This document shows positions 1 through 58,685 of a stretch of DNA of 58,685 nucleotides, piece after piece. Below the pieces are notes generated by a model, which saw nothing but the letters and a program-made list of their open reading frames with translations, was not told the origin of the DNA and did no database searches. The position numbers and the translations under genes were made by a program. Position 1 is the stretch's first letter; the number at the start of each line of letters is the position of its first letter. The DNA is from a virus, in IMG/VR virus record IMGVR_UViG_3300027749_004991, positions 1 through 58,685 of that record. One strand, given 5' to 3'.

Positions 1-195
1 ATTAAAAATAGAATTAATGAATCTCTCAAACAAATTAATTTTAAACCTGTTTTTGAGATTGATAAAGAGCTTATCGAGTCTACTATTTGGTTCTCAGAAG
101 AGCTTTTAGGTAATAATATGGCAGATTTTTTCCATACAAGGCCCACTGAGTACTCAAAGAAGAATCAATCATTTACTGAAGACGATCTATTTTAA
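1..195 (+). CDS. nrdB: Ribonucleotide reductase small subunit, C-terminal fragment
   Basis: The gene runs in from the left edge, so only its last 64 codons are visible. The reading frame is open from base 1 and ends in TAA at 193-195. The tail contains NMADFFHTRPTEYSK and ends with acidic residues and the peptide DDLF, typical of the class I small subunit C-terminus that docks on the large subunit. The small subunit carries the metal cofactor/radical that starts deoxyribonucleotide synthesis. nrdA begins two bases after the stop, so the pair is co-transcribed. Identification rests on the tail and the neighbour; the catalytic part lies outside the window. Confidence 0.8.
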   Translation: MKNRINESLKQINFKPVFEIDKELIESTIWFSEELLGNNMADFFHTRPTEYSKKNQSFTEDDLF

Positions 196-197
196 TC

Positions 198-1844
198 ATG
201 ACAAAGTATAAATGGCTTAATAAGGATTCGAGAAAATTTCTCGAAAGAGGTTATCTAGAAAAAGGCGAGACACCTGAACAGCGCATTCTAGATATTAGTA
301 AGAGAGCGGAGGTACTATTAGGCATTACAGGTTTCGCTGAGAAGTTTGAAGATTATATGAGTAGAGGTTTCTACTCATTGTCTTCTCCTATTTGGTCTAA
401 TTTCGGTCGTAGTAGAGGTCTTCCAATCTCTTGCTTTGGTTCATTTATACCTGATGACATGGAGAAGATCCTTTACAAGATCGGCGAGATTGGTACTATG
501 TCTAAAGTAGGTGGAGGTACTTCAGCTTACTTTGGCGCAGTTAGAGGTCGTGGCGCTCCTATTTCTTCAGGTGGAAACGCTACTGGTGTTCATCATCAGC
601 TAACCGTATTTGATTCCTTAATCAATTATGTATCGCAAGGTAATGTCCGTAGAGGTTCATTTGCTGCATATCTACCGATTGATCACCCTGATGTTGAAGA
701 GTTTCTTAAGATTCGTGGTGAAGGTAACGCTATTCAAGACTTGTCTATTGGTGTTACTGTTACAGATGATTGGATGAAGTCTATGATTACTGGTGATACC
801 TCTAAGCGTAAGCTTTGGGCTAATGTTATTAAGAAGCGTTTCGAGTCTGGTTACCCTTATATATTTTTTACAGATACTGCAAACAATAACGCGCCACAGG
901 TATACAAAGATAAGAATCTTAAAATTAATGCATCAAACTTGTGCACAGAGATCTTCTTATCTACATCTGATGATGAGTCATTTGTGTGTGACCTTTCGTC
1001 TATCAACCTTGAATTGTGGGATGATATAAAGACAACTGACGCTGTTGAAACGCTTATCTACTTCCTTGATGCGGTTATGTCTGAGTTTATTGAAAAGACA
1101 GAAGGTGTTAAGTTTATGGAAGCTCCTCGTAAGTTCGCCGTTAATCAGAGAGCTCTTGGACTTGGTGTTCTTGGATGGCATTCATTACTTCAATCGAAAT
1201 TAATTCCGTTTGAATCATTTGATGCGCAGCTTCTTAATGTCGAGATATTCAAGACTATTAGAGCTCGCTGCGAAGAAGCGACTAAATCTCTTGCTACTCT
1301 ATTAGGTGAACCCCCACTACTTGAAGGTTACGGTAAGCGTAATACTACGCTTATAGCTATTGCTCCTACAACTTCAAGTTCATTTATTTTAGGTCAGGTA
1401 TCTCCTTCTATTGAGCCACTCAACAGTAACTACTTCGTTAAGGATCTCGCAAAGGGTAAGTTTACTTTCAAGAATCCATATCTTGGGCAGCTACTTGACG
1501 AAAAAGGTAAGAATGATCAAGAGACATGGACGAACATTCTACAGTATGGCGGATCTGTTCAGCAGCTAAAATTCCTAACTGATAATGAGCGTAATGTCTT
1601 TAAGACGTTTGGTGAAATTTCTCAAAAAGAAATTATTATCCAAGCTGCACAAAGACAGAAGTGGATTGATCAAGGTCAGTCTCTAAATCTAATGATACCA
1701 CCAGCAGCTAAGCCAAAAGATGTAAATGAGCTGTTAATCTTTGCTTGGGAGCAAGGTATTAAATCTCTATACTATCAGAGATCAGCGAACCCTTCACAAG
1801 AATTAGCTAGGTCTATACTTACGTGTGCAAGTTGTGAAGCATAA
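198..1844 (+). CDS. nrdA: Class I ribonucleotide reductase large subunit
   Basis: Reduces ribonucleoside diphosphates to deoxyribonucleotides with NrdB, feeding phage replication. The catalytic N-x-C-x-E motif is N247, C249, E251 (NLCTEI). The redox cysteine pair is C79 and C264. The radical-transfer tyrosines are Y525-Y526, and the C-terminal shuttle pair is C543/C546 (CASCEA). At 548 residues it is much shorter than the roughly 750 of typical NrdA, and no N-terminal ATP-cone is visible, so the usual allosteric activity site seems absent. The ATG lies two bases after nrdB, without a clear ribosome-binding site. Every key catalytic residue is present, so it should be active. Confidence 0.95.
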   Translation: MTKYKWLNKDSRKFLERGYLEKGETPEQRILDISKRAEVLLGITGFAEKFEDYMSRGFYSLSSPIWSNFGRSRGLPISCFGSFIPDDMEKILYKIGEIGTMSKVGGGTSAYFGAVRGRGAPISSGGNATGVHHQLTVFDSLINYVSQGNVRRGSFAAYLPIDHPDVEEFLKIRGEGNAIQDLSIGVTVTDDWMKSMITGDTSKRKLWANVIKKRFESGYPYIFFTDTANNNAPQVYKDKNLKINASNLCTEIFLSTSDDESFVCDLSSINLELWDDIKTTDAVETLIYFLDAVMSEFIEKTEGVKFMEAPRKFAVNQRALGLGVLGWHSLLQSKLIPFESFDAQLLNVEIFKTIRARCEEATKSLATLLGEPPLLEGYGKRNTTLIAIAPTTSSSFILGQVSPSIEPLNSNYFVKDLAKGKFTFKNPYLGQLLDEKGKNDQETWTNILQYGGSVQQLKFLTDNERNVFKTFGEISQKEIIIQAAQRQKWIDQGQSLNLMIPPAAKPKDVNELLIFAWEQGIKSLYYQRSANPSQELARSILTCASCEA

Positions 1845-1847
1845 ATA
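1840..1847 (+). promoter_or_regulatory. Late promoter octamer before 1853 gene
   Basis: CATAAATA followed by five bases and then ATG at 1853. It matches the T4 late -10 element (TATAAATA) at seven of eight positions and overlaps the end of nrdA. Confidence 0.5.
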
Positions 1848-1852
1848 ATTGT

Positions 1853-2194
1853 ATGAGTTTAGACTTTAGTTACCTTATTGAGAGAATGTGCTTGCTTGAA
1901 AGCGGTTATGTTTTCGATCCTGCTAACAAAAAAACAGATCTCGAACTTTCAAATAAAGCGATTAAAATTCTCAAAAAGAATCATGATTTAGTTGCGAGCT
2001 TTAAAAAGCCTGGAAATTTCGGTTTCCAGGCTCTTCACCGTAAAAACCCTTATGGTAACATTTCCTATAATTTAGGTAATACTGTAAGTTATGCTGTTAG
2101 AGGTATTGGTGTGAGAAATCCTAGAACGAAAAAATACATTCTAAACTGGATTGGTTCGCATGAAGAGTACAATAAAATAAAAAATCAAGATTAA
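1853..2194 (+). CDS. Small protein of unknown function, possible capsid-internal protein
   Basis: A 113-residue protein with no recognised domain. It is basic with a soluble composition. Its N-terminus (MSLDFSYLIE) has an L-I-E tripeptide at 8-10. This fits the [LIF]-x-E consensus at which T4 gp21 protease removes capsid-targeting peptides, but one short match is weak. A late-type octamer sits five bases before the ATG, which suggests late expression independent of nrdA. The ClpP-like gene follows after three bases. Function is unknown. Confidence 0.6.
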   Translation: MSLDFSYLIERMCLLESGYVFDPANKKTDLELSNKAIKILKKNHDLVASFKKPGNFGFQALHRKNPYGNISYNLGNTVSYAVRGIGVRNPRTKKYILNWIGSHEEYNKIKNQD

Positions 2195-2197
2195 TTT

Positions 2198-2830
2198 ATG
2201 AAATGGAAATATAGAATGTCAGACGATAGTGAATCAGATGCTAGTCAAACTCTTCAACCTATTTTAATTAACAATACGAATAATATTGGTGGTGCATCTA
2301 TTAGGGTTGTTGAGAATACTATATTCTTTTACAGTGATGTTACTGAGCAATCAGCTCTTGAATTAAATCACGCTTTATATGAGCTTGATTCTAAGCTAAC
2401 AACTACTTATAACTTTCTTGGACCTGCCTTTACGCCTCACATTAAATTGAGAATTAATTCTTATGGAGGTTCTCTATTTGCAGGTCTAGCTATTCTCGAT
2501 ACTATCCGCGGACTTCGATCTGAAGTTCATACGTATGTTGATGGTGCCGCTGCCTCAGCTGCGACCATTATTTCGGTAGCCGGGAATAAGCGTTATATCG
2601 GAAAGAATTCGCTAATGCTCATCCATCAGCTATCTACTGGTAACTACGGTAAATATTCTGAGCTCGAAGATGATATGGAAAATAATAAGAGGCTTATGAA
2701 ATCCATTAAAGATATCTACAAGCAGTACACAAAGGTACCAATGAAGCAGATAGATGAGATTCTCAAGCACGACCTCTGGTTTGATTCAGCTAAGTGTCTT
2801 GAACTTGGATTAGTAGATAACATTCTCTAA
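2198..2830 (+). CDS. ClpP-like serine protease
   Basis: A 210-residue protein of the ClpP/crotonase fold. The catalytic triad is visible: Ser120 in GAAASAATII, His143 in LMLIHQ and Asp192 in HDLWFDSAKC. The segment INSYGGSLFAGLAILD matches the ClpP core. ClpP proteins form barrel peptidases that degrade proteins fed by an AAA+ unfoldase; phage forms may act with host ClpX/ClpA or in capsid maturation. No unfoldase is nearby and the phage role is unknown. An internal ATG at 2216 (MSDDSES) is an alternative start. The gene ends two bases from the convergent spike gene. Confidence 0.85.
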   Translation: MKWKYRMSDDSESDASQTLQPILINNTNNIGGASIRVVENTIFFYSDVTEQSALELNHALYELDSKLTTTYNFLGPAFTPHIKLRINSYGGSLFAGLAILDTIRGLRSEVHTYVDGAAASAATIISVAGNKRYIGKNSLMLIHQLSTGNYGKYSELEDDMENNKRLMKSIKDIYKQYTKVPMKQIDEILKHDLWFDSAKCLELGLVDNIL

Positions 2831-2831
2831 A

Positions 2832-4403
2832 TTATTTACGAGCATGTATTTGCTTTAACGCGCTGACAGGTGTTAACGGTTTGTTGATACCTTCAGCCGC
2901 TGCTATGCCTCTCATATCATTATTAGTAGTAGTCAGCCTTAGCGGTATATTATTAAAGTGGTGTGAGTGACTATATGTTTTTACTGTATTAGGAGTATCT
3001 ACACTATACACAATACCATCCTGCACATATCCGATTATTTGATCTGGTACAAGTTCTCCATAAACTGTTGTGTCCATTGTTTCTTGTACTTCAGTTGGAG
3101 CTGTTATGTGGTTGACATATAACTCACCATCGATTAAAGTACCACCACCGACTATAAGGTTATTTAGAACACCAAATGAACCGTAAGCGTAGATCTGTCT
3201 AGTTGATCTCAATTGTATTTTAGGGGAAAATATGTCTATATGTTCAGAGCTACCTACAACTACACCAGCGCTACCACTAATGTTAACCTCAGTAGCGCCT
3301 ATCTTTACTATTGAAGCTCCGATAGTAAGTCCTCCGGATGTTTTGAGCTGAATACCACCTGAACCAACAATAAGGTTGTATTTGTTGCTTACAGTTAGAT
3401 TATAGTTACCACCGACAAAGTTAGAGCTATTATCAACCTCTTCTACATGCGGTACATAATCATTATGGTTAAATACTCCATTCTGACTAACACCAACTTC
3501 TGTAGGTTGAGATCTTCCGTATGTATCAACTCTAATAGATGCGTAGTCGTTTAAAGCTCCACCAATTACTTGTACTTTGTTACGCTTAATATATTCAACT
3601 TCATCTCCACCAGCTCCGAAGTTTTGTTCTAGTGTAGTCAACTGATCTTGAATGCTGACAATATCGTTGACTAGATTAGTCTTGTTGGTGTTTGCTACCC
3701 AATTACCATCCTGTGTTGCTGATGAAAATTCTGGACCAAATAATATTACCCCAGGCGCATTTGAACCACTACTACCAAAAGCAGTTGATATATCTGTTAC
3801 AGTTGGAGAAGTACTTACTGCAGAATTATTTTCATCTTTACGTATAACAGTCGAAAAAGAAGTTACTTCATTGACTCTTGATTTAACATCAGGTACTTTT
3901 GAGTACCCGTAGAATGTATTATTTAACTCCAATCTCGTTTGCTTAAGATCTGGATTGCTAGCACGGGTACCACTTCTTGTAGTTTCAATAACGCTAGTAT
4001 TCGGGTAAGGGTAACTTAGACCACCACGATTTATCCAAAATTGTGCATTCTTATTAGCAATTGGTCTATAAATTTCTCTCCACTTCTTTATAGCATTAAT
4101 CTCAGCTTGTGAGGTAATACCTTTTACCTCGTAGCTATTTTCTGCTACTCTTAAAGTTCTATCTGTACCAACATATTCATTACTACTATTACCAACTGTT
4201 TTAAACTCATCAAACAGTACCTTCGTCTGTTTATTGTTTGTAGCTAATTCGCTATTGACAACGTTATTTATTGTTACGTTAGACCCTGAGAATTGAGATA
4301 GTTTAACTTCTTCTCTCTCAGTTGAGTTGTTTATCTCAAGAGATCCGCCACGTTGGTTAAATATAAATTTGTTTCTGTATTCTAAATCTGATGGATTATC
4401 CAT
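2832..4403 (-). CDS. gp5: Baseplate spike beta-helix protein (gp5 C-terminal-like)
   Basis: A 523-residue virion protein. The second half (about 330-460) is a run of short G/V/I/T repeats (VGGNYNLTVSNKYNLIVGSG, then KLQIK-like strands) typical of the triple-stranded beta-helix of tail spikes. It ends in a His-containing segment YSHSHHFNNIPLRL. The N-terminal region is rich in N, S and T. It starts one base after the stop of the OB-fold gene upstream, so together they look like T4 gp5 divided in two, with no lysozyme domain in either part. It should form the membrane-piercing spike at the tail tip. The call rests on architecture and neighbour. Confidence 0.65.
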   Translation of the reverse strand: MDNPSDLEYRNKFIFNQRGGSLEINNSTEREEVKLSQFSGSNVTINNVVNSELATNNKQTKVLFDEFKTVGNSSNEYVGTDRTLRVAENSYEVKGITSQAEINAIKKWREIYRPIANKNAQFWINRGGLSYPYPNTSVIETTRSGTRASNPDLKQTRLELNNTFYGYSKVPDVKSRVNEVTSFSTVIRKDENNSAVSTSPTVTDISTAFGSSGSNAPGVILFGPEFSSATQDGNWVANTNKTNLVNDIVSIQDQLTTLEQNFGAGGDEVEYIKRNKVQVIGGALNDYASIRVDTYGRSQPTEVGVSQNGVFNHNDYVPHVEEVDNSSNFVGGNYNLTVSNKYNLIVGSGGIQLKTSGGLTIGASIVKIGATEVNISGSAGVVVGSSEHIDIFSPKIQLRSTRQIYAYGSFGVLNNLIVGGGTLIDGELYVNHITAPTEVQETMDTTVYGELVPDQIIGYVQDGIVYSVDTPNTVKTYSHSHHFNNIPLRLTTTNNDMRGIAAAEGINKPLTPVSALKQIHARK

Positions 4404-4404
4404 A

Positions 4405-5142
4405 TTAGTTTGCTAGTTTATTCTCAAAGTCTCCAGGGTAATCTAAAGACTGTGTATGACAATCTACTTGATCTAAGTTATTTATTAAGCTCGTTTCACG
4501 GAAGTCTCGTCTAATACCAAAATAAACAGGAAAGTTTATATCACCACTGTAATGAAATACCCACACCTTTGTGCCCACAGAAGGTACACCAAATATACCT
4601 TTAGATTTGTTTACACTGCTTGAAGGTCTTCCAACAAAAGAATATGGGTTGTTTGTGCCACCTAAATTAGCTTGAGGGTTAGCAAATGCATCACCTATAG
4701 ATGTATCGTAGTTTTCAAAAAAGAAAGAAGGAGATACAACACCCTTCTTAACAGTTGGTGGTATGTTATTATTTGCAGAGAGACTTTCCTTATAATTTGA
4801 ATCTGATATTGTAGCAAGCTCAGAGGGAGAATTGTATCTACCTGGGCTGCCTTCACCCATCAACGGGAAGCATGGCTCTGCCCAAGGAATAAACTTCGAA
4901 ATCTCTTCAAATATTTTTGTATCCGCCCACGAATCGTTTACGTTATTTTTGCCTGGGAATCGCATGTTAAACACTTTATATTCTGCAAGCCAATTTTGTA
5001 ACGGTTGATTGGTCAATTCAGGTATGTAAACTTTAACTCTGTAGAGTTTATTTGGATCATTATTCTTAACGACGATACCTTTATAAAAGCTTGTGTCGTT
5101 GCGATTATATTCGATAATATCATCTGTACCTCTTACATACAT
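4405..5142 (-). CDS. gp5: Baseplate hub OB-fold protein (gp5 N-terminal-like)
   Basis: The start is taken at 5142 (MYVRGTDD) because a perfect late octamer lies five bases upstream; an in-frame start at 5214 would overlap dpdA. The early segment FYKGIVVKNNDPNKLYRVKV (about 20-39) is the OB-fold signature of the gp5 hub, and GIFGVPSVGTKVWVFHYSGD near 190 belongs to the same fold. In T4 this domain binds the gp27 hub and anchors the spike. The lysozyme domain that follows it in T4 is missing. Operon partner is the adjacent beta-helix gene. Confidence 0.75.
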   Translation of the reverse strand: MYVRGTDDIIEYNRNDTSFYKGIVVKNNDPNKLYRVKVYIPELTNQPLQNWLAEYKVFNMRFPGKNNVNDSWADTKIFEEISKFIPWAEPCFPLMGEGSPGRYNSPSELATISDSNYKESLSANNNIPPTVKKGVVSPSFFFENYDTSIGDAFANPQANLGGTNNPYSFVGRPSSSVNKSKGIFGVPSVGTKVWVFHYSGDINFPVYFGIRRDFRETSLINNLDQVDCHTQSLDYPGDFENKLAN

Positions 5143-5147
5143 ATTAC

Positions 5148-5155
5148 TATTTATA
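5148..5155 (-). promoter_or_regulatory. Late promoter for the gp5 spike operon
   Basis: TATAAATA on the minus strand (perfect T4 late consensus), then GTAAT, then ATG at 5142. Confidence 0.75.
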
Positions 5156-5157
5156 AG

Positions 5158-5186
5158 TAGATTTTTATATGGAACTCTTTTATAAT
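5158..5186 (+). promoter_or_regulatory. Sigma70-like promoter for dpdA
   Basis: TAGATT (5158-5163), 17-base spacer, TATAAT (5181-5186), six bases, then ATG at 5193. The -35 is weak, but its spacing matches thirteen other promoters of this class in the window. It overlaps the divergent gp5 late promoter region. Confidence 0.5.
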
Positions 5187-5192
5187 TAGTAT

Positions 5193-5996
5193 ATGTTAGT
5201 ATCTCACGAAACACCTATCAGCTATCTGACTGAATCAAAGCTATACAATGACTACGATTACGCTTTAGTTCATCTATTCGAAACACACCCACAATATTAC
5301 AGGTTCTTTAAATCAAGCTTACTCGAAGGGCGTGAAGTGTTGCTTGATAATTCTATCTTCGAATTGAAAGAAGCGTTTGACTCTGTAAAGTTTGCAAAGT
5401 ATATTGAAGAGCTAAAGCCTACATACTACATCGTTCCTGATGTTCTTGAGGATGTTACAGGTACTGTTAATTCATTTGAGCAGTTTAGACTCGATTATAA
5501 CGATCTACCAGGTCTTAAAATTGGTGCAATTCAGGGCAAGACTTACGATGAAATTGTTGAGTGTTACCGCTATATGGATGTGTTTGCAGATTACATTGCA
5601 ATCTCTTTTGACTTCTCATGGTATCAGCAAATAGGACTTTCATCTAGTTTGAATCCTGATCGCAATAGACTAGAACATATGTGTGATGGAAGAATTAAGC
5701 TCATTAATATGCTTATTAATGATGGTATATGGAATCATAAAAAGCCTCATCACCTTCTTGGATGTTCGCTTGCTAGTGAGTTTGCTGCGTATAAGAATAT
5801 ACCAAGCATTAGATCTATTGATACTTCAAATCCGGTCGTTGGTGGTATCTTGAATAAGCGGTATCTTAAGGGTATTGGATTTAGAGATAAGCCTTCTGTT
5901 CTTCTCGCTGATTTGATTGATCATGTTGTTACTAGTGAACAAGCAGAAGATATTGAACATAACGCAAAGGAATTCAAACATATTATTGGTCGATGA
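5193..5996 (+). CDS. dpdA: DpdA-like DNA guanine transglycosylase
   Basis: A 267-residue protein of the tRNA-guanine transglycosylase superfamily. DpdA enzymes swap guanine in DNA for a 7-deazaguanine base. Visible family-like segments are LLDNSIFEL (about 50), YYIVPDVLED (78-87), GAIQGKTYDE (111-120), HHLLGCS (186-192) and SIDTSNP (208-214), with D83 and D210 as candidate catalytic acids. It is shorter than bacterial Tgt, as phage forms often are. It overlaps the downstream formyltransferase by four bases and shares a cassette with queF. folE, queD, queE and queC elsewhere supply the base. A tRNA substrate cannot be excluded from sequence. Confidence 0.75.
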   Translation: MLVSHETPISYLTESKLYNDYDYALVHLFETHPQYYRFFKSSLLEGREVLLDNSIFELKEAFDSVKFAKYIEELKPTYYIVPDVLEDVTGTVNSFEQFRLDYNDLPGLKIGAIQGKTYDEIVECYRYMDVFADYIAISFDFSWYQQIGLSSSLNPDRNRLEHMCDGRIKLINMLINDGIWNHKKPHHLLGCSLASEFAAYKNIPSIRSIDTSNPVVGGILNKRYLKGIGFRDKPSVLLADLIDHVVTSEQAEDIEHNAKEFKHIIGR

Positions 5997-6535
5997 AGTG
6001 GGCTGCTTTTTATTCTCAAACGGGTTCAGAAATTTGTGATATTTCTGATAAGCTAGGTAGGTATCCAGATCTAATTATAACTGATAATGTAACTGGAGAA
6101 CCTAAAACTGATAGCAGAATTATAAACGCAAAAGCTATCAACACACGTCAATATAAATCTCTGAGTAAGCAAGAAAAGATTGACTATTACAATATTCTAG
6201 ATGGGTACAATATTATAACTTTGCATGGATGGTTAAATATTGTACCTGCAAGTGTATGTAGTAAGTATATGATGTATAATGGTCACCCAGGCCTTATAAC
6301 TTACTATCCGGAGCTGAAAGGAAAGGATCCTCAGGAGAGAGCTTGGGAAAATATGCCTTCGTATATGTATATTGGTAGTGTTATTCATAATGTTACATCT
6401 GAAGTTGACGGTGGCAATGTTGCTGCTCAAAAGAAGAGATTATCAGTAAACTGTACTAGCTTAGACGAGACTTATAAAGAGTTAAAAGAAACTTCTTTGG
6501 AAACATGGGTTGAATTTTTAGAAGATAAACTATAA
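5993..6535 (+). CDS. GART/Fmt-type formyltransferase, candidate dPreQ1 formyltransferase
   Basis: A 180-residue protein with the catalytic signature of 10-formyltetrahydrofolate-dependent formyltransferases. N96 and H98 lie in NGHPGLITYYPELKG, and D139 in IHNVTSEVDGG matches the conserved aspartate of the PurN/Fmt fold. The N-terminal part is divergent. The ATG overlaps the dpdA stop, so the two are translationally coupled. Published work describes a phage enzyme, DpdN, predicted to formylate preQ1 in DNA; the position between dpdA and queF fits that role. A purine- or sugar-formylating enzyme is the alternative. The catalytic assignment is firm; the substrate is inferred. Confidence 0.7.
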   Translation: MKWAAFYSQTGSEICDISDKLGRYPDLIITDNVTGEPKTDSRIINAKAINTRQYKSLSKQEKIDYYNILDGYNIITLHGWLNIVPASVCSKYMMYNGHPGLITYYPELKGKDPQERAWENMPSYMYIGSVIHNVTSEVDGGNVAAQKKRLSVNCTSLDETYKELKETSLETWVEFLEDKL

Positions 6536-6538
6536 AAT
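6510..6538 (+). promoter_or_regulatory. Sigma70-like promoter before 6544 kinase
   Basis: TTGAAT (6510-6515), 17-base spacer, TAAAAT (6533-6538), five bases, ATG at 6544. It lies inside the end of the formyltransferase gene. Confidence 0.55.
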
Positions 6539-6543
6539 ACGTT

Positions 6544-7122
6544 ATGTTAATTTCATTTTCAGGAGCACAAAGCACAGGTAAAACTACACTTCTTAAGCAT
6601 TTAGAGGAGTGTAATGATGGTGATGATCTTCCATTTAAGTTTGTACCAGAGGTGACAAGATTAGTTAAGCGTGAGTATGATCTACCAATCAATGAAGATG
6701 GTACAGATATTACGCAGCTATTAATTATGGGTGAGCATCTACGTAATGCATATCGAGCTGGCAGTCAAGTTGATTGTAGCTATATTCTAGATAGATGTTC
6801 TCTTGATGGTATCGTTTATACTCATTGGCTTTGCGATCAACACAAAGTAGGTATGAATGTGTATAGCTTTGCTGAATACATCTTTAGCTCTACTATCAAG
6901 AAATATGATGTTATTTTCTATACATCACCAGATGATGTTAAGTTAGAAGCTGATGGAGAGCGTAGCGATAATGTCAAATTCCGTGACGAAATTATCGAAT
7001 TGTTTACGCAGTATATCAAAACACGAAATATCGACGTTGTAATACTAACTGGTACAGTAAAGGAAAGACTACAAACTATCAAAGCTACTTTAGCGAAAAA
7101 GGGACTTGAAATTAATATTTAA
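6544..7122 (+). CDS. P-loop nucleotide kinase-like ATPase (AAA_28/NadR type)
   Basis: A 192-residue P-loop protein. The Walker A motif is at the N-terminus (GAQSTGKTT, residues 7-15), and YILDRCSLDGIVYTHWL near residue 80 is the substrate/lid region seen in NadR- and deoxynucleoside-kinase-like proteins. A paralogue with the same DRCxLD motif is at 33260-33994. Its place between the formyltransferase and queF suggests a link to base or nucleotide metabolism, but the substrate cannot be read from sequence. It has its own promoter inside the preceding gene. Confidence 0.7.
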   Translation: MLISFSGAQSTGKTTLLKHLEECNDGDDLPFKFVPEVTRLVKREYDLPINEDGTDITQLLIMGEHLRNAYRAGSQVDCSYILDRCSLDGIVYTHWLCDQHKVGMNVYSFAEYIFSSTIKKYDVIFYTSPDDVKLEADGERSDNVKFRDEIIELFTQYIKTRNIDVVILTGTVKERLQTIKATLAKKGLEINI

Positions 7123-7133
7123 TAATATAAAAT
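7106..7133 (+). promoter_or_regulatory. Sigma70-like promoter for queF
   Basis: TTGAAA (7106-7111), 16-base spacer, TAAAAT (7128-7133), six bases, ATG at 7140. Confidence 0.55.
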
Positions 7134-7139
7134 AACATT

Positions 7140-8063
7140 ATGGCACTACAAGAATTAGATAACTCGAATATTAACGTTCACCTTGGTAAGACTTCTTCGT
7201 ATAAATCTCAATACGATCCGAGCTTACTTGTACGTGAACCTCGTCAAACAAACCGAAATCATCTAGGTATTAAGGATGACAATCTTCCGTTCGTAGGTTA
7301 TGATACTTGGAATGGTTACGAAATCTCAGGTCTTACTAACTATGGTTTACCTGCAGTTGGTATTGTGAAGCTTAGTTATTCGTGTGATAGCAAGTATATC
7401 GTTGAGTCGAAGTCTCTTAAGCTGTACTTCAACTCCTTCAATATGACTAATCTTGGCGAAACTGCTCGTGATGTTCTCAAAGAGATTAAGAAGAGAGCTG
7501 TAAAGGATTTGTCTGAGCTGCTTGAAACTACAGTTAGCGTTACTGTTTGCAGTAATGGTGAAGTTCTAGCAGCTAGTAGTATCAACGCTGTGGATGACTG
7601 GCATACACCAGATGTTTTAACTCTTGAAGATACATATCCAGTTGATGGTGTTGAGTTTTCTGTTTATAGTGAGACTCCTGAGTTACTCGAAGTAATAGAA
7701 GATGCTCCAGTTGAAGAAGTTCATTATCATAGTGCTCTACTTAAGTCGAACTGCAGAGTAACTTCACAACCAGACTGGGGTGATGTTTACATCTATATTA
7801 ACTCTAAGAAGACTGTTGATCCTATTTCGTTGTTACAGTATATCGTTTCATTTAGAGATGAATGTCACTTCCATGAAGAGATTTGTGAGACTATCTATAA
7901 GAGACTGTATGATCTTCTTGAACCGAAGGAGCTAAGAGTTAAGTGTCTTTATGCCCGTCGTGGTGGTATCGATATTAACCCGGAAAGAGCTTCTAATGCT
8001 GAATTGCTCTGCGAGATACTTAGTGATACAACTATACCTCATTCTAAGACTCCTAAGCAGTAA
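7140..8063 (+). CDS. queF: NADPH-dependent 7-cyano-7-deazaguanine reductase (QueF)
   Basis: Reduces the nitrile of preQ0 to the aminomethyl of preQ1. At 307 residues it is the long, bimodular type, like E. coli QueF (282). Conserved landmarks are LGKTSSYKSQYDPSLL near the start, NLPFVGYDTWNGYE (48-61), the NADPH/ESK motif ESKSLKLYFNSFNMT (89-103), nucleophile C205 in LLKSNCRVTSQPDWG, and a C-terminal RRGGIDINPERAS. It is the last gene of the dpdA cassette and is followed by a strong terminator. Its presence predicts that preQ1, not only preQ0, reaches DNA or tRNA. Confidence 0.93.
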   Translation: MALQELDNSNINVHLGKTSSYKSQYDPSLLVREPRQTNRNHLGIKDDNLPFVGYDTWNGYEISGLTNYGLPAVGIVKLSYSCDSKYIVESKSLKLYFNSFNMTNLGETARDVLKEIKKRAVKDLSELLETTVSVTVCSNGEVLAASSINAVDDWHTPDVLTLEDTYPVDGVEFSVYSETPELLEVIEDAPVEEVHYHSALLKSNCRVTSQPDWGDVYIYINSKKTVDPISLLQYIVSFRDECHFHEEICETIYKRLYDLLEPKELRVKCLYARRGGIDINPERASNAELLCEILSDTTIPHSKTPKQ

Positions 8064-8083
8064 TTAACTGATTGTAATAAAAG

Positions 8084-8119
8084 CCCTAAATAGTGTAACA
8101 GCTATTTAGGGTTTTTTTT
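8084..8119 (+). terminator. Rho-independent terminator after queF
   Basis: A perfect 10-bp stem (CCCTAAATAG at 8084-8093 with CTATTTAGGG at 8102-8111), an 8-base loop, and eight T's directly after it. Confidence 0.9.
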
Positions 8120-8127
8120 GTGTTAGA

Positions 8128-8135
8128 TATAAATA
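8128..8135 (+). promoter_or_regulatory. Late promoter before 8141 gene
   Basis: Perfect TATAAATA, five bases (ATAGT), then ATG at 8141. It sits just after the queF terminator and is the cleanest example of the late-promoter geometry on the plus strand. Confidence 0.8.
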
Positions 8136-8140
8136 ATAGT

Positions 8141-8461
8141 ATGGCAGCACCTATTTCAAATAACGGTAGTACTTTTTACAACATAAATGAATGTAGATCA
8201 TTTAATCAAACCGTTGCAACAAACCTTACAAGATTATCTTCACAACCTTGTTCTGAAGTCATTCTATACAACAGAACTGGTAGTACATTGAGTGCGTATG
8301 ATAATGGATATTCTACAGAGCCTTTTGCATTCCTTCTTAAGAATGATGAGAGTATGACCTTTAGAGGCTTAGTAAATTCAGATCAGTTATCCGCGAAAGC
8401 AGCAGTTGCAGGTCCTATCTTTTATAGAGCACAATACTTCAGCTTTAACCCTTCTAGATAA
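8141..8461 (+). CDS. Putative small virion protein
   Basis: A 106-residue protein with no named domain. It is rich in S, N, T and aromatic residues, with segments such as SEVILYNRTGSTLSAYDNGY and FLLKNDESMTFRGL suggesting a compact beta-sandwich. The start at 8141 is preferred over an in-frame GTG at 8120, which would lie upstream of the late promoter. Its own late promoter, a terminator on each side and its position next to capsid genes suggest a structural or decoration protein. This is inferred from context only. Confidence 0.6.
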   Translation: MAAPISNNGSTFYNINECRSFNQTVATNLTRLSSQPCSEVILYNRTGSTLSAYDNGYSTEPFAFLLKNDESMTFRGLVNSDQLSAKAAVAGPIFYRAQYFSFNPSR

Positions 8462-8485
8462 AACTAGTCTAAATATCATAAAACA

Positions 8486-8517
8486 AAAAGGTCATCTAAT
8501 AAAATAGATGACCTTTT
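8486..8517. terminator. Bidirectional terminator between convergent genes
   Basis: A 13-bp perfect stem (AAAAGGTCATCTA with TAGATGACCTTTT) around a 6-base loop. The A-tract/T-tract flanks let it work on both strands. It separates the 8141 (+) and 8543 (-) genes. Confidence 0.85.
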
Positions 8518-8542
8518 CTCTTATAGATTGCTGAGGGGAGCC

Positions 8543-8965
8543 TTAACGATAACCAAGTTGAACGAGTCTTCTAATGTTAGGTGTAACCGAATCATAATTA
8601 TTAGCAGTTAAGGACTGAGCAGATGTAGACGTTACACATGTAAATATTGTTGAAGAACTGTCAGTGTAAATAACTGCAAAAGTAGCACCGTTATATGCTC
8701 TATCTACTCTGAATGTTGTACCTGTAGCAGCTGATAGTGTAGGTGCAAATATACCTGTACCAGAGGAAGGAGATGTGAGAGCGTTAAATGCAATACCTCT
8801 AACCTGTTTTGCGCTAAGTGAAGCGTTGTTAACTGGACCAGTACCAACAGTTAATAGTTCAACAGTATTGTATCCGCCAGTACCGCCAGATAGAGACCAG
8901 GATAGGTTAGCAGGTGACTGCCCGTATGATGAAAGGGCTTGTGATGTAAAGCTAATAATAGGCAT
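8543..8965 (-). CDS. Putative virion surface protein, Ser/Thr/Gly-rich
   Basis: A 140-residue protein dominated by S, T, G and A, with many short beta-strand-like stretches (FAVIYTDSSSTIFTCVT) and a basic C-terminus (NIRRLVQLGYR). No family is recognised. The late octamer GAATAAATA lies five bases before the ATG, and the gene ends at the bidirectional terminator, so it is expressed late as a single gene near the capsid genes. A head decoration or fibre-associated role is possible but not shown. Confidence 0.6.
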   Translation of the reverse strand: MPIISFTSQALSSYGQSPANLSWSLSGGTGGYNTVELLTVGTGPVNNASLSAKQVRGIAFNALTSPSSGTGIFAPTLSAATGTTFRVDRAYNGATFAVIYTDSSSTIFTCVTSTSAQSLTANNYDSVTPNIRRLVQLGYR

Positions 8966-8970
8966 ATTAA

Positions 8971-8978
8971 TATTTATT
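8971..8978 (-). promoter_or_regulatory. Late promoter before 8965 start
   Basis: AATAAATA on the minus strand, five bases (TTAAT), ATG at 8965. One mismatch to the T4 late consensus. Confidence 0.65.
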
Positions 8979-8986
8979 CTACCTGC

Positions 8987-9361
8987 TTAATTTTTATCAA
9001 ATTTAATGCTGTTAGGCTTTGTCTCTCTAATATAGACTTCACCATATGCTTCTAATTGACCCATAACATGTTGAAATTCACGCTGAGACATACTCTTCCA
9101 GTCTTTGAGCTTATCCCAGCATGCATCTGCTTTCTTCTCTATGAATGAAACGTCATTCTGATGATCTATACATTCTTGATAAGGCTTTTCTTTAGCCTTA
9201 AAGTGAATAGCTGTTAATACTGCATAACCACCTTTCTTCTGTGATTGATTAGCAATTTTTCTCGCCCCGGCTTGTCTCGTAGTAAGAAAGTCCTGCAGCT
9301 TATCATCTATTGCTGTAATAGACTTCTTAATGGATTCGAGTACTATATCGAACGTAAACAT
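8987..9361 (-). CDS. Conserved-looking phage protein of unknown function
   Basis: A 124-residue mostly helical, charged protein. The start is set at 9361 (MFTFDIVLES) because a perfect late octamer ends five bases upstream; an in-frame extension to 9406 would run back through the promoter. The N-terminus (V-L-E at residues 7-9) faintly resembles the capsid-targeting peptides described for the 41-47 kb genes. The C-terminal half, KADACWDKLKDWKSMSQREF, looks like a helical bundle. No function is recognised. Confidence 0.6.
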   Translation of the reverse strand: MFTFDIVLESIKKSITAIDDKLQDFLTTRQAGARKIANQSQKKGGYAVLTAIHFKAKEKPYQECIDHQNDVSFIEKKADACWDKLKDWKSMSQREFQHVMGQLEAYGEVYIRETKPNSIKFDKN

Positions 9362-9366
9362 ATCAT

Positions 9367-9374
9367 TATTTATA
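9367..9374 (-). promoter_or_regulatory. Late promoter before 9361 start
   Basis: Perfect TATAAATA on the minus strand, five bases (ATGAT), ATG at 9361. Confidence 0.75.
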
Positions 9375-9415
9375 ATGACCCTGGAATATAAACAAAAAAG
9401 AACCACCCCAGCTCG

Positions 9416-9423
9416 ACTAAATA
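9416..9423 (+). promoter_or_regulatory. Late-type promoter before the GIY-YIG gene
   Basis: ACTAAATA, five bases (TTTAC), ATG at 9429. The same ACTAAATA variant precedes gp13 and gp15. Confidence 0.5.
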
Positions 9424-9428
9424 TTTAC

Positions 9429-10208
9429 ATGAGTAAGAAAATTCATGAGCTGTATATCACTAGAAATCTAGTTAATGGGAACGTATATGGTGGCAAACAC
9501 GTATATACAACCAAGAGAGGTAGATATCTTGGATCTGGATATAGATTAAAGAGAGCTATAAAGAAATACGGTATAGAGAATTTCGATGTACGTATTCTAC
9601 GGTTACAAATAGATAATATCGAGGATCTAAATAGAAGAGAAATTAGACTTATTAGACTATTAAAATATATATTTAAAGATCGATGTTATAATATTCATCG
9701 AGGTGGTGTAGGTGGAGACTATTACATGTATCTAGAGCCTGCAGAGCGGTTAGAAGTTAATCGTAAAATAAGTGATAGTAAAAAACGACAGTACGAAGCT
9801 GGGGAAACAGATTTACAACAACAAGGTAGAAAAAAACAAGCAGCGGCGCTAAGAGTCAAAAATAAACTAGACCTAGAGTTTATTGACCGTATGACCGTAA
9901 TACATCGAGAGGCTGGAAAGAGGCTTTCTGATAGGATTGCCAGCTCAGGTCTAACAGATCGTGAGAAAGAGCGTAATAAAAATAATAGTGTAAATGGACT
10001 TAAACAAATTAAATTTAAAATAATTTACCCTAACGGCGATATAATGATTGAAAATATTAGTTCGAAGAAATTTAAAATAAAATATAAAACTGATGACTCA
10101 CTTTTTAGCACTCTAGCTCGTGAAGGTTACTTTATAATAAAGAAAAGATTACCTATTACTAAACATTTATTTCCTAGAGGTACTGAGTTTATTATATTAA
10201 AAGAATGA
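9429..10208 (+). CDS. GIY-YIG homing endonuclease
   Basis: A 259-residue nuclease. The N-terminal GIY-YIG module is visible as YITRNLVNGNVYGGKH, followed by RYLGSGYRLKRAIKKYGIENF, with the family's catalytic-region glutamate likely in NRREIRLIRLL. The middle (RKISDSKKRQYEAGE) resembles a NUMOD3 DNA-binding repeat, and the C-terminus is basic. Such genes are selfish elements that cut a homologous site in related phages. It is inserted, on the opposite strand, between the 8987 gene and gp23, a typical seg-like position. The start at 9429 is chosen from the adjacent late-type octamer; 9375 is an alternative. Confidence 0.85.
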   Translation: MSKKIHELYITRNLVNGNVYGGKHVYTTKRGRYLGSGYRLKRAIKKYGIENFDVRILRLQIDNIEDLNRREIRLIRLLKYIFKDRCYNIHRGGVGGDYYMYLEPAERLEVNRKISDSKKRQYEAGETDLQQQGRKKQAAALRVKNKLDLEFIDRMTVIHREAGKRLSDRIASSGLTDREKERNKNNSVNGLKQIKFKIIYPNGDIMIENISSKKFKIKYKTDDSLFSTLAREGYFIIKKRLPITKHLFPRGTEFIILKE

Positions 10209-10236
10209 ACCGAAGGGTCTTCGGCCCCTTCGGTTC
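10207..10236. terminator. Hairpin between convergent GIY-YIG gene and gp23
   Basis: An 11-bp GC-rich stem (GAACCGAAGGG with CCCTTCGGTTC) with an 8-base loop. It overlaps the GIY-YIG stop codon. On the minus strand it is followed by ATTCTTTT, and on the plus strand by a weaker T-rich run, so it probably ends gp23 transcription. Confidence 0.75.
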
Positions 10237-10282
10237 TAAGTTTCTTTGGTTGCAATTCCCTGAAAGCTAACCAGTTATTTAC

Positions 10283-11779
10283 TCAAAAATATACTGATTG
10301 CGTAGCAGGTGTAAACGCTGCACCAAGACCCTGAACAATAACAACGTGGTAGTAGAGGTTTGCTCCAAAGATATTGTCTACAACGCCGTAACGGGTAAGT
10401 AGACCAACGCGTGGTGCGAAGTCGTTTGGACCAATAGTTCTCTGAACCATGATAGGAATGTAAGGGCAATAGATGATACCAGTGTCGTAGAACTCTGAAC
10501 CTTTATAACCAAGTAGCGCGTACTCAGGAGCAGTAGACTGAGAACCATAACCTACGTTACCGTAGATTGTAGAGTTCTGTACTTCTGTACGAGTATCACG
10601 ATACACTGTGAATCTTCCACCAACGGAACCTACCTTAGCAATGCCAACTGGTTGAGTTGAAACATCACCTTGAACAGGTACCCACTGGAATTCAGGAAGC
10701 ATTTCAAGAATCGCGCAAACTCTTGGAGTTGCGACGATGAAGTTAGCAGCACCGCGTCTATTACGGACAGCGATTCTGTTTGCTTCAATGATAAGCTTCT
10801 GATAGAAGTCACGGTTTCTCTCAACGAGCCATCTGCCGTCTGCTGAAGCTGGAGACCAGAAAGAGAAGCCAGAACCGTACCCTGCATTGAGGGCGGACTG
10901 GACCATTCTCATGATCATTTCACGGTCGATTTCTGCTTGGATCTCATAGCTCATCGCATTTGTGATCTCAGCATCAATATCGATACCGTTCATGTTCTTA
11001 AGGTCTTGTTCTAGTTCAACGGACCAGCGTGCACCAAGTCTACGAGTACCAGCTTCAACAGCTGTCTTTTCGAACTTGACTTCAACCTGTGGTATGTTAC
11101 CAGTGATTTCAAACGCAGATAGGATCTGGGCAACGCCCTGATCTTGTGCTGCGAATGTCCACGCACCTGTTGCACCAGAGAGCTTCTGTGAAGAAGCACC
11201 AGTGAAACGAGTGTCGAGGAACTGATAACCTAATTCGTTAGTTGTATTTGGTAGACTACCACCAATACCGGTATAACCGGCATTTACGCCTGGAATGGTA
11301 CCTGCACCACCAACGGTAGTACCAGAATACGATGTACCATCAACACCCTGGCCAAGGCCTTGGGATTGATAACCATAACGTAGGGCGAATGCAAGTCCTA
11401 CTGGACCTGACATAGGTTGCACACCAACGATGTCGTTGGAGATAAGCTCAGGGAAGGTACGACGGATCATCGGAATGAGGATCTTTGGAAGACGTGAGTC
11501 ACCACTTGCGTAGTTGTCACCGCTGTTGATAGCGTTAGTACCTGGATTATACATCTGGTTACTGCCTGCGCTACCAAATACACCGCCGCTACCGGCTGTG
11601 TTAGCCTCATTACACCATTGTTCTTGATTCTCAAGAAGAATAGCTGTATTAAGTCTGGTATTCTCATTTCCGATAGCCTTAACTGAATCTGACGAATAGT
11701 CAAGAACTGGAGCCCACTTCTCGAGTAGTGCTTCAGCTCTATTTTTATCTACAAATGCTTGTGTTGGACGTATTTTCAT
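10283..11779 (-). CDS. gp23: Major capsid protein (gp23-like)
   Basis: A 498-residue HK97-fold shell protein of the T4 family. Diagnostic stretches are FGSAGS, DSRLPKILIPMIRRTFPELISNDIVGVQPMSGPVGLAFALRYGY (shown here in part: residues about 95-138), ARWSVELEQDLKNMNGIDID and the C-terminal GLLTRYGVVDNIFGANLYYHV. ILLE at 47-50 is a candidate gp21 cleavage site. Unlike most genes here it has a leader of about 70 nt and an A-rich Shine-Dalgarno-like stretch (AAGGAAAAAG) about ten bases before ATG. It follows scaffold gp22, as in T4. Confidence 0.95.
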   Translation of the reverse strand: MKIRPTQAFVDKNRAEALLEKWAPVLDYSSDSVKAIGNENTRLNTAILLENQEQWCNEANTAGSGGVFGSAGSNQMYNPGTNAINSGDNYASGDSRLPKILIPMIRRTFPELISNDIVGVQPMSGPVGLAFALRYGYQSQGLGQGVDGTSYSGTTVGGAGTIPGVNAGYTGIGGSLPNTTNELGYQFLDTRFTGASSQKLSGATGAWTFAAQDQGVAQILSAFEITGNIPQVEVKFEKTAVEAGTRRLGARWSVELEQDLKNMNGIDIDAEITNAMSYEIQAEIDREMIMRMVQSALNAGYGSGFSFWSPASADGRWLVERNRDFYQKLIIEANRIAVRNRRGAANFIVATPRVCAILEMLPEFQWVPVQGDVSTQPVGIAKVGSVGGRFTVYRDTRTEVQNSTIYGNVGYGSQSTAPEYALLGYKGSEFYDTGIIYCPYIPIMVQRTIGPNDFAPRVGLLTRYGVVDNIFGANLYYHVVIVQGLGAAFTPATQSVYF

Positions 11780-11853
11780 GTTTGCTTTTTCCTTTTTTTC
11801 TAACTCAGGTCTAAATTGACCTCATTGTTCAGGGTTAAAAATCTGTAACGTTA

Positions 11854-12711
11854 TTATTTATACTTCTGTAGCTCAGAAATATAAGGATTTATAACTTTTA
11901 TGGGATTTTTTGCTTGAACCGATTCCCTAATGATAGGAGCGTCAGCTTTTACTCTTCTATTATCAAAAGCTTCTTCTTTGAGGATATCGATTCTTTCTTT
12001 TTCCTTCTTTTCGAAAAGTCTTAAAGTATAATCGAAGTTTTCTTCGATAAACTTAGGAGTCTTATCACCAAGAACTCTCTTAAGATATTCTTTCTTTTTC
12101 TCAGGTAAGCCCGAAGTCTTATTTTCAAGAACAAGTGCTGCCTTAGTCTTGAGGAAGTTTTCCTTGAGAAGACCGTTTTCCTTAGAAAGCTGTTCAACCT
12201 TAGCAGATAGCTCGTCGATTTGCTTCTTACCATCAACAAGTGCTGGCTTAACAGACTCTGACATAAGAGCAGAATCGATTGCAAGTACCTTACGAAGATT
12301 GCCAAGTACTTCGATAGCTGTTTTGTTCTTTGTAGCTTCTGAAATTGCTTCAGCTGGAATAGCTTCATCAAGAAACTCTTCAAGATAAGTTGAAATAGTC
12401 TCTACAAGAGTATTCTTTAGTTGTTTTGCTTCTACTGTAAGCGCTCTATCATAACGCTTAACAACGTTAATAAGCTTACCAGCATTGCTCTTATCGATAG
12501 CTTCAACAACTCTTGTAAGCTTAGAAGTGTGATCTTTGTCGATCGCCTTCATTAACTTTTCGAGCTTTTCTGCATAAAGATCGTCTTGTGCTGTTAGAGC
12601 AGACTCAACAGATAGCTTAAGCTTCTTCTGAAAAGCGGTTTCAATAATGTTGAGAGATTCTTCAGAAAGAACCTGCTTAGCGTCATCAGTTAGTAGAGAT
12701 TTAACTTTCAT
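11854..12711 (-). CDS. gp22: Prohead core scaffold (gp22-like)
   Basis: A 285-residue, almost entirely helical, highly charged protein (long K/E/L/A-rich stretches, coiled coil about 150-200), as expected for the internal scaffold around which gp23 assembles and which gp21 later digests. Several L-x-E sites are present. Order gp21, small core protein, gp22, gp23 matches the T4 head cluster. Its ATG overlaps the stop of the small core gene. No sequence motif is unique to it, so position and composition carry the call. Confidence 0.85.
   Translation of the reverse strand: MKVKSLLTDDAKQVLSEESLNIIETAFQKKLKLSVESALTAQDDLYAEKLEKLMKAIDKDHTSKLTRVVEAIDKSNAGKLINVVKRYDRALTVEAKQLKNTLVETISTYLEEFLDEAIPAEAISEATKNKTAIEVLGNLRKVLAIDSALMSESVKPALVDGKKQIDELSAKVEQLSKENGLLKENFLKTKAALVLENKTSGLPEKKKEYLKRVLGDKTPKFIEENFDYTLRLFEKKEKERIDILKEEAFDNRRVKADAPIIRESVQAKNPIKVINPYISELQKYK
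11855..11862 (-). promoter_or_regulatory. Late promoter for gp23, with leader
   Basis: Perfect TATAAATA on the minus strand, overlapping the gp22 stop codon. Initiation near 11848 would give a leader of about 70 nt before the gp23 ATG at 11779. Confidence 0.7.
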
Positions 12712-13001
12712 ATTGTGAAGAGGGGTTCATTAAGTGAATTTTTAATTCTAGTTTGAATTTTATCAGTAATAATGGCCTTTAAATATTTATTTGCCTCGGC
12801 ATATTTTTTTGAAGAAACTGCGGTAATAAAGTTAGTAATGTCAGCAGACTCTTTAAGCTTTTTACGCTTAGCATTACGAATAGCTTTATCTTTGCTTCCC
12901 ATATATTCATCAGTAGGTGATTCTACCTTACCATCACGATCATAATCTTTCGTAGCTTTCTTACGAGTAGATGGTTTTGTTTTAGTTTTTGTTTTAGCCA
13001 T
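12708..13001 (-). CDS. Small prohead core protein (gp67/gp68-like)
   Basis: A 97-residue protein. The N-terminus is a Lys/Thr-rich tail (MAKTKTKTKPSTRKKATK). It is followed by DYDRDGKVESPTDEYMG, which has the D-x-D-x-D-G spacing of a calcium-binding loop. A helical C-terminus (AEANKYLKAIITDKIQTRI) follows. Position between gp21 and gp22 matches T4 genes 67/68, whose products fill the prohead core and influence head shape. The late promoter sits five bases before the ATG and overlaps the end of gp21. Confidence 0.65.
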   Translation of the reverse strand: MAKTKTKTKPSTRKKATKDYDRDGKVESPTDEYMGSKDKAIRNAKRKKLKESADITNFITAVSSKKYAEANKYLKAIITDKIQTRIKNSLNEPLFTI

Positions 13002-13006
13002 GTTAA

Positions 13007-13014
13007 TATTTATA
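13007..13014 (-). promoter_or_regulatory. Late promoter for small core protein and gp22
   Basis: Perfect TATAAATA on the minus strand, five bases (TTAAC), ATG at 13001. It overlaps the gp21 stop codon. Confidence 0.75.
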
Positions 13015-13675
13015 TACTTTGTATAAATTTAAGGATTTGTTCGCGTAAGAAAAAGTCAACACCCTTTTTAGGTAGATTACGTAGAGACTTTTCAAAAGAC
13101 TCATACACTTCTTCATACTTACCATTTTCTGCAACTACCCATTGCTTAGATTCAAGTATACCATTAACGAAAGCTTTAGGGAAAGAGGGATCAGCAACAC
13201 AGTCAACAGCAACTAATTTTAAATTACGTACAACATTGTGATTTGAACCTTCTTCAAGTGTACCTAAAGCTCTTGATGACATACCTACTTTTACACCATC
13301 ATTAATCAACGACTTAACTATTAGACCACAAGGAGTTGAGAGGACTTTTGACTTACCAAAGAATACATTGTTGTCTTCATATAGCTCAGTAACGATATGG
13401 CATGCTCTTTCAAGATCAACATCAGCAGTCGTTGGGTGATTCAACTCACCCATGGCACGACCTGGAATAACCATTTCTTCATTATATCGTTGAACTTCAC
13501 GTCTAAGCTCTTCAATTGGGTATAGGCGCTTGTTTTTATTAACACCTTCAGCCATCATATATGGACCCTTAATATAGAGCGTAGAAGGTGAATTTCTATT
13601 GGATTCTTCTACTACGTATTCGAATTGATCCTCAAGTGCCGGTTTCTCTACTAATAGGTTAAGCTTTAATGCCAT
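13010..13675 (-). CDS. gp21: Prohead maturation protease (gp21-like)
   Basis: A 221-residue serine protease of the herpesvirus-assemblin-like prohead family. The catalytic His is H80 in GELNHPTTADVD, and the catalytic Ser lies in VGMSSRALG (S133/S134). It cleaves scaffold, gp23 and capsid-internal proteins at [LI]-x-E sites in T4. It heads the run of head genes and has its own perfect late promoter. The family and both motifs are clear. Confidence 0.93.
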   Translation of the reverse strand: MALKLNLLVEKPALEDQFEYVVEESNRNSPSTLYIKGPYMMAEGVNKNKRLYPIEELRREVQRYNEEMVIPGRAMGELNHPTTADVDLERACHIVTELYEDNNVFFGKSKVLSTPCGLIVKSLINDGVKVGMSSRALGTLEEGSNHNVVRNLKLVAVDCVADPSFPKAFVNGILESKQWVVAENGKYEEVYESFEKSLRNLPKKGVDFFLREQILKFIQSI

Positions 13676-13680
13676 ATTGT

Positions 13681-13688
13681 TATTTATA
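13681..13688 (-). promoter_or_regulatory. Late promoter for gp21
   Basis: Perfect TATAAATA on the minus strand, five bases (ACAAT), ATG at 13675. Confidence 0.8.
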
Positions 13689-13720
13689 GCTAATGCGTTA
13701 AAATCTACATATAGTATTAT

Positions 13721-14161
13721 TTAACCTATCTCTTTTTCTGTTAAAATTAAGAAATCCATACTTCTCTTCTTACAGAACTCTCTCGCTGCTTGCCATTTAG
13801 CTTGATTTACAACATACATCGATTGCTCGTATATTAAATGCTCCTTCTTTTTATACTTTGTATTAGGAGGAGCTGTTTGTCTTGAAGGTTTTATTTCAAC
13901 TAAATACCTTTTAATCACGTTACCTTCTTTTATAGCAACGAAATTATCTACAAAATATCTATGAGCTCTGCCGTCTAAAGGCGATATGTATGGTATAATT
14001 ACATTTTCAGATCCCCACATAACTACATTGGAGTTATTATCACAAAACCTCATAAACTTAAGCTCCAATCCAGATCTATAAAACGCCTTCGCTCCTATAA
14101 ATTTACCTTTATTTATAGGAACGAAAACACCCTGTCTATATTTGGAGTTCTTAGAGTTCAT
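13721..14161 (-). CDS. gp4: Head completion protein (gp4-like)
   Basis: A 146-residue protein matching the T4 gp4/gp50 head completion family, which has a TnsA/PD-(D/E)XK nuclease-like fold. Landmarks are FYRSGLELKFMRFCDNN, VVMWGSENVIIPYISPLDG, HRYFVDNF and YLVEIKP (the E-x-K of the nuclease-type core). In T4 it is needed to finish packaged heads before tail joining. The start codon overlaps the end of the upstream 118-residue gene. Confidence 0.85.
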   Translation of the reverse strand: MNSKNSKYRQGVFVPINKGKFIGAKAFYRSGLELKFMRFCDNNSNVVMWGSENVIIPYISPLDGRAHRYFVDNFVAIKEGNVIKRYLVEIKPSRQTAPPNTKYKKKEHLIYEQSMYVVNQAKWQAAREFCKKRSMDFLILTEKEIG

Positions 14162-14517
14162 TATTCATAAGGAACTATCTCTATATTACGTAATGCTCTA
14201 CAAAAAGTATTTTTAATTGCACTATATGCTGAGGCACTTCCGATTTTAAGTTTAAAAGGTAGTCTTTTAGATAAAGCGTAATTGTCACTACACGCGTCAC
14301 TTATAACATCATAATTAAACCACTTAGAATCTTCTCGAATTAAGCCACCTTGAACTATATCTGTTCTATATTCAACTATTACCTTATCTTTATAAGGACT
14401 AGTTTCAATAACTCTATCACCAGCTTGGTCATATGAGTGTATAATCCAACCTATATCAACATCAAAATGCGAAGAAGGACCTTTAATCTGGTATATTGTA
14501 TACGGCTTATATCTCAT
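14161..14517 (-). CDS. Unknown protein, possible paralogue of the 14537 gene
   Basis: A 118-residue protein of unknown function starting MRYKPYTIYQI. Near the C-terminus it has YALSKRLPFKLKIGSASAYSAI, which lines up with LYDKLPFEIRYAPLDAV in the next gene upstream, and both begin MRY. The two may be diverged tandem duplicates. It overlaps gp4 by one base and lies in a head-gene operon, so late expression is likely. Confidence 0.6.
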   Translation of the reverse strand: MRYKPYTIYQIKGPSSHFDVDIGWIIHSYDQAGDRVIETSPYKDKVIVEYRTDIVQGGLIREDSKWFNYDVISDACSDNYALSKRLPFKLKIGSASAYSAIKNTFCRALRNIEIVPYE

Positions 14518-14536
14518 AACTATGTACTTTAATTTA

Positions 14537-14881
14537 TTACACTGATAATGTCTCTACCACCCACGTTTCTACCGCATCAAGAGGAGCATACCTAATTTCA
14601 AAAGGAAGTTTATCGTATAAACTATCGTTCAGAAATATTCCACAGTTAAAGAAAGGATGATTCTCATAAAATGCAATAATGTAACTGTCTTGGTCATCGT
14701 CGTAACTACTATATTCTGTAAACCACTGAAAGTCTTTACCTCTATTCCATGTAAAATAGCCATCCTCAAGTTCTTCTACAGTATCAATTGTAGCATTTAT
14801 ATTATACGGATCCGCCATATCCGTATATCTATATGACGGATTATCGTCACCGAAATCTATTTTTATACATGTATATCTCAT
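14537..14881 (-). CDS. Unknown protein, possible paralogue of the 14161 gene
   Basis: A 114-residue acidic protein (MRYTCIKIDFGDD at the start; a SYDDDQDS segment mid-protein). It shares start, size and C-terminal pattern with the adjacent downstream gene. A degenerate late-like CTATAAAC lies just before the ATG. No domain is recognised. A 73-base gap separates it from gp13, and nothing notable is seen in that gap. Confidence 0.6.
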   Translation of the reverse strand: MRYTCIKIDFGDDNPSYRYTDMADPYNINATIDTVEELEDGYFTWNRGKDFQWFTEYSSYDDDQDSYIIAFYENHPFFNCGIFLNDSLYDKLPFEIRYAPLDAVETWVVETLSV

Positions 14882-14954
14882 ATTGGTTTATAGTAAATTG
14901 TTTCGCCGTGAATAAGGGGTGTTTGTATTTGACTGGCTCTTTACTGTATATACA

Positions 14955-16100
14955 CTATCCTATGAAAAATATTGGTGGATCTGCGTCGCCAAATCCTGCT
15001 GATGCACCTGTTAATAACATTTGCTCAAGATCTTTTTTCTCAGTTAAACCTTCTTGTAATAAATCTGCATTTAGAGTACCACCACCAAGTAACGCAACAC
15101 CTGTAAATCGACCACGAACACGACCTATAACTATCTTCGTTAGAGCTACAGCGTATTCATACACCCATTGTTCCTTTACAAGATCTCTAATTGGTCGTTC
15201 AAGATAACAAGCTAATACACCATAGAATCTACTCGCACCAGGTTGCGGGTACATTTGTAGGTACTGTGTTCGTTCATCGAACTTAATATCACGTCTAGTT
15301 GCTAACATCTTTTCTCTTGTTTTCGTCCATTCTTTTAAAGTGTACCAAGATACTAAGTCAAAGCCGTAGTTACCTAATGCATAACTGAAATATGTTTGTT
15401 GAGCAAGAGTTTGTTCAAGAGTGAATAAAGTATTTACACCTTCATTAGAGCCTTCTTCGAACTCAGTGACTGTTATGACTTTTCTATAATCCATCGCATC
15501 ATAATCAAATACGTTTGAATATTCTACGGCGGATGAGTCTGTACCTTGTAACGATACGCCCTTCTTAACAGATGCTCTAAAATTTGATGTCAGTGCAGGG
15601 TTAAACGATGTGACAGAGCTGTATAGTGATGTATCTAATATCTCAAATTCAGGCATACCACTTGAAAATAAACTCGATAGAGCAGACGAACTAGCAAATG
15701 TAGTAGCAGGTACGGCTGAAGTGTTAACGTAAACTGTTTGTGGTAATTCAACAGTAAAGTCTGGTCCAGCCCAAATCGGTGTGTTTGCTATTTTTTGTGC
15801 ATTTGTAGCGTTTGATTTAGCAAGTGTGAATAACTGATCTATTCTTATACCTCTATTTTTCTGGTATATTCTTGAATCAAATATCAAAAATTCCTTTGTA
15901 TACCCTGCAAACTTTGAAAAATACTCTACTGCAATTTGTATGTTTTGGAATAACTGGTCAGAGTGTACTTCTAGTGTTATTAGAGGGTATCCTAATGATC
16001 GTTTTATACGATCTGCGAGATCGTTAAATGTTTCTAGTTTACTATTTAAATTAGTAGACTGGAATGCTGATACAGGTAAAACTTCACAAGCTAGCGACAT
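14955..16100 (-). CDS. gp13: Neck protein (gp13-like)
   Basis: A 381-residue protein. Both ends follow the T4 gp13 pattern: an N-terminal helical module (RIKRSLGYPLITLEVHSDQL, then FQNIQIAVEYFSKFAGY) and a C-terminal module (QWVYEYAVALTKIVIGRVRG, then LLGGGTLNADLLQEG and EKKDLEQML). It ends DPPIFFIG, where T4 gp13 ends DPPFGILVG. The middle is longer than in T4 (309 residues). It should form the collar that closes the packaged head and receives the tail. The gene lies just after gp20, not in the T4 order. Confidence 0.75.
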   Translation of the reverse strand: MSLACEVLPVSAFQSTNLNSKLETFNDLADRIKRSLGYPLITLEVHSDQLFQNIQIAVEYFSKFAGYTKEFLIFDSRIYQKNRGIRIDQLFTLAKSNATNAQKIANTPIWAGPDFTVELPQTVYVNTSAVPATTFASSSALSSLFSSGMPEFEILDTSLYSSVTSFNPALTSNFRASVKKGVSLQGTDSSAVEYSNVFDYDAMDYRKVITVTEFEEGSNEGVNTLFTLEQTLAQQTYFSYALGNYGFDLVSWYTLKEWTKTREKMLATRRDIKFDERTQYLQMYPQPGASRFYGVLACYLERPIRDLVKEQWVYEYAVALTKIVIGRVRGRFTGVALLGGGTLNADLLQEGLTEKKDLEQMLLTGASAGFGDADPPIFFIG

Positions 16101-16105
16101 ATGTA

Positions 16106-16113
16106 TATTTAGT
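16106..16113 (-). promoter_or_regulatory. Late-type promoter for gp13
   Basis: ACTAAATA on the minus strand, five bases (TACAT), ATG at 16100. A variant of the late octamer. Confidence 0.55.
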
Positions 16114-16115
16114 CA

Positions 16116-17921
16116 TTATTCTGCTGGAGGTGGTGTTTCAGCCTCAGTTTCTGGAGCAGGTGCTCCACCTGTAGCAGCTTCACCACCGAATTCAGGAGGT
16201 GCTCCACCACCACCCATAGCAGCTCCTAAGCCACCACCTGGCATTTCTCCACCAGCAGCGCCTTCAGCTCCAGCACTGATATCACCAGCAATAACAACTT
16301 CTCTCCAAGCTGGACCACTTGTAGATATTTGACCGAGCTCCCACTGAAGTTCAGCATCTTTACGTAAGAACTCTCTGTTAGCAAGAATGTCCTTATCTTT
16401 CCAGCCGAGATACTTCTTCTGTGCGAAGGTCTTAGATACAAACTCACCACTACTAATGGCACCGTAAGACTGAGCTTTCATTTCGAGTTTCTGATTCTCT
16501 CTTAGTTCGTAGAAGTTTGTTGGTGGATTAAATGCTATTTCTAAGTTAGTTTCATTTAACTCTAGTTTATCCCAAATACCTTTTAGTTGAAGGTGCGTTA
16601 TAAAGCCTTTCTTCATACCTGAAGCAAAGCGTTGTTGCTGTCTCATAATGAAACGAGCAAACTTTAATTCTTCTCTAAGGATTTCAGCACCATCTCTAAA
16701 TGCATCTTGTGGATCGAGTCTTGATGCAGGTACTTTTAGTGATCTATAGAGCTTCTTAATGAAGTACATTAAGTCTGATAACTCACCTAGGTTTTGACCA
16801 CCTGCTAGCTGACTCACACTTGAACCTTCCGAACCAGCACGCTTTGGAAACCAGAATGCGTCTAGCATAGACTGTGGGTTAAACTTCTTAACTACATCTG
16901 CTTGATCAATATCAAATGTTTTTGATGACCAGTAATTGCTTATTAATTTCTTGAGATATGCTTCAGCTTTTGGAGCTGCCATATTACCTACATCAACGTT
17001 GAATACAAGACGCTCAGGTGCACGAACCAATCTGTAGATGACGATAGCATCTTCAATTAAAGATAACTGTCTGTACGAACGGCGGGCATTTTCTAAGAAT
17101 GGTAGAACCATTGTCATGCTCTCATTCATTACACCAGAGTTAATGTACACTATTTGATTTTCATCTACCGGTACAAATTCTGTTCTCGCAGCTTTATCCG
17201 GCTTTGAAGGATCAAAGACAGGCTTCTTGTAAATGAAACCCTTAACCATTAAGTTTTGTATGTTGTTATACACTGGATCGATTAACTCACTTGGTAAGTT
17301 AATTATGCCCAATACACCTTCATGTGCGTAATCTTTATGAATAATGAGTTCGAAGAACAATTCACCCTCTATTAACAATTGTCTAACATACTGCCAACCT
17401 TTATTCTTTAAATCGAAGTAGTTAATATATTTTGAAAACTCTTCGTCAAGGCTTTCTTTTTCTGAAGATGATAAGTCAACTTGCTTATACTTAATTGTCA
17501 ATTCTGCTCCGTTTTCATCGGTATTAATAGCTTCATCACAAATTTCATCTAGCGCATCAGCAACATCCGAATACGCAGCAATTACTCGATAGTCTCTTAA
17601 TCTTGCACCTTTATTTTCTTCGATGTTAGCATACATTACCTGACCGAATGAAGTATCCTTACCCATCGAGCCGATAGGCATATTGTTATACTCATTCGAG
17701 ATAGATATTGAATTCTTAGCAAGTGCTTCAGATCTTCTTATACCAGTGTCAGCGAAGATCTTATATTTTGGATTTAAATCGTTTTGATTTGGATCAATAA
17801 TGTTAGAATAAGGTAACTTATTCTGAATATAAGACATTAAATTTCTACCAAATGTAGATGATCTACCATCATTTCCTACATAATTTCGATTTTGAGTTGA
17901 TGTGGTGCTTGAATCTGCCAT
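16116..17921 (-). CDS. gp20: Portal vertex protein (gp20-like)
   Basis: A 601-residue dodecameric portal through which DNA is packaged. T4-family landmarks include AAYSDVADALDEICDEAI near 115-135, YVRQLLIEGELFFELII and LPFLENARRSYRQLSLIEDAIVIYRLVRAPER (given here in part, about 275-306), and QQQRFASGMKKGF. The C-terminus is an unusual low-complexity G/A/P-rich tail of about 60 residues. Upstream on the minus strand is AATTAAATA at nine bases, and a perfect TATAAATA about 40 bases before the ATG. Confidence 0.95.
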   Translation of the reverse strand: MADSSTTSTQNRNYVGNDGRSSTFGRNLMSYIQNKLPYSNIIDPNQNDLNPKYKIFADTGIRRSEALAKNSISISNEYNNMPIGSMGKDTSFGQVMYANIEENKGARLRDYRVIAAYSDVADALDEICDEAINTDENGAELTIKYKQVDLSSSEKESLDEEFSKYINYFDLKNKGWQYVRQLLIEGELFFELIIHKDYAHEGVLGIINLPSELIDPVYNNIQNLMVKGFIYKKPVFDPSKPDKAARTEFVPVDENQIVYINSGVMNESMTMVLPFLENARRSYRQLSLIEDAIVIYRLVRAPERLVFNVDVGNMAAPKAEAYLKKLISNYWSSKTFDIDQADVVKKFNPQSMLDAFWFPKRAGSEGSSVSQLAGGQNLGELSDLMYFIKKLYRSLKVPASRLDPQDAFRDGAEILREELKFARFIMRQQQRFASGMKKGFITHLQLKGIWDKLELNETNLEIAFNPPTNFYELRENQKLEMKAQSYGAISSGEFVSKTFAQKKYLGWKDKDILANREFLRKDAELQWELGQISTSGPAWREVVIAGDISAGAEGAAGGEMPGGGLGAAMGGGGAPPEFGGEAATGGAPAPETEAETPPPAE

Positions 17922-17937
17922 CTGTGTTATTATTTAA

Positions 17938-19038
17938 TTAAGGTTTTGTAAAAGTACAGTTATTTATAGTGTAAGTACTTGTCCATCCTGCAGTATTATT
18001 TATTACAACGTTAAATGTACCCGATCCAGATAGAGAGGATAAATCAATTGTCATTATATTATTATCGACAATCGTATAATATGATGGATCTAGTAAACTG
18101 CCAGTAACTGATCCAGTATAAGTTGAATTAAATGACGTGATTTTATTTGTGAAGGTATTACTACCACATAATAAAACGGCATTAGTATATGAAAAGCTTC
18201 TACCATACAGTACGAAATTACTCGAACTTGCTGATGGTGTAAGTGTATAGTTTGTTCTTATCGGTAATAGCTTACCATCATAATTGTAGTATAAGTTGGT
18301 TAAGCTTGGTGTAGCTGATATTGATACAGTTTCTGTATTTGTAGATAAACTATTTATGAATGATGAATAGTTACTATCATCAATTATAATTTTAGATCCT
18401 GATACAGCCATGAAGTTTGCATCAATAAAGTAAATTTGTGATGAAATCTCGTTTTTATTTCTGAACAACCATCCCTTTATTGTAAAGGCTGTGTCACCAA
18501 CAATACGGAACTTATCACTAGCAGCAAGATCTGTTGGTTCAGTTAATGAAATTGAACCACTCCATAGTACCTCAGATCTAATTTCTAGTACTTGATCAGG
18601 TACATTGGTTGGTTCTTTCCATGTCAATATAATATAAGGGTTACTAAATGGAACAAAGTTAGATATAATTTGGTCCATGTCTTGCATATATCTTGCTAAT
18701 ATAGACATTGACACTTCAATGTTTATAGGTATAGGCATTAACACCTTCGATTGGTGTTTATTTAACGTATTATATGTGCTATCTAGCTTATTGAATACAC
18801 GAGACTGATCACGCGATATACCTGTAACATTGAGAGCGACTACTGGTAGTGTTAAGTTTTGAGCCTTATTAATAATATCATACATAACTCGCTGCTTCGG
18901 CGCGAGTACATATCTTACTTCTATTAACTCTTTTGCATTTCTGTCCTTATCATATCTCTTAATAATTGTATCATCAAATGCACACAAAAATTGTGTGAGT
19001 AGATCTTTTATCTCAAACGAGTAGGTGTAATCTTTCAC
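17938..19038 (-). CDS. gp15: Tail sheath stabiliser (gp15-like) with C-terminal extension
   Basis: A 366-residue protein. The first 200 residues follow T4 gp15: an N-terminal helix, RYVLAPKQR, VALNVTGISRDQSRVFNK, MPIPINIEVSMSILARYMQD with DMDQIISNFVPFSNPYI, and FTIKGWLF. The last 150 residues are S/T/N-rich with beta-strand repeats (an Ig-like extension) that T4 gp15 lacks. gp15 terminates the tail and joins it to the neck. The start is GTG at 19036-19038, placed by a late-type octamer five bases upstream. It lies next to gp20. Confidence 0.7.
   Translation of the reverse strand: MKDYTYSFEIKDLLTQFLCAFDDTIIKRYDKDRNAKELIEVRYVLAPKQRVMYDIINKAQNLTLPVVALNVTGISRDQSRVFNKLDSTYNTLNKHQSKVLMPIPINIEVSMSILARYMQDMDQIISNFVPFSNPYIILTWKEPTNVPDQVLEIRSEVLWSGSISLTEPTDLAASDKFRIVGDTAFTIKGWLFRNKNEISSQIYFIDANFMAVSGSKIIIDDSNYSSFINSLSTNTETVSISATPSLTNLYYNYDGKLLPIRTNYTLTPSASSSNFVLYGRSFSYTNAVLLCGSNTFTNKITSFNSTYTGSVTGSLLDPSYYTIVDNNIMTIDLSSLSGSGTFNVVINNTAGWTSTYTINNCTFTKP
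17961..17968 (-). promoter_or_regulatory. Candidate late promoter for gp20
   Basis: Perfect TATAAATA on the minus strand inside the 3' end of gp15. Initiation near 17954 would give a leader of about 33 nt. It lies in coding sequence, so it may be coincidental. Confidence 0.4.
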
Positions 19039-19043
19039 ATGGA

Positions 19044-19051
19044 TATTTAGT
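19044..19051 (-). promoter_or_regulatory. Late-type promoter for gp15
   Basis: ACTAAATA on the minus strand, five bases (TCCAT), then the GTG start at 19038. The fixed spacing supports GTG as the real start. Confidence 0.55.
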
Positions 19052-20689
19052 CTACATAAATCTATCTATGAAATATTTAGGAATCTTAGATTTGTTCTTA
19101 ATTATACTCTCAACAATAGCAGCGTCAAGAATATAAGTTGTACAGAAGTCCTTATTTGACCTAACTCCACGACCGCAAGCTTGGATAAGATTGCTAAGCA
19201 TCTTATTAGTATACCAGTTGAAGTCGAGCTTCATCATACGCTCAACTCGATTATCATTTGTAGGTAGATAAGGTGCTTTAATAATGATTTGAAACTTTGC
19301 TAGATCACCTTTCAAGTCTACTCCATGAGACATAGACGGAGAAGCAAGCACAGTTGGTAAATCAGTATTATAATGAGTATCGAGGATATCCTCATTTCGA
19401 ACTCCAGGCTCTCTAAACAGCAAGCGACTATCTACAATATTCTCTTTTAGGTAATTAGTTATGAAGTTACTCTGAGTATGGATAATACCTTTTTCATTAG
19501 CGTGTAGCTTAAAGATACTTTGAATCTGCTCTGCAATATAAGGCAGTCGAGATTTCAGGTTGGAAAAGTTTAGCTTAGTTTTTGTGTTAGCATAGATTGG
19601 AGCATTACTTGCTTTGAACGTTGATTCTGCTTCTACGTATTTGAATTTATCAATACCTAGTATCTTACAGAAGTTAGTAGGATCAATAATAGTTGCTGAC
19701 ATAAGCACAATCTTATCAGCGTGATCGAAAATATGCTTTGCAAGTTTGTCTACCTTTAGCGGTGTGAAGTTGATACCTTTTTCAACACGCTCAAATAGAT
19801 ACTCACTATCATTCCAAGTATCAATCATTGTGTCAACTTTGCTACGAAGCTTAAGAATAGTATTCAGCTCTTGCTTCATTTCTGCTAGCTTAGCTGCATT
19901 CTTTTTCTGAGCATTGATATCATCTCTCAATTCTTCTACTCGTTCGTGTAGATCGACAGTCAGAACATTGAGCCACTTACCAACTTTACTATAGTCAGCG
20001 CCGGATGGAAACGGTCTAATAGTAACACCACACTTCTTTAGCGTTTCGTAATTTAACTGGCATGAGAACTCTTTAACTAGTTGATCCTCTAATTCAGACG
20101 CCTCATCACATACAAGATACTGACGCTTCTTTACAACAGAAGGAAGAGCAAAAAACATATTGTAGTTTAGAGCTGCAAACTTTGAAACTACAGCTTCATT
20201 ACGAGCAGTATAATATGGACATGAATTCGTTGACCAACATTGCTCTTTAAGCTTATTAAGATGAACGCAAGGAGCGTGCTCTACTGAAAAATTAGTATCA
20301 ACTGTGCATTGATAGTTAGACTTACCCTTTACTACTTTAACGTCATCAAATAGCTCTTTATACTGATCTTGTAGTGTCTTTGTAATAGTTAAAGCAAAAA
20401 CTCCAAATGGAGCTTCATCTTTAGACTCACTGCTGTAAGTATAATTACCGCTTGTATCTCTTTTGTAGATTTGATATGAGTTTACCAACTCACTATAGCT
20501 ATCACTACAATTTTTAGCAATATTCCCAATCGTCTTAGAGATAAATGATTTACCTGAGCCAGTTGGTGCACAACACACTACAAATTTATAACCTTCTTCA
20601 AAGGCATTTTCAATATTTGTAAGTAGTTTTACTTGCTGCTCGTTCGGTGTATATCCCTCAGGGAATTGTTGTAATAGTTTAAAAGCCAT
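19052..20689 (-). CDS. Rad3/XPD/DinG-type helicase with iron-sulfur cysteines
   Basis: A 545-residue superfamily 2 helicase. Walker A is CCAPTGSGKSFISK (about 40). Four cysteines between residues 127 and 162 (YQCTVD, APCVHL, EQCWST, SCPYYT) have the layout of the 4Fe-4S domain of XPD/DinG enzymes. The Walker B box is CDEASELEDQ, motif III is VLMSATI, and the C-terminal motif VI is QACGRGVRS. It probably unwinds DNA 5'-3' in repair or replication. Minus-strand TATAAT lies eight bases before ATG, without a good -35. It separates the tail genes from clamp-loader genes. Confidence 0.88.
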   Translation of the reverse strand: MAFKLLQQFPEGYTPNEQQVKLLTNIENAFEEGYKFVVCCAPTGSGKSFISKTIGNIAKNCSDSYSELVNSYQIYKRDTSGNYTYSSESKDEAPFGVFALTITKTLQDQYKELFDDVKVVKGKSNYQCTVDTNFSVEHAPCVHLNKLKEQCWSTNSCPYYTARNEAVVSKFAALNYNMFFALPSVVKKRQYLVCDEASELEDQLVKEFSCQLNYETLKKCGVTIRPFPSGADYSKVGKWLNVLTVDLHERVEELRDDINAQKKNAAKLAEMKQELNTILKLRSKVDTMIDTWNDSEYLFERVEKGINFTPLKVDKLAKHIFDHADKIVLMSATIIDPTNFCKILGIDKFKYVEAESTFKASNAPIYANTKTKLNFSNLKSRLPYIAEQIQSIFKLHANEKGIIHTQSNFITNYLKENIVDSRLLFREPGVRNEDILDTHYNTDLPTVLASPSMSHGVDLKGDLAKFQIIIKAPYLPTNDNRVERMMKLDFNWYTNKMLSNLIQACGRGVRSNKDFCTTYILDAAIVESIIKNKSKIPKYFIDRFM

Positions 20690-20714
20690 ATAAAGATATT
20701 ATATGGCTGTTCCT

Positions 20715-21059
20715 TTAATTTAATGAGAGTATGGATACTTCATTATCATAAATTTTATGTTGAGATTCGCCTCGGATTGATCTCAACATATTTACAGTAT
20801 CGCGATGATTGTTACATAACGATGTGAGCTTGTAATTCAATGTACATCCTTTACCTGCTTCATAATTCATGAGATACGGGTAAGGTAATTCTAATACCTT
20901 TGTAATATTCTTATCATTCTCAATATGAAGTCTAATAAAGTACTGCTTGATGTTAAATAGTTGCAGCTTACCAGATCGTAAAACCTTATTATTAACCTTT
21001 ACAGCTATTTTAGATTGTAAGAACTGTTGAAGAATTTTATCGTAAATATCTATATTCAT
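20715..21059 (-). CDS. Protein of unknown function
   Basis: A 114-residue protein (MNIDIYDKILQQFLQSKIAV) with no recognised family and a mix of helix and strand. It overlaps the preceding SH3-like gene by four bases, so it belongs to the clamp-loader operon, which suggests early or middle expression. Nothing in the sequence reveals its role. Confidence 0.6.
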   Translation of the reverse strand: MNIDIYDKILQQFLQSKIAVKVNNKVLRSGKLQLFNIKQYFIRLHIENDKNITKVLELPYPYLMNYEAGKGCTLNYKLTSLCNNHRDTVNMLRSIRGESQHKIYDNEVSILSLN

Positions 21060-21433
21060 GAGTCCATGTATGTTAATTTTTGTTCAGCTGACATTGGTAG
21101 GATGTTCTTGTTGAAGTAATTCCAGAACTCATCATTAGCAGGTATTTCACGAATTACATTTACTTCATCTGCTGATACAATTCGATAATCTTGCATTAGA
21201 ATATCCCATACAACGCATGCATTTTCTTTTGATTCAATAATTTGTTTCCCACTCTTTGGCGGTCTGTAGTTTAAAACTATTCGACCGTTAGTAGAGCCAA
21301 GTAAGTCGTATGACTTAGTACACAGCATTCTCCGGGTAGGAGGTCTACCCGGAGCTGAGGAACGTCTTACAAAGCGCAAATCGAGTACATTGCGCAGTAG
21401 TAAGTTTTCAAGCGTTGGTCTCGTTACTAGCAT
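21056..21433 (-). CDS. SH3-like beta-barrel phage protein
   Basis: A 125-residue protein whose core (LLLRNVLDLRFVRRS, RRMLCTKSYDLL, ACVVWDILMQDYRIV, VNVIREI) resembles the small SH3-fold phage proteins grouped with DUF2693. That group has a fold assignment but no established function. It overlaps genes on both sides, which places it in the gp62/GroES operon. The identification is by motif pattern and is moderate. Confidence 0.5.
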   Translation of the reverse strand: MLVTRPTLENLLLRNVLDLRFVRRSSAPGRPPTRRMLCTKSYDLLGSTNGRIVLNYRPPKSGKQIIESKENACVVWDILMQDYRIVSADEVNVIREIPANDEFWNYFNKNILPMSAEQKLTYMDS

Positions 21434-21830
21434 CTTGCTTTGGCTTACAGATACCGAATACTCTACTCTCGTTTAGGAATACACCATTTGCAATTCTACC
21501 GTGATTACAAATATCAAGATTTGATACTGTAATTCCTAGGTTATTTGGAAACACTACAATATCACCAACGTTAGTATATTGGGCTCGAGGACCAACTAGA
21601 ATGACTCTCGCCTTACGCCAGGCTTTTGTAAGAACGTTAGTTGGAATGTAAAGTCCGTTACGCATAATACTATCACCTTGATCGGTCGTATCAATATACT
21701 CTACTAACAGAATATCGTCAAAAATGAACGACAATTCTAAATTTTCAAGACCGAAATCTCCTTCTGAGTGAGAAGATAAATCAATCAAGCTTCTCATCGG
21801 TTCTAGCTTATCAATGCTTACTTGTGCCAT
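21408..21830 (-). CDS. GroES-like co-chaperonin (gp31-type)
   Basis: About 140 residues from MAQVSIDK. The GroES beta-barrel pattern is visible: DDILLVEY, a mobile-loop-like stretch (DTTDQGDSIMRNGLYIP), KAWRKARVILVGP, VGDIVVFPNNLGI. T4 gp31 replaces host GroES so that gp23 can fold inside GroEL; the same job is likely here. The start at 21830 is preferred to a non-ATG start at 21863. TATATA lies five bases upstream and TTGCTT sixteen bases further, matching the sigma70-like class. The family match is moderate. Confidence 0.6.
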   Translation of the reverse strand: MAQVSIDKLEPMRSLIDLSSHSEGDFGLENLELSFIFDDILLVEYIDTTDQGDSIMRNGLYIPTNVLTKAWRKARVILVGPRAQYTNVGDIVVFPNNLGITVSNLDICNHGRIANGVFLNESRVFGICKPKQDASNETNA

Positions 21831-21834
21831 ATTG

Positions 21835-22230
21835 TTATATACTCTTATTATTTTGTAAAGCAAGATACATATTCAACTCTCTTGTGGAAAGTAGATTATT
21901 TGATGCAAATAATTTTAAATTAGCTTCATTAGCTGTTTTTTCCTTGTCTGCTTTATCAACTTTGTTCTTCTTAACATAAGCGATTTTTTTAAAGTTACTA
22001 CGAGGAGTTAAATGATAGTAAAACTTGTAATGATCACTTTTATTTTCAAACAGCATTGCAAATTTGTTATACGTTTCATTTACAAATACAGCCTTAGCTC
22101 TATCTGAGAAACTAAGCCAGCGGTTCAGAAGAAACGGCATGAAAAGTTGAAGACAGTCATGATCTAATTCTTCATATAAACCGTTACGTCTAAAGAAAAA
22201 TAAGCTACGTATTATATCGAAGAAATTCAT
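21835..22230 (-). CDS. gp62: DNA polymerase clamp-loader small subunit (gp62-like)
   Basis: A 131-residue protein. The segment FMPFLLNRWLSFSDRAKAVF, followed by VNETYNK and HYKFYYHLTPRSNFKKIAYVKK, fits the phage clamp-loader A subunit family, whose core reads P-F-x-x-N-R-x-L-S then N-E-x-N. T4 gp62 works with gp44 to load the gp45 sliding clamp. It is shorter than T4 gp62 (187). gp44 and gp45 are not in the window. It overlaps the DUF366 gene by four bases. Confidence 0.65.
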   Translation of the reverse strand: MNFFDIIRSLFFFRRNGLYEELDHDCLQLFMPFLLNRWLSFSDRAKAVFVNETYNKFAMLFENKSDHYKFYYHLTPRSNFKKIAYVKKNKVDKADKEKTANEANLKLFASNNLLSTRELNMYLALQNNKSI

Positions 22231-22808
22231 ACAATCACTTTGGTCGTTGCAATCTGCATATCAGACACGGAATAATTAAAGAACTCAATTACATCTTCCA
22301 TGAACGACTTGACCTGAGTATCGTTAAGATTTGAACTAAAAGCAAAGCCTGGAGCTTTCTTACCTGCATTGATATTAATTCCAGTATGACCAATAGCTAC
22401 ATTATCCTTCGTGTATGTAATTGAGACACTAACCTTACCAACATCACGCTCAGTTTTATCGGAGCCAATAAACTTACGATGTACCATTAGATCGTCACCT
22501 CTCATCTCAATAGGCGCTTCGATATACCTAGAGAGAATGTTTGCGATCCCTGTATTGAAATATCGTTGATATGCGACAGCACCAAGAGCGCATAGGTTCG
22601 GTATCTCCCAACAGAAGTTTATAGCATCATCACTGAAAATATAATCCTTACTAAGAGAATCTTCTAAGTCAATCAGATTGTCACTTACAAACATCGGCGC
22701 TCTGAAAGCAACAACATTACCATAAGGTGATACTTTCTTTTTAAAGAACTGATACGCAAAACGCTTATGAATTAAGTCTCCGTTGTATATTGGTTGTTCA
22801 ATGATCAT
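22227..22808 (-). CDS. DUF366-like protein
   Basis: A 193-residue protein matching the DUF366 pattern: FAYQFFKKKVSPYGNVVAF near the N-terminus, NLIDLEDSL, the invariant-looking RGDDLMVH, GKVSVSITYT and IGHTGININAGKKAPG. DUF366 is known mainly from archaea and has no established function that I can cite. In this phage it opens the clamp-loader operon and has its own sigma70-like promoter. The genome also carries a full 7-deazaguanine pathway, so a link to base metabolism can be proposed, but that is speculation. Confidence 0.65.
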   Translation of the reverse strand: MIIEQPIYNGDLIHKRFAYQFFKKKVSPYGNVVAFRAPMFVSDNLIDLEDSLSKDYIFSDDAINFCWEIPNLCALGAVAYQRYFNTGIANILSRYIEAPIEMRGDDLMVHRKFIGSDKTERDVGKVSVSITYTKDNVAIGHTGININAGKKAPGFAFSSNLNDTQVKSFMEDVIEFFNYSVSDMQIATTKVIV

Positions 22809-22815
22809 ATAATTG

Positions 22816-22843
22816 ATTATATACTCGTTTGAAGTTTAATCCA
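22816..22843 (-). promoter_or_regulatory. Sigma70-like promoter for DUF366/gp62 operon
   Basis: Minus strand: TGGATT (22843-22838), 16-base spacer, TATAAT (22821-22816), seven bases, ATG at 22808. Confidence 0.6.
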
Positions 22844-22857
22844 GTTATAAACAATAT

Positions 22858-23520
22858 TTAAACCTTTTTCATATATGTGTCTTTTTTTATTAAGATTGAG
22901 GTAATTGATTTACTTCGATGTATGTCGTCGCTTGAAGTATTGTTATAAAAAATATTACACTCACCTATTTGATTAACAATAGAATTAAGATTGTTAATAT
23001 AAAATCCTCTATCTGTTATAGTCTGCGCTTTAATACATTCAATTAGATTTAGTGTCGTATTATTAGTAGTATTATCTGAATAACCGTATTCATAGCTGGT
23101 ATGTAGATCTTCTAAAATATAAATACCTTTTGATTTTAATCTAGGTAACATTTCTTCTAACGTTACTTGCTGTTGTTCCATTCCATGCCCACCATCATCA
23201 ATTATAATATCAAACTCAATACCAGTAAACAGATTTCGCATATATTCTCTATTAGCTTGGTCACCAACACTCAAGATAAAATCGTTATTTTGATTTAGGT
23301 GAGACTTATCTAAACAATCAATAGCGTAAATTTGCGCGTCTGTAAAATAATCTCTCAAAGTAAAAATAGAGTATCCTTTATCTATACCTATTTCTAAAAT
23401 AGACAATTTATTATCTCGCAAAGGAGTAAAATATTTGTCGTAAATATCTGTAAATCCATGAAAGGTAGCTTTATCAGTACCATAATGTATTCCAATCTCA
23501 GTTAATGTTTTATTTTTCAT
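22858..23520 (-). CDS. SAM-dependent methyltransferase (class I, MycE/Methyltransf_24 type)
   Basis: A 220-residue Rossmann methyltransferase. IHYGTDKATFHGFTDIYDKYF opens the protein (given in part; residues about 12-32). LSILEIGIDKGYSI is motif I, AIDCLD the acidic loop, SVGDQANREY and FDIIIDDGGHGMEQQ later motifs, and YILEDLHTSY motif V. This arrangement is known from sugar O-methyltransferases in glycan clusters. It is the last gene of the glycosyltransferase operon, so it may cap or decorate a glycan. The substrate is unknown. Confidence 0.8.
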   Translation of the reverse strand: MKNKTLTEIGIHYGTDKATFHGFTDIYDKYFTPLRDNKLSILEIGIDKGYSIFTLRDYFTDAQIYAIDCLDKSHLNQNNDFILSVGDQANREYMRNLFTGIEFDIIIDDGGHGMEQQQVTLEEMLPRLKSKGIYILEDLHTSYEYGYSDNTTNNTTLNLIECIKAQTITDRGFYINNLNSIVNQIGECNIFYNNTSSDDIHRSKSITSILIKKDTYMKKV

Positions 23521-23523
23521 AAA

Positions 23524-24156
23524 TTATTTCAAAATAGATTTACACTTTTTTATAAAATTATCACTACTTTTACGTATTTCAAATTGATGGTATAATACTT
23601 CTATATTATTATAACTATATGTAGTACCAATACCGAAGTCTCTATCATCAGTTAATTTCCATTTTGGAATCTCCGATGATGAAGCTCTAAATAATTTTAC
23701 TTCAAAATTATTTTCTTCGCATAGCCATGTTAACTCTTCACCCACATCACTTCTATCACCCTGCTGCATTAAAGAAGGGCAACCTAACTTTTTAAATAAT
23801 GCTGTAGGAAAAGCAAGGCAAGCTGGGCCAGCGTATATATGATTATAAGGATTACAATTACACATCTGCTCTATACCTATAATGCAGTCATTACCTTTTA
23901 ATTCATCGAGAATTATATCATATAGGTTAGGTACAAGGGGTATACAATCAACATCAAAAAAAATAATATACTCACTACTACAGTCTTTTGCTACTTCTGT
24001 TAAAAAGTCTCCGTGATTTGAATTTACCTTTACCTGTAACACAGGTAAATTAAATTTTGCAAAAACCGCTCGTTGTAACTCACATACTTCATCTTGTATA
24101 TTCAAATTAGCATACGAAAAAGCTTCAAGTAATGATTTATTAATATTTTCTTTCAT
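23524..24156 (-). CDS. GT-A-like glycosyltransferase
   Basis: A 210-residue protein. YIIFFDVDCIPL (about 63-74) carries a D-V-D motif of the type that binds the metal and nucleotide-sugar in GT-A enzymes. GEELTWLCEENNF later resembles the acceptor-side acid region. It is shorter than complete family 2 enzymes and lacks an obvious N-terminal nucleotide-binding strand, so it may be a trimmed GT-A domain. It overlaps the next gene by four bases in the glycan operon. Confidence 0.6.
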   Translation of the reverse strand: MKENINKSLLEAFSYANLNIQDEVCELQRAVFAKFNLPVLQVKVNSNHGDFLTEVAKDCSSEYIIFFDVDCIPLVPNLYDIILDELKGNDCIIGIEQMCNCNPYNHIYAGPACLAFPTALFKKLGCPSLMQQGDRSDVGEELTWLCEENNFEVKLFRASSSEIPKWKLTDDRDFGIGTTYSYNNIEVLYHQFEIRKSSDNFIKKCKSILK

Positions 24157-24773
24157 TGAATTAAAGACGGTAGTTTACCCTCTGCTGATTTTTGAAGTAA
24201 TCCAGGCTCCGTCCAACCTGATATTATTATTTTATTAGCTATAATCTCGTTGTATAAATGATCTATAGGTTGGTTGTAATGATAGTTGTCAAGTACTAAC
24301 TTAGCCCCTTGCTGACTTATTATATACGCATGTGTGCATCTCGAAAAACAATTATCAGAAAAAAAAGAAATTTCAGTAGGTATCTTTTTTTCTATTGGTA
24401 TTGAGTATTTACCCACCCACACATCTCCAATCCATAATATATCACCTGTTTTTGCTTGTAGATCGTCAATACTTTGCTCAAGAAATTCTTGAATTTTAGG
24501 AACACTTTGCAAGTCTACATCATCTTCAAAAATTATTCCATACTGAATTTCGTTTTGTATTATTTGCTGTAGAACATATTGATGTTTAAGCGATAAAGAG
24601 AGTTCGCTAATCCTAATGCTAGCACTGATACCTTCAATTTCCTCTGGCAGAAAACCTTCTATCCACTCTATAGAGTAAGGTAAGTTTACTGCGCCGATAT
24701 CAGCTAACAAGGTATTTTTACGCTCTACAGCAGGTGTGTGATGTAAAATAAAGATTTTTATTTGATTATACAC
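24153..24773 (-). CDS. Family 25-like glycosyltransferase
   Basis: A 206-residue protein with the family 25 (LPS-type) pattern: FILHHTPAVERKNTLL at the start, WIEGFLPEEIEGI, LSLSLKHQYVLQQI, the metal-binding GIIFEDDVDL (E-D-D) and a late HAYIISQQGAKLVLDN with PIDHLYNE. These enzymes add galactose or related sugars to LPS-like or protein glycans. The start is GTG at 24773, overlapping the upstream stop. One of 11 glycosyltransferase-like genes in a row. Confidence 0.75.
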   Translation of the reverse strand: MYNQIKIFILHHTPAVERKNTLLADIGAVNLPYSIEWIEGFLPEEIEGISASIRISELSLSLKHQYVLQQIIQNEIQYGIIFEDDVDLQSVPKIQEFLEQSIDDLQAKTGDILWIGDVWVGKYSIPIEKKIPTEISFFSDNCFSRCTHAYIISQQGAKLVLDNYHYNQPIDHLYNEIIANKIIISGWTEPGLLQKSAEGKLPSLIQ

Positions 24774-25530
24774 GTTTTAACATTATATGCGGTTTATTTG
24801 TTTTATTCGGTCTCAATTCATAATCATAAAACCAAGTATTTTCGCCCTCTAGCTGAATTTGTTCCCAAAGAGGCTTTATATTAGTGTAATATAAAGCGAT
24901 TATACCTTGATCATTTGTCTTTGAAATTTTACACTCTTCTGCTAACTCTACTAAGTCAGTAAACGTCTTTTCATCTAAGATAGATGTATCATAAAGCATA
25001 ATTGTCGTTTGTGGAAAGTCTACACCAAAATTATATTTTTTAGATAGTTCAAAAAATAATGGATCTTCCTTTATAAACTGAAATTCTAAGTTATAATTAT
25101 AATCCGGGTAAGCATCTGAATGAGCTAAAAATTTTCCTTCTCGTCTAGCATTAACGATGGGCATTATTGAACTATAAACTTTCATTCCTGAATCAATATA
25201 AAATACATAATCCCACTGTTTAAAAAAAGTATTAAACAGATTTAGTTTATGGTATTGAAACTTTTTACAGCGCCAGTACTCTTCACGTGGCATTGAATTA
25301 AATTTTTCATTAAAATCATCTGTAAAAATAATATCAGGAAAATGCTTAATAGTAATGCTAGCTTGTTTTAATAAATTATGATTTAATTTATCTGAGTTTA
25401 CTAAATCGTCGCCTATTACAACACATATATCACCTACATACTCATAAGATAATATACTACTAAGTGTTTGTATTAAACGATCAAAAAAAGCATCATTTGT
25501 TACAAGAACTGTGCAAATAGTTTTATTCAT
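24766..25530 (-). CDS. Family 8-like glycosyltransferase
   Basis: A 254-residue protein. KFQYHKLNLFNTFFKQWDYV and FYIDSGMKVYSSI (about 93-125) resemble glycogenin-type enzymes, with D-S-G in place of the usual D-x-D. Residues near 200 (KTNDQGIIALYY) match the distal motif of that group. It overlaps the family 25-like gene. Family placement is tentative; glycosyltransferase identity is more secure than family. Confidence 0.6.
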   Translation of the reverse strand: MNKTICTVLVTNDAFFDRLIQTLSSILSYEYVGDICVVIGDDLVNSDKLNHNLLKQASITIKHFPDIIFTDDFNEKFNSMPREEYWRCKKFQYHKLNLFNTFFKQWDYVFYIDSGMKVYSSIMPIVNARREGKFLAHSDAYPDYNYNLEFQFIKEDPLFFELSKKYNFGVDFPQTTIMLYDTSILDEKTFTDLVELAEECKISKTNDQGIIALYYTNIKPLWEQIQLEGENTWFYDYELRPNKTNKPHIMLKRV

Positions 25531-25533
25531 AGA

Positions 25534-26160
25534 TTATTTCTCTTTAATATATAAAGCATCACCCCATGCTTGACTATCGATATCTAAAACGGTCTCAACT
25601 CTCTTAAAATTATACTTACCGAGAAAATAATCAAGGTCTTCAATAAGAGCGCAGTTTTTATACAGTTCATCTGTGTTAACTTCGGTTAAAATATACTGTA
25701 TATTTTCTAGTGTACTTGATGCACCTAAAAGAACAGTTAACTCAGCTCCCTGTACATCCATATTCAAGAAATTTAGAGCTGGGCTAGGTTGAAATTTATC
25801 AAGTGGCTCAACCTTTACAGTATCTTTATTTGTAAAAACGATACCTGGGTATATATGTGTATGTTTAAAGGGTTCTAAAATAGAATTTGATTGACCGTCT
25901 TGATTAGGTGTTCTATGAAGTGTAGCTTCACATGAAAACGGTCCAAGAGCTTTGTTGATACAAATAACCTTTTCATCGTGAGATGTTTTCTCTTTTAATT
26001 TTTTAAAACTATCCTTATCAGGTTCGAAAAATATAATACTATCTATCGAATTTATACTCTTATATGTATAATATTCTTCGCCATGATGTCCGCCAACATG
26101 AATAACACCAGTAATATTCATATTATACTTTTTAATAGCTGTATGTAAGTCTACCATCAT
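25534..26160 (-). CDS. FkbM-type methyltransferase
   Basis: About 208 residues from the ATG-ATG pair at 26160. FkbM landmarks: GVIHVGGHHGEEYYTY (motif I), IIFFEPDKDSFKKLKE, VEPLDKFQ and the distinctive LNMDVQGAELTVLLGA. FkbM enzymes O-methylate sugars or polyketides, and they are common in glycan clusters. An upstream in-frame TTG at 26184 is a less likely start. It is the second methyltransferase of the operon. Confidence 0.85.
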   Translation of the reverse strand: MMVDLHTAIKKYNMNITGVIHVGGHHGEEYYTYKSINSIDSIIFFEPDKDSFKKLKEKTSHDEKVICINKALGPFSCEATLHRTPNQDGQSNSILEPFKHTHIYPGIVFTNKDTVKVEPLDKFQPSPALNFLNMDVQGAELTVLLGASSTLENIQYILTEVNTDELYKNCALIEDLDYFLGKYNFKRVETVLDIDSQAWGDALYIKEK

Positions 26161-26198
26161 AATTATTAATTTATTTACAATCAATTTTTATATATCCA

Positions 26199-26969
26199 CT
26201 ACATCCACGATCCATGCCATAAATGACAGCAGTATGTTTCTGATGTTAAGTATTTACTAAAATCTGATCCTAAATCTCTACAGCTAGGACAATTAGGAAA
26301 CGGGTACAGGAACAGGTTAGGTAAAACAACAAAATTAGTAAATTTATCTTTGTTTTTGAAAATTTTACTTGTTATTAGTCCTTGACCAGTTGTATTTATG
26401 ATATCCATACCATCACCGTGTAACATTGGCGTTTCTAAAACTTGCATATCTAAGATTAGTTCATTTCTCGGACTACTACCCATGACACTATTTGATACGT
26501 TAGGTGTATTATCATACACTATACCTGCAAAAAAATCTAAATCCAACAGATCATCAAAAGATTTATTAAGAACAAAATCTGTATCACAGTATACACCACC
26601 ATATTCACATAATATGTGTAAACGTAGTAGGTCTGACTTTTGACCTACATTAGGTGTTTGGTTAAAAAGTTCTAGTTGTGTGAAATTAGTGAGCTGGTTA
26701 ACGTCTTCATCACGCCATAATTTATACACCCAGTCGGATGGAAGGGCATTTTTAACGCGGTGACAGTGCTCCACTTCTCTTTCAGGCATAAAGTTACCTA
26801 ACCATATTTGGTGTAATATTTTAGGTATTTTTTGCTCTTGAGGTTCTCTATTCTGAATTTCTATATACTTCTTTTCAAAGAACTCCCATTTATCAAAATC
26901 TGTTTTATATACATTATAATTACGACTAAATCTCATCGATTCATCAAAAGTAGGCCAATTAGTTTTCAT
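26199..26969 (-). CDS. Family 32-like glycosyltransferase (DXD sugar transferase)
   Basis: A 256-residue protein of the OCH1/capsular polysaccharide DXD group: KIPKILHQIWLG (about 47-58), LRLHILCEYGGVYCDTDFVL with the D-T-D metal site, a central GSSPRNELI, and a terminal HLWHGSWM. These transfer mannose, galactose or related sugars. It overlaps the upstream gene by four bases. The match is strong. Confidence 0.85.
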   Translation of the reverse strand: MKTNWPTFDESMRFSRNYNVYKTDFDKWEFFEKKYIEIQNREPQEQKIPKILHQIWLGNFMPEREVEHCHRVKNALPSDWVYKLWRDEDVNQLTNFTQLELFNQTPNVGQKSDLLRLHILCEYGGVYCDTDFVLNKSFDDLLDLDFFAGIVYDNTPNVSNSVMGSSPRNELILDMQVLETPMLHGDGMDIINTTGQGLITSKIFKNKDKFTNFVVLPNLFLYPFPNCPSCRDLGSDFSKYLTSETYCCHLWHGSWM

Positions 26970-27754
26970 AGAATTTCTTTTTCTGAGTCGTTAAGATATT
27001 TTTCATTAACATTGAGATGTGTTAAGTCCAAATTTAAGTATAGAGATGTAACAGATACATTAGAGGAAGATCTTATCAGATGTTTACACTTTGACAATAA
27101 AATTACGTCAGTAAGAACATTAAGACCTTTTATATAGCCAGATAGATCTTTAAAGTTATTATGAATACTTCTTGTACTATTACCACGTATTGCATTGATA
27201 TTATAAATTACTTTCTTACCGTATTGTTCCTTAATATAATTAACAGCATCAATGCAATCTGTTGCTAAGTAGATGTAATCATAACTATTCACTACTTTAT
27301 CTATTTCTTGTTTAAAAATATCTAAATCAACCGGTGCATGTTTATAAGTAGTGCCATACATACCTACTAAAAATTTATCTGTACGTCTTATATGTACACC
27401 TAATATTTTGTTTTCTTCAAATAACTTATAATTAGGTGATAGTTTTTCTTCTATAGAGTCATTTAGAACAAAATAATTTTTGTAGATGTAGTTCATTGTT
27501 GATCTAAAACTATTATCTTTTAGTAATATCAACTCTGTGTAATCTTGAACTACTTGAGCAGGTTCTTTCAAATCATGAATTTGTTTGAAATAATACTCCC
27601 ATACATTACTACCACGTGCCGAATCATAATATAGCGTTTCATCACCCCACATAACGAACCACTTTTCATTATTGTTTATACACTGTGATATATGACGCGC
27701 TGTATCATTTGAAACAGCAAAGAATCCTTTATCTGTACCTTTAATTACTTTCAT
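26966..27754 (-). CDS. Fucosyltransferase-like glycosyltransferase (GT-B, HxRRTD)
   Basis: A 262-residue protein with GVHIRRTDKFL (about 127-137), the GDP-fucose-binding H-x-R-x-x-D element of O-fucosyl/alpha-1,6-fucosyltransferase-type folds. YIYLATDCIDAVNYIKEQYG follows it, and a late LLSKCKHLIRSSSNVSV matches the C-terminal donor-binding region. It is adjacent to and one base overlapping a family 11-like fucosyltransferase, so GDP-fucose is a plausible donor for both. No GDP-fucose biosynthesis gene is seen in the window. Confidence 0.65.
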   Translation of the reverse strand: MKVIKGTDKGFFAVSNDTARHISQCINNNEKWFVMWGDETLYYDSARGSNVWEYYFKQIHDLKEPAQVVQDYTELILLKDNSFRSTMNYIYKNYFVLNDSIEEKLSPNYKLFEENKILGVHIRRTDKFLVGMYGTTYKHAPVDLDIFKQEIDKVVNSYDYIYLATDCIDAVNYIKEQYGKKVIYNINAIRGNSTRSIHNNFKDLSGYIKGLNVLTDVILLSKCKHLIRSSSNVSVTSLYLNLDLTHLNVNEKYLNDSEKEIL

Positions 27755-28554
27755 TATCTTAAATCTATGTATTTGTGATTAGGGCTTTGAATCAATAGAT
27801 CAACTCCATTATACGGGTCGATTCTATTATTACCTTTCGTAGGTATTGCATTAATGATGTTCTTACCTTCGCTGAATAGGCTAGCCCAGAAGCTAAATGA
27901 ACCAACACTTAAAACAGAATTGTTATGCGAGGCAAGAAAGCAGATTGTCTCTCTTTCATTACCAGTAAAAATTTGAGCGTTATACTTTTTAATTAAAGGT
28001 AGTATATATTCACTATCTGTTGGTGTATCAGTACAAATAGTAAGTTTGTTAAAATTAATCATATCTAGTGCCTTATGATAATACTCTACAGGTAAAAGAT
28101 CGGGGTGATTAGTTTCTCTCAAATCACCCAACCTTATGTGTATAGCTGCGTGATCAGAAGGTATATCATAATTAATAAAATTGTACCAGTCCTTAATTTG
28201 TTCTTTATACGGTAAGAAGTATTTTTTTCTCTGAAAGAATCCTTCGAGTATAATTCTTCTAGGGGTAGGGTCATTACAGACCACCTCTAAATCAACATCT
28301 GGATGCGCCCATTCGAGCGTTTCTGTGTAATTATAATTGCTACTTGTCCCTATTCTCTGTACTGGATTCTCGTAATATGCATAACCCGGTTGATTATAAT
28401 TTAATTCAAATCCATTCATAGAGAATTCTCTATGATTTTGATCTATTCCGAATAATTTAAATTTTAACCTTTCGGATATAATTCGCCCGATCATGTGCTG
28501 ACACAACTGGTTTCCGTGTCTAGATCCGGAAATATGATTAACAATAACACTCAT
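27754..28554 (-). CDS. Family 11-like fucosyltransferase
   Basis: A 266-residue protein. SGSRHGNQLCQHMIGRII at the N-terminus corresponds to the G-x-x-G-N-Q motif of family 11, AIHIRLGDL (about 137-145) is the H-x-R-x-G-D donor motif, LTICTDTPTD follows, and SVGSFSFWASLFS is the C-terminal signature. These enzymes attach fucose in alpha-1,2 linkage. An ACTAAATC box five bases before the ATG resembles the late octamer, so this part of the cluster may be switched on late. Confidence 0.75.
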   Translation of the reverse strand: MSVIVNHISGSRHGNQLCQHMIGRIISERLKFKLFGIDQNHREFSMNGFELNYNQPGYAYYENPVQRIGTSSNYNYTETLEWAHPDVDLEVVCNDPTPRRIILEGFFQRKKYFLPYKEQIKDWYNFINYDIPSDHAAIHIRLGDLRETNHPDLLPVEYYHKALDMINFNKLTICTDTPTDSEYILPLIKKYNAQIFTGNERETICFLASHNNSVLSVGSFSFWASLFSEGKNIINAIPTKGNNRIDPYNGVDLLIQSPNHKYIDLR

Positions 28555-28559
28555 AATAT

Positions 28560-28567
28560 GATTTAGT
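28560..28567 (-). promoter_or_regulatory. Candidate late-type promoter within glycosyltransferase cluster
   Basis: ACTAAATC on the minus strand, five bases (ATATT), ATG at 28554. One base off the ACTAAATA variant, and the only intergenic gap (40 bases) in this part of the cluster. Confidence 0.35.
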
Positions 28568-28594
28568 TTTTAAATATAATAATGCAATTACTAA

Positions 28595-29449
28595 TTACCA
28601 GTAACACCCTCCTTCTATATTCTTATAAAATTGAGGCGTCTCTTCTATAGAAGGATATACCCATGAATCATTATAAAAATACTTGCCGATATTAGAGTTA
28701 TTCCATCTTTCGCCTTTTATACCGAATAGAATTTGCAGTGGACCTCCTAGGTGAATACCTTTCTTTCCGTTCTTTTTAGCGTGCGCTACAAGTGGAAGCG
28801 ATGTAGCACCTGCACCTACAAGCAAAACATCATACTGTATATTATCCATCTGCCTTTTTAAATCTGCTACCATCTCTAACCAACTAGCATACTCACTAGG
28901 TGTATCTATACCTGGTGAGTGCTGATGTTTTATTGTTATAAGTTCAAAATCTGGTAGAATGCGCTTATCGTCCCATATCTTATCACGTTTAGTATACTGC
29001 GACTTTATTGTCTCGATAAAAGGCGAAATAACTAATACACATTTACCCTTTAAATGCTCCGTCCATGGTGAACCTGAATAAAAAGGCTCTAAGCTTTGAA
29101 GGTCAATTAGTACACTTTTATTATTATAGCTTTTAATTATATTATATTCAAAATCTCTATTAAAAGACGACCACAACGGTAACGAGTCTATGTAAGGCAG
29201 ACTGTTAGAGATTTCTTTAATAAAGTCTACTCTAGATTTTTCTGTCTGCGGAAAAACTCCTGCATTTTCATATATCTCTTTCTCTACCACTGACCACCAC
29301 TTAACTGGTAATCCCTTAGATGTATATTCATAATAATTACTGATACACATTAATTCACAATTTCCAATCTTCCCACAGGCGAATGGAGCATCAGTTTTAA
29401 ATTGTTCATTTAAATAAAAACTACCATCAACGAAATTTATGTTACTCAT
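28595..29449 (-). CDS. GT-D-like glycosyltransferase (DUF1792-like)
   Basis: A 284-residue protein. The C-terminal half contains DVLLVGAGATSLPLVAHAKK, KKGIHLGGPLQILFGIKGER and W. This pattern is seen in GT-D-type proteins of bacterial glycan clusters and environmental viruses. The N-terminal half has GKIGNCELMC, matching the D/E-containing donor-site region of that fold. Fold-level assignment is moderate and the sugar is unknown. Confidence 0.55.
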   Translation of the reverse strand: MSNINFVDGSFYLNEQFKTDAPFACGKIGNCELMCISNYYEYTSKGLPVKWWSVVEKEIYENAGVFPQTEKSRVDFIKEISNSLPYIDSLPLWSSFNRDFEYNIIKSYNNKSVLIDLQSLEPFYSGSPWTEHLKGKCVLVISPFIETIKSQYTKRDKIWDDKRILPDFELITIKHQHSPGIDTPSEYASWLEMVADLKRQMDNIQYDVLLVGAGATSLPLVAHAKKNGKKGIHLGGPLQILFGIKGERWNNSNIGKYFYNDSWVYPSIEETPQFYKNIEGGCYW

Positions 29450-29454
29450 AATTA

Positions 29455-30300
29455 TTAAGCTTGTAAAATTTGTAATATACGAGTTGACATACCGTTCATA
29501 GTAAAATATTTGTTATACACACGTTTACCATTTTGAAGCATTTCTTCATATTGTTGATCGGTTATACTTTCTAAAATAGTCTTTAGCTTGTCAATGTTAT
29601 CTATATGCAGAGTAACACAAAAACTATTCCAATCAATTACATCATTAAATGGAAACCATTCTTTATCGTAAATAACTACAGGTACAGTGTTTAACTGTAA
29701 CACTTCATATAATCTAAAACTCTGCGCCCCGTAACCTCTAGGACATAGAGAAAATTTTGAACGTTTAGTTATATCTATAAAAGTATTAAAGCTATCTTCG
29801 CTAACTGTACTCGTCCAGTTCTTGCCCAAAATTAAGAAAGAACTATCATTTGAGTATCGGTTATATATTTCGGTTCTGATACTATGTGTAATAGAACCTA
29901 CAAATGAACAGAATATATCTTTTTGTACGAGTTGTGTTTTTTGCTCATCAATTGGAGAACATATTAACGGTATAGGTATACCGTTTCCATTACCACCAGC
30001 TTCAAAACTTAAAGTACCTATCGGTAATTGCTCTTTTACCGCATCATCATGTTGCGATACAGTAAAATATTTGCCTACAGGAAGTGAGTCTAAGTAAGGT
30101 TGAACTAAATTAACATTTTTATTTGTAATATACACATTAGTCCAAAAGATAGGTATTAGAGTGTATCCTGTCTTATCAAATTCATTTTTATGCTCCTTAT
30201 AAAAACTATAAAAATGTTCTTCCAGATAATTACCTGTATGGTATGGTGGATATACTGGATAATCTGCTGGTGGTCTTAGATTTTTAAAATCAATGATCAT
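29455..30300 (-). CDS. Exostosin-family glycosyltransferase (family 47-like)
   Basis: A 281-residue protein with a GT-B C-terminal half. IFCSFVGSITHSIRTEIYNR (about 130-149) opens the donor domain, KFSLCPRGYGAQSFRLYEVL is the classic exostosin signature, and TVPVVIYDKEWFPFNDVIDW follows. Family members build glucuronic or xylose-containing glycans in eukaryotes and varied capsular glycans in bacteria and viruses. It overlaps the upstream gene by four bases. Confidence 0.8.
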   Translation of the reverse strand: MIIDFKNLRPPADYPVYPPYHTGNYLEEHFYSFYKEHKNEFDKTGYTLIPIFWTNVYITNKNVNLVQPYLDSLPVGKYFTVSQHDDAVKEQLPIGTLSFEAGGNGNGIPIPLICSPIDEQKTQLVQKDIFCSFVGSITHSIRTEIYNRYSNDSSFLILGKNWTSTVSEDSFNTFIDITKRSKFSLCPRGYGAQSFRLYEVLQLNTVPVVIYDKEWFPFNDVIDWNSFCVTLHIDNIDKLKTILESITDQQYEEMLQNGKRVYNKYFTMNGMSTRILQILQA

Positions 30301-30989
30301 GAGAGCTTATTACGTACAATATTAAGTAATTTTAGTTTATTGTCAATACCAGCTGTCCAGTTAGCATGGTGAATAACTATATCTTCTGGCACATCAAAAT
30401 CAGGTGCATCAGGTGTCCAGCTTCCTCTATATGGGTCTGGTCCAGTTGTTGGTATTGCAGCAATATGACCATACGTCCAGTATTTTGCAGGTAAAAAAGC
30501 CCAATCTATAGCTATTGCTGGATAACGTGCAGAGTTAGTTAGTAGGTGGTTTGCAAGCACTTGCTCTTGACTAAAGGAATCTAAATTACCTAGCACAGTC
30601 TTAAAGAAGGATCGAATTTTTTGTGTATTTTTAACAGCGAAAAACCCTGTGTTAACACCGCCAAATACATCGTTTTGAAATATAGCTTCTTTATTAGCTA
30701 AGCCGCTAATAATATCATCGTAAAAATCACCGAAAAATTGAATATCAGGATCTATAAACATAAAGATCTCTTCATCTGAACATTGATTAATACCTTCAAT
30801 AAAGCAATTAACTTTATCACGCATTGTATCATGCCAACCATCTGTTTCAAAACTAGCTGTTTTACATTTTTGAGGTCTATGTAAGATAGTTAATTCTATT
30901 TCTTCACGATATGGAAACGTCGGTATGAAATAATCTGTTAAAAACTTTTTATGTGAATCTGTAAATAATGTATAAGCTTTAATTTTCAT
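30297..30989 (-). CDS. Nucleotide-sugar transferase, GT-A type
   Basis: A 230-residue protein. EIFMFIDPDIQFFGDFYDDI (about 73-92) has the D-x-D metal motif, and GGVNTGFFAVKNTQKIRSFF later resembles the nucleotide-diphospho-sugar transferase group (family 77-like). IVIHHANWTAG at the end supplies the C-terminal His found in that group. It overlaps both neighbours by four bases, which indicates tight translational coupling. Confidence 0.7.
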   Translation of the reverse strand: MKIKAYTLFTDSHKKFLTDYFIPTFPYREEIELTILHRPQKCKTASFETDGWHDTMRDKVNCFIEGINQCSDEEIFMFIDPDIQFFGDFYDDIISGLANKEAIFQNDVFGGVNTGFFAVKNTQKIRSFFKTVLGNLDSFSQEQVLANHLLTNSARYPAIAIDWAFLPAKYWTYGHIAAIPTTGPDPYRGSWTPDAPDFDVPEDIVIHHANWTAGIDNKLKLLNIVRNKLS

Positions 30990-32401
30990 TTTAGATTAAA
31001 TTGTTTATGTTGTCGTTCTATGAACGTCTGTTTATCTATACCTTCGTATGTTTCGTTTTGTATATACGTTTCATCCATTTCACTGTTTAATACTGAATGA
31101 TGTTCGTGTTTAATAATAACTTGATCAAAATACTTTTGTCTGTTTAACAAGTTACCAACCATTGTAAATTCCATATCACACCATAACGATTTGTACTCAG
31201 GATGATAAATGTACCCAAACCTATTATAATATGATCTACCTAGAATGCAAAGAGTGTTAAGTCTATTTTGTTGGACACCGTCATTAAACCATACAATACC
31301 ATCGAAATCTGGAAAAGTATCACACATCGACTTTATTATAATATCGTCATACCCACGTACAACAGGAACCATATCATCCGACGCTAGCAATAATATCTGA
31401 AAATCTTGTTTATTTACGTTTGAGTTTATTGCTTCTATCTTAGTTCTACTATTACCATATTCTACTTCTAGGTTTTGATAACCTTTGAACTTTTCGCGAA
31501 CTTGAGTATTGTTCATAGTGACATCATCAACATCACAAGTTACAAAGAACTTTACTTTACGTTTACCTGATAGTAAATAGTAGTATTTGTCTAATGTGTT
31601 AAAAAATTTATCAGGTCTACCTCTCGTTGGGAATTTAATTAAGAATGTTGGTTCTTCATAGATAAATTTGTTGGATACTTTTACATCTTTATACTGCTGT
31701 TTAAGTTGTAAAAATGAATTATACTTTTGATCGTATGCATGAACAAACGCAGCATTATTATGTGTACCTCCAAAATCTATCCCAGTATCTTCTTTCGTAC
31801 TATCGAATTTGTTTTTATACCAACTCATTCCTTCAAGATGAATGTAATACTTACCGCTTAAGTCTACGTTACCTATTTTCAGACCAGCTTGTTTGACATC
31901 TGCTAAGAATGTAGAACCGATATCATATATCTTATCGGTCTTAAAGCTTTCTAACATTCTCTCTTTATCAAAGAAAATAATTCCATGCTGCTTTATCTTT
32001 TCAACATCTATAAAGCAATGCCACGGGTTAACTCTATTATAGATATGTTTACCTCCCCGATCACCTTCGACCTTACCCATTAAGGTCAGTCCCGTATCTT
32101 TGAATTGCTGAAAAACATCACTATGATCTCGCAAGAAAATAACATCAGTATCAACAAGAAGTGCATATTTTGTTTTGCATAACTCAAGTGCTTTATTCAC
32201 ACCATCACCATGACTTATACCTGGTAAAGATACATACGGAATCTTATGATCATATAATAGATTTTTTGTATCACTATTAGTTGAGTTTTCACAAACAACT
32301 AACCTTTGTGTTTTATTGTGAACATGCATCCACGACTTTAACATTGTTAATGTTATGTCTGGGGTATTGTATGAGCAAGTAATTAATGTTAGATCTTCCA
32401 T
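30986..32401 (-). CDS. Tandem two-domain family 2-like glycosyltransferase
   Basis: A 471-residue protein with two GT-A-like halves. The first begins LTLITCSYNTPDITLTML and has ALLVDTDVIFL with D-T-D (about 92). The second begins FLIKFPTRGRPDKFFNTLDK near residue 252 and has LLLASDDMVPV (S-D-D). Each could be an active site, so the protein might add two sugars or alternate linkages, as in bifunctional polysaccharide synthases. It is the largest gene in the cluster and overlaps its upstream neighbour by 13 bases. Confidence 0.75.
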   Translation of the reverse strand: MEDLTLITCSYNTPDITLTMLKSWMHVHNKTQRLVVCENSTNSDTKNLLYDHKIPYVSLPGISHGDGVNKALELCKTKYALLVDTDVIFLRDHSDVFQQFKDTGLTLMGKVEGDRGGKHIYNRVNPWHCFIDVEKIKQHGIIFFDKERMLESFKTDKIYDIGSTFLADVKQAGLKIGNVDLSGKYYIHLEGMSWYKNKFDSTKEDTGIDFGGTHNNAAFVHAYDQKYNSFLQLKQQYKDVKVSNKFIYEEPTFLIKFPTRGRPDKFFNTLDKYYYLLSGKRKVKFFVTCDVDDVTMNNTQVREKFKGYQNLEVEYGNSRTKIEAINSNVNKQDFQILLLASDDMVPVVRGYDDIIIKSMCDTFPDFDGIVWFNDGVQQNRLNTLCILGRSYYNRFGYIYHPEYKSLWCDMEFTMVGNLLNRQKYFDQVIIKHEHHSVLNSEMDETYIQNETYEGIDKQTFIERQHKQFNLK

Positions 32402-33225
32402 TTTTGTTTAATGTGTTTGAGATTAGTAATTACATCTTCCTTTGAAGTGTGTGGTGTCATGTTTGGGTATACACCATGAATATTTTTATACAACTCTCTA
32501 CCAGTAGTGATATTAGCTAGCCATTGTTGTTTATTTTGAGATGTAGAACTATTTTTAATAGCATCTTCCTGTACATGAATATAATCTACACTGTTAGCAA
32601 TATCTGCAAACCACCAAAACGGTGGATGCCCTTTTTCGAGAATGATTCTATATGTATGCTCAACATGCTCCCAAGCATTTATAAAATCCTCATTGTTCAA
32701 TCCAACAGTGCTGAGTATCTTTTTTGTAAAGAAGCTAAATAAACCTGCGCAGTGTTCATATAGGTCGATAACAACAGTATCGTAATCAATAGTCAACTTA
32801 GGTGCTGGTGTTGAAATATTCGATAATTGATCTCTGTTATGTAAGTCAAAATTTTGTATTAATTGTTTACGGTTAAACGGAGAACCCGGACCAAAATTAA
32901 AGTGCTGTATACCGCTTACTTTACTAGCTTGAATATACTTATCAAACACAGCGTCATCGAGGATAACTACATCATCTTCAATAATAAAAATGTAATCACA
33001 CCCTTTATCAAGTAGGCATTGCATAGCTTTATTCTTTGACTTACCAACACCTAGATTAGTTTCATTATGTTGGATATAATAGTTATATCCTTCACATTCA
33101 ATCGGATCTCCATCGTTAATAATAACTAGTTCAGCCCAGTTACAACCTTTAATACTATCTAATAAAGCTCTAAGATAATCAGGTCTATTGTAAGTAACAA
33201 TACCTATTCCGACTTTTTCTTCCAT
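32389..33225 (-). CDS. Family 2 glycosyltransferase, first gene of the cluster
   Basis: A 278-residue GT-A enzyme: VGIGIVTYNRPDYLRALLDS at the N-terminus, ELVIINDGDP (donor binding), GVGKSKNKAMQCLLDKGCDY, and IFIIEDDVVIL with the E-D-D metal site. GLNNEDFINAWEHVEHTYRI supplies the acceptor-side acid. It opens the 10.4-kb block of 13 co-directional glycan genes. No strong promoter of either class is evident just upstream. Confidence 0.85.
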   Translation of the reverse strand: MEEKVGIGIVTYNRPDYLRALLDSIKGCNWAELVIINDGDPIECEGYNYYIQHNETNLGVGKSKNKAMQCLLDKGCDYIFIIEDDVVILDDAVFDKYIQASKVSGIQHFNFGPGSPFNRKQLIQNFDLHNRDQLSNISTPAPKLTIDYDTVVIDLYEHCAGLFSFFTKKILSTVGLNNEDFINAWEHVEHTYRIILEKGHPPFWWFADIANSVDYIHVQEDAIKNSSTSQNKQQWLANITTGRELYKNIHGVYPNMTPHTSKEDVITNLKHIKQKWKI

Positions 33226-33259
33226 ATACTCTAATTTATTTACAACCTACTGAAAAAAC

Positions 33260-33994
33260 TCAACTACCAAGACCGAACTTTTTCCAAAGTTCCTTTTCTT
33301 TTTCTTCTTGGTCGAGAGCTGCTTTTTGATACTTGACAAGAGCTTCAAGTTCGTCTAGTTTCTCAGGATTGAAGATAGAGTGCTCGTCTCCATATAGATC
33401 ACCGCTTGGGTCAATGTACTCTGAAATAGTATCAATACGTTGTTTTATACTTGTTGGTAGTTTGATTACTCCCGGCGAATCATCCTTAGGGAAGAAAATA
33501 TCTGCATCATAATTTTGAGTATATTGCTCAAATAAAGCATTAAAAATATTGTCAACTTCGACAATATAAGTTGGATCTGTATCACGCATACCGTCATTCT
33601 CAATAGTAATAGACTTATCGTAATTCAGCAAGAATATAATGTCAATGTGTCTCAATGATTCTTTGACAATCTTAATACACTTATCAACAAACTCTTTGTC
33701 AAATCCCTCTATAGATTTGCTATGTGCCCAAAGAGTATACGCGAGATTGTCAAGCGGACACCGGTCGAAAATTATATTGTCCTTTTTCGATGTTTTTTGT
33801 AGCTGGTCAACCATAAAATTCAACACTTCCCACTGAGTCTCAGTTGAGGTTTTAGAAGAGTGTTGGAGGTTCTTTTCCGTAAGAACATCTCTGTATGTCT
33901 TTTCGGGTGTAGTATATTTCAACCACACTGCTAAAAAATTCTTTACTAGAGTAGACTTCCCAGTATTAGATGTACCTGATATTGCGATTCGCAT
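33260..33994 (-). CDS. P-loop nucleotide kinase-like ATPase, paralogue of 6544 gene
   Basis: A 244-residue protein: Walker A GTSNTGKST at residues 7-15 and NIIFDRCPLDNLAYTLWAHS near 75, the same DRCxLD signature as the 6544 kinase. An acidic and coiled-coil tail (DELEALVKYQKAALDQEEKE) extends the C-terminus. Likely a nucleotide or nucleoside kinase of the AAA_28/thymidylate-kinase-like group; the substrate is unknown. A good sigma70-like promoter sits at the start. Confidence 0.7.
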   Translation of the reverse strand: MRIAISGTSNTGKSTLVKNFLAVWLKYTTPEKTYRDVLTEKNLQHSSKTSTETQWEVLNFMVDQLQKTSKKDNIIFDRCPLDNLAYTLWAHSKSIEGFDKEFVDKCIKIVKESLRHIDIIFLLNYDKSITIENDGMRDTDPTYIVEVDNIFNALFEQYTQNYDADIFFPKDDSPGVIKLPTSIKQRIDTISEYIDPSGDLYGDEHSIFNPEKLDELEALVKYQKAALDQEEKEKELWKKFGLGS

Positions 33995-34000
33995 ATCTAA

Positions 34001-34028
34001 TATATAGACTAGGTTATAGATTTTTCAA
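34001..34028 (-). promoter_or_regulatory. Sigma70-like promoter for 33994 kinase
   Basis: Minus strand: TTGAAA (34028-34023), 16-base spacer, TATATA (34006-34001), six bases, ATG at 33994. Confidence 0.55.
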
Positions 34029-34616
34029 GAAGATAGACCACTCATCTTTGAAAGTATCGAAGATCATTCCGTTGTCTGGCTTGTAAGGCTTATATCTTAA
34101 TTTTAATTTAGCTTCAGCAAGAGTCTGGCTACCTTTTTTTGAATTAAGAAGTCTATCACAAGTTACGAGATTTTCCCAAGTATCAGTACCACCTTTACTA
34201 CGAGGGATGACGTGATCGATACTTAGAGCCTCCTTTGTTAACTTCTGACCTGTATACACACAAGTGAAATTATCTCTTTTGTAGATGTTATGCTTAGTTG
34301 GAAACTGAACTCTCGAAAAAATAATCTTATCGTAATTAGAGCATACAACAACTTCTGGAATTCTTACCGGTCCACGAGCTGTCTGAAGGAAGTTATCATA
34401 TGATCTGATTGGTAACTTAAGCCATTCTTTAGCACCTTTCACAGCAGAGAAATATTCAACAGATTCAAAATTAGTACTACCATTACTGTCAACTTCGTAG
34501 GAAATATCAAGTGGAGTCACAGAACCAGAGAAAATATTACCGAAGGTTTTTTCGATACCTTCTACCCCAATAGGAAAATAACATTTGTTGAGTACGAGTA
34601 TTTTATGAACCTTCAC
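34014..34616 (-). CDS. HNH endonuclease
   Basis: A 200-residue protein. The N-terminus KILVLNKCYFPIG is the usual start of a widespread HNH family. The nuclease core is RDNFTCVYTGQKLTKEALSI, then DHVIPRSKGGTDTWENLVTC and LNSKKG. The first zinc pair is C-x-x-T, not C-x-x-C, which is frequent in this family. The start is GTG at 34614-34616. It may be a free-standing homing nuclease or a phage-encoded DNA-processing enzyme; context does not decide. Confidence 0.85.
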   Translation of the reverse strand: MKVHKILVLNKCYFPIGVEGIEKTFGNIFSGSVTPLDISYEVDSNGSTNFESVEYFSAVKGAKEWLKLPIRSYDNFLQTARGPVRIPEVVVCSNYDKIIFSRVQFPTKHNIYKRDNFTCVYTGQKLTKEALSIDHVIPRSKGGTDTWENLVTCDRLLNSKKGSQTLAEAKLKLRYKPYKPDNGMIFDTFKDEWSIFLKNL

Positions 34617-34642
34617 GATACGAGTGTATCAAAGTTCCTTTA

Positions 34643-34996
34643 TTACGACTGCTGTAATCGATAAATAAGGTGATTGAATTCCCCTTCAATATCAGCTGCA
34701 ACATTTTGCAGATCTTTATAATTTTGAGAAATATTATTTAAATATTCAACAACAGTTTTTTTCATTTCTATATAGCGTTCAATTAATTTACCGCTATACG
34801 AATCTGACTTAACTGTGTAAAGTACTTTGTCGGTTGCGATGCCTGTACGGCCATAGAATAACTCAACAAATTTATCAAACAACTCGTCAAGTTCTTCATA
34901 CGCTTTACCTAAAGCTTTATGTTCAGCGTGAGATTTTGTCTGCCAATGATCAATCTTTAGTTGGTTAAGAACTGTAAATATAACGCTCAATTTCAT
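34643..34996 (-). CDS. Ferritin-like phage protein (DUF5856-like)
   Basis: A 117-residue all-helical protein: FTVLNQLKIDHWQTKSHAEH, then KALGKAYEELDELFDKFVEL. This matches the small Dps/ferritin-like phage family (DUF5856 type), with H17, H23 and E/D residues that could bind metal. No biochemical role is established. A TATAAATA 11 bases before the ATG lies in the end of the upstream gene and may be chance. Confidence 0.6.
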   Translation of the reverse strand: MKLSVIFTVLNQLKIDHWQTKSHAEHKALGKAYEELDELFDKFVELFYGRTGIATDKVLYTVKSDSYSGKLIERYIEMKKTVVEYLNNISQNYKDLQNVAADIEGEFNHLIYRLQQS

Positions 34997-34999
34997 ATT

Positions 35000-35629
35000 T
35001 TATACATTATTTATATTAGTCACATAATAATCATCAGTTTCTTGTTTAACAGCGCCCTCAACTGAGTATATAGTTTTATCTATTTTGTAACCAGGATTAG
35101 ACTGAATACGCTTATATGTCCATGCCTTATCAAACCATATTATTCGATTGTTTGGATATGCAAAATAATTACCTTCATCCATTTTAAAAACATGAGCGCA
35201 TTTATGCTCAAATGTTTCAGCAAATGAAACATCTAACATTGCTGCTTTATTTTCAAATCCCCAATCGATAGTGAACATATATTCACCTTCTAGTTTTTCT
35301 AGCGATGAGGTTATCAGCTGCGCCCGTAGCCCTGAGAGCCTGCTTCTGACCCCAACGTCTACATAGTCGGAAAAAGAATCCCAGTAAATATGGTCTATTA
35401 ATTTACGTTTGGGAGCTGAAGGTCTCCAGCAGAAGGCGTGTATGGGTCGTCGAGTCCAATTTACACCGTTTTCGAGAAATGCCTCAAATAGAGGAGTTAA
35501 GCCTTGCATGGACGCAAGGCTATGGACATCGCAATTGGTAAATTCACCAAAGCCCTTTTCGTGGTTATACAGAAATTCATTCCGTATAAAACACCGCATT
35601 ACAGGGATATTATGATTGAGATATGGCAT
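35000..35629 (-). CDS. Conserved-looking phage protein of unknown function
   Basis: A 209-residue soluble protein (MRCFIRNEFLYNHEKGFGEF near the start; NRIIWFDKAWTYKRIQ near the end). No domain with known function is recognised. It lies three bases upstream of the ferritin-like gene and after queE, all minus strand. A 64-base gap separates it from queE; no terminator is seen there. Confidence 0.6.
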   Translation of the reverse strand: MPYLNHNIPVMRCFIRNEFLYNHEKGFGEFTNCDVHSLASMQGLTPLFEAFLENGVNWTRRPIHAFCWRPSAPKRKLIDHIYWDSFSDYVDVGVRSRLSGLRAQLITSSLEKLEGEYMFTIDWGFENKAAMLDVSFAETFEHKCAHVFKMDEGNYFAYPNNRIIWFDKAWTYKRIQSNPGYKIDKTIYSVEGAVKQETDDYYVTNINNV

Positions 35630-35693
35630 AATAATATGGCTTTTTGGTTGGAAGGGTGAGACTTGAAAGGAATTAGGCTAATATAGTTAAGCA

Positions 35694-36452
35694 TCAAACT
35701 TTTAGTGCGAGATCCCAGACTAATAGATGGAGTCTCGGTGAAAATTTAACGTTAAGAGCTTTAGCATACTCAGCTACAGCAGGCGCAGCCACAACATGTT
35801 CAGCACGAGAACCGCAGCAAGGCATAAACCAAATACGATCTGTAGAAATATTAATATCATTTTTACTATTCACATACTTACGCCAGATCTCTTCAATATC
35901 TTCAGCTCGGCTAATGACAAACTTAAATCCAGAGCCATGCGCTTTATGCCACTTAAGTACTTCTGGTTTGTAAGTCTTTTCTTCTGGATCACCATTTGTA
36001 GTTAACTTAGGTGAAGTAGTAAATGTAGCATTAAATTCATTCACCCACTCACTATCAGGCATGATTGTTGCGTTAGTTTCGAAATCAATCTTTGGTAAAA
36101 AATTGTATTTACTTACAAATGCTCTAACAAGCTTAACCAATTGCTTTTGCTGAATTAGAGGTTCGCCACCTGTAATTTTCCAAATAGCACCATCTTTCAG
36201 CTTAGTGACATAGTTATTCTCTTCAAGGAAGCTAAAGACTTCGTTGAATGTCATCTTATTCTTAATAGACCAAGAGATAAAGGAGTCACAACCGTGTGGT
36301 GAATCCTCTGAAGCGAAATTAGCACAAGTAAGGTTACACATTGATAGTCTCATAAACACTGAAGGGTAACCAATATACTCACCTTCACCTTCTAGAGTAT
36401 AGAACACTTTATCGTCACTCAGGAAAATTGTTTCTTTATCACAGTCAATCAT
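35694..36452 (-). CDS. queE: 7-carboxy-7-deazaguanine synthase (QueE)
   Basis: A 252-residue radical SAM enzyme that contracts 6-carboxytetrahydropterin to CDG. FYTLEGEGEYIGYPSVFMRL opens the protein, the cluster cysteines are C39, C43 and C55, and WKITGGEPLIQQ is the SAM-binding GGE motif. The third cluster cysteine comes after 11 residues, not the canonical two, so the loop is expanded. Divergent from phoH. A sigma70-like promoter fixes the start at 36452. Operates with FolE, QueD and QueC in the window. Confidence 0.92.
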   Translation of the reverse strand: MIDCDKETIFLSDDKVFYTLEGEGEYIGYPSVFMRLSMCNLTCANFASEDSPHGCDSFISWSIKNKMTFNEVFSFLEENNYVTKLKDGAIWKITGGEPLIQQKQLVKLVRAFVSKYNFLPKIDFETNATIMPDSEWVNEFNATFTTSPKLTTNGDPEEKTYKPEVLKWHKAHGSGFKFVISRAEDIEEIWRKYVNSKNDINISTDRIWFMPCCGSRAEHVVAAPAVAEYAKALNVKFSPRLHLLVWDLALKV

Positions 36453-36458
36453 GAAAAT

Positions 36459-36487
36459 ATTTTAATATCATTTAGTGAGATAATCAA
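36459..36487 (-). promoter_or_regulatory. Sigma70-like promoter for queE
   Basis: Minus strand: TTGATT (36487-36482), 17-base spacer, TAAAAT (36464-36459), six bases, ATG at 36452. A textbook example of the class. Confidence 0.7.
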
Positions 36488-36497
36488 GTAGTTTTAC

Positions 36498-36505
36498 TAT
36501 AAATA
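36498..36505 (+). promoter_or_regulatory. Late promoter for phoH
   Basis: Perfect TATAAATA, seven bases, ATG at 36513. It lies back to back with the queE sigma70-like promoter in a 60-base divergent gap. Confidence 0.65.
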
Positions 36506-36512
36506 TTAGTGT

Positions 36513-37259
36513 ATGCCTCGTCAAGAAGCGCGCAAGCGCAAAACTGCAGGTTTGAGTGAAGCAATAGAAATTGAAGCTTCACTTCAAAAAAACTGGCTTT
36601 TTAATTTCAAGATTAAAAAGCCCTTCCACTTCAACGATAATCATAAGCGTTTTTATGAGTGTATAAAAGCTGATGATACAAATATGGTCCTAATTGATGG
36701 TCCTGCAGGTTGCGCTAAGACGTATATAGCTGTCTTAGCTGCACTTGAAATGTTGAAAGAAGACAAAACAAAAAGCATAACGTATATTAGATCAGTAATT
36801 GAGTCTGCGTCAAGAAGCATCGGTGCTCTACCGGGTGAAGTGGGTGATAAATTTCTTCCTTATGCTATGCCTCTTATCGAAAAAGTAAAAGAGGTTACTG
36901 ATGACAGCACTTGTAATTTTTTACAATCAAATAATATCATACAAGCTATACCTGTTAACTTTGTTAGAGGTCTATCATTTAATGATACAATTGTTATCGT
37001 CGATGAAGCACAAAACTTAACAGGAGGTGAAATTACTACTATCTTAACAAGATTTGGTAAGAACACTAAGTATGTAGTTTGCGGTGACTTAAATCAAACA
37101 GATATTGGCAAAGCTTCAGGCTATAAAGATATCTTTAATAAATTCAAAGACGAGCGTTGTATTGATCACAAAATTTACACCTTTAAGTTTGGTGAGAATG
37201 AAATCGTTAGAAGTAAAATTCTAAGATTTATTGTTGATATTCTTGATGCAAAGCGTTAA
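36513..37259 (+). CDS. phoH: PhoH-like ATPase
   Basis: A 248-residue PhoH-family protein. Walker A is DGPAGCAKTYIA (about 62-73), SASRSIGALPGEVGDKFLPY is the PhoH signature, IVIVDEAQNLT is Walker B, and VVCGDLNQTD is the sensor-like motif. PhoH is very common in marine phages; its function is unresolved, with RNA/DNA helicase-like or nuclease-linked roles proposed. Its last 32 bases overlap the convergent 37228 gene. Confidence 0.93.
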   Translation: MPRQEARKRKTAGLSEAIEIEASLQKNWLFNFKIKKPFHFNDNHKRFYECIKADDTNMVLIDGPAGCAKTYIAVLAALEMLKEDKTKSITYIRSVIESASRSIGALPGEVGDKFLPYAMPLIEKVKEVTDDSTCNFLQSNNIIQAIPVNFVRGLSFNDTIVIVDEAQNLTGGEITTILTRFGKNTKYVVCGDLNQTDIGKASGYKDIFNKFKDERCIDHKIYTFKFGENEIVRSKILRFIVDILDAKR

Positions 37260-37437
37260 GTTTCTCTAATTCAATTAACTCTTTAATAGCTGCTTCTAGA
37301 TCAACCTCTTGAATGACATACTCAGGAGGTTTTTCTTTTATTTCTAAAACAGGAAGAACAGAGCGTATCTGATTGAATACGCTCTGTTCTAATTGTGTCA
37401 ATTGTTCATCACGGGTTATGTGAACACCTGATCTCAT
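37228..37437 (-). CDS. Small acidic helical protein, containing a strong hairpin in its coding sequence
   Basis: A 69-residue protein from ATG at 37437 (MRSGVHITRDEQLTQLEQ), or 77 residues from an in-frame TTG at 37461 inside queD. The C-terminal half is an amphipathic helix rich in E, L and K. The start is one base after the queD stop, so it is probably translated with queD. A perfect 14-bp inverted repeat lies inside it. Function unknown; the gene is credible but short. Confidence 0.5.
   Translation of the reverse strand: MRSGVHITRDEQLTQLEQSVFNQIRSVLPVLEIKEKPPEYVIQEVDLEAAIKELIELEKLNALHQEYQQ
37355..37390. terminator. Strong hairpin, possible terminator for phoH or queD operon
   Basis: Perfect 14-bp stem (AGAACAGAGCGTAT with ATACGCTCTGTTCT) around an 8-base loop. 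No long T-run follows on the plus strand; on the minus strand it is followed by TTCCTGTTTTAG. It sits within the 37228 coding region, about 95 bases after phoH. Confidence 0.5.
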
Positions 37438-37438
37438 A

Positions 37439-38050
37439 TTAGCCCCATGATGTTCCAGCAAACCAATTACCCTTACCAGTAGAAACGTTTGAACCTACTA
37501 GAGCACCTTGGCTTGCGGTTACTGTAGGCTGCGGTTGAGCTTGAACTGGTTGCTCAGGTAACGATTCGTTTGATACTTCGTTAGTATCCCCTTCTTCAGT
37601 ATTCTGATCATACATGCTATAAGTTGCAGAGTTATCTGCATGCTCAAAGACTTCAACTTTTTCAAGCCAGCAGCGACCAGCCGTGAGACTCTTAATATAC
37701 TCCTGAGTCAGTTTAAATACAACTTCTGAAGTTCTTTCAATACCAACACCATCTGGGAATACTCTCAGCTGAATAATACCCTTTCTATCTAGATCGCGAA
37801 ATGTTTCAAGATCAGGATCATCACCTGCTACACAAGTAGTATGATCAAATACTTCCTGAAGCTTTGCTTTCAGTCCTTTCAAGCCACCGAAGTCAACTAG
37901 CCAGTTCTTATCGTCGAGACTAGATCCACCAAACCAGAACTTAGCGATCAGCTGATATCCGTGAAGGAATCTACACATAGAATGGCTAGCTCTCCACTGT
38001 CTAAATGCACAAGAACCTAACTCAATTACCTTTGTTGATTGATATTTCAT
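37439..38050 (-). CDS. queD: 6-carboxytetrahydropterin synthase (QueD), phage type
   Basis: A 203-residue protein. The first 140 residues match QueD/6-PTPS: FRQWRASHSMCRFLHGYQL with catalytic-region C26, zinc-type H23 and H30, NWLVDFGGLKGLKAKL, a VFDHTT motif and VEVFEHADNSATY. The third zinc His of the usual H-G-H is Tyr32 here. A disordered Q/P/N/S-rich tail of about 60 residues follows, absent from bacterial QueD. Converts H2-neopterin triphosphate to CPH4. Overlaps the upstream gene by 29 bases. Confidence 0.85.
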   Translation of the reverse strand: MKYQSTKVIELGSCAFRQWRASHSMCRFLHGYQLIAKFWFGGSSLDDKNWLVDFGGLKGLKAKLQEVFDHTTCVAGDDPDLETFRDLDRKGIIQLRVFPDGVGIERTSEVVFKLTQEYIKSLTAGRCWLEKVEVFEHADNSATYSMYDQNTEEGDTNEVSNESLPEQPVQAQPQPTVTASQGALVGSNVSTGKGNWFAGTSWG

Positions 38051-38852
38051 ATCTCATATTATATGAGTCTAATAGGAAGTTCAACTGACTTTTTTGTGTT
38101 TTAGTATTTTCTTTAATTAGTTGCTCTTGCTTTAATAATTTTCGTATTTTTAAAATATCATTAGCATCAATTTGGACATCTGGAGCTTTATTTAAGAAAT
38201 CCTTTAAAAAACTTGTAAAGGTAAGTGGTGATGGTGGTTTATTATTAGATAATTCATCAGCATATAACTCCTTTATACCTTCTTTTCCGTAGTTTTTAAT
38301 TGAAGATGAAATCCATCTTGCAATTTCCTTTACTGTAGGAGTAGATCCAAGGCCAGACTGTGAATACAACTGATTCCAGTCTTTTTTAGTGCTAACTTCT
38401 TTATCTTTTAGACCTTGAACAGTGTTGTTACTTTGATCTTTAATTTCCACATCATACGTACCTTCTGGAGTTCTAGTGAGAATTGCATTATATTGTTCAG
38501 GTAATTCTAACCCACCCTCAATACCACCGGGTGAACCAGGAGTTATTGCCTCTACTTTTTTAAATCTTTCAGCAGTAAACGGTATCGTTACTCGTACTAA
38601 GCCAGCTTTATCTTTAGGTAAAGTTTTAGGGGAGTCATACTTTATGCTTTTGAGATTGAATACTGCATAGTATCTTTCCTTCATTGCTTTCTTTAAAGCA
38701 GCTACTGGTTGCTTTTCACTAAAAGCTTTGAAGGGGGCCGCTACTGCGTTTAAGTTATTAACTAGCCCAGGAGCCACAACTTTTGCTGCTGCACCAATAC
38801 CTCTCATAACGTCGCTGAAAGTCTCTTGTAGTAATTCTTGTTGAGATAACAT
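38022..38852 (-). CDS. Unknown protein with capsid-targeting-like N-terminus
   Basis: A 276-residue protein beginning MLSQQELLQETFSDVMRG. L8-Q9-E10 fits a gp21-type cleavage site, and the next segment (AAAKVVAPGLVNNL) is hydrophobic-alanine rich. The rest is basic and mixed helix/strand, with no recognised domain (VRVTIPFTAERFKKVEAI, ISSSIKNYGKEGI). A late octamer lies six bases before the ATG. It may be packaged in the head; this is inferred from the N-terminus and promoter. Confidence 0.6.
   Translation of the reverse strand: MLSQQELLQETFSDVMRGIGAAAKVVAPGLVNNLNAVAAPFKAFSEKQPVAALKKAMKERYYAVFNLKSIKYDSPKTLPKDKAGLVRVTIPFTAERFKKVEAITPGSPGGIEGGLELPEQYNAILTRTPEGTYDVEIKDQSNNTVQGLKDKEVSTKKDWNQLYSQSGLGSTPTVKEIARWISSSIKNYGKEGIKELYADELSNNKPPSPLTFTSFLKDFLNKAPDVQIDANDILKIRKLLKQEQLIKENTKTQKSQLNFLLDSYNMRYEISINKGN
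38058..38084 (-). promoter_or_regulatory. Sigma70-like promoter for queD with embedded palindrome
   Basis: Minus strand: TTGAAC (38084-38079), 15-base spacer, TATAAT (38063-38058), seven bases, ATG at 38050. The 15-base palindrome CTCATATTATATGAG (38053-38067) covers the -10 box and the predicted start region. Confidence 0.55.
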
Positions 38853-38858
38853 TACATA

Positions 38859-38866
38859 TATTTATT
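38859..38866 (-). promoter_or_regulatory. Late promoter for 38852 gene
   Basis: AATAAATA on the minus strand, six bases, ATG at 38852. Confidence 0.55.
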
Positions 38867-39644
38867 TAATAATCTCTAAATAATCAGATTTTAACCAATA
38901 TACTAAGACATTAGTTGCTATTTCTTTAGCTCTTTTTAATTTTAATTGATCTTTAATGTAACTTTGATACTTTGTAGTCTTTTCATTTTTATATGGAGTA
39001 CTCTTAGACCAAGGATCTGCTAATACTTCGTTTTTAGTGTAATGCCATGGACCATTAACCTCTAATATTAAATTTATTTTATTATAGTTATCAAATACTG
39101 TTAGATCGTAAAAATAATATTTACTATTTATAATAGTAAAATATTCTCTATTTTTAGGTCCACGTAGAAAATAACAGTTGTCAACTGCTATGTTATTTTT
39201 TTCTATAAACGTACATATATAATTGTATGCAGGTTTAGAAAAAGCAGATGTAAAATAACCGCAAGAAAACAATTCTTTCATAGCTAGCTTCCTTTTCAAT
39301 TTAACATCTGCTCTATTAGCTGCAGCTTTTATTCGCTTATTCCTCAATTGAGGGTTTTTATAATTACCACACTTTTTACGTCTAATTTGTATTTGTTTAA
39401 AGTCTGTCATTTGATGCGTAGCCTTTACTTTACGTATATCTCTCATTCTTTTGGCTGTATGTATGTCGTATATCTCTTCATATGTCTTACCTCTACTATT
39501 ATTAGCACGGCTTAAAGCAAGATCTGTATCAACAACTGACTGAATGTTAAATTTACTTTTATAGTCATTTACTGTCATGTTATGACGTTTAAGGTGAGTA
39601 TTTGTTATGTTACGGAATTTTTTATTGCATATTAAGCATATCAT
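38862..39644 (-). CDS. Homing endonuclease, VSR/PD-(D/E)XK-like with zinc-finger and NUMOD parts
   Basis: A 260-residue protein in three parts. MICLICNKKFRNITNTHLKR is an N-terminal C2H2/MucR-like zinc finger. NNSRGKTYEEIYDIHTAKRM is a NUMOD3-type DNA-binding repeat, repeated more weakly after it. The C-terminal nuclease part, YYFYDLTVFDNYNKINLILE followed by VNGPWHY, has D and E-x-N-G-x-W-H features of VSR-like homing enzymes. It sits between the 38852 gene and folE, with a late-type octamer. Likely a selfish insertion. Confidence 0.75.
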   Translation of the reverse strand: MICLICNKKFRNITNTHLKRHNMTVNDYKSKFNIQSVVDTDLALSRANNSRGKTYEEIYDIHTAKRMRDIRKVKATHQMTDFKQIQIRRKKCGNYKNPQLRNKRIKAAANRADVKLKRKLAMKELFSCGYFTSAFSKPAYNYICTFIEKNNIAVDNCYFLRGPKNREYFTIINSKYYFYDLTVFDNYNKINLILEVNGPWHYTKNEVLADPWSKSTPYKNEKTTKYQSYIKDQLKLKRAKEIATNVLVYWLKSDYLEIIK

Positions 39645-39649
39645 GAAAT

Positions 39650-39657
39650 TATTTATG
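39650..39657 (-). promoter_or_regulatory. Late promoter for the homing nuclease
   Basis: CATAAATA on the minus strand, five bases (ATTTC), ATG at 39644. Confidence 0.55.
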
Positions 39658-39701
39658 CTTTCATCACCACCTATCTCAAAAAATTAAAAATAAAAAACAA
39701 C

Positions 39702-39732
39702 TTGATTTCTTCAGATTTTAGATAAATATATT
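39702..39732 (+). promoter_or_regulatory. Sigma70-like promoter for folE
   Basis: TTGATT (39702-39707), a long 19-base spacer, TATATT (39727-39732), six bases, ATG at 39739. Confidence 0.45.
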
Positions 39733-39738
39733 CATAAG

Positions 39739-40374
39739 ATGAATGATATTCCATTTTCAAATAGTAACATTACCCTAACAGATACAGAAAAAGCAAAGCG
39801 AATTAATAAAGCAGCAGAACACTTCGGTAAGTTTATGAATGTTTTAGGGTTTGATTTCAAGAACGACCCTAACTCAATTGAGACTCCAAAGAGAGTAGCA
39901 AAAGCTATAATGCATGATTTATGCTCTGGATGTTTTACTTCACCGCCTAATATTACAGCTTTTGATAACGTCGATCAGTATGATGGCATTGTATGTCAAA
40001 ATAACATTAAATTAGCATCAATCTGCGCTCATCACTGGCTTCCGTTTACAGGTACTGCACATGTTGCTTATATTCCCTCAAAAGACGGTAAGGTAATAGG
40101 TCTTAGCAAATTAAATAGAATTGTTGATTGGTTCGCTCGTAGACCTCAAGTGCAAGAAAATTTAACGATGCAAATTCATAACTTTATCGATGGAGTTTGT
40201 GAAAATAATAATGGAGTAGCTGTAATGATAGAAGCAAACCATACCTGTTGCTCTTTAAGAGGTATTAAGCATGATAGCTCTATGCGTACTGCAAGAATGT
40301 CAGGTGCATTTTTAGATAATAACGATAATAGTAGAGCGGAATTCTATAAGTTTATAGAATTTGCTAATAAATAA
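39739..40374 (+). CDS. folE: GTP cyclohydrolase I (FolE)
   Basis: A 211-residue enzyme that opens GTP to dihydroneopterin triphosphate, the first step to both folate and 7-deazaguanine. The zinc motif is [11 protein letters not shown] (usually C-E-H-H; Ala replaces Glu here). [20 protein letters not shown] is the substrate loop, and [13 protein letters not shown] supplies the third zinc ligand. [11 protein letters not shown] near residue 55 is the folE helix. In this phage it feeds QueD; folate for the formyltransferase may also benefit. Confidence 0.95.
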
Positions 40375-40389
40375 AGCACTAAGGAACTA

Positions 40390-40407
40390 TCATACCATTT
40401 GGTATGA
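40390..40407 (+). promoter_or_regulatory. Inverted repeat over the 40404 start codon
   Basis: TCATACC, four bases (ATTT), GGTATGA. In mRNA a 7-bp stem would bury the ATG (40404-40406). Possible translational control site. Confidence 0.5.
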
Positions 40408-41003
40408 ATATTTTTATTACTAATGAAGATCCCGTGTTAGCAGCACGGGATCTTTGTGATCAACACTGTCGGAGTAAAATGCAGATCGAGAGTGCAATTA
40501 TGCTAGCTCATGCATTCGACCAAGAAGTGCTAAATCATAAAGATACACCTCGTACAAAAACAGGTAAGCCACGAAAAAGTGGTCGTGGCTATTACAATCA
40601 TCAATGCTCAGTGTGGGTTAGAGAATCTCTAAGCAATTTTAACTGGCTAGTTGATCACGCTCTTGAAATGTTTGATGAGCGTATGTATAGATGGCCAGGC
40701 TCTCAAGAGCATTTTACAAAAGAGTTTATTATCTGGTGCAAAAATAACGCGCATAATAGCACACTCACAGAAAAAGGTCTAACTGAGTTTGCTATTGCTA
40801 TTAATGTTAATAGTGAATGCTACCAAATACCTCAGTTCAAAAACTTTTCAACAGTTGAGAAGTATAGAGCTTATATTGCAGTAGATAAAAAGTTTGCTAC
40901 TTGGACTAAACGAGGTAAGCCAGAATGGTTTAATATGATACTTCAATCTGATCCCCAGCAATATGCTTCGAATCAATATCAATTAGAGCATCAAGCTGCT
41001 TAA
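40404..41003 (+). CDS. Phage protein of unknown function
   Basis: A 199-residue protein beginning MNIFITNEDPVLAARDLCDQ, with HQCSVWVRESLSNFNWLVDH in the middle. It looks like a conserved phage/bacterial family, but I cannot name a function. C18, H20 and H65 are possible metal ligands. The start codon lies in a perfect inverted repeat. Its last 74 bases overlap the convergent 40930 gene, so one or both 3' ends are constrained. Confidence 0.6.
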   Translation: MNIFITNEDPVLAARDLCDQHCRSKMQIESAIMLAHAFDQEVLNHKDTPRTKTGKPRKSGRGYYNHQCSVWVRESLSNFNWLVDHALEMFDERMYRWPGSQEHFTKEFIIWCKNNAHNSTLTEKGLTEFAIAINVNSECYQIPQFKNFSTVEKYRAYIAVDKKFATWTKRGKPEWFNMILQSDPQQYASNQYQLEHQAA

Positions 41004-41364
41004 TAAAGTCCTTACCAACAAGGATTTTGTATTCGTTTGTTGATCTGTTGCCTATGCTAAAAGGAACATTTTCGAATTCCTGACCACCAAACTTCATTCG
41101 AAAAGTAACAACTGGTCGCTCTTCGACGTTACCAGCGCCAATGTTTATAGAGACTGTATCTTTTATCTCCTTCATTAGGCGCTTACCATTTACTGTAGTA
41201 AAAGTTACTTTATTACCTTGTTTAGTAATATCTTCACCGTGTAGTACATTAAACGCGCCGTTACCGGAGTCTATCTTTGCATCGATATCTCCTATACCCT
41301 CAAGGCTAATACGTTCTATTAGTCCTATAACGGTCTTTTCATAAAATGTCTTAAAGTTTATCAT
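40930..41364 (-). CDS. Retropepsin-like aspartic protease with capsid-targeting-like N-terminus
   Basis: About 144 residues from ATG at 41364 (MINFKTFYEKTVIGLIERIS); F7-Y8-E9 fits the head-protease cleavage pattern. DIDAKIDSGNGAFNVLHGED carries an aspartic-protease D-S-G, followed by a strand pattern (ERPVVTFRMKFGGQEFENVP, then FSIGNRSTNEYKILVGKDFI) of the RimK-associated retropepsin group. It would act as a dimer. Substrate unknown. Overlaps the 40404 gene tail to tail. Confidence 0.6.
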   Translation of the reverse strand: MINFKTFYEKTVIGLIERISLEGIGDIDAKIDSGNGAFNVLHGEDITKQGNKVTFTTVNGKRLMKEIKDTVSINIGAGNVEERPVVTFRMKFGGQEFENVPFSIGNRSTNEYKILVGKDFIKQLDALIDIDSKHIAGDQIEVSY

Positions 41365-41365
41365 A

Positions 41366-41845
41366 TTAATGGCAAGCAGAGCAACCCCCACACTTGCATC
41401 CCATCGCTGCATGTACACAGAAATCATCCGTATCTTCATAACCAGTATCAAACATGTCTACTTCTGGCTCGTGATCTTCACATCCACACTCATGTTCTGA
41501 TTCTGAACTAAGATAGTCGTATACTGATGAAATATAATCAGCAGCTTTAGTAATCTTTGCTGCTACCCAACCTTCAAGGGAAGGCATCTGCTCAATAATT
41601 TCCTCTAACTTGGCGGCATATTTAGCAAGTTTAAGTAGGTCGGTATGAGCCATGCTCACTTCACCTTCGTCGTGTTGTTCTATGTGATCCTCATCAGGTA
41701 TTTTGCTTGTAGTAGCACCTGGCATGTCCATTGTTACAATAACAGGAACACCTGACATACCACCAGATAAAAGATTTTCTTTTAATTTCTGTCGAGTATT
41801 ACTATATGCCTTTTCAAGCATCATTCTATCTTTTGAAGTATACAT
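41366..41845 (-). CDS. Unknown protein with Cys-rich tail, possible internal protein
   Basis: A 159-residue acidic protein. The N-terminal helix contains L-x-E sites (MLEKAYSN, LKENLLSGG). A helical middle (LEGWVAAKITKAADYISSVY) follows. The last 40 residues have clustered Cys/His (ECGCEDHE, then CVHAAMGCKCGGCSACH), likely zinc-binding. A perfect late promoter sits five bases upstream. Function unknown; the tail is unusual among T4-like proteins I can recall. Confidence 0.6.
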   Translation of the reverse strand: MYTSKDRMMLEKAYSNTRQKLKENLLSGGMSGVPVIVTMDMPGATTSKIPDEDHIEQHDEGEVSMAHTDLLKLAKYAAKLEEIIEQMPSLEGWVAAKITKAADYISSVYDYLSSESEHECGCEDHEPEVDMFDTGYEDTDDFCVHAAMGCKCGGCSACH

Positions 41846-41850
41846 GTTAT

Positions 41851-41858
41851 TATTTATA
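41851..41858 (-). promoter_or_regulatory. Late promoter for 41845 gene and the retropepsin-like gene
   Basis: Perfect TATAAATA on the minus strand, five bases (ATAAC), ATG at 41845. Confidence 0.75.
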
Positions 41859-42396
41859 CTATACCTAAAATTTGCTTAATAGTATTTTTATCAGGTTGTG
41901 ATAAAACTGGAGGTGTAAAATAGTCTATTGCGTTAGGATCTTTACTAGTTATCATCTCACGTGATTTAGTACCACTGATATTGTTACCCTTTATACCTAT
42001 ATTAACAATATTTACATTAGGGTATTTGTCTGGATTCTTAATAAATGAATTAAATCGTGTAATATCTTCATCTTTATCACCAGCACCTACTAAGACCTTA
42101 TCACTAGGATTCGCTTCAACAAAATCATATGTTGATTTAACTGGTGTGATTGGTGCTTTAACAATATCAATAGGTTTAGGTAGATACTTTTTATAGATAG
42201 ACCATATTTGATACGATTGATCCTGAGTAATACCATCACGTGGCGATTTACCTATAAACACAACCCCGCTATCAGCTGTAAGTAGTAAGTCTTTTAACGC
42301 TTCAAAATGTCCATTAGTAGGTGGCTTATATCCGCCTGGAAAAACAGCGATAGTCTTACTTGTTAGTTGTTCGAAAAATAATCTAAAATTAATCAT
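41854..42396 (-). CDS. NMN adenylyltransferase-like nucleotidyltransferase with targeting-like N-terminus
   Basis: A 180-residue protein. After MINFRLFFEQL (F7-F8-E9), the cytidylyltransferase fold begins: TIAVFPGGYKPPTNGHFEAL with T27-N28-G29-H30 as the (H/T)-x-G-H motif, and GNNISGTKSREMI as the ISxTxxR-like motif. This is the nicotinamide-nucleotide or pantetheine-phosphate adenylyltransferase group. The substrate cannot be fixed. It overlaps the ligase-like gene by four bases. Confidence 0.75.
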   Translation of the reverse strand: MINFRLFFEQLTSKTIAVFPGGYKPPTNGHFEALKDLLLTADSGVVFIGKSPRDGITQDQSYQIWSIYKKYLPKPIDIVKAPITPVKSTYDFVEANPSDKVLVGAGDKDEDITRFNSFIKNPDKYPNVNIVNIGIKGNNISGTKSREMITSKDPNAIDYFTPPVLSQPDKNTIKQILGIV

Positions 42397-44090
42397 ATAC
42401 GTCCTTTGTTTTTATGGAAAGAAGGTGATATTACTTTAAAGACAAGATCACTTTTTGGACCTTTAAGCTTAATAACTATACCTTCAAACTCACCTAACTT
42501 TCCTGCTAACGCTCTTAACTGTCTGAGTATTGTGTTATGCATGTGCTTTTGATATGGCAGTAGAATGCGATTGAGATGAGCTCTCATTTCACGCTTAGCA
42601 GTTACATCTTCTCTTTTTCTTGAATCACTATAAAGTACTGCTTCATAGTTAGGGTATTGAGATGTGAATGTGTTAATTTCCTGTGTAGCAGCATTTACCA
42701 CATCGCCTAAGTAGATAGGATCAAAGACATTAATATCTAACGGTAAGAACTTAACAGTCTCGTTAGATAAGTCTGTCAGGCTTTTAATTATATCATACTT
42801 AATACTCTCTGTTAACTCAACTCCATTAAAGTCTGTAACATTAATAATTGGGAAAGTTGACCATGTACCTAATTTATCTTTTTCATAATTTGTTGCAACG
42901 AAATAAACAAGATTTGAATTATCTTCACGAGTCAAAGCGAAAGGTGAATACAACCATTCAGCTTGCACTCTAATACCGTCTATATCAAGATCTTTTTTAT
43001 ATCTTAACAGTGTCTTGTATATAAGATTCTTAATTTTTAGAAAGCTATCTTCGAAAGCTTTTTTAGTTGGCTCATGTTTAATTTTACCTGTAAAGTCACC
43101 ATCTGATACAACACCTGAATAGCTTCCTTGGAGGAAGTATTTATTTTTAGGAGTTATACCAAATCTAACAGCCATACCGTCTGCTTTTTCAGATACGGTT
43201 GAATTACCAGGCTGTATAGTATCGTCAGTAGTACCTAAGATTTCTAAAAACTCTTTAAACTGCTCGAATGGCATTGAGTATTGATCCGGCTTGTACTCAG
43301 AATATAAATGTTGTACACCCACTCTTTGACCAGAAGTAGTTGTGCTTTCAGTTACAGTCTTATATATGTAAGCATTTAGATCAACACCATCCTTAGCACA
43401 TGTTTGTATAGCATCAGATAACATACCTGATACAATTTGAGGATCTTTATACTTCTTAAGTAAAAAATCTATAATTGCAGGTATAGATGAGACGTTACGC
43501 TCTTTAGCAGATTCACTACCAAGGAGGATTTGAGCAACTCTTGTTGGATTTTTATCTTTAATTACGGCTTGAGTTTCACGATCAGTTAAGCCCTTATAAC
43601 CACTCCATCTAAGGTTAATATTCTTAGCTAGATTTGAAAGTACAACCTTGTGATGCATTCCCTTTAAAGGAGCTACTTCATTATTACACAATGCAAATTG
43701 AGCAAACTTTATATCATCAACAAACATAAAGTCTGTTTGTACGAACTCAGAATCTTTATTAACGATAGGTGTTCTAAAATGAACACTTATACCTGTCTTC
43801 TTAATATAGTCAGCTGGCTTAAAATTACGCTCTTCACACCAGGCAGTTAACTTTTGAGCTAACTGCTCTTTACTCATTTTTAACTGATTGATAGCAATAT
43901 CAAGGTCACCAGAAGATTCTTTTTTACCAGTACTACCTAGCAAATTTTTCATCAAGTTTATACCAACTATACCTGATAAAAAGTTTACCGTTGGTTCAAT
44001 ATCTTGTAGAAAAATGCGTTGTGTTGGTGCATTTTTAAATACATTACCGCCCTCAGTAAGGAGTTCGAAGAATCGTTTAAAATTAATCAT
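42393..44090 (-). CDS. Fusion of polymerase-beta-type nucleotidyltransferase and ligase-like domain
   Basis: A 565-residue protein. The N-terminus (MINFKRFFELLTEGG) has F-F-E and L-T-E sites. The first domain (about 25-130) has the G-S/D-x-D/D signature of pol-beta nucleotidyltransferases (G52-S53, D62, D64, D120). The second (about 290-565) has ligase motif I K302-A-D-G305, later IRVQAEWLY, then EFEGIVIKLKG and LVFKVISPSF as motifs IV and V. It may modify and seal nucleic acid ends. Overlaps neighbours on both sides. Confidence 0.65.
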   Translation of the reverse strand: MINFKRFFELLTEGGNVFKNAPTQRIFLQDIEPTVNFLSGIVGINLMKNLLGSTGKKESSGDLDIAINQLKMSKEQLAQKLTAWCEERNFKPADYIKKTGISVHFRTPIVNKDSEFVQTDFMFVDDIKFAQFALCNNEVAPLKGMHHKVVLSNLAKNINLRWSGYKGLTDRETQAVIKDKNPTRVAQILLGSESAKERNVSSIPAIIDFLLKKYKDPQIVSGMLSDAIQTCAKDGVDLNAYIYKTVTESTTTSGQRVGVQHLYSEYKPDQYSMPFEQFKEFLEILGTTDDTIQPGNSTVSEKADGMAVRFGITPKNKYFLQGSYSGVVSDGDFTGKIKHEPTKKAFEDSFLKIKNLIYKTLLRYKKDLDIDGIRVQAEWLYSPFALTREDNSNLVYFVATNYEKDKLGTWSTFPIINVTDFNGVELTESIKYDIIKSLTDLSNETVKFLPLDINVFDPIYLGDVVNAATQEINTFTSQYPNYEAVLYSDSRKREDVTAKREMRAHLNRILLPYQKHMHNTILRQLRALAGKLGEFEGIVIKLKGPKSDLVFKVISPSFHKNKGRI

Positions 44091-45339
44091 TTTGTGATAA
44101 TAGATCTGTGAGTTCGTTTTCTGTTCTAGCTAATTTAGATACACTTGCTTTCGCTGCTTTCTCTTCAGAAGCAGAAGAACCTCTCACAAGGTTAATTTGG
44201 TTAGGTGTTAAACCACCGCTAGCGTTTCTAATATCAAAACTGTAATTACCTTTATCAGTTTTGATCATAATAGATATGTGCTTACGAGACATTCTCTCGT
44301 TATTATAATATGGATACTTAACAGCTACACTCTCTATGTCACCAATGAAGTCGTATAACTTATCTTTGTCTGATAAGTCGGCAACTTCTAGATCGTTTTT
44401 CGTATTCTTACGCTTTACGTAGATGTAACCGTAATCGAATGCTGATCCTATAAAATCTAACAGCTCGTCAAAATCTGCTTCATTAGTAGTGTTATAAACT
44501 TCAGCTTGCTCATCGGAAGATGGTTGTTTGTTAATATAATCTACAAGACCGTCTATCACAAGATCAATGTTTACACCTGCAGCGTCAAATAGTTTCTTAC
44601 CGATTTTATCACGTTCTTTATTAACAAAATCAATATTTTTACCATCAACATCGAACATACCTGCAGCACCTGAATTACCTACAGTCTTACCACCAATATC
44701 TTTTAGAGAGATATAAAACTTTTTACCATCTTCATCGATTAGAGTTATATCTGCAATATCTGATCCTTTATCTTTTGGACCCTTATCAGAAAGAGGTCGT
44801 TTAACACGGCGATTAAAAGATGTCTCTTTATTTATTTTTACAAATGTAGTATCAAGTGCATCTTCGATACTTCTTAGAAAATTAGGTTTGTCATTCTCTT
44901 CCGGATTTTCAAAATATTTATCTAGCATTTTAAGTATATCTCTTTCATAAGACATACCTTTATTACTAAATGAGCCTCCTGCTAGGGTAATAATAAATTC
45001 ATTACCCGTATTGTCATTCACTCTGTAAGAAGTAAATTTTGAAGAAGGTGAATCTGGATCACCTTTATTAATCTCACCTACAACAACTAAGTCAATATCT
45101 TTTAGTGTGTCTAAAAATTCTTGTTTAAATGCTACTTTATCTTCTACCTTTATAGCTGGAGCAACACGAATAGCGCCTCTCTTGTCTGAACCTAGTTTAA
45201 TATTCGGATTTGCATCTACGATTGCCTGTTTGACTGCTGCTTTGTTTTTATATTCACGTACAAGTAGACGCTGCATAGGAACATGTCCTATGTTTTGTAC
45301 ATTGCTTTCGTATATTTTGCTGAGAGTTTGATTAAGCAT
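44083..45339 (-). CDS. Nuclease-like protein with targeting-like N-terminus
   Basis: A 418-residue protein starting MLNQTLSKIYESNVQNIGH; I9-Y10-E11 fits the cleavage pattern. A possible PD-(D/E)XK core is GMSYERDILKML (E), GSDIADITLIDEDGKKFYIS and LKD, with D and S-L-K in the right spacing. The rest is unassigned. It overlaps both neighbours. A packaged nuclease that attacks host DNA, or processes phage DNA on entry, is possible. The fold call is tentative. Confidence 0.5.
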   Translation of the reverse strand: MLNQTLSKIYESNVQNIGHVPMQRLLVREYKNKAAVKQAIVDANPNIKLGSDKRGAIRVAPAIKVEDKVAFKQEFLDTLKDIDLVVVGEINKGDPDSPSSKFTSYRVNDNTGNEFIITLAGGSFSNKGMSYERDILKMLDKYFENPEENDKPNFLRSIEDALDTTFVKINKETSFNRRVKRPLSDKGPKDKGSDIADITLIDEDGKKFYISLKDIGGKTVGNSGAAGMFDVDGKNIDFVNKERDKIGKKLFDAAGVNIDLVIDGLVDYINKQPSSDEQAEVYNTTNEADFDELLDFIGSAFDYGYIYVKRKNTKNDLEVADLSDKDKLYDFIGDIESVAVKYPYYNNERMSRKHISIMIKTDKGNYSFDIRNASGGLTPNQINLVRGSSASEEKAAKASVSKLARTENELTDLLSQND

Positions 45340-46039
45340 TACTTAGAGTATCTCGGACTTCTTGATCTTCGAGGGATTGGGAAAGAATGCTCTGAATTGC
45401 ATCGACAATCTTTTCAGGGTCAGACTCACCAAATTCTCTTACTACAGGTTTAATAATCATAAGTTCTTCTTCTGAAGGAGTGTGCCTAAGTGATTTTAGT
45501 ATAAGTTCCTTATACAGAGGGAAAATTTCTGCTAGACTTAGATTATCAGTACCGCTTTTTTGAGGCTGAGTAGCTTTAGGATCAGTATCAGTTGAAGCTG
45601 CTGGTTCATTGGCTTGAGGTTCTGTTGCATCAGCAGGTTGCTCTAAAAACATATAACAACGACGAATAGTTTCTACAGTTTTTGACTCAACCTTCAAACT
45701 ATTATCGAGACTTATTATTTTTTTTACTTGATCTACAATCTTAGCAACCGGTACATTGACCATCTTTCTAATATTCTCAATGGAATTAAAAATATATTGT
45801 TGCTTATTACGATCGAATAACTTTGGATTGAAAATGAAAGCATTAGTTAAGATCTTAATAACGTATTTTTCATTTTCATCTAGATCTGAGCTAGGTTCAG
45901 GTGTTGGTCCTAAAGCGGGTGTAGCAGGCTCTATAGGAGCCTCGTTACTCTGAGGAGCTTGATCTTCTTGCTGCGCAGGGGGTGTTTGCTCATTAAACAA
46001 ACTTAAATATTTGTTGAATAAATTTGTTGTCTTGTTCAT
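45332..46039 (-). CDS. Unknown protein, low-complexity linkers, possible internal protein
   Basis: A 235-residue acidic protein. The N-terminus LSLFNEQTPP (F15-N16-E17) fits the cleavage pattern and is followed by a Q/P/E/A-rich linker (residues about 18-55), a helical domain (ENEKYVIKILTNAFIF), a second A/T/P/Q linker (about 133-160) and a second helical domain. Two small domains on flexible linkers could be a packaged effector or scaffold. No family recognised. Overlaps both neighbours. Confidence 0.6.
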   Translation of the reverse strand: MNKTTNLFNKYLSLFNEQTPPAQQEDQAPQSNEAPIEPATPALGPTPEPSSDLDENEKYVIKILTNAFIFNPKLFDRNKQQYIFNSIENIRKMVNVPVAKIVDQVKKIISLDNSLKVESKTVETIRRCYMFLEQPADATEPQANEPAASTDTDPKATQPQKSGTDNLSLAEIFPLYKELILKSLRHTPSEEELMIIKPVVREFGESDPEKIVDAIQSILSQSLEDQEVRDTLSNA

Positions 46040-46491
46040 TGTATGTTAGGCGTTATTGTTGCAGTATTTTGAGAGGCTTCAATAGCATCACTAAGTGCGT
46101 CAGTAATTTTTTGGTATACTGGTATTGCTTTCTTTACTACTGCCTCTCTTTTTTTAACTGCTTGATTTGCTTTTTGAGCTGATGTAGCACCTAATATACC
46201 AGAGAATGGGCCTTTATATAAAGCTTTTGCAGCCATTGCCTCCACACCTTTATCTAAATTATATGTAGGGTTAAATGATGGACCTTGTTCATTTAAAGTA
46301 TCGATGTCTCTAACATCTAGAGTAATGTCATTACCATCAACACTAACTGTAAAGGTATTATGATCGATGATTTTAACATCAATACCGGGTAGCTTATCTA
46401 GTAGTTCAACAAGCTTTGATACCATCATACGCTTACTCTCATTATGAGGTGATGGATTATTTTGCTCTATAATTTTGAGAAATTTACTCAT
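46036..46491 (-). CDS. Unknown protein with targeting-like N-terminus, first of an operon
   Basis: A 151-residue protein beginning MSKFLKIIEQNN (I7-I8-E9). A beta-rich segment (VKIIDHNTFTVSVDGNDITL) is followed by an Ala/Lys-rich helix pair. It starts an operon of five overlapping genes reaching 41854, driven by a late-type promoter five bases upstream. Function unknown. Confidence 0.6.
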   Translation of the reverse strand: MSKFLKIIEQNNPSPHNESKRMMVSKLVELLDKLPGIDVKIIDHNTFTVSVDGNDITLDVRDIDTLNEQGPSFNPTYNLDKGVEAMAAKALYKGPFSGILGATSAQKANQAVKKREAVVKKAIPVYQKITDALSDAIEASQNTATITPNIQ

Positions 46492-46496
46492 ACGTA

Positions 46497-46504
46497 TATT
46501 TATC
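46497..46504 (-). promoter_or_regulatory. Late promoter for the internal-protein operon
   Basis: GATAAATA on the minus strand, five bases (TACGT), ATG at 46491. One mismatch to consensus. Confidence 0.6.
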
Positions 46505-47042
46505 TTGATACAATCATTTTGTTGTAAGTATCCTGAAAATACGTATTCATCAAGAACGACAAACCATTTGTCTTTAAGAAGTTTAACAGCTTATTGTATT
46601 TTGACTTTGATATAGTTTTAGTAAACGAAATTTTACTATATGTTTTAGTAAAAAGATAAATACAATCACCATCTCTGTTAATAAGCTTATCAGCATACAT
46701 ATCAAACGACATATCATTAATAATGTATTTAACTGATAGTATATCAATAACCTGCACAAACAATTGAATATAATCTTGTTTTGTGTTGTTTGATAATAAC
46801 CAAGTATTTTGATTAATATACAGTAGTACTTTTTCAGATGTACCTAGTGACTTAATGCGATTACATACCTCAAGTACCAAATAATTTATAAAAATTCGAC
46901 GGCAATTGACGTTAGTAATTGGATCAAAATCTAAACTATATTCTATACACTTTAACTGAGAGGTTTTAACTACATCTCTTATTATAACATCGAAATTTAA
47001 AAGACGTACATCATGTGTCGGTATTTTTAGATCGATTTGCAT
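46500..47042 (-). CDS. Protein of unknown function
   Basis: A 180-residue protein (MQIDLKIPTHDVRLLNFDVI) rich in I, N, Y and K. No domain recognised. The N-terminus lacks the targeting-like pattern of its neighbours. It overlaps the GIY-YIG-like gene by 32 bases, so it is translated from the same late transcript that starts at 47660. Confidence 0.6.
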   Translation of the reverse strand: MQIDLKIPTHDVRLLNFDVIIRDVVKTSQLKCIEYSLDFDPITNVNCRRIFINYLVLEVCNRIKSLGTSEKVLLYINQNTWLLSNNTKQDYIQLFVQVIDILSVKYIINDMSFDMYADKLINRDGDCIYLFTKTYSKISFTKTISKSKYNKLLNFLKTNGLSFLMNTYFQDTYNKMIVSR

Positions 47043-47442
47043 TTTTAGGACGGCCTACTCTTAAATTAATAATCCCATTATAGAAGCCTTCCTTTAGAAG
47101 AACTTCTTCTTCAAATTGAATTTTAGCTTCTTCATATGCAAGTGCAAATTTTGAATCGCAAAACTTTATAATTTCAAATACAAAATTTTCCTTACCTAAT
47201 TTGATAATATCCTTGTTGAGTTCTTTTGATGATGAAGTATATTCTCTCCAATCTGTTTCAGATACTTCACAACGTTTATTTTTCTTGCCTTTTAAAGGTG
47301 ATCTCTTTTTAATAAAGAGACATTGTTTTTTACCAATATATTGTTTATTAGTTGGTTTACAGGTAATGCGATAAATGAAGCCAAAAGGTATCACATCGTC
47401 TGTAATTTCTATTTTAGATACCCAATGTCCTAAATCAATCAT
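47011..47442 (-). CDS. GIY-YIG-type nuclease
   Basis: A 143-residue protein. FGFIYRITCKPTNKQYIGKK (about 20-39) is a GIY-YIG core of the Y-R-I-T/Y-I-G-K form, with DWREYTSSSKELNKDI as the following conserved helix and a glutamate near residue 110 as a candidate catalytic acid. It has no extra DNA-binding module, unlike the 9429 gene, and sits in a coupled operon, which suggests a phage maintenance role, not homing. The role is unknown. Confidence 0.75.
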   Translation of the reverse strand: MIDLGHWVSKIEITDDVIPFGFIYRITCKPTNKQYIGKKQCLFIKKRSPLKGKKNKRCEVSETDWREYTSSSKELNKDIIKLGKENFVFEIIKFCDSKFALAYEEAKIQFEEEVLLKEGFYNGIINLRVGRPKNANRSKNTDT

Positions 47443-47660
47443 ATATTTTTACGTTTACGTCTTTTTTTATTACGCTTGGTATTTACTCTACCATTGCGTG
47501 AAATGACAGCACCACCTTTAGGAATTCTTGCATCACCGGGTGCATAAAAATCAGATCCGGATATTGAATCTGGTGAAAACCCTCCTGCTGATCCACCCAT
47601 AGCACCTGCTACAGTCATGTTTTCATAAAATTGTTTGAAAGTTACAGTTGATTTAGTCAT
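47439..47660 (-). CDS. Small basic protein with targeting-like N-terminus
   Basis: A 73-residue protein: MTKSTVTFKQFYENMTVAGA with F11-Y12-E13, a Gly/Ser-rich middle, and an extremely basic tail (NTKRNKKRRKRKNI). This resembles T4 internal head proteins, small and basic with a removable leader, and suggests DNA binding inside the capsid. A perfect late octamer is six bases upstream, overlapping the divergent uvsY promoter. Confidence 0.6.
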   Translation of the reverse strand: MTKSTVTFKQFYENMTVAGAMGGSAGGFSPDSISGSDFYAPGDARIPKGGAVISRNGRVNTKRNKKRRKRKNI

Positions 47661-47676
47661 TAAAAGTATTTATATT
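47648..47676 (+). promoter_or_regulatory. Sigma70-like promoter for uvsY
   Basis: TTGATT (47648-47653), 17-base spacer, TATATT (47671-47676), six bases, GTG at 47683. Fixes the unusual GTG start. Confidence 0.6.
47667..47674 (-). promoter_or_regulatory. Late promoter for 47660 operon
   Basis: Perfect TATAAATA on the minus strand, six bases, ATG at 47660. It overlaps the uvsY -10 box on the other strand. Confidence 0.7.
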
Positions 47677-47682
47677 AAATAT

Positions 47683-48078
47683 GTGGATTTGTTAAAACGA
47701 TACAAAGATGAAATTAGTAAAGATTTAGTTGTAGATGATTTCAATATTAAAGATGTACAACAGAAACTACCATCACGTAAACATTTCTGGGTTGCTAGGT
47801 TAATTGATGCTAGAATTGAGTTAGCTCAGTTACAGAAACGTAAAAAGAAATTAAAGATTCTACTATCTCAAAAAATAGCTAATGATTCTATGGTAAGTCT
47901 ATCTCAATCTGTTATACAAAATGCTGTAGAAAATAGTGATGAGATGGATAAACTTAATGATAGTATTAAGGAATATGAATATATAATTGAGTATCTAGAA
48001 AAGATCGAAAAAATTATGAGTACCATGCACTGGGAAATTAAAAATATCGTCGAAATTCAGAAACTCGAGCAACTATGA
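47683..48078 (+). CDS. uvsY: Recombination mediator (UvsY-like)
   Basis: A 131-residue helical protein from GTG at 47683 (an in-frame TTG at 47635 is excluded because it lies upstream of the promoter). KDVQQKLPSRKHFWVARLID and ARIELAQLQKRKKKLKILLS, then long helices to the end, fit UvsY, which loads UvsX on single-stranded DNA covered by gp32. Immediate coupling to uvsW (ATG overlaps the stop) is as in T4 relatives. Sequence identity alone is low; neighbour and architecture support it. Confidence 0.75.
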   Translation: MDLLKRYKDEISKDLVVDDFNIKDVQQKLPSRKHFWVARLIDARIELAQLQKRKKKLKILLSQKIANDSMVSLSQSVIQNAVENSDEMDKLNDSIKEYEYIIEYLEKIEKIMSTMHWEIKNIVEIQKLEQL

Positions 48079-49523
48079 TAACTATTTCAGTAAATAAAAC
48101 AAAAACTAAACTGCAAATTAAGTGTTCTGATGCAGATTTCTTTAGTGAAATGCGAAAACATTTTAGTGTAAAAAATATTAACGCTTCATTTGTTCGAAAT
48201 AAGTTTAAAGGACGGCGTATGTTTATACCAGATCGTAAATATGTAATTACACCCACTGGTCAATGTGATATAGGTTTATTTTATGAAATTAAAAAATATC
48301 TTATAGACAAACAAATTGTATCTGATGTTAATATAGATATTGAAGTACAAAAGCTATTTGAAACTATTATTGTTGATGATGTCTTCCTTAATTTTACTAA
48401 AACGCTTCGCGATTATCAAGAAGATGTAGTTCGAATAGCACTTGCAACAGGTTGGGGTACATGTGTATTAGGGACGGGCGCTGGTAAAACACTTACTACA
48501 GCAGCTATTATTGAAAATTACTACAGAAAAAGCTCGAACAAAAATACTTTTAAGTGTTTAGTTATTGTTCCTGATTTAGGTCTTGTAACTCAAACATACA
48601 ATGAGTTTTTGGAGTGTGGTATATCATTTACATTGTCACAATGGACTGGCTCTATTGAACCTCAACTTGATGCTAATGTCATAATATGTAATATGGGTGT
48701 GTTGCATGCTCGTATTAATGAGAATGACTGGGTTAAGTATGTTGATTTGCTTATTATTGACGAGGTTCATAAAATGAAACCGGACAATAAAGTAAGTAAA
48801 ATTGTTACAGATATAAAAACTCGTAACCGTTACGGCTTTACTGGTACCCTACCTGAAGATAAGGTTAATCAGTGGTTTATTATTGGTAAATTAGGTCCAG
48901 TTTTGTATGAAAAAAGTAGTTATGAACTACGTTCTGGTAATTATCTTACAGATGTTGAAGTAAAAATTATAGAAATACAGTATAATAAACCAATAATTCC
49001 GAAACTTACTAATAATGCGTATAGAAATGAGTTAGATTACCTGTATAATCATCGGCAACGTAATCTGATTATATCAAAATTGAGTGGAAAAATTCCAAAC
49101 AACACTCTAATACTTGTAAATCACATTTTACATGGTGAAAAATTATTCGAGGTTATGTCAAGCCTTCCTAATAAGCAAGTTTTCTTTATAAGAGGTGAAG
49201 TGTCTGTCGAAGATCGTGATAAAGTTAAAGCAATTATGGAAACTCATGACAATGTTGTGTGTATTGCTATAAGTGCTATATTTTCAACCGGTATTAACAT
49301 TAAGAACATACACAATATTATGTTTGTTGCTGGTGGTAAGTCGTTTATTCGAACTGTACAGTCGATTGGTCGTGGATTACGACTACACAACAATAAGAGT
49401 AAGTTAATAATCTATGACATATGTGACGATCTTAAGTATAGTAAGCAGCATAATATGTCTAGAAGAGAGATTTATGAGAAAGAAAAGATTGCTTTTTCAG
49501 AAAAGCAAGTATTATTAAGTTGA
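48075..49523 (+). CDS. uvsW: Recombination helicase (UvsW-like)
   Basis: A 482-residue superfamily 2 helicase. LRDYQEDVVRIALATGWGTC precedes Walker A GTGAGKTLTTA (about 135), LLIIDEVHKMK is the DEVH box, RYGFTGTLPE is motif III, and VQSIGRGLRLH is motif VI. UvsW branches recombination intermediates and unwinds R-loops, switching replication from origin- to recombination-driven. Directly coupled to uvsY. Confidence 0.9.
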   Translation: MITISVNKTKTKLQIKCSDADFFSEMRKHFSVKNINASFVRNKFKGRRMFIPDRKYVITPTGQCDIGLFYEIKKYLIDKQIVSDVNIDIEVQKLFETIIVDDVFLNFTKTLRDYQEDVVRIALATGWGTCVLGTGAGKTLTTAAIIENYYRKSSNKNTFKCLVIVPDLGLVTQTYNEFLECGISFTLSQWTGSIEPQLDANVIICNMGVLHARINENDWVKYVDLLIIDEVHKMKPDNKVSKIVTDIKTRNRYGFTGTLPEDKVNQWFIIGKLGPVLYEKSSYELRSGNYLTDVEVKIIEIQYNKPIIPKLTNNAYRNELDYLYNHRQRNLIISKLSGKIPNNTLILVNHILHGEKLFEVMSSLPNKQVFFIRGEVSVEDRDKVKAIMETHDNVVCIAISAIFSTGINIKNIHNIMFVAGGKSFIRTVQSIGRGLRLHNNKSKLIIYDICDDLKYSKQHNMSRREIYEKEKIAFSEKQVLLS

Positions 49524-49547
49524 TTTAGATAACACTACCTATAGACT
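49520..49547 (+). promoter_or_regulatory. Sigma70-like promoter for gp55
   Basis: TTGATT (49520-49525), 16-base spacer, TAGACT (49542-49547), six bases including AAGGG, ATG at 49554. Confidence 0.55.
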
Positions 49548-49553
49548 AAGGGT

Positions 49554-49991
49554 ATGTCGAAGGATAATTACTATGTTGACCCTACAGTCTTTAAAGCAGC
49601 TTTACAAAAATATTATGATACCGATAATATGACTGATGATTTAGCAGAAATTATTAAAAAAATTGCTTATGGATTGAGTTATAACGGATCATTCATTAAT
49701 TATACCTATAAAGATGATATGATAGGTGATGCACTAATAAAGATGTACTCTGCTTTAAAGCGTAAGAAGTACAGCTTTAAAGCAGAAACGAATCCTTTTT
49801 CATATTTTACAACAATCGCATTCAATGCTTTTGTAAATAGAATTAAAAAAGAGAAAAGACATCATGAAGCTGAAAAGAATTATAGGGAGAAAGTATATGA
49901 AGACGTTATGACTGATCCAAAGACATGTGAAAATTTTGTTTATGTGAAACCATCTCGTGATTCTGACGACGATTTCTATGATCAATATTAA
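49554..49991 (+). CDS. gp55: Late-promoter sigma factor (gp55-like)
   Basis: A 145-residue sigma-like protein. INYTYKDDMIGDALIKMYSA (about 50-69), then FKAETNPFSYFTTIAFNAFV and NRIKKEKR, matches the core-binding and -10-recognition helices of gp55. In T4 it directs RNA polymerase to TATAAATA late promoters with gp33 and the gp45 clamp. Shorter than T4 gp55 (185). It is itself preceded by a sigma70-like promoter, consistent with early-to-late control. It explains the late octamers in this window. Confidence 0.9.
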   Translation: MSKDNYYVDPTVFKAALQKYYDTDNMTDDLAEIIKKIAYGLSYNGSFINYTYKDDMIGDALIKMYSALKRKKYSFKAETNPFSYFTTIAFNAFVNRIKKEKRHHEAEKNYREKVYEDVMTDPKTCENFVYVKPSRDSDDDFYDQY

Positions 49992-51027
49992 AAAACCTCG
50001 AGTCTGTGTTATATCTGATTTACATTTGGGTGTTCATAGTAACAGCTCACAGTGGCATGATATTTCCATTAAGTGGGCTAAGTGGTTAGTCACTGAATTA
50101 GATAAACACAACATTAAAGACATTATATTCTGTGGTGATTGGCACCATAATCGAAGTGAAATATCTGTAAGCACCCTTCAGACATCGGCAGATATACTTA
50201 AAATATTCGATAAGTATAATAAAATCATGGTGTTAGGCAACCACGATGTATATTACAAGCATAGAATTGACGTTAATTCCTTGTCAATCTTTAAGGACCG
50301 TAAAAATATTACACTTATCGACAGTGTAACTACTGTAGATCTATTTGATAAGCTGATTACCTTCTGCCCATGGAATACATCCATCAATGATATACCAAAA
50401 AGCGATGTTATATTTGGTCATTTTGAGATTGAAGCGTTTAAAATGAACTCATACAAAGTTTGTGAAGAAGGAATGAGTGTGAAAGACCTCTTAGCTAGGA
50501 GCTCTCTTATTATTTCCGGGCACTTCCATCAAAGACACGAAAAACAATTCACAAAAGGTAAGATATTATATGTAGGTAATCCATTTCAAATGGATTTTGG
50601 TGATGCAGACAATTTTAAAGGTTATCATATTTTAGATATTGATACACTAAACTATAAATTTTACGAAAATACCGTATCACCTTTATATCAGAAGGTTTTA
50701 CTTAGTGAATTGATTCAAAATAATGGTATAGATGATAAAATCAGACAGTTATTTGCTAATAACATCGTAAAACTGAAAATTGATAAGAATATATCGCAAG
50801 AAGATCTATCTTTCTTAACATCTAAGCTAAATCTTCTCAAGCCAGAGAGTTTAGCTCTAGATTACGATATAAACTATAATAAAATCTCAGATGAACCTCT
50901 GGATAAAGACCTTTCAGGTATCGATATTTCGGATGCCATTACTGAATTCATTAATTTACTTGAAGTAGATGACAAGAAAGATATTCTTGAATATACTATA
51001 GACTTATTTAAACGTTGTACAACATGA
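49978..51027 (+). CDS. gp47: Recombination nuclease subunit (gp47, Mre11/SbcD-like)
   Basis: A 349-residue metallophosphoesterase nuclease starting at 49978, which overlaps the end of gp55 by 14 bases. Metal motifs: VISDLHLGVH, FCGDWHHNRS, VLGNHDVYY, FGHFEIEAF and ISGHFHQRHEKQ. With gp46 it resects double-strand ends for recombination-dependent replication and degrades host DNA. The following gp46 ATG overlaps its stop. Confidence 0.93.
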   Translation: MINIKKPRVCVISDLHLGVHSNSSQWHDISIKWAKWLVTELDKHNIKDIIFCGDWHHNRSEISVSTLQTSADILKIFDKYNKIMVLGNHDVYYKHRIDVNSLSIFKDRKNITLIDSVTTVDLFDKLITFCPWNTSINDIPKSDVIFGHFEIEAFKMNSYKVCEEGMSVKDLLARSSLIISGHFHQRHEKQFTKGKILYVGNPFQMDFGDADNFKGYHILDIDTLNYKFYENTVSPLYQKVLLSELIQNNGIDDKIRQLFANNIVKLKIDKNISQEDLSFLTSKLNLLKPESLALDYDINYNKISDEPLDKDLSGIDISDAITEFINLLEVDDKKDILEYTIDLFKRCTT

Positions 51028-52835
51028 AACATGTTACTTTTAAAAAGATAACCATTCAAAATTTTCTCTCTATTGGATCAGAGCCTGTCGCTGTTGAATT
51101 CAAAAAGGGATTACATATTTTAACCGGTAGGAATCTTGATAAACCAGATAGACAGAACGCTGTTGGTAAATCTTCTGTTGCAGATGCAATATATTTTGCT
51201 ATATTTGGTGATTCTCTACGCGAACTTAAGAAAGAACTAATCATTAACAACGTTACTGGCGGAAAGTCTCATGTTGAGCTTGATTTTGATGTTAGTTCCC
51301 CGAAAGGTAATAACTCATTTAAGATTATACGTACACTTTCACCTAATAAAGTGTTTGTCTTTAAGGATGGTGTAGATAAAACACGTGATAGTATTAGTAA
51401 TACTACAAAATACATATGTGAAGTACTAAGCGCATCACCTTCTGTCTTTCAGAACTGCGTTATTATGACGGTTAACAACGCTACACCGTTTATGGCCAAA
51501 AATAAAGTCGAAAAACGTAAGTTCATTGAAGATATTTTCGGTATGGAAGTCTTTAGCCGTATGATTTCGGCTTTGAGGCAGGAGTATAACGATGTAAAAC
51601 GTGATCATGACATCCAATTATCTAAATTGGATGAGATGTACAATACTTCTAAGACATATAACACACAGAAAGAGCTTGCTCTAAAGAAAAAGACAGATAA
51701 AAAAAATCTTTATACAGAAAGACAGCTTACAAACAAACAAAATCTCGATAGTCTCTTACAAGAAAAAATTAATTCACAAATTAACCCGGCTGATATTACT
51801 AATCTAGAAGATTCTATATCTAATCTAGATGGTAAGCTAGTTATATGTGATGATAAAATCAATACTCGCATTGGAGAAGTGAGCACTAAGCGTGCAAACT
51901 TAGACCACTTTGTAAAATCTTATAAAACAATTGGTACAACTGCAGCAACATGCCCGGTTTGTCTTAAATCTATAGATGACCATGATAAAGATGTACTTGA
52001 GCAAGAAAAGCACAAAATAAAGCAAGATATTGTTAACATTAAACAAGAAATAGAAGATGTTACAGCAGCTATTGATGAAGTAACTAATATTAAAAACAAA
52101 GTCAAGCAAGCAATACAGCTAAAGAACAAACAACTTAACGAACTTAGCTTAAAACTGCAGTATATTAATAACATCGATCAAAAGATTGTACAAATTCAAA
52201 AATGGCAACAAGAGCTCAATAAGGATATTGAATTATTGGATGACAGTAGTACAGAATTTGATACGCTAATTGAAAGTAACCTTACCCGTATTGATGAGCT
52301 AGAGCAGTTAGTTAAAGGTATAGCTAAAAAGCTAAGTCAGTTGGATATTGTCAAGTTCGTAGTGAGTGAAGAAGGTGTAAAATCTTATATCGTTAATAAA
52401 CTACTTGAACTTCTCAATTCCAAACTATTTTATTACTTGAAGCGTTTAGATTCGAACTCAGTTTGTGTTTTCGATGAATATTTCGAAGAACAAATTGTTA
52501 ATGAAGAGAATAAGATATGCTCTTACTTTAACTTCTCTGGAGCTGAGCGTAAATCAATCGATCTTGCATGCTTGTTCGCGTTTTCTGATATCAGACGTAT
52601 ACAAGGCGGTGTTAGTTACAATATCTCACTTTATGATGAGCTATTCGACTCGTCTTTTGATGAAAAGGGTATTGAGCTCATAACAGAGATATTAAAGGAA
52701 CGTGTAGATTCGTTAGGTGAGTGTGCCATTGTTATATCTCACCGTAAAGAATCTCTAAAGGCTGTTACTGGTGATGTTATTTATCTAGAGAAGTCAGGTG
52801 GTATTACAAGAAGAGTTGAACACCCTGATTATTAA
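51024..52835 (+). CDS. gp46: Recombination nuclease ATPase (gp46, Rad50/SbcC-like)
   Basis: A 603-residue SMC-like ATPase (start 51024). The P-loop lies in RQNAVGKSSVADAIYFAIFG with an extended loop before it, and a long coiled coil has the zinc-hook ATCPVCLKSIDDHD near the middle. The C-terminal signature is YFNFSGAERKSIDLACLFAF with an ISLYDELFDSSFDEKG D-loop. Partner of gp47. Essential in T4 for late recombination-driven replication. Confidence 0.92.
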   Translation: MKHVTFKKITIQNFLSIGSEPVAVEFKKGLHILTGRNLDKPDRQNAVGKSSVADAIYFAIFGDSLRELKKELIINNVTGGKSHVELDFDVSSPKGNNSFKIIRTLSPNKVFVFKDGVDKTRDSISNTTKYICEVLSASPSVFQNCVIMTVNNATPFMAKNKVEKRKFIEDIFGMEVFSRMISALRQEYNDVKRDHDIQLSKLDEMYNTSKTYNTQKELALKKKTDKKNLYTERQLTNKQNLDSLLQEKINSQINPADITNLEDSISNLDGKLVICDDKINTRIGEVSTKRANLDHFVKSYKTIGTTAATCPVCLKSIDDHDKDVLEQEKHKIKQDIVNIKQEIEDVTAAIDEVTNIKNKVKQAIQLKNKQLNELSLKLQYINNIDQKIVQIQKWQQELNKDIELLDDSSTEFDTLIESNLTRIDELEQLVKGIAKKLSQLDIVKFVVSEEGVKSYIVNKLLELLNSKLFYYLKRLDSNSVCVFDEYFEEQIVNEENKICSYFNFSGAERKSIDLACLFAFSDIRRIQGGVSYNISLYDELFDSSFDEKGIELITEILKERVDSLGECAIVISHRKESLKAVTGDVIYLEKSGGITRRVEHPDY

Positions 52836-52838
52836 TCA

Positions 52839-52868
52839 TTGATTTCTGTATAATATATATTATATATT
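52839..52868 (+). promoter_or_regulatory. Sigma70-like promoter for 52874 glycosyltransferase
   Basis: TTGATT (52839-52844), 18-base spacer, TATATT (52863-52868), five bases, ATG at 52874. The spacer holds a 16-base AT palindrome (52849-52864). Confidence 0.5.
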
Positions 52869-52873
52869 AGTAA

Positions 52874-54079
52874 ATGTTATCTGTTAACCCTTTTCCACAG
52901 CCAATTGCTCAACCACACGCACCGCTGTGGGGCCCCGTACCAACTATTGCTAATAATCCTCAGCCAGCAGAAATGGCTCTACCGAGATATGTAAATTATC
53001 TCGCTGATTATGGTGGTTGTGGTTTCTGGCGTATTATCTGGCCTGAAATGTTAATTAACGCTTCTGGGAGGGGTTGCTCTTCATCTCTAACAGCAATGGT
53101 GTTTAATCCAGAATGGTATAGAGGTGTTAAGGCTGTTAAATTACAAAGACAAGCTTCAAATGATCAAAAAGAGTTTGTTAAGTACCTTAAGAGCATTCAA
53201 AAAGATTTAGGATTTAAGATTATTTACGAAGTTGATGATGTTGTATTTAAAGAAGAAATACCTGACTATAACAAATTCAAATCAGCATTTGATACAGATG
53301 AAATTCGTAATAACTGTATTGAAATAATTAAACTATGCGATGAAGTTACAGTGACATGTGACTATATGCGCAAATTGTATATAGAAAAAACCGGTAAAAA
53401 GGAAATTACGGTTATTCCAAACTTTGTTCCTATCTCATGGATGGGTCACTATTACGACAAGCGTAAAATTTGGGATATGTACGATAAGTACAAGAAGAAG
53501 CCACGTGTTCTATACACTGGTTCAGGTGCTCACTACGACGTTGACATGAAAAATAATGGTGTGGATGATTTCTCACACGTTATTGACTTCGTAAGAAATA
53601 CTATTGATAAGTATCAGTGGGTATTCGTTGGTTCTTATCCTCCTGGCCTTTCACCTTACGTTCAAAACAATCAAATTGAATTCCATCCATGGCAGACACT
53701 AGCAGATTATCCTGCTTTCATTAGTAGCCTTAATGCTCAAGCTATGATTGCACCGTTAATGGATAATAACTTTAATAGATCAAAGTCTGATATTAAGTTT
53801 ATTGAAGCTTGTGTGTTGGGTTTACCTTGTTTGGTACAAGATATGGAAACCTATAAGTATGCTCCTGATTTCCTTAAGTTTAAGACCGGAGATGACCTAG
53901 GAGTTAAGCTAGAAGCAATTCTCAAGAATAAAGCTGCATATTATCGCAACGTAGACATGTTTAGACACATAGGTACACAACGATTCCTTGAGTTGCCTGA
54001 AAATATTGGCTGTCACCTTGAAGCTCTCAATACACCTTTCGGTTCTCCAGAGCGAAAATATTTGAAAAGATGGAATTGA
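52874..54079 (+). CDS. GT-B glycosyltransferase in the replication block
   Basis: A 401-residue GT-B enzyme (family 4-like): YLADYGGCGFWRIIWPEMLI near the start, YEVDDVVFKEEIP, TVIPNFVP at the domain junction, RVLYTGSGAHYDVD opening the donor domain, and IKFIEACVLGLPCLVQDME near the C-terminus. It is separated from the minus-strand glycan cluster by 20 kb, sits alone between gp46 and gp43, and has its own early-type promoter. T4 places alpha-glucosyltransferase nearby in the same block, so a DNA-base target is possible. This is inference. Confidence 0.8.
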   Translation: MLSVNPFPQPIAQPHAPLWGPVPTIANNPQPAEMALPRYVNYLADYGGCGFWRIIWPEMLINASGRGCSSSLTAMVFNPEWYRGVKAVKLQRQASNDQKEFVKYLKSIQKDLGFKIIYEVDDVVFKEEIPDYNKFKSAFDTDEIRNNCIEIIKLCDEVTVTCDYMRKLYIEKTGKKEITVIPNFVPISWMGHYYDKRKIWDMYDKYKKKPRVLYTGSGAHYDVDMKNNGVDDFSHVIDFVRNTIDKYQWVFVGSYPPGLSPYVQNNQIEFHPWQTLADYPAFISSLNAQAMIAPLMDNNFNRSKSDIKFIEACVLGLPCLVQDMETYKYAPDFLKFKTGDDLGVKLEAILKNKAAYYRNVDMFRHIGTQRFLELPENIGCHLEALNTPFGSPERKYLKRWN

Positions 54080-54080
54080 G

Positions 54081-54108
54081 TTGATTTCAGATAAAATCTC
54101 TATATTAT
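54081..54108 (+). promoter_or_regulatory. Sigma70-like promoter for gp43
   Basis: TTGATT (54081-54086), 16-base spacer, TATTAT (54103-54108), nine bases, ATG at 54118. The palindrome CTCTATATTATAGAG (54098-54112) covers the -10 box. Confidence 0.55.
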
Positions 54109-54117
54109 AGAGTAGAG

Positions 54118-56682
54118 ATGTACAGAAATGCAGTTTACAATAGCCGTAATCAATCATTACGGCTATTTACTTGGGATGAATCCGGGAAACGTATAGATTA
54201 CGATGTGTCTATATCACCATACCTTTATGTCGAGGATTCGAGAGGTGACAAAACCTCAATTTTCAATACAAAGTTGAGGAAGCGCTCATTCAATAACTCT
54301 TACGAACGTAATAAGTTCATACAAGACTCCGGTATCAAGCGAGTGTATGAAAACATGCCTGTAGTTCAGCAATTTCTTGTTGACTCTTACGGTAAGGAGA
54401 ATGAACTGGATGATTTCGCTAAGTTCGATCTGAAGGTAATGTATATAGACATTGAGACTTACTCGGTTGACTCATTCCCTGATATTGATAACCCTGAGCA
54501 TACTGTTAACGTAATAACTTGCTACGATACGTTTAGTAAGAAGTTCTATACGTTTGGTCTCAAGCCGTATAACGTGACTCAATCAAATGTAGTTTATACT
54601 CATTGCAAAAATGAGCGTGATCTGTTCATTAAGTTCTTAGATCATATGTCTAAAGACTTTCCTGATATTCTTAGCGGGTGGAACAGTGAAGGTTTCGACA
54701 TTCCTTACATCGTAAATAGATGTGAGAGAATTTTAGGTGAAGAATATGTTGCATCGCTTTCACCATTAAAAAAAGTCTACTACAGAGACATTAAAGGTAA
54801 GTTCGGTAAAGCTGCTAAGAGATATTATATTGAAGGCATTGCTTGTATTGACTACTTGGATATTTACAGACGATTCTGTTTTACTCTTAGAGAGTCATAC
54901 AAGCTAAATGCTATTGCTGAGCTAGAATTAGGTGAGAAGAAGGTTGATTACGGTGATATCGATCTTGCAACTTTAGCAGATACTGACTGGCAGAAGTTCA
55001 TTGACTATAACATTCAAGACGTTAACCTGTTAGTTAAGCTAGAAGAGAAGCTACAGTATATTTCTCTACTCAGAATGCTTTCTTATGTAGGACTCACAAC
55101 ACTAGAAGGTGCAATGGGTACTCTGTCTGTGATTAACGGTGCTCTAGCAATTAGAGCGCGTAATCGCGGTGAGGTTATATCTACATTCATTAGATCCGGA
55201 GCTGATTCAAAGAATCCAGGTGCATATGTATCTGAACCGAAAAAAGGATTTAAAGAAAATATTGTTTCATTTGATGCTAACTCACTGTATCCAAATGTTA
55301 TGATCGCGCTAAATCTCTCACCTGAAACTAAGGTAGGTAGAATCGTCAATAACAAAGATGGTACAATTGAAGTTCAGCATGTATCTGGTAAAGCGTATGA
55401 ATTGACTAAAGAAAAGTTTGCACAATTCATACAAAATGAGCGTCTAGCTATTACAAAGGCTGGATTCCTTTTCTCACAGAAAAAGAAAGGTATTATACCT
55501 GAATTTCTCGATTATTATTATCAAGAGCGTGTAAAGATACAGAAAGAGCTATTTGAATATGAGAAAAAATTATCAACTCTTCCATCATTTGATCCTAAGT
55601 ATCGTGAAATTAAGTTTACTGTTGAGAGACTTAATACAAAGCAGTTAGTTATTAAGATTTTGATTAACTCGTGTTATGGATACATGGGCAACAAACAAGC
55701 TCCTATCGGTGATGACGATATTGCATCTTCTGTAACGCTTACAGGTCAAGCTGTTATTAAGCATGCAGGTAAACTACTTCAAGACTATTTAAGAGAGTAT
55801 CACAATATAACTAATGCTACGGTATTAGATGAGAGTTGGGTTTACAGTGATACAGATAGCTGTTATTTCTCATTAGGTTGTATTCAGGATCAAGTACCTC
55901 TAATGAAGGGTGACGAGATTAATCCTGAGTTCTATAATACAGTTGAAAGACTTAATGATTACCTAAATGCAGGTATTAAAACGTGGGCAGAAAAGTCTCT
56001 TCGAACAGAGAATAGTAGATTCATCTTTAAGCGAGAGTTCATTGGTGATGTTGGCGTATTCTTGCAGAAGAAAAGATACGTTTTGCATATTCTTGATAAC
56101 AAGGGTATTAAAACTAACAAGTATAAGTATACAGGTGTCGAAGTTGTGCGTACAACTATGCCAGATGCAATTAAGCCATACGCAAAACGAATCATTGAGA
56201 CTATGTTTAAGACAAAATCTCTTAAGAAGACAAACGAAGTTTTATCGGAAACTTACGAGAAGTTTAAGAGTCTTGGACCTCAAGAAATTGCTTTTGTTAT
56301 GGGTCTAAGAGGGTACGAAAAGTATGCAAGTCAGTGTAAGGAATTCATAACAGCAAAAGGAATGCCTGTACATGTTAAATCTGCATACTTGCATAATCAC
56401 CTTATGAACAATGTGTATAAGGTAAATCGTTCTGAAGACATTGTATCCGGTGACAAGGTTAGGTATGTATATCTAGAAAAGCCTAATAAGTATGGATTGA
56501 GCTCTATAGGATTTAAATATGATTACCCAATTGAATTTAAGCATGAATTTAAAATTGACTATGATAAGATGTTTGAAAAGATTTTGTTTGAGTCAATTAA
56601 GCGATTCTATGAAGCGGTTTCATGGCAGATTAGAAAGCCGTCTGAAAATGTAAAAACAGATTTGTTCGAACTATTTGCATAG
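54118..56682 (+). CDS. gp43: Family B DNA polymerase (gp43-like)
   Basis: An 854-residue replicative polymerase with proofreading. Exonuclease motifs: MYIDIETYS, SGWNSEGFDIPYIVNR and YNIQDVNLLVKLEE. Polymerase motifs: DANSLYPNVMIALNLS (A), KILINSCYGYMGNK (B) and YSDTDSCYF (C). Slightly shorter than T4 (898). A purine-rich GAGTAGAG precedes the ATG. A palindrome over the promoter could serve autoregulation, which T4 gp43 achieves by binding its own mRNA. Confidence 0.96.
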   Translation: MYRNAVYNSRNQSLRLFTWDESGKRIDYDVSISPYLYVEDSRGDKTSIFNTKLRKRSFNNSYERNKFIQDSGIKRVYENMPVVQQFLVDSYGKENELDDFAKFDLKVMYIDIETYSVDSFPDIDNPEHTVNVITCYDTFSKKFYTFGLKPYNVTQSNVVYTHCKNERDLFIKFLDHMSKDFPDILSGWNSEGFDIPYIVNRCERILGEEYVASLSPLKKVYYRDIKGKFGKAAKRYYIEGIACIDYLDIYRRFCFTLRESYKLNAIAELELGEKKVDYGDIDLATLADTDWQKFIDYNIQDVNLLVKLEEKLQYISLLRMLSYVGLTTLEGAMGTLSVINGALAIRARNRGEVISTFIRSGADSKNPGAYVSEPKKGFKENIVSFDANSLYPNVMIALNLSPETKVGRIVNNKDGTIEVQHVSGKAYELTKEKFAQFIQNERLAITKAGFLFSQKKKGIIPEFLDYYYQERVKIQKELFEYEKKLSTLPSFDPKYREIKFTVERLNTKQLVIKILINSCYGYMGNKQAPIGDDDIASSVTLTGQAVIKHAGKLLQDYLREYHNITNATVLDESWVYSDTDSCYFSLGCIQDQVPLMKGDEINPEFYNTVERLNDYLNAGIKTWAEKSLRTENSRFIFKREFIGDVGVFLQKKRYVLHILDNKGIKTNKYKYTGVEVVRTTMPDAIKPYAKRIIETMFKTKSLKKTNEVLSETYEKFKSLGPQEIAFVMGLRGYEKYASQCKEFITAKGMPVHVKSAYLHNHLMNNVYKVNRSEDIVSGDKVRYVYLEKPNKYGLSSIGFKYDYPIEFKHEFKIDYDKMFEKILFESIKRFYEAVSWQIRKPSENVKTDLFELFA

Positions 56683-56710
56683 TAGATTTTTAAAACACAT
56701 TGAGTAAATA
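56683..56710 (+). promoter_or_regulatory. Sigma70-like promoter for 56717 gene
   Basis: TAGATT (56683-56688), 16-base spacer, TAAATA (56705-56710), six bases, ATG at 56717. Weak boxes, consistent spacing. Confidence 0.4.
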
Positions 56711-56716
56711 AACAAT

Positions 56717-56974
56717 ATGGAATATTTGGATAAACCACTACACGACGGTACCTCAAACGCACACCCTGCATACTGGAGAGGTAAAGCACAAGGCATTAAT
56801 GATATGCTCAAGATTGTATCGGATGTCATGATGGGACACGATAACGGTTCAGGTATAAATAACAACCCTACCATTGAATCTATGAGACGTGGATTACTTA
56901 CCTGGCGCGATGAACTAGATAAGTACACTGAGCTCAAAAATAAGAAAGAAAAAGTAGATAAGTCTGAGAAGTAA
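56717..56974 (+). CDS. Small helical protein of unknown function
   Basis: An 85-residue protein (MEYLDKPLHDGTSNAHPAYW) with a charged helical C-terminus (ELKNKKEKVDKSEK). No family recognised. It follows gp43 after 34 bases, has a weak promoter of its own and is probably expressed early with replication genes. Confidence 0.6.
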   Translation: MEYLDKPLHDGTSNAHPAYWRGKAQGINDMLKIVSDVMMGHDNGSGINNNPTIESMRRGLLTWRDELDKYTELKNKKEKVDKSEK

Positions 56975-56982
56975 TATATAAT
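56955..56982 (+). promoter_or_regulatory. Sigma70-like promoter for 56990 gene
   Basis: TAGATA (56955-56960), 16-base spacer, TATAAT (56977-56982), seven bases, ATG at 56990. Confidence 0.5.
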
Positions 56983-56989
56983 TGTTTAT

Positions 56990-57334
56990 ATGAGTAACAT
57001 TAAAACAATCGTTGATCACATCGGACGTACTGTTGTAGGTGAAGAAGTTTCTAGTACCGCAGAAACACTGACTCTTAACAACCCAGTAATTATTCACGTT
57101 CAGCCAAATCCACAAACTAACCAGCTACAGGTTCAATCCTTCCCTTACATGTTTATGGAATTTATTAAACCATCTGCTAGAGATACCAATCAGTGGACGT
57201 TTAATAAGAGTAATATTGTTATTTCAACTGTAGAGCTTGATGACAATATTATTGCACAGTATCGTGCAATAAACAACCCAATCCCACAGCAGCCACAAGC
57301 TGACGCAGAAGTTATACGGTTGTTTGAAGACTGA
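56990..57334 (+). CDS. Small phage protein of unknown function
   Basis: A 114-residue protein. KTIVDHIGRTVVGEEVSSTA, then NPVIIHVQPNPQTNQLQVQS and FPYMFMEFIKP, suggests a small beta-barrel (possibly Sm-like). Similar small proteins are found near recA/uvsX in T4-like marine phages, by my recollection. It ends before a strong terminator. Function unknown. Confidence 0.6.
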   Translation: MSNIKTIVDHIGRTVVGEEVSSTAETLTLNNPVIIHVQPNPQTNQLQVQSFPYMFMEFIKPSARDTNQWTFNKSNIVISTVELDDNIIAQYRAINNPIPQQPQADAEVIRLFED

Positions 57335-57355
57335 TAGTCGATTACATATCATATG

Positions 57356-57386
57356 AAAAGCCTGTTAGATACTCTAACAGGCTTTT
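57356..57386 (+). terminator. Rho-independent terminator before uvsX
   Basis: Perfect 13-bp stem (AAAAGCCTGTTAG with CTAACAGGCTTTT), 5-base loop and a TTTT tail. Separates the gp43 operon from uvsX. Confidence 0.85.
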
Positions 57387-57400
57387 CTCATTTAACTTAC

Positions 57401-57428
57401 TTGATATCTAATGATATTGTGTTATACT
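57401..57428 (+). promoter_or_regulatory. Sigma70-like promoter for uvsX
   Basis: TTGATA (57401-57406), 16-base spacer, TATACT (57423-57428), seven bases, ATG at 57436. It follows the terminator directly. Confidence 0.7.
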
Positions 57429-57435
57429 ATATGTA

Positions 57436-58533
57436 ATGAGTAAATTTGATGATAAAGAAATAGATAAGGCATTAGCTGAAATTGATGAGGTAAATCCGTT
57501 TGCAACCTATCTTAGCGATAGTACTCTTAGTAGAGTTGGTGGGTGGGTCGATACTGGTAGTTATGTACTCAATGCTATTATATCTGGCTCAATTCATGGC
57601 GGTATTCCTAAGGGCCGAGTTACTATGCTAGCTGGTGAGTCAATGACAGGCAAGTCGTTGTTCGTACAAAAGATTCTAGCAAAAGCTCAGCAAGAGGGAT
57701 TGATACCTGTTATTTTCGATACTGAAAACGCTATTGATCCAGAAGGTGCTGCTAGAATAGGCCTTGATATTGCTAAAGTAAAGTATGTACCTTGTATTAG
57801 CATTGAACAGACACGTAATGCATTGTTCAAATTCCTCACTGCTGTTAAGGAAAAGAAGCTCGAAGGTAAGTTTATTATAGCAATTGATTCCCTTGGTAAC
57901 TTGCAGAGTGAATTGGAGCTCGCAAGAATGGGTAAAGATAGTACTTCATCAGACATGGGTACTAAAGCACGTGCAATGAAGTCTCTTATGCAGACGTGTA
58001 CTAACTTAGGAGCTGTTACTCAAACAACTATACTTTGCACTAACCATGTGTATGATGACCCAACTGCTATGTTCCCGTCTATTGAAAAGCATATGCCAGG
58101 CGGTAAGTCGTGTGTGTATCTTCCATCCGTTACAGTTCAACTCGCCCGTAAGCCGATGAAGTCGGATGACGGTAAAACAACTGATGGAGAGCTTGCAGTT
58201 GGTCAGAAATCTTATGCTGGTATCATTATTAGAGCGCTTACTCGTAAGAATCGTTTCATTAAGCAATACCTTGAAGGTGAAATGTACCTGTCGTTTGCAA
58301 ACGGTTTGGATAGATACTATGGTTTGTTAGATCTAGCTGTTGGCCTTGGTGTCATTTCACAAAATGGAGCGACTTACGCTCTTGAAGATGGAACTAAGAT
58401 AGGATATTATAAGAATTTCAGAAAGGATAAAGAATTATGGGAAACTAAAATTCTACCTAGACTGGAAGAACGTATAAAAGGCGAGTGGTCGTATAGCAAT
58501 CTTGAAGTAGATGAAATTCCTGAAGAACTATGA
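57436..58533 (+). CDS. uvsX: Recombinase (UvsX, RecA family)
   Basis: A 365-residue RecA-family strand-exchange protein: Walker [15 protein letters not shown] (about 65-78), [30 protein letters not shown] (Walker B) and [17 protein letters not shown]. It forms filaments on single-stranded DNA with UvsY to start recombination-dependent replication. Its stop overlaps the queC start. Confidence 0.94.
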
Positions 58534-58685
58534 AAAATAAGTTAGTATTATTATTTAGCGGAGGAGCTGATAGCACAGTATTACTGTATATGGCTGCCGA
58601 CCAAGGTTATAAAGAAATTCATACTGTTACATTTGATTATGGTCAAAGACACAGTAGAGAAATGGCTTGTATTCCGAGGCAGATA
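58530..58685 (+). CDS. queC: 7-cyano-7-deazaguanine synthase (QueC), N-terminal part
   Basis: Fifty-two codons are visible before the right edge. [20 protein letters not shown] is the ATP-pyrophosphatase P-loop (S-G-G-x-D-S), followed by the QueC-typical [15 protein letters not shown]. It converts CDG to preQ0 with ATP and ammonia. The ATG overlaps the uvsX stop (ATGA). With it the window holds every step from GTP to preQ1. Confidence 0.92.

Follow-up and report, generated by a model that had tools for sequence, protein, structure and literature searches.

A phage formyltransferase linked to dpdA and queF: a probable DpdN-type enzyme for a formylated 7-deazaguanine in DNA

A formyltransferase gene that overlaps dpdA in an uncultured phage raises the question of what its product formylates. 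The stretch of DNA analysed here (the window) is a linear record of 58,685 bases from an uncultured virus with T4-like genes, and it is probably a fragment. From protein comparisons and gene context we infer the substrate, product and function of the enzyme, and we consider it highly probable that it is a DpdN-type, 10-formyl-tetrahydrofolate-dependent formyltransferase making 2'-deoxy-7-(formylamino)methyl-7-deazaguanosine in the phage DNA. A DpdN-type enzyme formylating dPreQ1 had been proposed in an earlier note on this DNA, and the proposal gains support from the near-complete linkage with dpdA and queF, the changed GAR-contacting positions and the lack of orthology to PurN or ArnA.

The gene is a 180-aa ORF whose ATG (5993-5995) shares an ATGA with the TGA of dpdA (5994-5996), a 4-nt overlap that bears out the overlap described in the earlier note. 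The cassette with dpdA and queF that had also been described there is present as follows, with a P-loop kinase gene, which that note does not mention, between the formyltransferase and queF:

5193..5996, + strand: dpdA, putative DNA guanine transglycosylase (DpdA3-like), 267 aa; phrog_19058, 3e-57; 51% identity to DpdA of Flavobacterium phage immuto
5993..6535, + strand: probable DpdN-type formyltransferase, 180 aa; PF00551, 4e-8; PurN fold; monophyletic phage family
6544..7122, + strand: P-loop kinase (AAA_28; NadR/deoxynucleoside/thymidylate kinase-like), 192 aa; PF13521, 1.7e-17
7140..8063, + strand: queF, preQ0 nitrile reductase giving preQ1; TIGR03138, 1.2e-76; 46% identity to immuto QueF
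8079..8116, + strand: terminator-like hairpin, 16 pairs with a T tail; consensus match only

Since the gene upstream of dpdA lies on the opposite strand and the hairpin follows queF, the four genes look like a single transcription unit, closed by this terminator-like element; three such hairpins were found in the region against 1.6 expected, and this one is a consensus match only. The SNC, ESKS and FHEE motifs are common to the QueF proteins of the window and of immuto.

With queF, the following genes mean that a route from GTP through preQ0 to preQ1 is encoded in the window, queC being cut by the contig end:

35694..36452, - strand: queE (7-carboxy-7-deazaguanine synthase); TIGR03963, 1.7e-13, under the curated cut-off; profile made with immuto QueE
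37439..38050, - strand: queD (6-carboxytetrahydropterin synthase); TIGR03367, 6e-6, under the curated cut-off
39739..40374, + strand: folE (GTP cyclohydrolase I); NF006824, 3.9e-51
58539..58685, + strand: queC, 5' part only, cut by the window end; PF06508, 1.7e-14; SGGADS motif

This route (FolE, QueD, QueE, QueC, QueF) fully explains FolE, and the role in supplying the folate donor that the earlier note suggested for FolE is not supported as such. A search of the window for a FolD-type enzyme found none, and the host presumably supplies 10-formyl-THF. In QueE, an extra loop separates the second cysteine from the third (CX3CX11C in place of CX3CX2C); relatives of this QueE have inserts of other lengths, and some have no nearby third cysteine. 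Just downstream of queE lies a 209-aa ORF (35000-35629, - strand) with no family match.

Pfam matched the formyltransferase to Formyl_trans_N (PF00551) at 33.7 bits, above the cut-off of 26.1 (E-value = 4e-8), and its predicted structure (pLDDT 94, pTM 0.89) superposed on the PurN structure 4s1n with Z 21.2 and an rmsd of 2.0 over 169 residues. The positions that matter for catalysis and for comparison with PurN are:

6023..6031, + strand: G11-S12-E13 loop; GSN in PurN (phosphate loop for GAR)
6278..6286, + strand: N96-G97-H98, with the catalytic Asn (codon 6278-6280) and His (codon 6284-6286)
6407..6409, + strand: D139, catalytic Asp

By alignment N96, H98 and D139 correspond to N106, H108 and D144 of E. 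coli PurN, and all three are invariant in 65/65 distinct members of the family. The intact signature read in the earlier note thus holds, and formyltransferase chemistry should therefore be intact.

To see how far the gene and its neighbours travel together, IMG/VR was scanned with the window and immuto sequences, and 369 contigs were found to encode a relative. The best 80 of these were taken, and the comparison used 65 representatives at 90% identity; a few of the 65 came from a separate dpdA scan and are biased towards dpdA, but the loci picked by formyltransferase similarity alone (L003-L082) give the same picture. A dpdA gene was present in all 42 representatives with at least 7.5 kb upstream, and within 1 kb in 48 of the 59 with at least 900 bp upstream. 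Downstream, where at least 2 kb were available, queF was found in 62 of 63 representatives (within 2 kb in 60) and the kinase in 60 of 63. The genes usually run in the order dpdA, formyltransferase, kinase, queF. With 369 contigs encoding a relative and the order conserved, the cassette is not due to chance. Departures are few: in one group (L010) unrelated genes separate the formyltransferase from a dpdA about 6 kb upstream, and L050 has the same genes rearranged. The one locus with no match, L082, has no dpdA within its 10 kb and starts, by eye, with a queC-like ORF about 2.3 kb from the formyltransferase. As a control, no annotated dpdA or que gene lies within 6 kb of PurN in three cyanophages. 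In three loci (L061:2331-3239, L063:8919-9824 and L065:65-976) the formyltransferase ORF is longer (about 303 aa), being extended by about 120 aa at its C-terminus, and the ORF in L063 has a match to phrog_1485 (function unknown, 1.5e-7).

Among 50,697 phage records, a relative at E-value ≤ 0.01 was found only in the Flavobacterium phage immuto isolates. A pattern search of bacterial and archaeal genomes returned no relatives at the sensitivity of that search, and positions 1-25000 of the window have no DNA-level relatives among phages. The dpdA, kinase and queF genes also occur in many contigs lacking the formyltransferase, so formylation is optional. A family-specific search of 18 formyltransferase-negative contigs, which are fragments, came back empty; one true positive (G023) escaped the Pfam search of whole records, whose negatives are therefore weak.

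Flavobacterium phage vB_FspM_immuto_2-6A (NC_055915, gp206-gp202) has the same order of DpdA, formyltransferase, kinase and QueF, with identities to the window of 51, 42, 35 and 46%, respectively. It differs from the window in a small ORF between dpdA and the formyltransferase gene, and in having queD, queE and folE just upstream of the cassette, whereas in the window they are about 28-34 kb away. The depositors annotated DpdA and QueF in immuto, and labelled the formyltransferase homologue PurN. Formylated dPreQ1 has reportedly been found in phage DNA by Cui et al. in 2023, who are said to have predicted DpdN as the dPreQ1 formyltransferase; its authors reportedly include the Baltic Sea phage group, which isolated immuto. 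Immuto is the only isolated phage in the phage collection with a relative of the formyltransferase, and is therefore the likely source of DpdN. DpdN is likewise reported to be a phage formyltransferase accompanying DpdA and QueF, with the predicted product 2'-deoxy-7-(formylamino)methyl-7-deazaguanine. The window record comes from a different, uncultured T4-like phage, and its gene, likened to DpdN on that description, is best called a new member of the known, predicted DpdN kind.

If the enzyme were instead an auxiliary PurN raising purine synthesis in the host, a role proposed for cyanophages, it would stand in this cassette by accident. Its nearest annotated families are indeed PurN (phrog_9240, TIGR00639), its model adopts the fold of PurN (Z 21 against PurN structures), fold and N/H/D triad are common to it and to PurN (PDB 4s1n, 5cjj and 1cde; cyanophage PurN), and the immuto homologue carries the depositors' PurN label. 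However, it scores 38.2 bits with TIGR00639 against a curated cut-off of 150.1. A tree was built from 65 family members less than 90% identical to each other (the window protein and 64 phage relatives) and a comparison set of PurN, Fmt, ArnA and PurU from E. coli, PurN from three cyanophages and four more PurN-like proteins encoded in phage records. All family members fall into one clade (support 100/100), set off by a long stem from the four E. coli enzymes and from the PurN of cyanophages. Where PurN has a GSN loop the family has GSE: E13 occurs in 65/65 members and N in 8/8 of the PurN-type proteins compared, and the position of PurN E173 is S in 64/65. We take PurN N13 and E173 to contact the phosphate and ribose of GAR, so that GAR-contacting positions are replaced family-wide. 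The gene neighbours also differ from those of PurN, dpdA and queF being near-constant, and a PELKGKDPQ stretch is specific to the family. The enzyme should thus work like PurN chemically, yet without the substrate features of PurN, and the auxiliary role is very improbable. PurN identity was rejected on the score (38 bits against 150), the separate clade and the changes N13 to E and E173 to S. Orthology to ArnA or Fmt was likewise rejected: besides the separate clade (100/100), the domain match spans the protein to its end at residue 180 by structure comparison, and the C-terminal substrate domain of ArnA, Fmt and the sugar enzymes is absent. Orthology to PurN/ArnA-type enzymes, which the earlier note had named as speaking against its proposal, was accordingly looked for and is contradicted by score, clade and GAR positions. 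The signature of the GSE loop, S168 and PELKGKDPQ separates the family from PurN, the current label of the immuto homologue.

Sugar N-formyltransferases have the same fold and give weak sequence matches (VioF, PseJ), and the window has a glycosyltransferase-like block at about 23-33 kb, which would suit an enzyme formylating another amine, e.g., that of an amino sugar. We give this very little credence, as the protein consists of one 180-aa domain, lacks the C-terminal part that sugar enzymes have, and is linked to dpdA and queF. A further reading, in which the formyl group on preQ1 is an intermediate that is then reduced or elaborated into some other final base, could draw on the kinase in the cassette and on several loci with room for extra genes between dpdA and queF. 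The kinase, however, is also found in loci lacking the formyltransferase, as well as in Campylobacter phage CP21, and is thus untied to formylation, and casual, unsystematic inspection noticed no further gene keeping company with the formyltransferase; this reading is therefore improbable. The block itself (22858-33225, - strand) is by eye a dense run of at least 10 glycosyltransferase- and methyltransferase-like genes in a row.

The DpdN-type reading is preferred because fold and triad are intact, the linkage to dpdA and queF is close, the clade is separate and N13 and E173 are replaced, and because immuto has the same order with DpdA and QueF annotated by its depositors. It is also favoured by the near-constant company of queF, which supplies the amine for formylation: in Campylobacter phage CP21 (CP21_069, CP21_068) a DpdA 43-45% identical to that of the window is followed by the same kind of kinase, but unlike in the window no formyltransferase was detected and there is no queF near the DpdA-like gene. 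That cyanophage PurN genes have no annotated dpdA or que genes nearby points the same way. Under the DpdN-type reading, FolE, QueD, QueE and QueC would convert GTP to preQ0, which QueF would reduce to preQ1; the DpdA3-like transglycosylase would exchange guanine in DNA for the 7-deazaguanine base, and the formyltransferase would formylate the aminomethyl nitrogen of preQ1, with 10-formyl-THF as donor. The formyl cap would remove the positive charge of preQ1 and add bulk in the major groove, presumably blocking restriction enzymes by analogy with other 7-deazaguanines (PMC6884629). Whether the enzyme acts on preQ1 already in DNA or on the free base is nearly balanced, with a slight lean towards DNA. 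Action after insertion is suited by the occurrence of the same DpdA family without the formyltransferase in many contigs, while the acidic protein (net charge -4; family median -3), not basic, does not favour DNA as substrate. If the DpdN-type reading is right, formylated 7-deazaguanine is predicted in the DNA of hundreds of uncultured phage contigs.

The transglycosylase is 51% identical by global alignment to the immuto protein annotated as DpdA, and shares 43-45% identity with a hypothetical protein found in Campylobacter phages CP21/CP220, which we take to be DpdA3; DpdA1 and DpdA2 are those of phages 9g and nt-1. In tblastn the window protein matched Campylobacter phages (E-value = 5e-53); Escherichia and Vibrio phage records gave no match at E-value ≤ 1e-3. 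DpdA3 has been reported to allow complete guanine replacement in Campylobacter phages. There was no Pfam TGT match, and hhalign with E. coli TGT gave E-value = 0.018 and a probability of 2.5%, although the IQGxxYD and LGC/LMG motifs occur in order. As the statistical similarity to TGT is weak, the link rests on annotation and motifs. In the DpdA tree, formyltransferase-positive and -negative loci are split by one change (support 74), which vertical descent therefore explains, and which speaks for neither base nor DNA as substrate; three segregating columns (88, 89 and 222) may reflect only that descent. Campylobacter phages are highly modified with dADG, though no DpdA had been recognised there (Hutinet et al., 2019; PMC6884629).

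A kinase related to that of the window (6544-7122; noted also in L091-L162 and at L170:9819-10361) is present in 147 of 150 loci holding both DpdA and QueF, including loci without the formyltransferase, and in CP21 it directly follows the DpdA3-like gene. Its tie to dpdA is closer than that of the formyltransferase, and the same data point to it as a constant partner of DpdA3. A fold search gave NadR and thymidylate kinases as best matches. One could go further and see the dpdA3 cassettes as one widespread system, with the kinase as an unrecognised true part of it (e.g., acting in the reuse of a 7-deazaguanine deoxynucleoside or nucleotide by phosphorylating it) and the formylated base replacing most or all genomic guanine, which we regard as conceivable but rather unlikely. 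A second AAA_28 P-loop kinase (33260-33994, - strand), related to the first (profile E-value = 1e-9), adjoins the glycosyltransferase-like block.

Elsewhere in the window, a PADLOC search returned no defence system. ORFs resembling GIY-YIG homing endonucleases were seen by eye at 9330-10208 (+ strand) and 47011-47442 (- strand), one of which adjoins the apparent major capsid gene.
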